Source of the DNA: a virus
Length of the DNA: 35,583 nt
Virus record (IMG/VR): IMGVR_UViG_3300031612_000029
Span: 1 to 35,583 of that record
Strand: one strand, 5' to 3'
The notes beneath the pieces are model-generated. The model made no database searches. It worked only from the letters and a program-made list of their open reading frames with translations, and was not told where the DNA came from. Below are positions 1 to 35,583 of the stretch, in pieces. The position numbers were made by a program, and so were the translations under genes. Each line of letters opens with the position of its first letter. The stretch's first letter is position 1.

Positions 1-133
1 TTTGGATAACCTCATGTGAGTTCGCCACAGCCAAGACATTGGAAATAGGTATTTGTTTATACACAAGTTTGATGGGCTCTGACCTTTCCCAACCTACGTC
101 GACATTATGTTGCTTATAATATACAATGTACAT
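1..133 (-). CDS. Unrecognised protein, N-terminal part (runs off left edge)
   Basis: On the minus strand an open frame begins at an ATG at 133 and stays open for 44 codons to the window edge, so this is the 5' end of a gene whose remainder lies outside. The peptide begins MYIVYYKQHNVDVGW and continues with a natural composition (hydrophobic, charged and Trp residues, no low complexity), which favours real coding. The same frame has a stop (TAG) 33 bases upstream of the ATG, so the start is bounded. A G-rich stretch (GGGGGA) lies about 16 bases upstream, rather far for a ribosome binding site. The gene would be last in the leftward block, after the GIY-YIG nuclease. I recognise no family. A shorter form starting at a downstream GTG cannot be excluded. 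Confidence 0.55.
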   Translation of the reverse strand, partial: MYIVYYKQHNVDVGWERSEPIKLVYKQIPISNVLAVANSHEVIQ

Positions 134-140
134 TATATGT
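119..140. repeat. Imperfect palindrome over the start of the left-edge gene
   Basis: A perfect 10-bp palindrome, AATGTACATT at 125-134, extends outward with mostly complementary bases (ATA/TAT arms) to about 119-140. It covers the start codon of the leftward gene ending at 133. It could be an operator or a translational control hairpin, or chance in A+T-rich DNA. Confidence 0.3.
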
Positions 141-346
141 AACAATATTCCCCCGCTTCGTTCCTAGTGCTAAAGGGTTTTTACAAACTATGTTGTGTTT
201 TTCGACTGCCAACAATACAATCTATATCAACCTGTGAGCCCAATTTGTTTGGTGGCTTCCTACCTCTGGGTAGTCGATCAATATGTTACGTGTGCTTCTA
301 TACGAGAGCTTTTTCCACAGCGGTATTATAAACTGGCCCGCCAACC
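134..346. other. 213-bp intergenic gap without visible gene
   Basis: This is the longest non-coding stretch in the window, between the GIY-YIG gene and the left-edge gene. On the minus strand it has only one CAT (131-133, the start of the left-edge gene), and the GTG candidate near 318 reaches a stop after six codons. I saw no tRNA cloverleaf, no hairpin followed by a T run, and no sigma70 promoter with correct spacing. It is notably more G+C-rich in places (about 155-165 and 331-345) than its neighbours. Confidence 0.5.
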
Positions 347-796
347 TTATGTGTTGGAATGTTTTGCCTGTATGTGTTGTTCTAGAAGTGCCTGTTTAAG
401 TTTGTCTGATCCGCCTACTCTAACATTAATAATACCATTATAGTAATCATCTGTTTCAAGTACACGCCTATCAAACTGTTCTCTTGCCTCTATATAAGAC
501 ATTTCGCCTCTGCCTTTACAAAAATAAAGTATTTCTCTTGTAAACTTATCTGCGCCTAGTGTTGCAACGTCTGCGTTTAGTCTATCACTGGAGCCATAGT
601 ATTCTCTCCAGTCACTTTCTTTAGTTCCGCGTCTTTTGTTTTTCTTGCCTTTAAGTGGTGGCTTAGTAGTTTTAAACTTTGCTAGTTTCTTGCCTATGTA
701 TTTCTGGCCTGTAGTGGTGTTGGTAATAAGATAAACAAAGCCTTCATACTCGTCTTGTATTGTGTCGATTGTTTTACCTTTGTAAGTCCACTGCAT
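347..796 (-). CDS. GIY-YIG family nuclease (freestanding, Seg-like)
   Basis: A 149-residue protein with the two halves of the GIY-YIG signature near its N-terminus: FVYLIT at residues 20-25 and KYIGKK at 32-37. These are followed by a Lys/Arg-rich loop (about 38-58), a W-R-E-YYGS segment (63-70), a Glu in the helix YIEARE (101-106) that suits the metal-binding position, and a late Asn segment (YYNGIINV). Known members of this family (T4 Seg proteins, I-TevI) are homing endonucleases that nick or cut DNA at related loci; some relatives act in repair. No intron is visible in the neighbouring genes, so this is a freestanding copy. It lies 18 bases after the 73-residue gene and is probably co-transcribed with the gp47-gp46 operon. 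There is no recognisable C-terminal DNA-binding domain, so the target cannot be inferred. Confidence 0.8.
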   Translation of the reverse strand: MQWTYKGKTIDTIQDEYEGFVYLITNTTTGQKYIGKKLAKFKTTKPPLKGKKNKRRGTKESDWREYYGSSDRLNADVATLGADKFTREILYFCKGRGEMSYIEAREQFDRRVLETDDYYNGIINVRVGGSDKLKQALLEQHIQAKHSNT

Positions 797-814
797 GAGT
801 ATACTTACCGGTGC

Positions 815-1036
815 CTAAGTGTTTTTATCGCCTTTGTGAGTTATTCGTGTTGTTGTGTGATGGTTATGTATTTCATCTGCTCTCATTTTTGCAAATGACC
901 TAATATCTCTTAATGCTTTTCTAACAGACCGATGGGTACGTACAGAATTACGAGATAAAAACTTTTCATTTTCAGAAAAGTATTCTAAATACGCCTTTAC
1001 TAATTGGTCATGTACATCATCTTTATGGTCTGTCAT
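815..1036 (-). CDS. Small basic protein downstream of gp46 (unknown, possibly DNA-binding)
   Basis: A 73-residue, charged, mostly helical protein whose ATG overlaps the gp46 stop (ATGA at 1033-1036), which implies translational coupling. Residues 16-50 contain YLEYFSENEKFL, then a run of Ser/Arg/His/Lys residues and KALRDIRSFAKMRADEI. This pattern recalls the small histone-H1-like (Hc1-like) proteins found in T4-like marine phages: a helix, a basic linker rich in Arg/Ser, and a second helix. That likeness is from memory and weak. The tail is rich in His, Thr and Lys. The position next to the recombination nuclease suggests a DNA-related role, but no function is shown by the sequence. Confidence 0.7.
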   Translation of the reverse strand: MTDHKDDVHDQLVKAYLEYFSENEKFLSRNSVRTHRSVRKALRDIRSFAKMRADEIHNHHTTTRITHKGDKNT

Positions 1037-2805
1037 ACTATTACGTCTAAGTCGTTTGCATAGCTAGTGTAACCATTTTCTTTTACAACTCTAAGAACAT
1101 GATTAACTCTACCTATGAGTTCATCTTTATGGGATATTAAATATATATTCTTTTCTCTATCTCTACCCATCTTCTTTAGGATACTTAACGAGTTTTCAAC
1201 ACCAGCAGTGTCCATACCGCTATCAATAAGCTCGTCAATGAACAATAAGTTAATGTTTTGATATAAACTTTCCCAAACATCACGGAATGCAAAGCTTAAT
1301 CCTAAGATAAGTCTGTTACGCTCGCCTCTACTCAAGTTATCAAAGTCTAAGTCTTGACCTAGCTGTGTAATTTCTACATTAAGATCATTCTGGAACACTA
1401 CTTGATGAGGTAAACCGATCTTATCCAAGTAGTATGTTAGTCTATTATTCAAGTATGCTAAGTTTTGATCAATAATCTTCTTACGAATAAAACTATCTTT
1501 GTTTGTAAGTAGCTTCATTAGAAACTCTTGATGGTCCTTATAACTAACTAGTTCGTTAACAGCGTTCCAAGTAACGTCTTGCATAGCAGTTTCGTTTAGA
1601 TCGTTAATTTGTATAGCATACGGGTCATCTTCGTCCTTGGTCCTAGCCAAACTACTCTTTAAATTCTCTACATTGCTTCTGTGCTCATATGCTTCTTTAG
1701 CACTTTCATAGTATGTACTAGGCTTACCATTAATATCACCAATCTCGTCGAGTGCAGCAATAACATCAGTACACTTAGTACTAATCTCTGCTTGATATGC
1801 AACAGCATCTTGTAATTCTTTAGTTTTTGTGGCTAATATCTCTTGTTTTTTAGCTTCATGCAGTGGTTGATCGCATGCATAGCATAATGCATTGTCTAAA
1901 CCTGCGATATCTTTAGTAGCAGTATCTACAGACTTGTCAGCACGTAATAGTGCTGGCTCTAATGTGCTTAATTCTTTTTTAAGAGCCATTATTGCATTAT
2001 TATGATCAGTCCAGTTAGCTAGTTTTTCATGTGCATCTAACTCAGTATCGATATCTAAATGCTCTAGCTCGTTTATACCATTACTAAGGTTTTCGCAATC
2101 TTTTCTATGCTTTGCAGTCCAAGCACGTTGTCTTTGTGCAAGTTGTTCAATGCTTGCTTTAATTTTATCATTAGAAGTTTCAATTGCTTCTATCTTTAAT
2201 GTCTCTTGTACAACAGCATCCTTAGTTTCTTTGATCCTATCCTTTAAAGAGTTAGACTTTTCAGTGAGTATAGTAATACCAAGTAGTTGTTCGATGATTG
2301 CACGTTGATCGTTTGCTCTCATACTCAAGAAAGGTTCGGTATATGTGTTTAGTGCTACAATATGTTTGAACATATCGTGACTCATACCAAGTAATTCGTT
2401 AATTGTTTCCTGTGTCTTACGTGAATCGCCTTGCGACTCGTCAATTAACTCTTGTTCTCTATCATTAATATAGAATTTAAGGAAATTAGGGCCTCTTCCG
2501 CGCTCAACACGGTAGGCTGTAGCGTCCTTTTCAAATTGTAGGGTAACTACCATGCCTTTGCCGTTAGTTTTGTTAATAAGGTTGTTACGTTTGATGTTAG
2601 TCAACGCTACCCCATACAATGCATAACTTAGTGCATTAATAATAGTTGTCTTGCCTGTACCATTCCGACTTCCACTATCATCACCACCTTGGTCTAGATT
2701 CTCACCTAGTACAAGAGTCAATTGTTGCTGATCAAAATCTACAGCCTGGGTCTGATTGCCCACGCTCATGAAGTTTTTTACTGTTAGGTCTTTAATTTTT
2801 ATCAT
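1033..2805 (-). CDS. 46: gp46 recombination endonuclease subunit (SbcC/Rad50-like ATPase)
   Basis: A 590-residue SMC/Rad50-type ATPase. The Walker A loop lies at residues 45-54 (GSRNGTGKTT). Long coiled-coil arms flank a zinc hook CYAC at 308-311, the ABC signature LSRGER is at 491-496, Walker B NLLFIDELID is at 519-528, and a switch His follows in the segment YLISHKDEL. In T4, gp46 with gp47 resects DNA ends for recombination-dependent replication and helps degrade host DNA. All motifs are intact. The length is close to T4 gp46 (about 560). Its ATG overlaps the gp47 stop (ATGA at 2802-2805), so the two subunits should be made in step, and its own stop overlaps the next start. Confidence 0.96.
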   Translation of the reverse strand: MIKIKDLTVKNFMSVGNQTQAVDFDQQQLTLVLGENLDQGGDDSGSRNGTGKTTIINALSYALYGVALTNIKRNNLINKTNGKGMVVTLQFEKDATAYRVERGRGPNFLKFYINDREQELIDESQGDSRKTQETINELLGMSHDMFKHIVALNTYTEPFLSMRANDQRAIIEQLLGITILTEKSNSLKDRIKETKDAVVQETLKIEAIETSNDKIKASIEQLAQRQRAWTAKHRKDCENLSNGINELEHLDIDTELDAHEKLANWTDHNNAIMALKKELSTLEPALLRADKSVDTATKDIAGLDNALCYACDQPLHEAKKQEILATKTKELQDAVAYQAEISTKCTDVIAALDEIGDINGKPSTYYESAKEAYEHRSNVENLKSSLARTKDEDDPYAIQINDLNETAMQDVTWNAVNELVSYKDHQEFLMKLLTNKDSFIRKKIIDQNLAYLNNRLTYYLDKIGLPHQVVFQNDLNVEITQLGQDLDFDNLSRGERNRLILGLSFAFRDVWESLYQNINLLFIDELIDSGMDTAGVENSLSILKKMGRDREKNIYLISHKDELIGRVNHVLRVVKENGYTSYANDLDVIV

Positions 2806-3815
2806 TCGAGTCCGTTATAAATGTCCATAAGGGTTACTTTATTAAAATCAACAGTGTCTAATTCTGCAATTTCACCTGCTACGATTTGATCTACACTAAC
2901 AAATGCTGAAATATCTAAGTCTGTGGTTATTTCATCAATTTGCTTCTGAGGAATTAGTGTAAGTTCTCTGCATTGATAGTCTTTAACAAATGTTTCTTTG
3001 ATAAAGCTAGCTTCTTCGTAAGATATCGGCACATCAATAGTAACACGCAAATACATCCTAGGTTTAATTAAATTTTCAGTATCTTCTAGTAATGCTCGCA
3101 ACCCAATTGTACGATATTTTGGACAATCAGGCCAATTAATATATTCTGGCTCTTTATTGTTCTCACGATCTAATATCATCATGCCTCTGTCGTCATCCCA
3201 CGTGTCTGCATAGTTATGAGGCATAGCATTTCCAATATAACTAATTTTTCCTTGATGCTGACGCTTGTGAAAGTGTCCACTAAACACATATTCTTGATGT
3301 TTAAAGTGTTCTGCTCTAAGATCTCCGTGATCAGGCATCTTAACAAGTGCATTCATATAAAAACTAGGCAATTCAAAATGCCCAAACAAGTATTTTGACT
3401 TAATATTACTAATTTGCTTCCATTCATCACCTACTAACCAAGGAACGATAGTTACATCCTCAATTGTAGTGATTTCATCTATAAAAGTAATACCCGGAAT
3501 GTGTTTTGCAAACGCAGTACTATTAACATCACGCTTATCTTTGTAGTATAAGTCGTGATTACCATCAAAGAAGAAAAACTGATCAAATGCTTGACCTAGT
3601 TTTTCCATAGAGCGTATAGTAGCGTCCATTGTAGTTAGATTTAATGAATTTCTATTATGATGCCAGTCACCACAAAAGATTCCAGTCTCGCAACCGTTAT
3701 CTTTTGCAGTTTGTATGTACCAATCAATAAAATCCTCACAATCATCGTTATGAACGCGACTATTCCCCTTTAAACCAAAGTGAATGTCTGTAAAGACTGC
3801 TGCTTTTTTAAACAA
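2802..3815 (-). CDS. 47: gp47 recombination endonuclease subunit (SbcD/Mre11-like), TTG start
   Basis: A 337-residue calcineurin-type metallophosphoesterase. Metal-ligand motifs appear in order: D-x-H at residues 10-12 (TDIHFG), GDWHHN at 49-54, GNHD at 85-88, GHF at 145-147 and GHFHKR at 180-185. This is the Mre11-type nuclease partner of gp46 and is expected to cut DNA ends with two metal ions. No ATG fits: the frame reads up from the first motif to a TAG about ten codons above residue 1 with no Met. The best start is TTG at 3815, preceded by GGAG with a 10-base gap, which leaves the usual short lead-in before the first Asp motif. A consensus sigma70 promoter lies just upstream. Confidence 0.95.
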   Translation of the reverse strand: MFKKAAVFTDIHFGLKGNSRVHNDDCEDFIDWYIQTAKDNGCETGIFCGDWHHNRNSLNLTTMDATIRSMEKLGQAFDQFFFFDGNHDLYYKDKRDVNSTAFAKHIPGITFIDEITTIEDVTIVPWLVGDEWKQISNIKSKYLFGHFELPSFYMNALVKMPDHGDLRAEHFKHQEYVFSGHFHKRQHQGKISYIGNAMPHNYADTWDDDRGMMILDRENNKEPEYINWPDCPKYRTIGLRALLEDTENLIKPRMYLRVTIDVPISYEEASFIKETFVKDYQCRELTLIPQKQIDEITTDLDISAFVSVDQIVAGEIAELDTVDFNKVTLMDIYNGLE

Positions 3816-3852
3816 ATCCAGTATACTCCAATAATAGTAATCCTATAGTAAC

Positions 3853-3881
3853 ATTATATAGTATTTTTGTACGGCTGTCAA
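3853..3881 (-). promoter_or_regulatory. Consensus sigma70 promoter for gp47-gp46 operon
   Basis: On the minus strand TTGACA (3881-3876) and TATAAT (3858-3853) are both exact consensus, with a 17-bp spacer. Transcription would begin near 3846, about 30 bases before the TTG start of gp47, leaving room for the GGAG site at 3826-3829. The promoter sits between the gp55 stop and gp47, so the nuclease genes need not depend on read-through from gp55. Confidence 0.9.
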
Positions 3882-3884
3882 CCT

Positions 3885-4736
3885 CTATTTTGAAGTCTTA
3901 TCTGTAAACACACTTTGACCAGCATCTTCATTACGTTTCACACTAGCTTCCCATTCGCCTTGGTGCTGTCTAGTATAACTTGGATTAAGATCATTCATTT
4001 CTAAAATATCATCTCGAATATTTTGATTACGCTTTTCGATATTAATAACACGTACAAAGCTATTAGTAACAGCCGCAGTATAGTATGCGAACGGATTTTG
4101 ACTTTTTGATTCATCAAATTGTAGTCCGATTTGTGTTAGCTGTAAAATTGCTTGTCCACGCATTTCATCGTTGTATGTGTAACCACGTACATTACCTCTA
4201 GTTGCATATCTTTCACACAACTTAATCCACATCATAGCTAGTTCGTTAGTAGCCTTTCCGTGCGATTTTGAATAATGTCCATTATCCATACCACCTACCC
4301 AGTGACTTTTACCTACAACCTGTAACTCGCCTTCGTCATCAAACTTATAATGGACAAAAGGAGGAAAATTTAGTTTTTCCTTAGTGTCAGCAATGGTTTT
4401 TGGATTTTTCTTACGACCGGGCTCTTCAGGTATGTGGTCAAAGTCCATAATTCTAAAGATAATCTCTTCTTTAGTGATACTTTTATAAGGGGTTTCACAT
4501 TCTGCTTGTTTAACTTTTTCACCAGCCATCTTTCTGCGCTCGTACTCTTCCGAACTAAGTCTTTTAGCTTTATTACGCTTTGCTTCGGCAATGGTTCTAA
4601 TATTAATTTTATCTACATCTAATAAAATTATATCATAGTCACCGTGTTCAGGCGCTGTGTAGCTGTTAAACGTATTTTTAGACTTGTGTATTTGCTTTAA
4701 TATATCTTTATTATTTAAATAGTTCTTTTTTCTCAT
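3885..4736 (-). CDS. 55: gp55 sigma factor for late transcription, enlarged
   Basis: A 283-residue protein. The short N-terminal segment YLNNKDILKQI (residues 6-16) matches the start of T4 gp55. The C-terminal region from about residue 150 (ATNELAMMWIKLCERYATRG, then YNDEMRGQAILQ, NPFAYYTAAVTNSFVRVI and NIEKRNQNIRDDILE) is the sigma region-2-like core that binds RNA polymerase and the late -10 box. In T4, gp55 replaces sigma70 on polymerase and, with gp33 and the gp45 clamp, reads TATAAATA late promoters. About 120 residues between these parts are absent from the 185-residue T4 protein: a basic stretch, then FPPFVHYKF and SHWVGGMDNGHYS. Similar segments are familiar from marine T4-like gp55 proteins. 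A GGAG five bases before the ATG supports the start. It is a single-gene unit with its own promoter. Confidence 0.92.
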   Translation of the reverse strand: MRKKNYLNNKDILKQIHKSKNTFNSYTAPEHGDYDIILLDVDKINIRTIAEAKRNKAKRLSSEEYERRKMAGEKVKQAECETPYKSITKEEIIFRIMDFDHIPEEPGRKKNPKTIADTKEKLNFPPFVHYKFDDEGELQVVGKSHWVGGMDNGHYSKSHGKATNELAMMWIKLCERYATRGNVRGYTYNDEMRGQAILQLTQIGLQFDESKSQNPFAYYTAAVTNSFVRVINIEKRNQNIRDDILEMNDLNPSYTRQHQGEWEASVKRNEDAGQSVFTDKTSK

Positions 4737-4752
4737 GTTTGCTCCAGGCTAT

Positions 4753-4766
4753 TAGTATATATACTA
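4753..4766. repeat. 14-bp perfect palindrome at the gp55 transcription start
   Basis: TAGTATATATACTA reads the same on both strands. It abuts the -10 box of the gp55 promoter and covers the expected transcription start. It could be a repressor operator, but the A+T composition makes chance palindromes common. Confidence 0.35.
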
Positions 4767-4794
4767 TTATAAACTACTATGTTAACTTTGTCAA
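4766..4794 (-). promoter_or_regulatory. Consensus sigma70 promoter for gp55
   Basis: On the minus strand TTGACA (4794-4789) and TATAAT (4771-4766) are both exact consensus, separated by 17 bp. The predicted start is about 20 bases before the GGAG-ATG of gp55. Together with the gp47 promoter this is the second perfect promoter in 1 kb, which suggests that host-type holoenzyme transcribes this block early. Confidence 0.9.
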
Positions 4795-4801
4795 CTAAAT
4801 A
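4794..4801 (+). promoter_or_regulatory. T4-late-like promoter box before the structural block
   Basis: ACTAAATA matches the T4 late -10 element TATAAATA at six of eight positions. It is 20 bases before the ATG at 4822, with GGAG at 4807-4810. The transcript leader would be very short, which weakens the call. It overlaps the -35 end of the divergent gp55 promoter, so the two could compete. Confidence 0.4.
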
Positions 4802-4821
4802 CTAGTGGAGATTTAAAAATA

Positions 4822-5778
4822 ATGGCATTATCAGGATTTAACCAACTTACAAGCAGAGTTGCATCAGCAGCAAATGACGTTGCAACTACAGTATCGACTA
4901 TTAATTCGTTTACGGGCGGACTTGGAAACACAAACTTGAATTCAATTGGCAGAACAGCAAATGCAATTGGAGCAGGAGCAAATGTTATATCTGCTGCACA
5001 GGGTTTTTTATCTGGATCCGGAAGTGCAAGGCAATTAGGCAGTGCAATACGAATGATGGGAAATGCTACTCAGGGAATAGGGTATAATGCTGCACCTGGT
5101 GACAGGTCTGTAAAAAAAGCAATACTATCTAGAAATATTACAAACACAACTGAAGGAGATTGGAGAGTATCTATAAGTGTTCCAAGCAACCTTTTGGGAG
5201 GAAACATTTTGCGCCCGTTATTTACTTTACAAAATACAGGCGGCCCACCTGGACAAATGTCATCAGTTGGCAGAATGATATTTCCTTTTAACCCTACTAT
5301 ACTGTTAGGACACAGTGCCAATTATACTCAAATAGCACCAACACATACAAATTATCCATTTAATGCTTACCAAAATAGCCAAGTAGATAACATAACAATT
5401 ACTGGCGAATTTTATGTTGAAAATGAAGATGATGCAAAATACTGGGTAGCAGTATTGCACTTCTTAAGGACAATAACTAAGATGTATTATGGCGATAGTA
5501 ATCCACAAGGCAATCCACCACCAGTTTGTCGACTAAATGGTTACGGAAAACATGTATTAAATGGCATACCAATAGTAGTGCAAAACTTTACTACTGACTT
5601 ACCAGCTGACGTTGATTATATAGAATGTCAAGTAGACGGCGAACGTAATTTTGTTCCAACACAGTCTCAATTTACAGTAACAGTGATGCCAACATACTCA
5701 AGAAGGTCAGCTGCTAAATTTAATCTTAACCAATTTGCTAAAGGAGATTTTACTGGCGGCGTTGAGGGATTTGTATAA
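4822..5778 (+). CDS. 48: Baseplate tail tube cap/initiator protein (gp48/gp54 family)
   Basis: A 318-residue protein. The N-terminal ~100 residues are Ala/Gly/Ser/Asn-rich. From about residue 112 a beta-rich, tube-like domain starts (DWRVSISVPSNLLGG) with GRMIFPFNPTILLGHSANY, the segment ITGEFYVENEDDAKYWVAVL and a C-terminal QSQFTVTVMPTYSRR. This is the pattern of the T4-like tube caps, which sit on the hub and start tail-tube assembly. T4 gp48 (364 residues) and gp54 (320) share the fold. Length alone fits gp54, while my memory of marine T4-like annotation favours gp48, so the symbol is tentative. It is the first rightward gene, and a gp53 wedge gene follows with a TAATG overlap. Confidence 0.75.
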   Translation: MALSGFNQLTSRVASAANDVATTVSTINSFTGGLGNTNLNSIGRTANAIGAGANVISAAQGFLSGSGSARQLGSAIRMMGNATQGIGYNAAPGDRSVKKAILSRNITNTTEGDWRVSISVPSNLLGGNILRPLFTLQNTGGPPGQMSSVGRMIFPFNPTILLGHSANYTQIAPTHTNYPFNAYQNSQVDNITITGEFYVENEDDAKYWVAVLHFLRTITKMYYGDSNPQGNPPPVCRLNGYGKHVLNGIPIVVQNFTTDLPADVDYIECQVDGERNFVPTQSQFTVTVMPTYSRRSAAKFNLNQFAKGDFTGGVEGFV

Positions 5779-6074
5779 TGTCAAAAACTTATAGCCTTTA
5801 TGCAAACACACCAATAACATCAACAGGATATTTAGATATACTTGTTCCTAGACCAGTACCAGTTGCATCTGATGATGTACTATATGAAATACTTCCTGCA
5901 TATACATATCGTCCTGATTTGCTGGCACATGATTTATATGGCCAAAAAGAGTTATGGTGGATATTTGCACAACGTAATTTAGATATATTAAAAGATCCAA
6001 TTTTTGATTTTGTAGCAGGTACACAAATTTATCTGCCACAAGGAAATAATTTAAGAAATACACTAGGAATTTAA
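5778..6074 (+). CDS. 53: Baseplate wedge subunit gp53-like, short form
   Basis: A 98-residue protein. The central segment YTYRPDLLAHDLYGQKELWW, followed by IFAQRNLD, matches the core of T4 gp53, where the equivalent region reads roughly RPEELANAIYGNPQLYWVLL. The end, DPIFDFVAGTQIYLP, resembles the LysM/tail-protein-X type ending of small baseplate proteins. In T4, gp53 (196 residues) clamps neighbouring wedges around the hub. This version keeps the core but lacks the T4 C-terminal half. It overlaps the tube cap stop (TAATG) and abuts the next gene, as expected for stoichiometric baseplate parts. Confidence 0.8.
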   Translation: MSKTYSLYANTPITSTGYLDILVPRPVPVASDDVLYEILPAYTYRPDLLAHDLYGQKELWWIFAQRNLDILKDPIFDFVAGTQIYLPQGNNLRNTLGI

Positions 6075-9000
6075 ATGGCATCGTTTTTTAGTACTGTTAA
6101 AAAAATTAATAAAGTTGCAAGCACAATCTCATCTGTTAAAAGTGTAACAAATGCAGTACGTAGCGGAAGCAATAGAAGTATTACCTCTTCAGTACTAGAT
6201 ATAGCAGATAAACAAAGAAATGTTAATAGTCAAATTAATGATATTAGCGGATTCAAATCTAGTTTTTCATTAAATGGCATTACTGCTCCATCTTTAGGTA
6301 GTTTTGCTTCGTTTGGATCACTTGGCGGCAGGGTTAATAATATATTAAGTGCAGCACTTGAACTTGAAGGAATAGTTAATTCACCTATTAGACTATTAAG
6401 TCGAGGAGCTGATGAAATTTATGATTTAACTGGAGGAAGATTTGATACTTTGCGTAAGCAAGTTGAAAATTTATCTCAAATAACAGCATTTGACAAATTT
6501 ATTAATAATAACTTTTCTGATCCACGAGATCCTATAAAAAAGACAGGCGCTAGTAAAAGCCGAATTCCAAATCCTCTAAGAGATTATAGTTCTTATAACT
6601 ATAAAATTACACTAGGCATTTTAAGTAATAGCGAATATAATAACCCAGAGTCATACCGTAGTAGAGGCTTTGAAACATATATTATAAAAGGAACTGGCGG
6701 CGATTTAGGAAAAAGAACGCAAGTTGATCAAGAAATGATAGCTACTCCTTCGGGACACGGCGAATACTTTATAGAAGATTTAACTTACGAAGGCGTTGTA
6801 GCACCAAATCCTGCAACAGGCGTAACGCTAGGCACTACACTTAATTTTAAAGTTGTTGAGCCATTTTCCATGGGCAACTTTGTTGAATCAATAACAGTTG
6901 CTGCTAAACTATCAAATAACGGCAAAGGTTATAAGAGTTATTTTAAAGCTCCATTTTGTATTAGAATTGATTTTTCAGGGTGGATTCCAGAGTCAACATA
7001 TAGCGTAAGTCAACCTCCAATATACCTTCCAATTATGATAACAAAGATGGATATGCGGGTTACTGGACAAGGATCTGAATACGATGTATCAGCAGTTGCA
7101 TTTAGTGAACAAGCATTATCAGATCATGCAAATAAAGCTTATACCCAAATAAAAGCAGTAGGCACATTTGCACATGAAGTTTTACAAACTGGAGACAAAT
7201 CTGTAGCATCGGCTCTTAATAAAAGAATAGAAAAATTAGAAGATAGTAATATTATCCCAGGTTATGATAGATTTATTATCTGTTTCCCAAAAAATTCAAA
7301 CAGTATTTCAACTTACCTTAAAACGGGTGTATCTAAACCTGAAGATAAAACAGCATTACAATCAATAGTAGAAGCAAAAGGCTCGTCTGTTGATCCAAAA
7401 AATATGAGTAAAGAACAACTAGAAGATTATTTTGGAAAGTTAAATAGGAAACAATCAAATACATCAGCTAGTGCAACAAAGCCAGTAACTGGAATGTTTG
7501 AAACATTATTAGCCTTTGCAGAAGATCAAAGCCAAATGAATGAGATTGGAAAATCTCCGTTAATTAAAGAATCAACAGCAGGTGGTGATCAAGCAATGGC
7601 ATCAATGAGTGGTACATTGCAGTCAGAAATTACACCGGACACAGAACTTGGAGATTTACAAAATCAATTTAATGCTGGTGCAGATATCACAGAAGATTTT
7701 GATAATCCTTGTGGTCCAGAACTAGTACCTCAACCTGGCCTAAATGAAAAAGACGCTGCTAGCTCGCAGACTGCTGAATTTGCAAGACAATACGCATTTC
7801 AGAAGGATGAAAAGATTGTTACTATTATTGAAAAGGTATTGTTAAATTCAGAGTTTTGTAAAGCAAGTGCTTCGGAAGACGGAGACGAAAATGGTATTAG
7901 ACGCTGGTTTAGAATAGATACACAAACATTTTTAGAAGAAAATTCAAAAACTGAAGAAGCACTTGGCAGACCTCCTATGGTGTATGTATTTGCAATTTAT
8001 CCATATGAAGCTGACGAAGCAAAGTTTTTAGGACCCAACGAAGTACCTAAAAACACAGCTGGATTGCGCGAGTCTGCAGCTAAAGAATACAACTATCTGT
8101 ATACAGGTAGTAACGAAGATGTACTAGGGTTTGATATTCAATTTAATACTTCGTTTATGCGAACTGCTATGGGTAACTATGGAAATAATGCAGGCTCCGA
8201 GCAAACTGGTACTGCCAATAAAAAAGTTATAAAATCTGAACAACCTGCAAATGCAAAAAATGTTGCTGGTGAGACAACTCCGGCAGTAGAACAATCAGGA
8301 GAAGCTCGTTCGGCTGTACAAGAAGTTACACAAAATCCTACAGGCAATGCATCTAGAGATTCAGATATTAGACGCTTAATTGCAGAAAACTTTCATAATA
8401 TATTAATACATCAACCGTCAGATATGATATCTGTAAGTATGGATATTATGGGCGATCCATTTTTCCTCCCACAAGATATCGGAAATCATCATTCAGAACA
8501 ATCAGGAAGTTCGCCTAATGCAACTACTGAAGGTACTATGCTTTACACTAAAGGAGAAGTATTTGTAGTTGTTAATTTTAGAACACCTTTTGATTATGAA
8601 GTTAGTGGAGCATCGATGGAAATGCCATTAATAGTTCCTCAATTTAGTGGACTGTTTACAGTATATAAAGTTACTAATACATTTTCTAATGGTCAGTATA
8701 AACAAACACTTAAATTAGTAAGGCGTGTTGGACAAGATACTCCGGCAACTTCAAATAATAAAGGAATAATGGCTATAGATAATGAGTCAACTTACCAAAA
8801 ACAATTACCTGGATCTGATAAAGTACTAGATGAACAAAAAATAAACGAAGCTGGATCACCAATTAATAAATCAATTAATCAAGCTATGAATCTTTTAGAA
8901 CAAGGAGCAAATTCACTAGTAAGTTCTGCAACTTCTGTAGGTGAATTAGCTTTCAATAACTTGTCAGCAGTTAACAATATTTCAAATACTGGAGCTAATG

Positions 9001-9422
9001 CCGCAGGAGCAATAGGAAAATTAAATAAACTTGGTTCAGACTTGAAAAATACTGCTGAACAATCAAGTGAATTGTTTTCTAAAAATGCTAAATTTGATGC
9101 AAATAAATTTAAAGCAGGCATCCCGGCAGTTAACTTACAAACTTCGGGTAACGCTGCATTTGATCTGTCAGCAGCTATTAATCAAGCATTGCTAGTAGCA
9201 GTTCCGTCATTTGGTGCATTCCAAATAGACACTTCTACACCTGCAGGAAAGCTAGGACTATTAGCTTCAGAATTGCAAGGTGAATTTGATTCTGCTCTTG
9301 GAGCAGTACAAGCACCTGATATTATAGATGCAACCAATGAATTTAAAAAACAAGCTAAAACGTCATTAGCTAATCTCAATCTAAGCCCATCTGGCATAGT
9401 TAGAACAAGAGGACCACGATAA
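6075..9422 (+). CDS. Large baseplate hub-like structural protein (possible gp27 counterpart)
   Basis: A 1115-residue protein. Residues 1-165 are helical and Ser/Asn-rich. From about 170 comes a beta domain with SYNYKITLGILSNSEYNNPE, a Gly-rich strand, HGEYFIEDLTYEGVV and the segment LNFKVVEPFSMGNFVESI. A Gln/Glu/Asp-rich middle (about 400-640) follows. Residues ~775-890 carry PSDMISVSMDIMGDPFFLPQ, GEVFVVVNFRTPFDYEV and FSGLFTVYKVTNTFSNGQYK with TLKLVRR. That last pattern is the ending of gp27/late-control-D type hub proteins in many myoviruses. The final 220 residues are helical and Ala/Asn-rich. Its place between the wedge gp53 and the gp5 spike is where a hub protein is needed, and no other gp27 candidate is present. 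The hub call is inference. The start has AGGA just upstream. Confidence 0.65.
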   Translation: MASFFSTVKKINKVASTISSVKSVTNAVRSGSNRSITSSVLDIADKQRNVNSQINDISGFKSSFSLNGITAPSLGSFASFGSLGGRVNNILSAALELEGIVNSPIRLLSRGADEIYDLTGGRFDTLRKQVENLSQITAFDKFINNNFSDPRDPIKKTGASKSRIPNPLRDYSSYNYKITLGILSNSEYNNPESYRSRGFETYIIKGTGGDLGKRTQVDQEMIATPSGHGEYFIEDLTYEGVVAPNPATGVTLGTTLNFKVVEPFSMGNFVESITVAAKLSNNGKGYKSYFKAPFCIRIDFSGWIPESTYSVSQPPIYLPIMITKMDMRVTGQGSEYDVSAVAFSEQALSDHANKAYTQIKAVGTFAHEVLQTGDKSVASALNKRIEKLEDSNIIPGYDRFIICFPKNSNSISTYLKTGVSKPEDKTALQSIVEAKGSSVDPKNMSKEQLEDYFGKLNRKQSNTSASATKPVTGMFETLLAFAEDQSQMNEIGKSPLIKESTAGGDQAMASMSGTLQSEITPDTELGDLQNQFNAGADITEDFDNPCGPELVPQPGLNEKDAASSQTAEFARQYAFQKDEKIVTIIEKVLLNSEFCKASASEDGDENGIRRWFRIDTQTFLEENSKTEEALGRPPMVYVFAIYPYEADEAKFLGPNEVPKNTAGLRESAAKEYNYLYTGSNEDVLGFDIQFNTSFMRTAMGNYGNNAGSEQTGTANKKVIKSEQPANAKNVAGETTPAVEQSGEARSAVQEVTQNPTGNASRDSDIRRLIAENFHNILIHQPSDMISVSMDIMGDPFFLPQDIGNHHSEQSGSSPNATTEGTMLYTKGEVFVVVNFRTPFDYEVSGASMEMPLIVPQFSGLFTVYKVTNTFSNGQYKQTLKLVRRVGQDTPATSNNKGIMAIDNESTYQKQLPGSDKVLDEQKINEAGSPINKSINQAMNLLEQGANSLVSSATSVGELAFNNLSAVNNISNTGANAAGAIGKLNKLGSDLKNTAEQSSELFSKNAKFDANKFKAGIPAVNLQTSGNAAFDLSAAINQALLVAVPSFGAFQIDTSTPAGKLGLLASELQGEFDSALGAVQAPDIIDATNEFKKQAKTSLANLNLSPSGIVRTRGPR

Positions 9423-10273
9423 TGTCTGAAGTCGAAGGTGACGACAAGTACTCTGTTGCAGATGCTCCGTCTATTGGATCTGATCCAAATGAAAATCCTA
9501 ATGCATTTACATCTTTAGGTACCGCAGTTTATCAAACTATTGCTCCTGCAGGAGTAGTTACAAAAGATCAAATACATACTACAGATTTATCATCTGATCC
9601 ACTGCCACCGCCAGAAGCAATTGCTGCTTATTCTCAGTACTTACAATTAAAATCTAGAGATGATCCACAGAGTGCTGAATTGGCAAGAAAAGGAAGACAG
9701 AAAGCTCTTCAGCTAATAAATGGTACACGATTTTCAGAAAACGATGTAAAAAAAGTAGCAAGTTATAGTAAAGCAGAAGCAATTGAAAAGGCACTTGAAG
9801 CACAATCGTTGGCATTACTTTGGGAATCAAAAATGCCTAGTAATGCCGATAATATGGTTGAAAGAATGAATATCTATAATCAAGGATTTAAAGATCTAGT
9901 CCAGAGCAAAATAGATAAAGCAAAAACTTTAAGTGCAGCGGCAGGCATTGCTAGTAATATAATTCAAGGTCCCGAACCTATTACACTTGCTACTACCAAG
10001 ACAAGAAGTTCGTTTAGAAGGCCTTCATTTAATAAAACAGCTCCTAGAGTTCTTAGTGCAGATATTGTAACACCTACAGGTGGAGCAGGAGTATATTCAT
10101 ACCAGACTATAGATTTATATGACGATCGATATGATTTTGAAACTGGCAAAAAAATTAGTCAAGGAGTAACTGCTGGTGTTGGTGGCGGAGCAGGCGATGT
10201 AACTACAAAGGGTAACATTGAATCATCAGTTGAACAGTCAGAGTCTACTGATACTGGCCCTGTAAAATGTTAA
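9422..10273 (+). CDS. Unrecognised protein in the baseplate hub cluster
   Basis: A 283-residue acidic protein; its ATG overlaps the previous stop (TAATG), so it belongs to the same unit. The first ~70 residues are Pro/Asp/Ser-rich and probably extended. Residues ~75-180 form an Ala/Lys/Glu-rich helical region (ARKGRQKALQLING, EAIEKALEAQSLALLWESKM). A basic Ser/Thr/Arg patch follows around 190-210 (KTRSSFRRPSFNKTAPR), and the end is Gly-rich then Ser/Glu/Thr-rich. There is no signal peptide or membrane segment. Placement between the hub-like protein and gp5 suggests a structural or assembly role, but I recognise no family. Confidence 0.8.
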   Translation: MSEVEGDDKYSVADAPSIGSDPNENPNAFTSLGTAVYQTIAPAGVVTKDQIHTTDLSSDPLPPPEAIAAYSQYLQLKSRDDPQSAELARKGRQKALQLINGTRFSENDVKKVASYSKAEAIEKALEAQSLALLWESKMPSNADNMVERMNIYNQGFKDLVQSKIDKAKTLSAAAGIASNIIQGPEPITLATTKTRSSFRRPSFNKTAPRVLSADIVTPTGGAGVYSYQTIDLYDDRYDFETGKKISQGVTAGVGGGAGDVTTKGNIESSVEQSESTDTGPVKC

Positions 10274-10294
10274 GTATTACAAACAGGATATCCA

Positions 10295-12760
10295 ATGGCA
10301 TCAGGTAATTATAGAAGAACAAAAGTAACGCAAAGCAGAATGAAGGACCCTGGTCCTTATGAAGCTATTGTAGTTAACCACTTAGACGTACGGTATATGG
10401 GTGGGCTAGAAGTTGAACTTGTAAGTTATAGTGGTTCGGGAGCTACGCCAGAAGCCGGTGGACAATTAGTTCAAGTTAGGTATCTTAGCCCGTTTTACGG
10501 TATTACGCCAGCTGCAGGATTAACTCCAAATGACGGATACCAGCATACACAAAAAAGTTACGGTATGTGGGCAGTTCCGCCAGATATTGGAACCCGTGTT
10601 TTAGTAATATTTGCAGAAGGTAATCTTAACTTAGGTTATTGGATTGGTTGTATTCCTGATGATTATATGAATTTTATGATTCCGGATGGTAGAGCTAGTA
10701 CAGAACAAACAACAGCATTAACTCCTGAGAATATAAAAGGAGCCAAGTTACCGGTTGGAGAATATAATAAATCCTTTGAAGACGGTTCCGCAATAGATCC
10801 TACATTATTTAAAAAGCCTTATAATAAAGATTTTACTGAAGTATTAGAAACTCAAGGGTTACTACTTGACGAAAATAGAGGAACAACAACTACAAGTGCT
10901 AGACGAGAAATTCCTAGCATGGTATTTGGGCTTAGTACTCCTGGTCCTTTAGATCTTAGGCAAGGACACCCTAAAGTTACCATAGGTCCATCAGACGATA
11001 AAGTTGATGTTCCTTATAGCAGACTAGGAGGCTCTAGTTTTGTTATGGATGACGGCGATCCGTCCTTCCTTAGAAAAAGCCATCCAGAAGATGGTCCTCC
11101 AATTTATGTGAATAAAATGGATAAAGAATCTGGCGGTAAAAATACTATTCCTCAAAACGAATTATTAAGGTTTAGAACTCGTACAGGCCATCAGCTATTA
11201 ATGCATAATTCGGAAGATTTAATTTATATTGGTAATGCTAGAGGAACTACTTGGATAGAAATGACTAGTGATGGAAAAATTGATATTCACGCTCAAGACA
11301 GTGTAAGCATTATGACCGATAATGATTTAAACATTACTGCAGAAAGAGATATTAATTTTGAAGCAGGTAGAAATATTAATATGAAAGCTACTGCACGTTA
11401 TAGTAAAGGTGCAGAAACAGACGGTAAGGGATTAGAAAGCGGCAGGATACAATTAGAAGCACATCATAACCATAATTTACATGTTGGTAAAGATTCTAAA
11501 ATTACAGTAATTGGTAACATGCATACCGGTGTTGAAAAGAGTCAATTTATATCAACAGGAAAATTTTTACATGTAGATTCTGGACAAGATAATAGGTTAA
11601 CTGCCGGAGGATATACTCACATTACCTCTGGTAAGGAACATAGAGAAACAGCAACTTATGTGCATATGAATGGTCCACTGGCTGCAAAGGCATCTAAAGC
11701 TGACACTGTAACTCCATTAGAAACTGTCACATTGCCTTATATGTTTCCAGGTAATGCTACACCAGTAGTTTATGATAGTATTTTAACAAGAGCTCCGCAA
11801 CACGAACCGTGGCCGCATCATGAAAATTTAGATCCATCGTCATTCAAAAAACCAGAGACTGACAGGGAACAACCCGGAGCATTAGCAACAGCTGATAGAG
11901 TATTAACCCCGGATTCCTTTGCTAAAAATAAAGGCGGCAGAAAACGTAGTGCATTTGTTGCTGGTAGCGGCGGCGCAATTAGTTCAGGTTTTGAAAGAAC
12001 TACAGGCGGTACAGGATCAGGAACCGGAACAATCCCTAAAGATGATTATTCTAGTAACTTTGCATTTAGTAAAGAATTAGGAGCATTAAGTTCAAAATAT
12101 GAATCTAAAGATAATCCTGCCGCAATTGGATTTGATACTACAGGCGGCTGGAGCTACGGAACTTACCAACTAGCTACAAGAACTGGTGGATTTAAAGGAT
12201 ACATGAGATATATAGAAAATAACTCTGCAGAAACTTTTGAGTTATTGCAACGTGCAGGAGGACAATCATCAGCGGCATCTGGTACTGATGCATTTAAACA
12301 GTCTTGGGAATCAATTATGTCTGACGAAGGTGCTGCTCAATCGCAACACCAGTATGCAATTAGTCAGTATTTTATACCAGCAGCTGATAAAGTTAGTAAC
12401 AGTACTGGAGTTGACGTAAGAGTAAAATCAAAAACATTACAAGATGTTTTATGGTCTACAGCAATTCAACATGGCGCAGGCGGATGCAACAGGGTATTTA
12501 AAAATGCAATTAAAGCATGCGGCAACAACGCACCAACAGATGATGCTCTTATAGTAGCAGTATACAATGAACGGGCTAGAGACAACGGAATGGCGTACTT
12601 TGGTAGTAGTCTTGCTAATGTTAGATCTAGTGTAGTAAGGCGATTTAACAATGAAAAATTAGATGCGTTAAAAAGTTTAGAATTAGAAATTAAAGAACAA
12701 GATAATCCAGTACAATCCGGAACAACTGGAGAAGTAGTATTTCCAGTTGGAGCAGCATAG
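10295..12760 (+). CDS. 5: gp5 baseplate hub spike with C-terminal muralytic domain
   Basis: An 821-residue protein. Residues 1-140 form the gp5 OB-fold (QVRYLSPFYGITPAAG, QKSYGMWAVPPDIGTRVLVI, GYWIGCIPDDY), which joins spike to hub. Residues ~320-460 show short beta-prism repeats (SVSIMTDNDLNITAERDINF, then ITVIGNMHTGV and FLHVDSGQDNRLTAGGYTHI) of the trimeric membrane-piercing needle. A linker with HEPWPHHENLDP, familiar from marine T4-like gp5, leads to a lysozyme-like domain at about 588-790: LGALSSKYESKDNPAAIGF, then GGWSYGTYQL. Glu603 in YES is the likely catalytic acid. In T4 the lysozyme sits between OB-fold and needle; here that stretch (about 145-300) shows no lysozyme, so the enzyme has moved to the tip end. 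AGGAT precedes the ATG. Confidence 0.9.
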   Translation: MASGNYRRTKVTQSRMKDPGPYEAIVVNHLDVRYMGGLEVELVSYSGSGATPEAGGQLVQVRYLSPFYGITPAAGLTPNDGYQHTQKSYGMWAVPPDIGTRVLVIFAEGNLNLGYWIGCIPDDYMNFMIPDGRASTEQTTALTPENIKGAKLPVGEYNKSFEDGSAIDPTLFKKPYNKDFTEVLETQGLLLDENRGTTTTSARREIPSMVFGLSTPGPLDLRQGHPKVTIGPSDDKVDVPYSRLGGSSFVMDDGDPSFLRKSHPEDGPPIYVNKMDKESGGKNTIPQNELLRFRTRTGHQLLMHNSEDLIYIGNARGTTWIEMTSDGKIDIHAQDSVSIMTDNDLNITAERDINFEAGRNINMKATARYSKGAETDGKGLESGRIQLEAHHNHNLHVGKDSKITVIGNMHTGVEKSQFISTGKFLHVDSGQDNRLTAGGYTHITSGKEHRETATYVHMNGPLAAKASKADTVTPLETVTLPYMFPGNATPVVYDSILTRAPQHEPWPHHENLDPSSFKKPETDREQPGALATADRVLTPDSFAKNKGGRKRSAFVAGSGGAISSGFERTTGGTGSGTGTIPKDDYSSNFAFSKELGALSSKYESKDNPAAIGFDTTGGWSYGTYQLATRTGGFKGYMRYIENNSAETFELLQRAGGQSSAASGTDAFKQSWESIMSDEGAAQSQHQYAISQYFIPAADKVSNSTGVDVRVKSKTLQDVLWSTAIQHGAGGCNRVFKNAIKACGNNAPTDDALIVAVYNERARDNGMAYFGSSLANVRSSVVRRFNNEKLDALKSLELEIKEQDNPVQSGTTGEVVFPVGAA

Positions 12761-12767
12761 GTAAATA
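12760..12767 (+). promoter_or_regulatory. Weak late-promoter-like box before gp25
   Basis: GGTAAATA shares the TAAATA core of T4-type late promoters (six of eight positions). It lies in the 11-base gap between gp5 and gp25, partly inside the TAGG that may serve as the gp25 ribosome site. It is listed because the same core recurs before three other rightward genes. Confidence 0.25.
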
Positions 12768-12771
12768 TAGT

Positions 12772-13209
12772 ATGAGCCAATTAGAAAAGAATCTTTATAA
12801 ACGTGTTACAGTACCACAAAAACAGCAAGGAGCGCCAACGGCAAGCCGTGCTTACAAAGGATTTTCTACGGTTGATGCAGTTGACGGATTTTCAAAATAC
12901 GACTTTGACCTTATTAAACAAGATTTAATTAACCACTTCCATATTAGACAAGGCGAAAAACTTACTGATCCATCATTTGGAACAATAATATGGGATTTAT
13001 TATTTGAACCATTTACAACAGATATACAAGAAGCTATTGTAAATGATGTCACTACAATTGTAAACTATGATCCAAGACTAAGTGTGCAAGAAATTGTTGT
13101 TGATACCTATGAAAAGGGTATTACAGTAGAATGTTCAATTACTTTTCTTCCTTATAATATTTCAGAAAGTTTACGTTTTAAGTTTGATCAGGCTAATGGC
13201 CTGGCATAG
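12772..13209 (+). CDS. 25: Baseplate wedge subunit gp25
   Basis: A 145-residue member of the GPW/gp25 family, which forms the inner wedge with gp6 and seeds sheath assembly. Seen: DFDLIKQDLINHFHIRQGEK at residues 44-63, the segment LTDPSFGTIIWDLLFEPF, and NYDPRLSV around 98-105. The family's EPR motif appears as DPR (100-102), a conservative change. Length is close to T4 gp25 (132) and the family fold appears complete. The first ~35 residues are a basic, unstructured lead-in. It lies directly between gp5 and gp6, its assembly partner. Confidence 0.93.
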   Translation: MSQLEKNLYKRVTVPQKQQGAPTASRAYKGFSTVDAVDGFSKYDFDLIKQDLINHFHIRQGEKLTDPSFGTIIWDLLFEPFTTDIQEAIVNDVTTIVNYDPRLSVQEIVVDTYEKGITVECSITFLPYNISESLRFKFDQANGLA

Positions 13210-13222
13210 ATTATATACGCAC

Positions 13223-13239
13223 TTATCTGTAACAGATAA
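13223..13239. repeat. 17-bp inverted repeat overlapping the gp6 late promoter
   Basis: TTATCTGT and ACAGATAA are perfect 8-base inverted copies around a single A. The right arm overlaps the GATAAATA box. The arm spacing suits binding of a dimeric protein to DNA better than an RNA hairpin, although a 5-bp stem with a 7-base loop is possible. Confidence 0.45.
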
Positions 13240-13242
13240 ATA
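13235..13242 (+). promoter_or_regulatory. T4-type late promoter upstream of gp6
   Basis: GATAAATA matches TATAAATA at seven of eight positions, in the 56-base gap before gp6 and 24 bases before its ATG. GAGG at 13254-13257 is the ribosome site. gp55 encoded in this window is the expected reader. Confidence 0.65.
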
Positions 13243-13265
13243 TCATAGTAATAGAGGAAACCGAC

Positions 13266-16200
13266 ATGTCGTCAACAGATAGACAGTCAAGATTATTAGT
13301 ATCTGAGGACTGGAAAAGAATTTATCAATCGTTTCGTAACGCTGATTTTCAGAGTTATGACTTTGACAACCTACGTCGAGTAATGATTAATTACCTTCGG
13401 CAAAATTATCCCGAAGATTTTAACGATTATATTGAATCCTCAGAATACCTTGCATTAATTGATATGATTGCATTCTTAGGGCAAAATCTAAGCTTTCGTA
13501 CTGATCTAAATGCTAGAGAAAACTTCTTAGAAACAGCTGAACGTAGAGAAAGTGTATTACGTTTAGCACGTATGCTTGCATATAATCCTAGAAGAAATCA
13601 AACTGCAAACGGCTTATTAAAGCTTAATACTATTAAAACTACAGAAGCAATAATTGATAGCACCGGACAAAACTTATCCAATACAATTATTAAATGGAAT
13701 GACCAATCTAATCCAAACTATTTTGAACAAGTTATTAAGGTTTTAAATTCTACATTGCCAGTAACTAACCAAATAGGTAGTCCGTTAAAGTCTGCAAGTA
13801 TTGCAAATGTTATTACTCAGCAATATAGATTTAATTCAACTAACACAACTTCAGCAGTATTTCCTTTTACAAAAAGAATAGAAGGAATTAGTACTAGATT
13901 TGAAGTAGTAAGCTCTGGAATAAGCGGAGACAATGTTGTTGAAGAATCACCAATTCCGGGTACAAGTCCAGGCTTCTTATTTAGAGATGACGGCCAAGGC
14001 TCAGGAAGCTCTAATACTGGTTTCTTTATGCACTTTAAACAGGGCAAATTAGATAGCTCAACATTTAATGTTGCAGCTCCTCAGCCAAATCAAACAATAG
14101 CAGTTGACGTTACTAATATTAACGATACTGATGTTTGGTTATATAGCGTTGATGCTAATGGATTTGAAACAGAGTTTTGGACTAAAATAGATTCAGTTGA
14201 AGGCAACAATATTATTTACAATAACTTATTCCAAGGTATTAAAAATGTTTATGCAGTTAATACTAGAGTAGGTGATAGAATTAATTTAGTATTTTCCGAT
14301 GGTATTTTTGGAAACTTACCTTCAGGCAGTTTTAAAGTATATTATAGAACTAGTGAAAACACAAATAGTGTTATTACTCCTGGAGCAATGGGCGATATTA
14401 GTATTGATGTTCCATACCAAAGTAAATCAGGAAGTTTAGAAACAGCCACATTAGGCTTCAAATTAAATTATACTGTAACAAATGGATCTGCAACAGAGTC
14501 AAATGCAGACATTAAAGCTAATGCTCCTGCAACGTATTATACGCAAAACAGATTAATAACAGGCGAAGATTATAATATTGGTCCGCTGTCTATTAGCCAA
14601 GAGATTATTAAAACTAAAAGCACAAACAGAATTAGTAGTGGCGTTAGTAGATATTTTGATCTTAAAGATGTTTCAGGAAAGTACAGTAATACTAGTTTGT
14701 TTGCAGACGATGGAGTATTATATAAAGAAATATTCCTACAAAAATCTCAGTTTAAATTTACAACACAAAGTGATATTGAAGGCATTATTAATAATACTGT
14801 TGAACCAATATTAGCTTCGTCAAATACTAAAAACTTTTACTTAGACCAATTCCCTAAAACTATTGTTTCTGACTTAAATGCAAAATGGAAGCGCGAAACA
14901 ATAGCAACTAACCAATCAACAGGTACATTTTTAGATAGTACTGATGCTGCGTATATGACTGGAACATTTACTGCAAACAGTTTAAGATATATTGAGCCAG
15001 GAGCAATGTGTAGATTTACTGCTCCAACTGGGTTCCATTTTATGAAAGACGGTTCGTTAATGGCAGGAGCAGCTCTTCATATAGATTCGAGTACATATAA
15101 ATGGGCTATGGTAGTCTCAGTTGACGGTAACGGCACAATAGTTAACACAGTAAACAACAATGGTCCAATAATTTTAAACGATAACATTCCTACTAATGCA
15201 ATATTAGATAGAATAGTTCCAAACTTTTCTAGAATATTAATTGATTCTGTAAAAGTTCAAATGATTGACCAAACATTTGCTTACAAAGATTTTGGACTAC
15301 GATATGACTTAATTGATAGACAGTGGAAATTAGTTACTAACGAAAATCTTAACACACTACTAGATTTTTCGACAGGCAAAACTGGCGATACTACAGGACA
15401 AAATCTTGATTCAAGTTGGTTATTATATTTTAAAACTGACGGAGAAACTTACACTGTTACATATCGTAATTTAAAATATGTAATAGAAAGTGAAAGTGAA
15501 ATTAGATTTTACTTTGATGGAGTAGATAAAGTTTATGAACCATCTTCAGGCAAAATTGTTAGAGATAAAATTGATATTTTAAATATTAATACTAAGCCAG
15601 CATCAATAAGCCCGTTTACACAAGATTATGGATGGACTATTTCAGGAGCATATAGAGATCCAGACGGATATATTGATTCTAGAAAGATTGAAGTACAGTT
15701 TCTTGATATAGATGATGACGGTGTTGTTGATGACCCGGAACTATTTGATCAAATAGTTGATCCAGATAACACAAGCGTTACTACTGCACAAAAAACAGTT
15801 TTTCAAAAAAAATATACAACTACAGACGGTGTAGAAGATTTTAAGTATTTTTCTAATACAGATTCTACTATTACTATTGTTACTAATGAAGCACAAATAG
15901 CGCCATATAGTTCTAGGACTGAAGGGCAACTATTTTATTTAGAAGATGAAGCAGTGTTTAAGACATTAAACAAGTTGTTAAACAATACAACACTAAACAC
16001 AGATTACAAAGCATTCACAGGTAGAAGTGCATTAAAATTCCATTATATTCATGTTTCGGATAGTAGTTACAGAATTGACCCGAGTGCAAGTAACATAATT
16101 GATACTTACTTACTAACTAAATCATATGATAACAATATTAGAAAATTTATTGCAGGCGAAACGTTAACACAGCCGCTACCACAAAGCAATGACGAATTAT

Positions 16201-16793
16201 ATAGAAGTTATGGAGCTCAAATTGATAAGATTAAAAGTATTAGTGATGAGGTTATTTACTACCCTGCAAAATATAAAATATTATTTGGGTCAAAAGCCCC
16301 AGCAGATTTACAAGTGAAATTTAAAATAGTTAAAAACACAGATATTGTAACTAACGACAACGAACTTAAATCAGATATTGTTGAAGCTATTAATAGATTC
16401 TTTTCAATTGACAATTGGGACTTTGGTGAAACTTTTTACTTCCAAGAACTAAGTGCTTATATTATGAATCAATTAACTCCTAAGCTAGCATCAATACTAA
16501 TAGTTCCAAACCAAGGAACACAATCATTTGGTAGTTTATTTGAAATAAAATCTGAACCAGATGAAATTTTTGTTAGTGCTGCAACAGTTAATGATATTGA
16601 AACTATAACTGAAATTACAGCAAAAGAAATACAATCAAGCGGAACTATAGTTACTAGTTCTACAACAGCAAGTACAACTTCAGGAATTACAAGCATAGCT
16701 TCTACTTCCGCAGCTGTATCAACAGCAACTACGAGCGGCGGATTAGATACGTCATCTGCTTCATCATCATCTAGCACTGGATCTAGTTACTAA
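13266..16793 (+). CDS. 6: Baseplate wedge subunit gp6 (enlarged)
   Basis: A 1175-residue protein. The N-terminus is typical of gp6: EDWKRIYQSFRNADFQSYDF, MINYLRQNYPEDFNDYIESS, EYLALIDMIAFLGQNLSFRT and RENFLETAERRESVLRLARM. gp6 dimers form the inner ring of the baseplate and carry the change from hexagon to star. T4 gp6 has 660 residues, so about 500 are extra here. In the extra part a canonical EF-hand-type loop, DIDDDGVVDDPE, lies at residues 814-825. The C-terminal core (VEAINRFFSIDNWDFGETFY, ELSAYIMNQLTPKLASI) is the usual gp6 ending, followed by about 50 residues that are almost only Ser, Thr, Ala and Gly. gp6 ends with a TAATG overlap into the giant gene. Confidence 0.92.
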   Translation: MSSTDRQSRLLVSEDWKRIYQSFRNADFQSYDFDNLRRVMINYLRQNYPEDFNDYIESSEYLALIDMIAFLGQNLSFRTDLNARENFLETAERRESVLRLARMLAYNPRRNQTANGLLKLNTIKTTEAIIDSTGQNLSNTIIKWNDQSNPNYFEQVIKVLNSTLPVTNQIGSPLKSASIANVITQQYRFNSTNTTSAVFPFTKRIEGISTRFEVVSSGISGDNVVEESPIPGTSPGFLFRDDGQGSGSSNTGFFMHFKQGKLDSSTFNVAAPQPNQTIAVDVTNINDTDVWLYSVDANGFETEFWTKIDSVEGNNIIYNNLFQGIKNVYAVNTRVGDRINLVFSDGIFGNLPSGSFKVYYRTSENTNSVITPGAMGDISIDVPYQSKSGSLETATLGFKLNYTVTNGSATESNADIKANAPATYYTQNRLITGEDYNIGPLSISQEIIKTKSTNRISSGVSRYFDLKDVSGKYSNTSLFADDGVLYKEIFLQKSQFKFTTQSDIEGIINNTVEPILASSNTKNFYLDQFPKTIVSDLNAKWKRETIATNQSTGTFLDSTDAAYMTGTFTANSLRYIEPGAMCRFTAPTGFHFMKDGSLMAGAALHIDSSTYKWAMVVSVDGNGTIVNTVNNNGPIILNDNIPTNAILDRIVPNFSRILIDSVKVQMIDQTFAYKDFGLRYDLIDRQWKLVTNENLNTLLDFSTGKTGDTTGQNLDSSWLLYFKTDGETYTVTYRNLKYVIESESEIRFYFDGVDKVYEPSSGKIVRDKIDILNINTKPASISPFTQDYGWTISGAYRDPDGYIDSRKIEVQFLDIDDDGVVDDPELFDQIVDPDNTSVTTAQKTVFQKKYTTTDGVEDFKYFSNTDSTITIVTNEAQIAPYSSRTEGQLFYLEDEAVFKTLNKLLNNTTLNTDYKAFTGRSALKFHYIHVSDSSYRIDPSASNIIDTYLLTKSYDNNIRKFIAGETLTQPLPQSNDELYRSYGAQIDKIKSISDEVIYYPAKYKILFGSKAPADLQVKFKIVKNTDIVTNDNELKSDIVEAINRFFSIDNWDFGETFYFQELSAYIMNQLTPKLASILIVPNQGTQSFGSLFEIKSEPDEIFVSAATVNDIETITEITAKEIQSSGTIVTSSTTASTTSGITSIASTSAAVSTATTSGGLDTSSASSSSSTGSSY
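15705..15740 (+). other. EF-hand-like calcium loop within gp6
   Basis: Codons 814-825 of gp6 read D-I-D-D-D-G-V-V-D-D-P-E. Asp at positions 1, 3 and 5, Gly at 6, a hydrophobic residue at 8, Asp at 9 and Glu at 12 all fit the 12-residue EF-hand loop. Flanking helices are not obvious, so it is more like a dockerin-type or isolated calcium loop. Confidence 0.6.
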
Positions 16794-19700
16794 TGGCATA
16801 TAACGATTACCAAAATGAGAGTCCATTACCTGTGGGCGGGAAAGAAGTTAAAAAGTTAAGTATTGACTTTTTACCTAAGTTTTTTAGAACTGAAGCAAAT
16901 AGGAAATTTTTGCAAGGAACATTAGACCAGCTGATTCAGCCAGGTGTTGCAGAAAAACTTAGCGGATATATTGGTAGAGAAACTGCCAAAGCATATTCTC
17001 CTAAAGATAATTATATTGGCGATTTTAGTGATAACCGAGCCAACTATCAATTAGAACCTGCAGCAGTTATTAAAGACGACTTAGATAATGTAACTTTTTA
17101 TAAAGATTATAACGATTACATTAACCAGCTAGGTGCGTTTGGATCAAATAATAAAGACCATAGCAGATTAAATAACCAGGACACATACGGATGGAATCCT
17201 AATATTGATTGGGATAAGTTTGTAAACTTTAGAGAATATTATTGGTTACCAGATGGTCCAACTACTGTTGCTGTTAGAGGACAAAGTAAAGAAGTAACAA
17301 GTACATATACTGTAACTCTTGAAGATCAGGGCGACAATAAAGCATATGTATTTAATGACGGATTAACTAGAAATCCTACAATTAAATTGTACAAAGGGCA
17401 AACGTATCGTTTTGAAATTGATACACCTGGACACCCTATTGCATTTTCAATATCTAAAACGTTTACTCCTGGGTCGGCCGTAATTACAGCAGGTAGCGCA
17501 GGACTTAGAGCAGATGGCCAATTTGATGGCGCTTTATATGGCACTACTTACGATCAAGGCGAATACGTAGTATTGCCGAGCAGTGGTTCTTTAACCTTTG
17601 ACGCTGACGATAATGTAAGCACGTTGTATCCAACTGGGATAACAAAGTACGGAAAAGAAGGCGAAATAATATCAGTTGTATATGTCGAAGCTGGCACTAT
17701 AGAATTTACAATACCACCAAATGCTCCAGATAGGTTACACTACATTAGTAAAAACTCTGTTGATACTAGCGGACTTATTAAAATTTATAATATTGAAGAA
17801 AATTCTGCAATTAATATTACTGATGAAATAATAGGTAAAAAGTCTTATACTAGTGCAAATGGCGTAAAACTATCAAACGGGATGAAGTTAGAATTCCAAG
17901 GACAAGTAACTCCAGCAACTTATGATAACAGCCGATGGTATGTTGAAGGTGTTGGCGATAAAATTAAATTAATTAAAGAATCTAGTCTTATTATTCCAGC
18001 AGCATACGCAGCTGATAAATTAATACCATTTGATACTGATAGATTTGACGCTTTACCTTTTGCAGACGCAAAGGCATATGCAGCAACTAAAGATTATATT
18101 ACAGTTAATAGAGCAAGTAATGATAGAAACGCATGGAGCCGATACAATTGTTGGTATCATAAAGATATTATCCTTGCAAGCGAAAAATATAATAACTTAG
18201 CTACTAATTTAGACGAAGGTACTAGAGCAAAGCGTCCTATTGTTGAGTTTGAAGCAGGATTAAAATTAAATAACTTTGGAGTGTATGCTAAAGAAGATGT
18301 CGACTTAGTTGATGTATTTACTAAGGACGTTTTTAGTACAGTTGAAGGCGCAACTGGTTACAATATTGATAGTATTAATATTGCAGATGGCATGCGTATA
18401 CTATTTACTGCTGATACTGATGTATTAGTTACTGGCAGAATTTACAAAGTTAAATTTATTACAGTTAATAGTATAAGACAAATTAGTTTATTGCCAACTA
18501 CTGACGCTGCTCCTCAGAACTTAGAAACAGTTTTAGTTACTCAAGGCACAAAATATGCTGGAACTAGTTTTCATTATACTGAAAGTGCTTGGGCACAGTC
18601 TCAGCAAAAAACAAAAACAAACCAACATCCTTTATTTGAAGTATTTGATGCTAATTCAAATAGCTTTAGTGATACATCATATTATGGTTCTACAACTTTT
18701 GCAGGATCTAAAGTATTTTCTTATAAACAAGGAACAGGTACTAATGACACTGAGTTAGGATTTCCGCTAAGTTATAGGTCAATTACTAATTCAGGCGATA
18801 TTGTCTTTAACTTTAATTTATTAAATGATAAATTTACATATCAAACAGATACAGATATATTTTCCCAAAAAACAGATACTGGATATCTTAAGAAGTACAA
18901 GTCGTTAACATCTTTTAATTATGTAAATGGATTTAGTAGTATACCTACAAAATCTAGACAGATGGTTATTAGACAATACGATGTAACAAAAACATTAGTT
19001 AATAATTTTGAAGTTGATGTTTATAAAAAACCAGGTAATTTAAATGACTTAACTGTTTATGTTTATGTTGACAATGGTCTTAAATTAAATTTAGTTGATT
19101 ATGAAATTGACAGAACAAACGGATTTGCTAAAGTTAGATTTTTAAAGAATCTAACAGCTGGCCAAGTTGTTAAAATAAAAACACACAGCCCGTCAGCTAA
19201 AAGAACAAAAACTGGATATTATGAATTTCCATATAACTTAGAAAGAAATCCACTTAATGAAGATGTAACTGAATTTACATTAGGCGAAGTTATTGATCAT
19301 GTAGATACTATGATTGAAGACATCCAAGAATTTACTGGTGTATTTCCTGGAAGAGGAAGCTTGCGAGATGCAGGCGAAACAGATCATTACGGTAAAAGGT
19401 TTGTAAAACATAGTGGTCCTATTAATATTCCTTTATATCATATTACTAACAAAGATTTTAATATTGTTAAAGCTTTAAAATATTCTAAAGTTCAATATTC
19501 ATCGTTTAAAAGAAGTTTCTTAGAGCAAGCTGAATCTTTAGGCTATGACGGTCCTGTTAAACAACATGTAGACAAAATATTATTTGAACTCAACAAAGAG
19601 AAACTAAAATCACAACCGTTTTACTTCTCTGATATGTTAGCATATGGTGATGCAAACAGAATTGAGTATACTGTACTTGATTCTAAAACAACAACATATC

Positions 19701-22700
19701 CTATAACAGCTGCATTTAATTTAACTTCGCTTACTGCAAAAAGTATTGTAGTTTATTTGAATGCAACACAGTTAACGCATGGTAAAGATTATACATTTAA
19801 TACTGATGGTTATATTGTTGTTACTGCTACTAAAGTAGAAGGCGACTTATTAGAAGTATATGAATACGAAACTACAGACGGAAGTTTTATTTCGCCTACT
19901 CCTACAAAGTTAGGATTGTACCCAAAGTACTATCCAGAACTTACAATCGACGATAGTTACCTAAGTGTGCCCACTACAGTAACAGGCCCATTTAAAGTAT
20001 ACGGAGTTGATCAGCAAACAACAGCATCTCACAAAGGTAAAGTTGGATGGCACTACCCTTTATATACTAGCCAAGCAGCTGCGATTGCTGCTGACTCTGA
20101 TTCAAGCAACGATACAGGCACAGCAATGATGCATGTATTTGAAGGATCATCGCAAGTATTTTATATGCCTACTACAAATACAAATCATGCTTCTACAGAT
20201 GATGCAAGCATAGATGAATTTCCAATTGGCATTCCTATGATTAGAGGACATGACGGAAGTTATATAAAAGCTTACAAAGATTATAGAGACGAATTAATAT
20301 TAGATTTAGAAAAAAGAATCTTTAATAATATTAAAGTAGAATATTCAACCAACAAATTAGACATACAAGACTTCATAGGCGGTGAATATAGAACGTCTGA
20401 ATTTACTAAAGCTGAAGTTGATAATACATTAGTAAGCGACTTTACACAATGGCTTAGATATGTAGACAACGATTATACTAAAAATGATTTTTATGATATT
20501 AATAATACTTTTAGTTTTAATTATTCTACCGCAAATACACCTAAAGGAAATTCACATCCGGGCTACTGGCGCGGAGCATACTTACATGCATACGGAACTG
20601 ATAGACCAAATGCAACACCTTGGGAGATGTTGGGCTTTACAATGAAGCCTACTTGGTGGGACACAACTTACGGCGTTGCTCCATACTCTGGAGATAACTT
20701 AGTACTGTGGAGAGATTTAGAAGAAGGAAGAATTAAAGTACCTGGTGTAGCAGAAGTAGTTAATCCAAAATATGCAAGACCAGGATTAACTGGACATATT
20801 CCAGTAGATAGCCAAGGACGATTAAAATCTCCTCAACAAAGTAGCTATGCTAGAGGATTCTCAGCAAGAAATGGCGTAAATGCATTTAAGTTTGGTGATG
20901 TAGCTCCAGTTGAAAATGCTTGGCGCAGAAGCTCAGAATTTCCGTTTGCAGTAATTTTAGCATACTTGTTAAATAAACCTGCAAAAGTTATGGGTTTAGG
21001 ATTTGACGTATCGAGAACAAAACAAAATCTTGTTAAGCAATGGGTACAAGGCGAAACTAATAAGCCTATACAGTTATCTACTGTAAAATTACCTAACACA
21101 TATAAAGACGAAACAAGAGTATTAACATGCGGACTTGTAAATTACATTTATAATCTAGTAGCAAGTGATGTATTAACAGTTTATACAGACTATAAAAATA
21201 ATCTTGCTAACTTAAAGAATCAATTAGGATTTAAAGTAGGCGGATTCACTGATAATACTAAGTTTAATTTAATACTTGATAGCAGATCTCCTACAAAGAC
21301 TGTTGATAGAGACGGAATATTTGTCCCCCAAGAGAGTTTTAAAGTTTTTACTAATACTAGTAGCCCATTAGAGATGGTAACATATAGTGGAATAACTATT
21401 GAAAAAGCAGCTAACGGTTTTATTGCTAGAGGCTATAATAATGTTAACCCTAACTTTGAATATTACAAACCGTTACCTGGGTCTTCAAAGATAAATGTTT
21501 CAGTTGGTGGAATTTCAGAAGACTCATCAGAGTTCCGAGAAAATACATTTTATGCTAAAGGCACTATTGTAAAAATTGATAATAGTTTCTTTAGATTAAC
21601 TAAGGATTCTACATCAGGCGAAACTGTTGATACATTAACAGATTTAGCTAAGTTGCCATCACTACCTATAACTGGCGGCAAGACAGCTGAATTTAAGAAA
21701 GATTTTGATAGGACTGAATTATTTAAACTACAATACGGTACTAGGTTAACTACAACTCAAGAAGTAGTTGATTTTATCTTAGGATATAATGATAGACAGG
21801 CTGAGATAGGATTTAGTTTTAATTCAGTTAACCTTGATTTTGAAATAGTTGAAAATTGGGAAGATAGTTGTAGGGAACTGTTGTTTTGGACAACACAAGG
21901 CTGGGCAGCAGGAACAATAATTACGCTGAGTCCCGGAGCATCTAAAGTTAATTTTACAAGACCTTATGCTGTAGTAGATAATTTGTATGATAAGTTTTAC
22001 GATTATAGTCTTTTTAAGTCTGATGGACAACCTTTAAAAGCAGAAATTAACAGTTTAGTTAGAGACGGAAACTCCTTTGGTATTGAAACAGTTAATACAG
22101 ACGATGGACTATTTCATATAACATTGCCACTTGTACAAAAAGAACATGTAGTTCTTTTAGAGAATAAAACATCATTCAGCGATATAATATACGAACCAAA
22201 ATCAGGATATAGACAAGAGCGTATTAAGGTTAGTGGTTACAGAACAGATGAATGGGATGGTGGTTTAAATCTTCCAGGATTCTTGTACGATGATGCAAAA
22301 ATTACAAATTGGTCGCAGTGGAAAGATTACAAAATTGGTGAGCTAGTAAAGTACAAGCAGTTTTATTATGTAGCTAATAATAATGTTTCAGGGTCCAAAG
22401 ATTTTAAATCTTCTTTATGGTATCAACTTAGCAAGAAGCCGGAAGCAGAATTAACAGCTAACTTGGATTATAAAATAAATCAGTTTGCTGATTATTATGA
22501 TTTAGATTCAGATGGATTTGACTCTGAAAAACAACGTATGGCCCAGCATTTAATTGGTTACCAAAAAAGACAATACCTTGCAAACATTATTAATGATGAT
22601 GTAAGTCAGTTTAAATTTTATAGAGGATTTATAGCTGATAAAGGTACTATGAATTCTTTAACTAAACTATTTGAATCACTTGGAGACGGAACAACACCGG

Positions 22701-25700
22701 CATTAAGTTTTTATGAAGAATGGGCAATCCAAACAGGAAGGTTTGGAGCAACTGACAATATTAAACAAGTTGGATTTAATCTTAAAGAAGATTTAATGAC
22801 TGAAAACCCGCAAGTTTTTGAACTTGCTAAAACAGTTCCAAGCACTAACTATGATAAAATTTATTATATACAGCAACATGAAGTATATGATAAAGAATCT
22901 GATTACAATCATAAACCATTTGCAACAACTTCAGTAGCTTCGCAAGATGAATATATTAAAACCGGCGGCTACGTAGACATTAACGATGCAGCATTTGTAG
23001 CAGGCTCAATAAACGAATTAGCAGACGGTAATGTTAACGCTGTATCATTAGGCGACTATATCTGGATAACTAATACCGGAAAAGTTGGCGCTGATCGATG
23101 GAATGTTTTACAACTAGTTTCTGCTAATGTTAATGCTATAGGTGCAGTTAGACGGACTGATAGTATTTCAAATGACGGAATGGGATTAGTTACATTAACT
23201 TTAGACCAGTGGGCAAGTGTTCCTGGTGATGGCATATCTCCTAAATTTACTGAAAATGATATTATTGGTGTTCTAGGAGCAGACCAATTTAATCTTACTG
23301 GAATTTATGCTGTTAATAAAGACGGATTAAATTTAGATACTGTTACTATTAAAGCTAATATTAATAACAATGTTGAAGATTTTACAGATCAAAAGTATGC
23401 AGTAGTCAAACTTAGGCAAGTTAGAGTAGGAAGTCTTGATAACTTAAACGCTGCTAGATACGAAATTTTAGAAAAACAGCGTGTATGGTTAGATGATCTT
23501 GATAACGATTGGGCTGTTATTGAAAATAAACCAGTATACTCAACTAAAGAAGTTATTTATAATCCTTCGGAGTTTGATAGTACATCACAGCAATTTAGTA
23601 AAAGCGTAGCAATTACTTCTGATAACAATAATGTGTTTGTTTCAGCACCAGGCGATGCTAACGGTAAAGTGCATTATTATAGAAGAACTAATGAATCAAA
23701 TAATTTAGCTATTGATTCAACAATTGAACTATCTGCTACAGACGATTTGTTATCTCCGTCATCAGGACGATTTGGCGAAAGTATATCAGTTAGTCCAGAT
23801 GGTGAATATTTAGCAGTAGGTATGCCGCAAGCAACCGGTGTAAAAACAAAGTTTAAAGGTGCATTTAATGGTGTAACAACTTATACTAAAGGCGACACTA
23901 TTAAGTTTAGAGAAAGCTTATGGAAAGCAAATAGAGAAATACTTCCAGAAATTAGCTCACAATCATTTACAACGTTTGATACGTATGTTAATATTGCGGC
24001 TGCTGCAGATGCCGATAGTACAACTTTACAATTATTAGTTTCAGGCGATCCAGGATTGGCTAACAACGTAACAGACCATATACTTATTAGAGCTCCTAAA
24101 GATATGTACTTAGGTACTACGCCAGGCGACACAGTTAATCTTTATTGGAACACTAGAAGCTACGCATATCCTACATTAGATAGTTATCTTCCTTTTGGTG
24201 GAGCAATATCAGAAATTACTACAGAGTTTATAACAGGAACTCATACTATTCAACATAAAGTTGATCATGTATTATTTGTATCAACCTTTGTTACTCTTCC
24301 TCAAATAAACCAAACTGTTACTACTAGTACAGGTAGTGCAACAGTGTGTTATGTAGGAACTAAAGCTGATAGTGCAGTAATTTATCTTAAAGATACAAAC
24401 GGTATTTTTAGTGTAAGTGATGAACTTTATATTGATAATGATGTATTTGTTGGATTTTATACAGAAGCATCAACTTACAATACTAGTACAGCGGTAGACG
24501 GATTTTGGTTTATTACAACAGGCTTCCAGTATTCAAATGACGGAACATATTATGATACTGGCCGCGGCTTAGTTTATGCTGATGTTAGATTATCATCGTC
24601 TGTAAGAGTGTTAAACACTTATTCAAATATACAAAAAGCAGTTGGATACATTGGTGCGTATGTTAAAAACAAAAACAGAGCTAGTTACATTACACAATTG
24701 TCATACAGGGGCGACCCTGGCGGCACAGAAGCAGACCAACTTAGTAATCAATGGATTGTTAGAGGCGAAAAAGATTTTACTGACACTTTAGCAGTAGGCG
24801 ATACAACTGAATTTAGAGTATATAATCTTGATAATAGACAAACTGATGTTGTAACATCAGGATTTACATACGACATACTGAATAAGGAACAAACAATTGT
24901 TGATCTTTGGGATGGCTACATTGATTTTACATATGACGAGTTTGACTTTGCTGGTAATGTATTTGAACCTGTTATAGGCGACATTATTAGTGATGTACAA
25001 ATACCAAATGACGGCCAAGGCGGCCTTGCTATTACAACACAAACATCAAGTACTGCTGAAGTAGCATTTTACCGCAGAAACTTTAATAGTGTAAGAGTAT
25101 ATGTAAAATCAATAACTGGCGAATGGGCCAAATTAAATAATATTGGAAAGTACTCCATACGTCGGAATATTAACACTGTAGCACGTGGCGATGCAGATGT
25201 TGCTCGTGTTATGGGAACTGTAGCAGATGTTGAAAATGATATCGTAGTAGGAACTAGTACAGTTGGTAAGTTAATAGTGTTTAATAATTCATCACAGTTT
25301 AATATTGTTTCAAACCCAGAAATTATAGATGAAGAATATTGGTTCTTTAATGAGAATACAGAACAAGGTATTTCTCGAGTAGCAAATCCTCCGTATAGTT
25401 TAAACAAAGATTATACACAAGTGTTTAATATTGAAGCTAATGCATTAGGCAGTGTAGGCCCTGTATCTGAAGGCGCTGTAGCAATATATAGACGCAAGCC
25501 AGGTGGCGTATACGATCGTCAATACGTATTTGTTTCTGAACACAGAGAATCAAATAGAGGCTTTGGCAAAAAAGTTAAATTAGTACAGAAAGATAATTAT
25601 TATACTCTAGCTGTTTCAAGTGAGGGATTAGGAACACGGAAAGATCCGGGCAGTATTGAATTTTTCCGACATGGCACTAAACCAACTACAAAATTTAAGG

Positions 25701-28700
25701 GAAGTTATCAACTAACAATTTATGCAATTGGTGATATTGTAATCTACTTAGATGATTACTATGAATGTACTAAAGCTACTGCTACAACAACAGCTATAAC
25801 TGATACAATATTTTGGAATAAAATTAGCTGGAGAAATAGTAAAGACCGAAGCTATAGAGGTATATGGGATAATTCATATCGTTATGAAAAGGATGTTATT
25901 GTAGAATACAATGATGCACTTTATAAAGCTAAAACTAACATAGCTGCTGGCGCTGTATGGGCATCTTCTAGCTGGGAAGCAGTAAATAGCAATATTGATT
26001 ATATTGGAATGCTTCCTAATAGAACAAGCAAAACATTTTATTCTGGAGAAAGTGCATTTGATCCAATACAAAATATTCAACAGTTTAGCAAAGACTTTGA
26101 TTTAAGTGACAACGGTGATGTTCTAATCACTACTAGTGAACAAATTAAAACAGATAGTACCCGAGATATTGCAGTAGTTGTTTATAGAGAAGTTGATGAC
26201 AAGTTTCAATTCTCACAATTAATCACAGAAGCTACAACCACTGACGGCTATGCTGATAAAATTAGTTTACACCCTGATGGAACTAGATTCGCTATAAGTG
26301 CTCCGCTGGTTGATACTACTAAAATTAACCAAGGTGTTGTCTATGTTTATACACAGGATACTGCCGGAGTGTTTGGAACAGTTACTAATGCTGCATTAGG
26401 AATAACAACACCGACACAAACATTACTTCCACCACAAAATGAAGAGTCAGAAAGATTTGGTTATAATTTAAATTTTGGAAAAGAAAATTTAGCAATATCA
26501 AGCTTAAATGGCGATCAGCGTATTGCAACTAAGTTTGATACTTATGAAAAAACATTAACTGATTCTTATGTACTTGATGTTACGTCTACAAAGAAAATAG
26601 TAGCAACTACGTTTGATAAAGAATTTACTTCCTTTAAAAATATTAAAATAGATAAGGGTGTAATTTATCTTTACGAAACATTAAGTAGCAGAGTACTACA
26701 ATCAGAGACATTTACATATCCATTAGTGCAAACTAACTTTGGTGAATACATTTATACAATGGGAAATCACATATATGTTGGCATGCCACAACAGTATAAC
26801 GATACTTACAGAGGCGGATTAGTTGATTTTAGAAAAAATGCCAATGCTGGAGAAAATGCGTGGAAAGTAATTAGAAATAGTGTTCCACCTGCAGACACTA
26901 GTAAAATATTAGGTGCATTTTTATACAATAAAAAAGAAAATAAAATAATAACTTATATTGATTTTATTGATCCAGTACAGGGTAAGATAGCAGGAATAGT
27001 AGAACAAGAACTTGATTTTAAATCAGGATGGGATCCTGCGTTTTATAACACAGGCCAACTTGTAGATGATGACGTAGATCCTAACAGACATTGGGCTGAA
27101 CAGTACGTTGGTAAAACTTGGTGGAATATTGAAGCAGCTAGATTTAGGCATGCATATCAAGGATCATCTAACTACCAAAAGAATTCTTGGAATGTACAAG
27201 CCTCAGGTTCTGTTATAAACATTTACGAGTGGGTTGAAAGCCCAGTATTACCCGAAACATGGGACGGACTAGCAGATACATCTGGAGGCTTACTCCGAGG
27301 TATAAGCGGTGTTAGCTTACATGGAAATACAAAATATACTACTCGATTAATGTATGACGACATAGGTAAAACTTTTAAACAATTATACTATTTTTGGGTA
27401 GAAAATAAATCTTCTATTCCAAGTAATAAAAATAGAAAACTTAGTATTAAGCAAATGTCTAGATTAATTGGTAATCCTAAAGATCAAAAATACAGATACT
27501 TAGCACTAACAGGATCTGATAGATTTATGTTAGTAAACTGTAACGATCTTATTAGTAATGATGATGTAGTACTAAACATCAAATATACTACAACATCGGT
27601 TAGACAGCAAAAGCAAAATACACATAGTCAATATCAAATTATGTCTAAAGGGTTAGAAACAAGCAAACCTAATAGTGATATTGAAAGAAAATGGTTTGAT
27701 AGTTTAATTGGATTTGACAGTAATAATAGACCAGTTCCGGATAACAGTATCCCAGCAAAGGGTCGTTATGGAGTACAAAACAGACCAAGACAAAGTATGT
27801 TTGTTAATAGAGAAGAAGCATTAAAGCAATTCATCGAAAGAGTGAATGTAGTTTGCAAAGCTAACTTACTTACAGACGAGTATAATATTAGTGCGTTATC
27901 TAAAAAAGAACCATTACCTACTTTACTAAGCGGGGAATATGATCACAAAGTTAGTACATATGCAGAAATAAGTCTTATTAGTACAAGCAAAGTTACTCCT
28001 GCAATACTAACACCTGTTGTACAAAATGGTAAAATTACTAGTGTTACAATTACTAACCCAGGAAGGGGCTATAAAGTTCCGCCTAAGGTTTCGCTAGTTG
28101 GTAAAGGACAAAATGCTGAAATAACATTAACAGTTGATACACTAGGAAAAGTTACATCGGTCACAGTTCAAAATCAAGGCAGTGGATACGGTGACGATAC
28201 ATTAATAAGTGTAAGAAGATTTACTATACTCGTTGAAGCTGATAGCACAGTGTTTAATAAATGGGCATTATATTCTTGGAACAACACAGATAGTAAATGG
28301 TTTAGAAGAAGTATTCAAGATTATGATGTAACACAGTTTTGGGGTTATACAGATTGGTATGCTGATGGATATAATCAGTTTACAGAAATTAATGACATTA
28401 TTGCAGGCTCATATTTACTATCAAGTCTTGATAATGTAATTGGCGAAGTGGTTAAAATTAGTTCTATAGGTACAGGCGGATGGTTGTTATTAGAAAAAAT
28501 AGCAAACGAAGATACTGAAGATTATACTATTAACTACAAGACTATTGCTAGACAAAACGGAACAGTACAATTTAATGATAAAATATATGATTATAGTAAA
28601 AATACTGTAGGTTTTGATAATAGAAGTTTTGATAGTTTCTTTTATGATAACACGCCAGCAACCGAACTTACAATTATTATTAATGCAATTAAAAATAATA

Positions 28701-31700
28701 TTTTTATTGGAAACTTAGCAGTTGAATATAATGAATTATTTTTTGCATCCTTGCGCTATGTACTTGCAGAGCAAAAAGGCGCAGATTGGTTATTTAAAAC
28801 AAGTTTCGTTAAGGCTAAACATAATCTTGGTCCATTATATCAAGATAGAACTTTTAATAATAATAACTTAGCAAACTATGAATCTTATATTAATGAAGCT
28901 AAACCATACAGTACAAACGTAAGAGAATTTGTTAGTAATTATACAAATACAGAACCAACAAATACTAGCGTAAGTGATTTTGATTTACCTCCAGTATACA
29001 GTAAAGAATCAAAGTCAATAGTAGCTAGTAAAGCACAAGTAATTGACGGCGGCATAGTAAGTACTCCTGCTAGCGGTGCAGTGTATCCAAGGAAACATTG
29101 GGTTGATAATAATGGATACCAAGTTAAGGAAATTAAAATTGCTAACGCTGGAACTGGTTACTTATTTCCACCAATAGTAAAAATAACTGGAACAACAGGT
29201 TCCGGAGCAACAGCTAAAGCATATTTAGGTTACGGTAAAATAACTAAAATTGAAGTTACTAATCCCGGAACTGGATATATTATTGCACCAGTAATTACTG
29301 TTGAAGGGTCGCAAAGTCCACAAGGAACTATTGCTAAAGCAACAGCAATTTTAGGCAATGGCGTAGTTAGAAGTCCTACTATTACTGCTAAATTTGACAG
29401 GGTATCAGGAAAAGTTTATTATGCACATTTATTAGAAAATGCTACGTTTACAGGTACTGGCGATAAAACAGTATTTGATTTAGAGTGGCCAATGGACTTA
29501 TCTAGCAATAAGGTTAATGTGCAAGTTGGTAAGGACTCTACAGTATTACTTGAGCAACTTAGAAGTGCGTATACATATAAAAACGTCGAAGATACAACAA
29601 AGGGGTATACAAGAAGCCAAGGTAGAATTGTATTTACAACACCACCAACAATTGGTCATGTAATAAAAATAGAATATTACAAACCGTTAAGTATGCTTAC
29701 TGCTGAAGACAGAATTAATTTTGCATATAATCCGTCAGCAAGTATGTACGGAAAAGATTTATCACAGTTAATGACTGGTATAGATTATGGCGGAGTACAA
29801 GTTAGGAGTTTCGACTTTGACAATCCTGAAGGATGGGATAGCAAAGGATGGTATACAGACAGCTGGGATACGTTTGATAATACATATGAAGACGAAGTAT
29901 TTGTTGCAGACGGATCTACTAATGCAGTACAGCTAACTAAGCCGTTAGCAAATAATATCATGTATAATTTTTATAAGAATGGTGTTCGAATAGATGATCC
30001 AAATTATGATGTAAGCACAGTAAATACTAATCCTACAGCAATTACAAATTCTATAATTGGAGACGGAACAACACAATTACTTGATTTAGAAGTAATGGGC
30101 GTAAACTTATTAGAAGGCGATATATTAATTGTTAGAAAAACAACTAGTGATGGCAGTATTTTACCAGATGCAGATAGCTATGATACAGCATTAACTGGCG
30201 GTGACTTGGCATATTCAACAGCTACAGGAATTAGAGCTGAAGATATTATTGTAGATGGTGACGGCTTTGTTACACCTACTACAAGCGGCGGCCCAGAAGA
30301 ATTAGTTCCAGGACAGGTACTTGATACATTAGACATCAAAGTGTTTACTAGAGATAGTGCAGGACAAGGAATAATACATAGTCAAAGTTATATTATGGAT
30401 AGTAGTACAACTTATTCATTAGGAGTTATTCCTCGTACATCGCCAGCAGTATTTGTAAAAGTAAATAATGTTATCTTAGCCGATAGCTTGTATACTATAG
30501 ATTGGTCCAATAACACTGTAACACTAAATGCAGCAACTCCGGGAGCAGAGTTAAACATTATTGCTATGGCCCAAGGCACACAAAAAGTATTAGACTTTGG
30601 TACTGGACAATCAGTTGCTGGACAGTCGTCTTACTTAACTACTGTTGATTGGCAAGCTGGTGTTAGTGTTTTTGTAAGTGTTAACGGTGTTAAAACTGAC
30701 GTAGAAATATTTAATAGCGATGACAGCGGAGCACCAATTGCTAAAGTTGGTATTAGATTTAACGAACCAATAGCAGTATCCGGCAAAACAATACACTATA
30801 CTGTGTTTAGTGATAGTACAACAGTTAACTATAGTCAAGTTAGTAAAGACACATTTACAGCAGATGGAACTACTAGACTTTATACATTATCAAGCACTCC
30901 ATTTTATGCATTGCCAAATGAGCATAATATTATTGTTAAGGTTGCTAATAAAATTCTAAATCCTGGTTATAATATTGAATATACTATTCCAGCAGATAAT
31001 AATAGAGAATACAAACTTGAAACTTTCCAGCAACAAGTTGGTGCTAACGCAGCGGCAGACATTAAAGTATTTGTTGCTGGAGTAGAAAAGTTTACTCCAA
31101 ATGATTGGCGCTTTGATATTGCAAATAGCCAAATTGTGTTATCAGATGAATCAGGTAAACCTGCAGATAAAGTACAAATTTTTGCAATTACTGACGGTGA
31201 GTATAGAATAACAGGAAGAAATATTACACTTGATATTGCTCCAGATGCAAATCAAACAGTAGAAGTATTCCAGTTTTCAAATCACGATCTACTTGGTATG
31301 CAACGAATTAATTATGATGTTGTAGAACGAACACTATTAGTTGATAGTGATGTACAACAAGTAACATATAATAGATTAACTGTTGGCGAAATACCATTAA
31401 GAAGTAAAGCAGTAGATGCACAGTATGTTTGGGTAAGTGTTAACGGAGAATTACTAACACCAAGTATTGATTATTCAGTTACTGATGATCAAATGAAAGT
31501 ACAATTAGCAAGAACACCTGCAAAGAATGATGTTATTGATGTTATACATTTTTCAGAAAAGGTAAGTACAGCAAAGTTTGCTTATAGACAGTTTAAAGAT
31601 ATGTTAAATAGAACACACTTTAAGAGGTTAGATAAAGTAGCTACTACATTGCGTGAACCATTAGATAGTTACGATTTACGCATTGAAGTTGTTGATGGAA

Positions 31701-32278
31701 GTTTGCTAGCTGAACCTAGTAAAGGACAAAACTTGCCAGGTATTATTTACATTGGTAGTGAGCGTGTTGAATACTTTGTTAAAGATGGTAACACGCTAAA
31801 ACAGTTACGTAGAGGCACATTGGGAACTGGAGTAAGAAGTTCATATCCAGTAGCTCAAAAAGTATTTGATCAAAACATTGGGTTAACAGTTCCTTATAAA
31901 GACATGACACAGTCACAAAGCTTTGTAGGTAACGGTACAGTATCAACATTTACACTAAGTTTTGATGCAGGATTCAACGGACAAAATGAATTAGATGTAT
32001 TTGTTGCAGGTAAGCGTTTAAGGAAGACAACATTACAACAATTTGACCCTCAGACTGCATTAGATAGTCCAGAAGGAGATATTAAGCTACCAAGAGAGTT
32101 TGAATTTGATGCAGAAACAAACTCAATAACCGTAGCGGAAATACCATTAAACAAGACTAAAATTACAGTAATAAGAAAAACTGGACAAACCTGGACAAAT
32201 ACCGGGGAAACATTAGGAGAAGCTGAAAATTCGATAGCACGATTCTTAAGAGCAGGAACTTCGGCGCTACCAGAATAA
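16793..32278 (+). CDS. Giant multidomain virion structural protein (5161 residues), baseplate/fibre-associated
   Basis: A single uninterrupted 15.5-kb frame. Order: conserved N-terminus of the large marine T4-like structural proteins (1-163: LPKFFRTEANRKFLQGTLDQ, GWNPNIDWDKFVNFREYYWL); cupredoxin-like domain (184-325); a Trp-rich conserved part near 1260-1310 (TPWEMLGFTMKPTWWDTTYG); chitin-binding-like modules near 1837, 2352, 2964 and 3018; FG-GAP-like repeats between about 2260 and 3350; GxGY repeats near 3740-3800 and 4110-4180; a beta-sandwich array from about 4215 to the end. It follows gp6 with a TAATG overlap, the place of gp7 in T4 (1032 residues), so the N-terminus may serve as a wedge arm and the rest as a peripheral or host-contact structure. 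That role is inference. There is no signal peptide or membrane segment. No gp7, gp8 or gp10 is recognisable elsewhere in the window. Confidence 0.9.
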   Translation: MAYNDYQNESPLPVGGKEVKKLSIDFLPKFFRTEANRKFLQGTLDQLIQPGVAEKLSGYIGRETAKAYSPKDNYIGDFSDNRANYQLEPAAVIKDDLDNVTFYKDYNDYINQLGAFGSNNKDHSRLNNQDTYGWNPNIDWDKFVNFREYYWLPDGPTTVAVRGQSKEVTSTYTVTLEDQGDNKAYVFNDGLTRNPTIKLYKGQTYRFEIDTPGHPIAFSISKTFTPGSAVITAGSAGLRADGQFDGALYGTTYDQGEYVVLPSSGSLTFDADDNVSTLYPTGITKYGKEGEIISVVYVEAGTIEFTIPPNAPDRLHYISKNSVDTSGLIKIYNIEENSAINITDEIIGKKSYTSANGVKLSNGMKLEFQGQVTPATYDNSRWYVEGVGDKIKLIKESSLIIPAAYAADKLIPFDTDRFDALPFADAKAYAATKDYITVNRASNDRNAWSRYNCWYHKDIILASEKYNNLATNLDEGTRAKRPIVEFEAGLKLNNFGVYAKEDVDLVDVFTKDVFSTVEGATGYNIDSINIADGMRILFTADTDVLVTGRIYKVKFITVNSIRQISLLPTTDAAPQNLETVLVTQGTKYAGTSFHYTESAWAQSQQKTKTNQHPLFEVFDANSNSFSDTSYYGSTTFAGSKVFSYKQGTGTNDTELGFPLSYRSITNSGDIVFNFNLLNDKFTYQTDTDIFSQKTDTGYLKKYKSLTSFNYVNGFSSIPTKSRQMVIRQYDVTKTLVNNFEVDVYKKPGNLNDLTVYVYVDNGLKLNLVDYEIDRTNGFAKVRFLKNLTAGQVVKIKTHSPSAKRTKTGYYEFPYNLERNPLNEDVTEFTLGEVIDHVDTMIEDIQEFTGVFPGRGSLRDAGETDHYGKRFVKHSGPINIPLYHITNKDFNIVKALKYSKVQYSSFKRSFLEQAESLGYDGPVKQHVDKILFELNKEKLKSQPFYFSDMLAYGDANRIEYTVLDSKTTTYPITAAFNLTSLTAKSIVVYLNATQLTHGKDYTFNTDGYIVVTATKVEGDLLEVYEYETTDGSFISPTPTKLGLYPKYYPELTIDDSYLSVPTTVTGPFKVYGVDQQTTASHKGKVGWHYPLYTSQAAAIAADSDSSNDTGTAMMHVFEGSSQVFYMPTTNTNHASTDDASIDEFPIGIPMIRGHDGSYIKAYKDYRDELILDLEKRIFNNIKVEYSTNKLDIQDFIGGEYRTSEFTKAEVDNTLVSDFTQWLRYVDNDYTKNDFYDINNTFSFNYSTANTPKGNSHPGYWRGAYLHAYGTDRPNATPWEMLGFTMKPTWWDTTYGVAPYSGDNLVLWRDLEEGRIKVPGVAEVVNPKYARPGLTGHIPVDSQGRLKSPQQSSYARGFSARNGVNAFKFGDVAPVENAWRRSSEFPFAVILAYLLNKPAKVMGLGFDVSRTKQNLVKQWVQGETNKPIQLSTVKLPNTYKDETRVLTCGLVNYIYNLVASDVLTVYTDYKNNLANLKNQLGFKVGGFTDNTKFNLILDSRSPTKTVDRDGIFVPQESFKVFTNTSSPLEMVTYSGITIEKAANGFIARGYNNVNPNFEYYKPLPGSSKINVSVGGISEDSSEFRENTFYAKGTIVKIDNSFFRLTKDSTSGETVDTLTDLAKLPSLPITGGKTAEFKKDFDRTELFKLQYGTRLTTTQEVVDFILGYNDRQAEIGFSFNSVNLDFEIVENWEDSCRELLFWTTQGWAAGTIITLSPGASKVNFTRPYAVVDNLYDKFYDYSLFKSDGQPLKAEINSLVRDGNSFGIETVNTDDGLFHITLPLVQKEHVVLLENKTSFSDIIYEPKSGYRQERIKVSGYRTDEWDGGLNLPGFLYDDAKITNWSQWKDYKIGELVKYKQFYYVANNNVSGSKDFKSSLWYQLSKKPEAELTANLDYKINQFADYYDLDSDGFDSEKQRMAQHLIGYQKRQYLANIINDDVSQFKFYRGFIADKGTMNSLTKLFESLGDGTTPALSFYEEWAIQTGRFGATDNIKQVGFNLKEDLMTENPQVFELAKTVPSTNYDKIYYIQQHEVYDKESDYNHKPFATTSVASQDEYIKTGGYVDINDAAFVAGSINELADGNVNAVSLGDYIWITNTGKVGADRWNVLQLVSANVNAIGAVRRTDSISNDGMGLVTLTLDQWASVPGDGISPKFTENDIIGVLGADQFNLTGIYAVNKDGLNLDTVTIKANINNNVEDFTDQKYAVVKLRQVRVGSLDNLNAARYEILEKQRVWLDDLDNDWAVIENKPVYSTKEVIYNPSEFDSTSQQFSKSVAITSDNNNVFVSAPGDANGKVHYYRRTNESNNLAIDSTIELSATDDLLSPSSGRFGESISVSPDGEYLAVGMPQATGVKTKFKGAFNGVTTYTKGDTIKFRESLWKANREILPEISSQSFTTFDTYVNIAAAADADSTTLQLLVSGDPGLANNVTDHILIRAPKDMYLGTTPGDTVNLYWNTRSYAYPTLDSYLPFGGAISEITTEFITGTHTIQHKVDHVLFVSTFVTLPQINQTVTTSTGSATVCYVGTKADSAVIYLKDTNGIFSVSDELYIDNDVFVGFYTEASTYNTSTAVDGFWFITTGFQYSNDGTYYDTGRGLVYADVRLSSSVRVLNTYSNIQKAVGYIGAYVKNKNRASYITQLSYRGDPGGTEADQLSNQWIVRGEKDFTDTLAVGDTTEFRVYNLDNRQTDVVTSGFTYDILNKEQTIVDLWDGYIDFTYDEFDFAGNVFEPVIGDIISDVQIPNDGQGGLAITTQTSSTAEVAFYRRNFNSVRVYVKSITGEWAKLNNIGKYSIRRNINTVARGDADVARVMGTVADVENDIVVGTSTVGKLIVFNNSSQFNIVSNPEIIDEEYWFFNENTEQGISRVANPPYSLNKDYTQVFNIEANALGSVGPVSEGAVAIYRRKPGGVYDRQYVFVSEHRESNRGFGKKVKLVQKDNYYTLAVSSEGLGTRKDPGSIEFFRHGTKPTTKFKGSYQLTIYAIGDIVIYLDDYYECTKATATTTAITDTIFWNKISWRNSKDRSYRGIWDNSYRYEKDVIVEYNDALYKAKTNIAAGAVWASSSWEAVNSNIDYIGMLPNRTSKTFYSGESAFDPIQNIQQFSKDFDLSDNGDVLITTSEQIKTDSTRDIAVVVYREVDDKFQFSQLITEATTTDGYADKISLHPDGTRFAISAPLVDTTKINQGVVYVYTQDTAGVFGTVTNAALGITTPTQTLLPPQNEESERFGYNLNFGKENLAISSLNGDQRIATKFDTYEKTLTDSYVLDVTSTKKIVATTFDKEFTSFKNIKIDKGVIYLYETLSSRVLQSETFTYPLVQTNFGEYIYTMGNHIYVGMPQQYNDTYRGGLVDFRKNANAGENAWKVIRNSVPPADTSKILGAFLYNKKENKIITYIDFIDPVQGKIAGIVEQELDFKSGWDPAFYNTGQLVDDDVDPNRHWAEQYVGKTWWNIEAARFRHAYQGSSNYQKNSWNVQASGSVINIYEWVESPVLPETWDGLADTSGGLLRGISGVSLHGNTKYTTRLMYDDIGKTFKQLYYFWVENKSSIPSNKNRKLSIKQMSRLIGNPKDQKYRYLALTGSDRFMLVNCNDLISNDDVVLNIKYTTTSVRQQKQNTHSQYQIMSKGLETSKPNSDIERKWFDSLIGFDSNNRPVPDNSIPAKGRYGVQNRPRQSMFVNREEALKQFIERVNVVCKANLLTDEYNISALSKKEPLPTLLSGEYDHKVSTYAEISLISTSKVTPAILTPVVQNGKITSVTITNPGRGYKVPPKVSLVGKGQNAEITLTVDTLGKVTSVTVQNQGSGYGDDTLISVRRFTILVEADSTVFNKWALYSWNNTDSKWFRRSIQDYDVTQFWGYTDWYADGYNQFTEINDIIAGSYLLSSLDNVIGEVVKISSIGTGGWLLLEKIANEDTEDYTINYKTIARQNGTVQFNDKIYDYSKNTVGFDNRSFDSFFYDNTPATELTIIINAIKNNIFIGNLAVEYNELFFASLRYVLAEQKGADWLFKTSFVKAKHNLGPLYQDRTFNNNNLANYESYINEAKPYSTNVREFVSNYTNTEPTNTSVSDFDLPPVYSKESKSIVASKAQVIDGGIVSTPASGAVYPRKHWVDNNGYQVKEIKIANAGTGYLFPPIVKITGTTGSGATAKAYLGYGKITKIEVTNPGTGYIIAPVITVEGSQSPQGTIAKATAILGNGVVRSPTITAKFDRVSGKVYYAHLLENATFTGTGDKTVFDLEWPMDLSSNKVNVQVGKDSTVLLEQLRSAYTYKNVEDTTKGYTRSQGRIVFTTPPTIGHVIKIEYYKPLSMLTAEDRINFAYNPSASMYGKDLSQLMTGIDYGGVQVRSFDFDNPEGWDSKGWYTDSWDTFDNTYEDEVFVADGSTNAVQLTKPLANNIMYNFYKNGVRIDDPNYDVSTVNTNPTAITNSIIGDGTTQLLDLEVMGVNLLEGDILIVRKTTSDGSILPDADSYDTALTGGDLAYSTATGIRAEDIIVDGDGFVTPTTSGGPEELVPGQVLDTLDIKVFTRDSAGQGIIHSQSYIMDSSTTYSLGVIPRTSPAVFVKVNNVILADSLYTIDWSNNTVTLNAATPGAELNIIAMAQGTQKVLDFGTGQSVAGQSSYLTTVDWQAGVSVFVSVNGVKTDVEIFNSDDSGAPIAKVGIRFNEPIAVSGKTIHYTVFSDSTTVNYSQVSKDTFTADGTTRLYTLSSTPFYALPNEHNIIVKVANKILNPGYNIEYTIPADNNREYKLETFQQQVGANAAADIKVFVAGVEKFTPNDWRFDIANSQIVLSDESGKPADKVQIFAITDGEYRITGRNITLDIAPDANQTVEVFQFSNHDLLGMQRINYDVVERTLLVDSDVQQVTYNRLTVGEIPLRSKAVDAQYVWVSVNGELLTPSIDYSVTDDQMKVQLARTPAKNDVIDVIHFSEKVSTAKFAYRQFKDMLNRTHFKRLDKVATTLREPLDSYDLRIEVVDGSLLAEPSKGQNLPGIIYIGSERVEYFVKDGNTLKQLRRGTLGTGVRSSYPVAQKVFDQNIGLTVPYKDMTQSQSFVGNGTVSTFTLSFDAGFNGQNELDVFVAGKRLRKTTLQQFDPQTALDSPEGDIKLPREFEFDAETNSITVAEIPLNKTKITVIRKTGQTWTNTGETLGEAENSIARFLRAGTSALPE
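28018..28209 (+). repeat. First pair of GxGY repeats in the giant protein
   Basis: Two successive units: KITSVTITNPGRGYKVPPKV followed by SLVGKG, then KVTSVTVQNQGSGYGDDTLI. Each has the form I-x-x-V-x-V/I-x-N-x-G-x-G-Y. A second pair occurs about 1.1 kb downstream. Confidence 0.8.
29122..29313 (+). repeat. Second pair of GxGY repeats in the giant protein
   Basis: Two units: VKEIKIANAGTGYLFPPIVK with ITG, then KITKIEVTNPGTGYIIAPVI with TVEG. They match the pair near 28.0 kb at the same key positions. Such short beta units recur in phage fibre and adhesin proteins. Confidence 0.8.
29440..32190 (+). repeat. Array of about seven beta-sandwich repeats at the C-terminus of the giant protein
   Basis: Degenerate units share a plan: F/Y-x-G/A-D/N-G-T-x-x-F/Y-x-L, then V-x-V-x-V-N/A-G, a Y-x-I/V strand and a final I-x-I strand. 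Examples begin FTGTGDKTVFDLEWP (29.45 kb), FVADGSTNAVQLTKP (29.90 kb), FTADGTTRLYTLSSTP (30.85 kb) and FVGNGTVSTFTLSF (31.92 kb). Two further copies may lie near 19.05 and 19.72 kb. Confidence 0.65.
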
Positions 32279-32281
32279 ATA
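32274..32281 (+). promoter_or_regulatory. T4-type late promoter overlapping the giant gene stop
   Basis: AATAAATA matches TATAAATA at seven of eight positions. It overlaps the TAA of the giant gene and lies 17 bases before the ATG at 32298. It would give the downstream structural and fibre genes transcripts independent of the 15-kb giant gene. Confidence 0.55.
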
Positions 32282-32297
32282 CAGTATAGGAAATAAC

Positions 32298-32900
32298 ATG
32301 AGTGATAATATGCAAGATACAAACGGAGTACTAGTTCAAGGACATATCAAGATTTTTGATCCTGAATCAAATGATATCTATGTCGAAAAACGAAATGCAA
32401 TTCATTATGAAAATATGAGTATTGCACTAGCAGACAGTCTTAGTAATGCTGGCGCAGGGTTTATTTATGAAATGAGTTTTGGCAACGGTGGTACATCAGT
32501 TGATCCAACAGGCATTATTACATATCTTACACCTAATAGCACAGGCACAAATGCTACATTGTATAATCAAACTTATACAAAAGTAGTTGACGAAAGAAGT
32601 GTTAACAACACTGATAGTGCAAGAAATAAAACAGAAACACGGCACGTAAGCGGAACTAACTATACTGATATAGTTGTTTCTTGTTTATTAGATTACGGCG
32701 AACCAAGTGGTCAGCAAGCATTTGATAATGCAACTGATGCAGACAGTGCGTATGTATTTGATGAATTAGGATTACGAAGCTATAGTGCTAGCGGCACTGG
32801 CCGGCTTATTACACATGTAATTTTCCATCCAGTACAAAAATCATTGAATAGATTAATACAAATTGATTATACTGTTCGTGTACAAAGTTTAGCGGGTTAA
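32298..32900 (+). CDS. Small virion structural protein of the baseplate/fibre cluster
   Basis: A 200-residue, beta-rich protein. The N-terminus VLVQGHIKIFDPESNDIYVE is followed by KRNAIHYENMSIALADSLSN, IYEMSFGNGGTSVDPTG and, near the end, RLITHVIFHPVQKSLNRLIQ with IDYTVRVQ. I recall comparable proteins next to fibre genes in marine T4-like phages, annotated only as structural, so the role in fibre attachment is inference. AGGAAAT precedes the ATG, and a late-promoter-like box overlaps the end of the giant gene just upstream. Nine bases separate its stop from the next start. Confidence 0.75.
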   Translation: MSDNMQDTNGVLVQGHIKIFDPESNDIYVEKRNAIHYENMSIALADSLSNAGAGFIYEMSFGNGGTSVDPTGIITYLTPNSTGTNATLYNQTYTKVVDERSVNNTDSARNKTETRHVSGTNYTDIVVSCLLDYGEPSGQQAFDNATDADSAYVFDELGLRSYSASGTGRLITHVIFHPVQKSLNRLIQIDYTVRVQSLAG

Positions 32901-32909
32901 GGGGATAAT

Positions 32910-34970
32910 ATGTCATATGCAATTAGTTATACAGACTCCGTAAACAAAGGAACTATTACGCTATCTGATAATACTCTTAATTCAGAAACAAGTTTAAGCT
33001 TACCAGGTAGATTTACAACCGCATACGGTCAAGCAATTAGTGAAAATTTCTTACACTTACTAGAAAATTTTGCAAGCAGCACAGCACCTCAGCGTCCTGT
33101 AGAAGGACAGTTATGGTACGATACTGCAACTGGAGTTGACCAACTTAAACTTTATGACGGAACTGTTTGGCAAGCGGCAGCTGGTCTTAAAAAAGCAAGT
33201 TCTGAGCCAGCAGTTGCAAATAGTAGCGCAGGCGACTTATGGGTTAATACAGGTAGTCAGCAGTTATATTTGTTTACAGGATCTACATGGGTATTAGTTG
33301 GACCAGAATTTACAGATGGTTTGTTAACTGGAACAAAATCAGATGTGCTAGTTGGCACAGATAATTTAAGTTATAGTGTACTTTCAGTTAAAGTTAAAGA
33401 TAAAACAGCTTTTATTATTAGTGATAGAGAATTTATTCCAAAAACTGCTATTGCAGGATTTACAACAGGTATTAAAGCAGGTATGAATGTTAGTTCATCT
33501 GCGCTATTTGGAACAGAGCTTTTAAAATATTACGGAACATCAGAAAAAGCAGACGCACTAGTTATTGGATCAAAAGTAGTTCCAGCAGCAAACTTTGTTA
33601 GAACTGATGAAACTTCAATATCTAACTTTGATTTAAAACTTAAAAATAATGACGGATTAATAATTGGTACTGGCGGACAACTTGCTCTTCAAGTAGATGG
33701 AGAACAGGGTGTTATTCAGCATAACACTAGTGGATCTAATATTGATTTTAGATTACGTAACGGCGCAACTACACCTACAGTAATGCGTGTTGATGCAAGT
33801 GGTAAAATAGGAGTTAATAATAGTGCTCCTGAGCAAGAACTAGACGTATCAGGTAATTTAAAAGTTTCTCCCAGAACAGGTGTTGCAGGGTCTGGGTATA
33901 TAGACGTAACAAGTACAATTGATAGTACTAGTATTAGTACAGGATCAATTAAAACTACTGGCGGTGCAGGCATTGCACTTAATGCATATGTTGGCGGGAA
34001 TGTTGATGTAGCAGGCAATTTAATTACAACAGACGTTGCGCCTGACACAGCTTCTACACGTAATATTGGCACATTAGTAAACAAATACGATGGAATTTAT
34101 GCTAATACATTCTACGGAAACATTCAAGGTAACGTTAGTGGAACAGTTAGCGGTAGAGCAGGATCTGCAGATAAATTAGCAAGTGCTACAACGTTTGCAG
34201 TATCAGGAGATGTTGAAGCTGCAAGTTTTGAATTTGATGGCCAAACAGGCGGCAGTACAAAGACATTTTCAATGTCAATTGCAAACACATTTATATCTAA
34301 CAAAAATGTTACCTATGTTGCTGAAAACTCCGACGAAGTATTATTAAACAGACCCACTGGTTCAACTGGTGTGTTTAGAATTACAAAAGCTAATTTATTA
34401 AAATCAGTACCGTTAACACCAATTGGTACAATGTCTATGTTTGGTGGATCAACTGCTCCACTAGGATGGTTATTTTGTGACGGAACTGAGATACGTAAGT
34501 CGGACTATAATGATTTATGGTTACAAATTGGCTTTAATTTTAAAGACTCTTCACTTATTAGCGATAGCGGCGTTAACTTTTTTGCTTTACCTGACATGAG
34601 AGGAAGATTTGCACTAGGTTTAGACGCAATGGGCGGATCAAGTGCTAACAGAGTTACAGATGTTGCTGCTGATAGTATTGGTGGCACAGGTGGTACACAA
34701 AATACTGCACTTCAACTAGCAAACTTACCAGAACACGAACATGATATGGAAGGTGATAGCGGAACACAGTATTATGCAACTAGAGTTGGAACAGGTCAGC
34801 CTACAGATACAGGAGCAATCCAACTTTCAATTACTTCGGGTACACAAGGTACACATGGTTTAGCTTCAAGTGGTGGTATTAAAACTACATCATCACTAGG
34901 AACTCCAATGAATACAATTGATCCTTACTTGGCTATTAACTATATTATGTATACTGGAGTTACAACATGA
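32910..34970 (+). CDS. Tail fibre protein with C-terminal phage collar domain
   Basis: A 686-residue protein. Residues ~1-165 form an N-terminal module (ISENFLHLLENFASSTAP, GQLWYDTATG, LKLYDGTVW, AGDLWVNTGSQQLYLF, VLVGPEFTDG) that probably docks the fibre. The middle (about 250-500) has typical fibre shaft elements such as MRVDASGKIGVNN and LDVSGNLKV. From about 503 comes the tail-collar domain: PIGTMSMFGGSTAPLGWLFC, FALPDMRGRFALGLDAMGG, LANLPEHEHDM and the ending IDPYLAINYIMYTG. Collar domains are trimeric fibre ends, often with metal-binding His residues (here HEHD). AAGGGG lies five bases before the ATG. The stop overlaps the next start (ATGA), and the next gene is a paralogue of this N-terminal module. 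Confidence 0.9.
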   Translation: MSYAISYTDSVNKGTITLSDNTLNSETSLSLPGRFTTAYGQAISENFLHLLENFASSTAPQRPVEGQLWYDTATGVDQLKLYDGTVWQAAAGLKKASSEPAVANSSAGDLWVNTGSQQLYLFTGSTWVLVGPEFTDGLLTGTKSDVLVGTDNLSYSVLSVKVKDKTAFIISDREFIPKTAIAGFTTGIKAGMNVSSSALFGTELLKYYGTSEKADALVIGSKVVPAANFVRTDETSISNFDLKLKNNDGLIIGTGGQLALQVDGEQGVIQHNTSGSNIDFRLRNGATTPTVMRVDASGKIGVNNSAPEQELDVSGNLKVSPRTGVAGSGYIDVTSTIDSTSISTGSIKTTGGAGIALNAYVGGNVDVAGNLITTDVAPDTASTRNIGTLVNKYDGIYANTFYGNIQGNVSGTVSGRAGSADKLASATTFAVSGDVEAASFEFDGQTGGSTKTFSMSIANTFISNKNVTYVAENSDEVLLNRPTGSTGVFRITKANLLKSVPLTPIGTMSMFGGSTAPLGWLFCDGTEIRKSDYNDLWLQIGFNFKDSSLISDSGVNFFALPDMRGRFALGLDAMGGSSANRVTDVAADSIGGTGGTQNTALQLANLPEHEHDMEGDSGTQYYATRVGTGQPTDTGAIQLSITSGTQGTHGLASSGGIKTTSSLGTPMNTIDPYLAINYIMYTGVTT

Positions 34971-35583
34971 GCTATCAACTAAACAGGACAGACGGTACAT
35001 TACTTACAGCGTTAATTGACGGCCAAATTGATACAGCTAGTACAAACCTTACACTAGTAGGTAAAAACTATACAGGATATGGCGAAGCATTTAATGAAAA
35101 TTTTATAAAATTATTAGAAAACTTCTCTAATGCTGCTGCACCTAGTAATCCGTTAACAGGGCAACTATGGTGGGATACTACATCAGCTAGACTAAAAGTT
35201 TATGACGGTACTGTTTGGAAAGCAAGTGGTGGACCATTTGTTCAAAGTTCTACACCTACAATGGTTGCAGGCGACTTGTGGATTAATAACTTAACTAATC
35301 AAGTATATGCATTTGACGGAACTGATATAATTTTAATAGGCCCACAATACTCAGTTACACAGAAAAAAAGCGGGTTTGAAATAGGGCAGTTACTTGATAG
35401 CCAGGGCAGATCAAGAACAATAGCATATTTGTATATTGGAGCAACACTTAAGGCTGTAATTAGTGATATAGAATTTACACCTGCATATGCAGAAAGAATT
35501 GTAGGGCTAGTTACTGCAACTAATACATCAGGAATTATATACGAAGGCTACAATCTTATTGATAAAGCCAACTTTAAATGGCA
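34967..35583 (+). CDS. Second tail fibre protein, N-terminal part (runs off right edge)
   Basis: An open frame starts at ATG 34967, overlapping the stop of the preceding fibre (ATGA), with GGAG seven bases upstream. It stays open for 205 codons to the window end, so it is incomplete. The product, beginning MSYQLNRTDGTLLTALI, repeats the N-terminal module of the previous fibre: NENFIKLLENFSNAAAPSNP, GQLWWDTT, LKVYDGTVWKASGG, AGDLWINNLTNQVYAFDG and ILIGPQYS all align. It then diverges slightly (IGATLKAVISDIEFTP against KDKTAFIISDREFIP). This is a tandem duplication of the docking module. The host-binding end is outside the window. Confidence 0.9.
   Translation, partial: MSYQLNRTDGTLLTALIDGQIDTASTNLTLVGKNYTGYGEAFNENFIKLLENFSNAAAPSNPLTGQLWWDTTSARLKVYDGTVWKASGGPFVQSSTPTMVAGDLWINNLTNQVYAFDGTDIILIGPQYSVTQKKSGFEIGQLLDSQGRSRTIAYLYIGATLKAVISDIEFTPAYAERIVGLVTATNTSGIIYEGYNLIDKANFKW

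Follow-up and report, generated by a model that had tools for sequence, protein, structure and literature searches.

The 5161-residue protein encoded by one open reading frame of a viral DNA record (IMG/VR record IMGVR_UViG_3300031612_000029; the whole record of 35,583 bases is called the window here) is probably the gp7-position baseplate wedge protein of an abundant clade of marine jumbo myoviruses, kin of RaK2, PA5oct and Atu_ph07. This reading is based on synteny, homology to the protein family phrog_10938, the presence of orthologues in virions, a short conserved segment containing the residues KGT, and the position and size of gp7 in the cyanophage P-SSM2. The window is an entire IMG/VR contig, a piece of a larger virus genome, and the giant frame takes up 43.5% of it. 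According to the record's list of open reading frames, its 15,486 bases start with ATG and contain no N and zero internal stops. A first-pass annotation, made from the letters alone, had described an uninterrupted 15.5-kb frame of 5161 residues filling 44% of the window, and this is confirmed.

The gene order of the window, as identified by profile, is gp53, a large structural protein, the hub, gp25, gp6, the giant, a 200-residue protein and Collar-domain proteins. Divergent from these, on the minus strand, lie SbcC/SbcD-type and late sigma-like genes, which were identified by synteny with PA5oct and 121Q. PA5oct has the same gene order, and it is largely kept in 121Q, Atu_ph07, Phosso, SCTP-2 and Vibrio phage 2.275.O. 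In the window and in its jumbo relatives the giant gene directly follows gp6 within a conserved baseplate cluster. The earlier statement that the frame sits where T4 carries gp7 therefore stands, the position after gp6 being that of T4. The genes of immediate concern are:

12772-13209, plus strand: gp25 baseplate wedge protein, by profile match
13266-16793, plus strand: gp6 baseplate wedge protein, 1175 residues, by profile match
16793-32278, plus strand: giant open reading frame, 5161 residues, putative gp7-position virion protein
32298-32900, plus strand: conserved 200-residue protein, orthologue of PA5oct gp357
32910-34970, plus strand: Collar-domain protein with a sub-threshold Gp10_C match and an N-terminus like that of PA5oct gp358

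The gp6 of the window, at 1175 residues, is nearly twice as long as T4 gp6 (660 residues), and the protein at the gp6 place in SCTP-2 has 3096 residues; thus expansion of wedge proteins is not confined to the giant. Other features of the cluster may be recorded here. The hub/tail-lysozyme gene (10295-12760) has at its C-terminus a glycan-cleaving domain like that of VgrG3, a type VI secretion spike protein (PF21277, E 7e-29), and not a T4-type lysozyme. The open reading frames at 32910-34970 and 34967-35581 have a common N-terminal module, MSY...ENFxxLLENFA...GQLWYDT, and both match phrog_15511 and phrog_14394, which suggests a tandem duplication. At 347-796 on the minus strand, a 149-residue reading frame with a GIY-YIG-like start (YLITNTTTGQKYIGKK) occupies the place of a Holliday-junction resolvase or endonuclease in 121Q and PA5oct.

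Profile searches with slices of the giant, which the first-pass annotation had proposed, placed it in phrog_10938, a family profile of 3324 positions that was matched by three slices (E 3.3e-225, 8.7e-97 and 3.9e-72). Matches to the giant were found by tblastn in 57 phage records, and a profile search showed that at least 590 contig stretches encode a relative. The phrog_10938 match and the synteny with PA5oct, 121Q and the others place the window among marine jumbo myoviruses, in a clade that has RaK2, PA5oct and Atu_ph07 as relatives. The N-terminus had been said to match the large structural proteins of marine T4-like phages. Among the matches listed, the N-terminal 2000 residues match jumbo phages like RaK2, PA5oct and Atu_ph07 and no others, and a profile comparison with the N-terminus of cyanophage gp7 was null.

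The length had been called extreme, and a comparison with homologues was suggested. At the gp7 place the Prochlorococcus phage P-SSM2 has a protein of 5195 residues, S-PM2 one of 3048 (p084) and HTVC008M one of 1016, and complete frames in the window's marine clade range from 5077 to 5626 residues (50 records searched whole, with frames cut by a contig end left out), so the description does not hold. Large size is a fixed trait of this clade. The isolate homologues are shorter: 121Q 3323, Vibrio phage 2.275.O 3771, SCTP-2 3807, PA5oct 3857, Atu_ph07 4449 and Phosso 4555 residues, a range of 3323-4555. Still larger predicted proteins, up to 7,694 residues and some of them tentatively structural, have been described in huge phages (PMC7162821); these are alike in size class, and the likeness is one of description rather than of sequence comparison. 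The giant is real and large but not exceptional, most likely one more representative, with many relatives, of a class of very large phage proteins already on record and not a new system.

That the protein is structural, as the first-pass annotation had it, is supported by work on relatives. The record of PA5oct gp355, the orthologue, carries the note ESI-MS/MS. In phAPEC6, gp245 (381.88 kDa) was detected by 17 unique peptides and is listed beside the baseplate wedge protein gp244 (PMC7247149), and 21 peptides of CBB_236, which lies beside the baseplate wedge protein CBB_237, were found in the virion (PMC5259590). Both are considered orthologues of the giant from their position and size. With virion presence known for three orthologues, the window's own protein is a putative virion protein.

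The giants of the RaK2, 121Q, PA5oct, Atu_ph07, Phosso and SCTP-2 type have homologous core blocks, the same position after gp6 and the same neighbours as that of the window. Blocks common to the giant and six isolates comprise residues of about 10-150, 340-950, 1146-2015, 3345-4090 and 4930-5025. The features of the giant, all on the plus strand, are:

16826-17242, plus strand: core block, residues 12-150, in all jumbo relatives
17270-17830, plus strand: beta domain, residues 160-346, longest in the marine clade, with no confident Pfam match
20228-22837, plus strand: core block, residues 1146-2015, kept in all relatives
22304-22462, plus strand: CBM5/12-like insert, residues about 1838-1890, absent from the isolated jumbo relatives
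22610-22732, plus strand: KGT segment, residues about 1940-1980, resembling the KGI segment of cyanophage gp7
23510-26827, plus strand: FG-GAP beta-propeller region with CBM5/12 modules, residues 2240-3345, the most variable part
25865-25963, plus strand: best CBM5/12 match (PF02839), 24.9 bits against a cut-off of 26.2
26825-29062, plus strand: core block, residues 3345-4090, conserved, with no Pfam or PDB match
28019-28192, plus strand: GxGY repeat, first copy
29045-32275, plus strand: C-terminal arm, residues 4085-5161, repeated fibre-like beta domains
29120-29353, plus strand: GxGY repeat, second copy
31634-31822, plus strand: RGT beta domain, residues about 4948-5010, common to cyanophage gp7

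Differences in length between the window's clade and the isolates are largely limited to a few sites. In the window's clade the stretch corresponding to residues 2120-3380 is about 1260 residues long, compared to 412 in SCTP-2 and 115 in 121Q, its propeller/CBM region being far longer than theirs. The window's clade also has an extra CBM-like insert of about 50 residues just before the KGT segment, which is found in the marine clade only. In Pfam searches FG-GAP_2 was present in 37 of 37 relatives, the window's copy scoring 23.7 bits against a cut-off of 23, and CBM_5_12 in 29 of 37, with the window's copy below its cut-off. Four of the seven C-terminal arms compared, the window's own not giving the best match, matched the N-terminal domain of the T7 tail fibre (PF03906; best E 5e-5). 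Internal domain repeats were found by profile comparison, with P-values that are optimistic since repeat profiles tend to match one another. The GxGY repeat weakly matches the tailspike Dpo31 (E 4e-4) in a search of PDB sequences, and apart from this match such searches with the giant gave no relative. The earlier view that wedge-, adhesin- and fibre-like domains are combined in this chain is thus upheld. Residues 160-346 were considered as a YHYH or cupredoxin-like domain and gave no confident Pfam match. A YHYH domain (PF14240) is present in P-SSM2 gp7 (L109, 13006-17805; E 5e-25) and S-PM2 p084 (L110, 9073-18216; E 1e-27), and two BFVD relatives bear that name.

The best conserved motif of the block at 1650-2010 is GFIxxKGTxxALxKLF, in which K, G and T are invariant; its counterpart in cyanophage and T4 gp7 is FYxxKGIExSxxxLxKVL. 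When 85 windows of the giant were compared with cyanophage gp7, the two containing KGT took the top places (P 5e-5 to 1e-4, against 0.004-0.005 for the best of the rest), and they scored 29-32 compared to a maximum of 18.7 in 47 control windows from gp6, the hub and another structural protein; the likeness is weak yet significant. Being related to one another, the three cyanophage gp7 profiles used amount to a single test. The beta domain at 4948-5010 is another common element (P 6e-5 to 2e-4). Cyanophage gp7 is itself linked to T4 gp7 at the same KGI segment (P about 1e-9), and P-SSM2 gp7 matches the T4 gp7 profile phrog_964 weakly (E 8e-5). Cyanophage gp7 (PSSM2_111 of P-SSM2 and p084 of S-PM2) has the same position after gp25 and gp6 as the giant, falls in the same size class, and has in common with it the KGT/KGI segment, GxGY repeats and the RGT beta domain, but no overall sequence homology was detected between them. 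T4 gp7 (1032 residues) also has the same position after gp6, but it is one fifth of the giant's length, and the KGI segment is reached only through cyanophage gp7. A window scan of the giant against T4 gp7 gave no direct match, phrog_964 matched nothing in the window or six jumbo relatives, and Pfam Baseplate_wedge did not match the giant. A proposal that an N-terminal LPKFFRT motif and KGT form a gp7 domain split by a 1900-residue insert was dropped, its N-terminal half being without support. It is known that gp7, gp10 and gp12 are highly divergent among T4-like phages (PMC3037559).

The first-pass annotation had also suggested structure prediction. Usable AlphaFold2 models were obtained for two core blocks, residues 1146-2240 (pLDDT 76.6) and 3345-4090 (pLDDT 79.3), but neither yielded a convincing PDB fold. 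Foldseek returned nothing from the PDB at E 0.001 or better for either, a result that excludes no fold. The best VIA-align Z-scores, 7.3 (one common barrel-like arrangement) and 3.7, were both within the chance range. A viral model library returned the structural protein of Atu_ph07 and proteins of uncultured phages. Around KGT, which lies in the part of the first model spanning about residues 740-845, confidence was low, often below 50, and no baseplate chain matched this model. Given this, the lack of T4 gp7 and Baseplate_wedge matches and the null N-terminal motif comparison, the gp7 call draws on position and about 40 residues. The giant likely works as the gp7-position wedge protein; membership in the T4 gp7 family is not proved, because the T4 gp7 profile gave no match.

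The lack of a direct T4 gp7 match, taken with the CBM5/12, FG-GAP and fibre-like beta domains, could also be explained if the giant were a peripheral, adhesin- or whisker-like tail appendage and no wedge subunit, with the gp7 function residing in an unrecognised protein; hair-like appendages do occur along the tail of RaK2-like phages (PMC5259590, PMC7247149). This is unlikely, since the core blocks are kept in all relatives, even those with very different decoration, the position after gp6 is fixed, the KGT segment is present, and no other gp7 candidate was found by profile. There is a small chance that the wedge subunit is itself a main sugar-binding adhesin, with CBM5/12 and FG-GAP domains in the gp7-position chain and gp8 dispensed with. 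If true, each wedge would have its own receptor-sensing head, and host binding would be coupled directly to sheath triggering.

The first-pass annotation, which found gp7, gp8 and gp10 unrecognisable nearby, had proposed that several wedge, adhesin and fibre genes had merged and that the product may replace gp8 and gp10. Such a merger of genes including gp7, gp8 and gp10 into one replacing chain would account for the T7-fibre-like domains in the C-terminal arms and for the fate of gp8, which cyanophages keep as a separate gene just downstream of gp7 (the order in P-SSM2 is gp25, gp6, the 5195-residue protein annotated gp7, then gp8). Searches with gp8 profiles, in which cyanophage positive controls were matched, covered the window, the complete genomes of PA5oct, SCTP-2 and 121Q, and marine contigs of 86-186 kb, and gave no match beyond the GxGY repeat. 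A gp8 hidden inside the giant was rejected because the matches to phrog_438 fall only on this promiscuous repeat, and a window-by-window comparison of the giant with the gp8 core was null. Phages of this lineage may have no gp8 at all, like contractile tails of simpler build. For a gp10-type role there is a separate candidate gene, the adjoining frame at 32910-34970, whose product carries a Collar domain (E 7e-13) and matches Gp10_C at 20.1 bits, under the cut-off of 27. At its N-terminus it resembles PA5oct gp358 (E 1e-12), a protein with a clear Gp10_C domain (E 1e-23). With this gp10-like sequence next door, the earlier remark that gp10 cannot be recognised nearby holds only in part, and one of the findings that the first-pass annotation had itself named as refuting its proposal is present in part. 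Replacement of gp8 or gp10 by the giant is not supported. Among about 100 relatives examined, none had a split giant or encoded its parts as separate genes. The multi-gene merger is not supported, and we consider it improbable.

The same survey speaks against separate genes having been joined by a chimeric assembly or sequencing artefact, an explanation whose likelihood is close to nil: the giant is a single open frame in all 98 relatives that two initial searches of viral contigs brought up, codons 1611-5161 are identical in an independent assembly (L087) bar two synonymous changes, a 93% identical relative (L007) spans residues 1-3021, and in comparisons with relatives that are 73-75% identical at the amino-acid level each block of 500 codons varies most at third positions, from which it follows that the frame is translated and subject to selection along its full length. 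The giant is real, and an assembly artefact is excluded.

How would a wedge protein of this size work? Its core (residues of about 1-150, 340-950, 1146-2015 and 3345-4090) would join gp6 and gp25 in six wedges around the hub, the contact with gp6 being modelled on T4 gp7, which assembles with gp6, and the KGT segment would belong to the wedge part. The propeller, CBM5/12 modules, GxGY repeats and fibre-like C-terminal domains would project outward from the wedge, where they may bind surface sugars, dock fibres, or both. Its length probably grew as mobile domains were added and duplicated within a single gene, at a small number of fixed sites, and not via fusion of gp7, gp8 and gp10.

PHROG files phrog_10938, phrog_12050 and phrog_11190 under 'head and packaging', and synteny points to the baseplate. 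Two public labels are corrected by these findings, that category and the 'hypothetical protein' of many records. Wedge-position proteins of about 5000 residues are a stable and common design in marine jumbo phages and no oddity, and the window's clade is the longest-bodied and best-sampled branch of the RaK2/PA5oct family of giant wedge-position proteins. The lengths of 3323 to 5626 residues within this family form a large natural series for asking how one protein of a contractile tail can gain domains while the tail keeps working.
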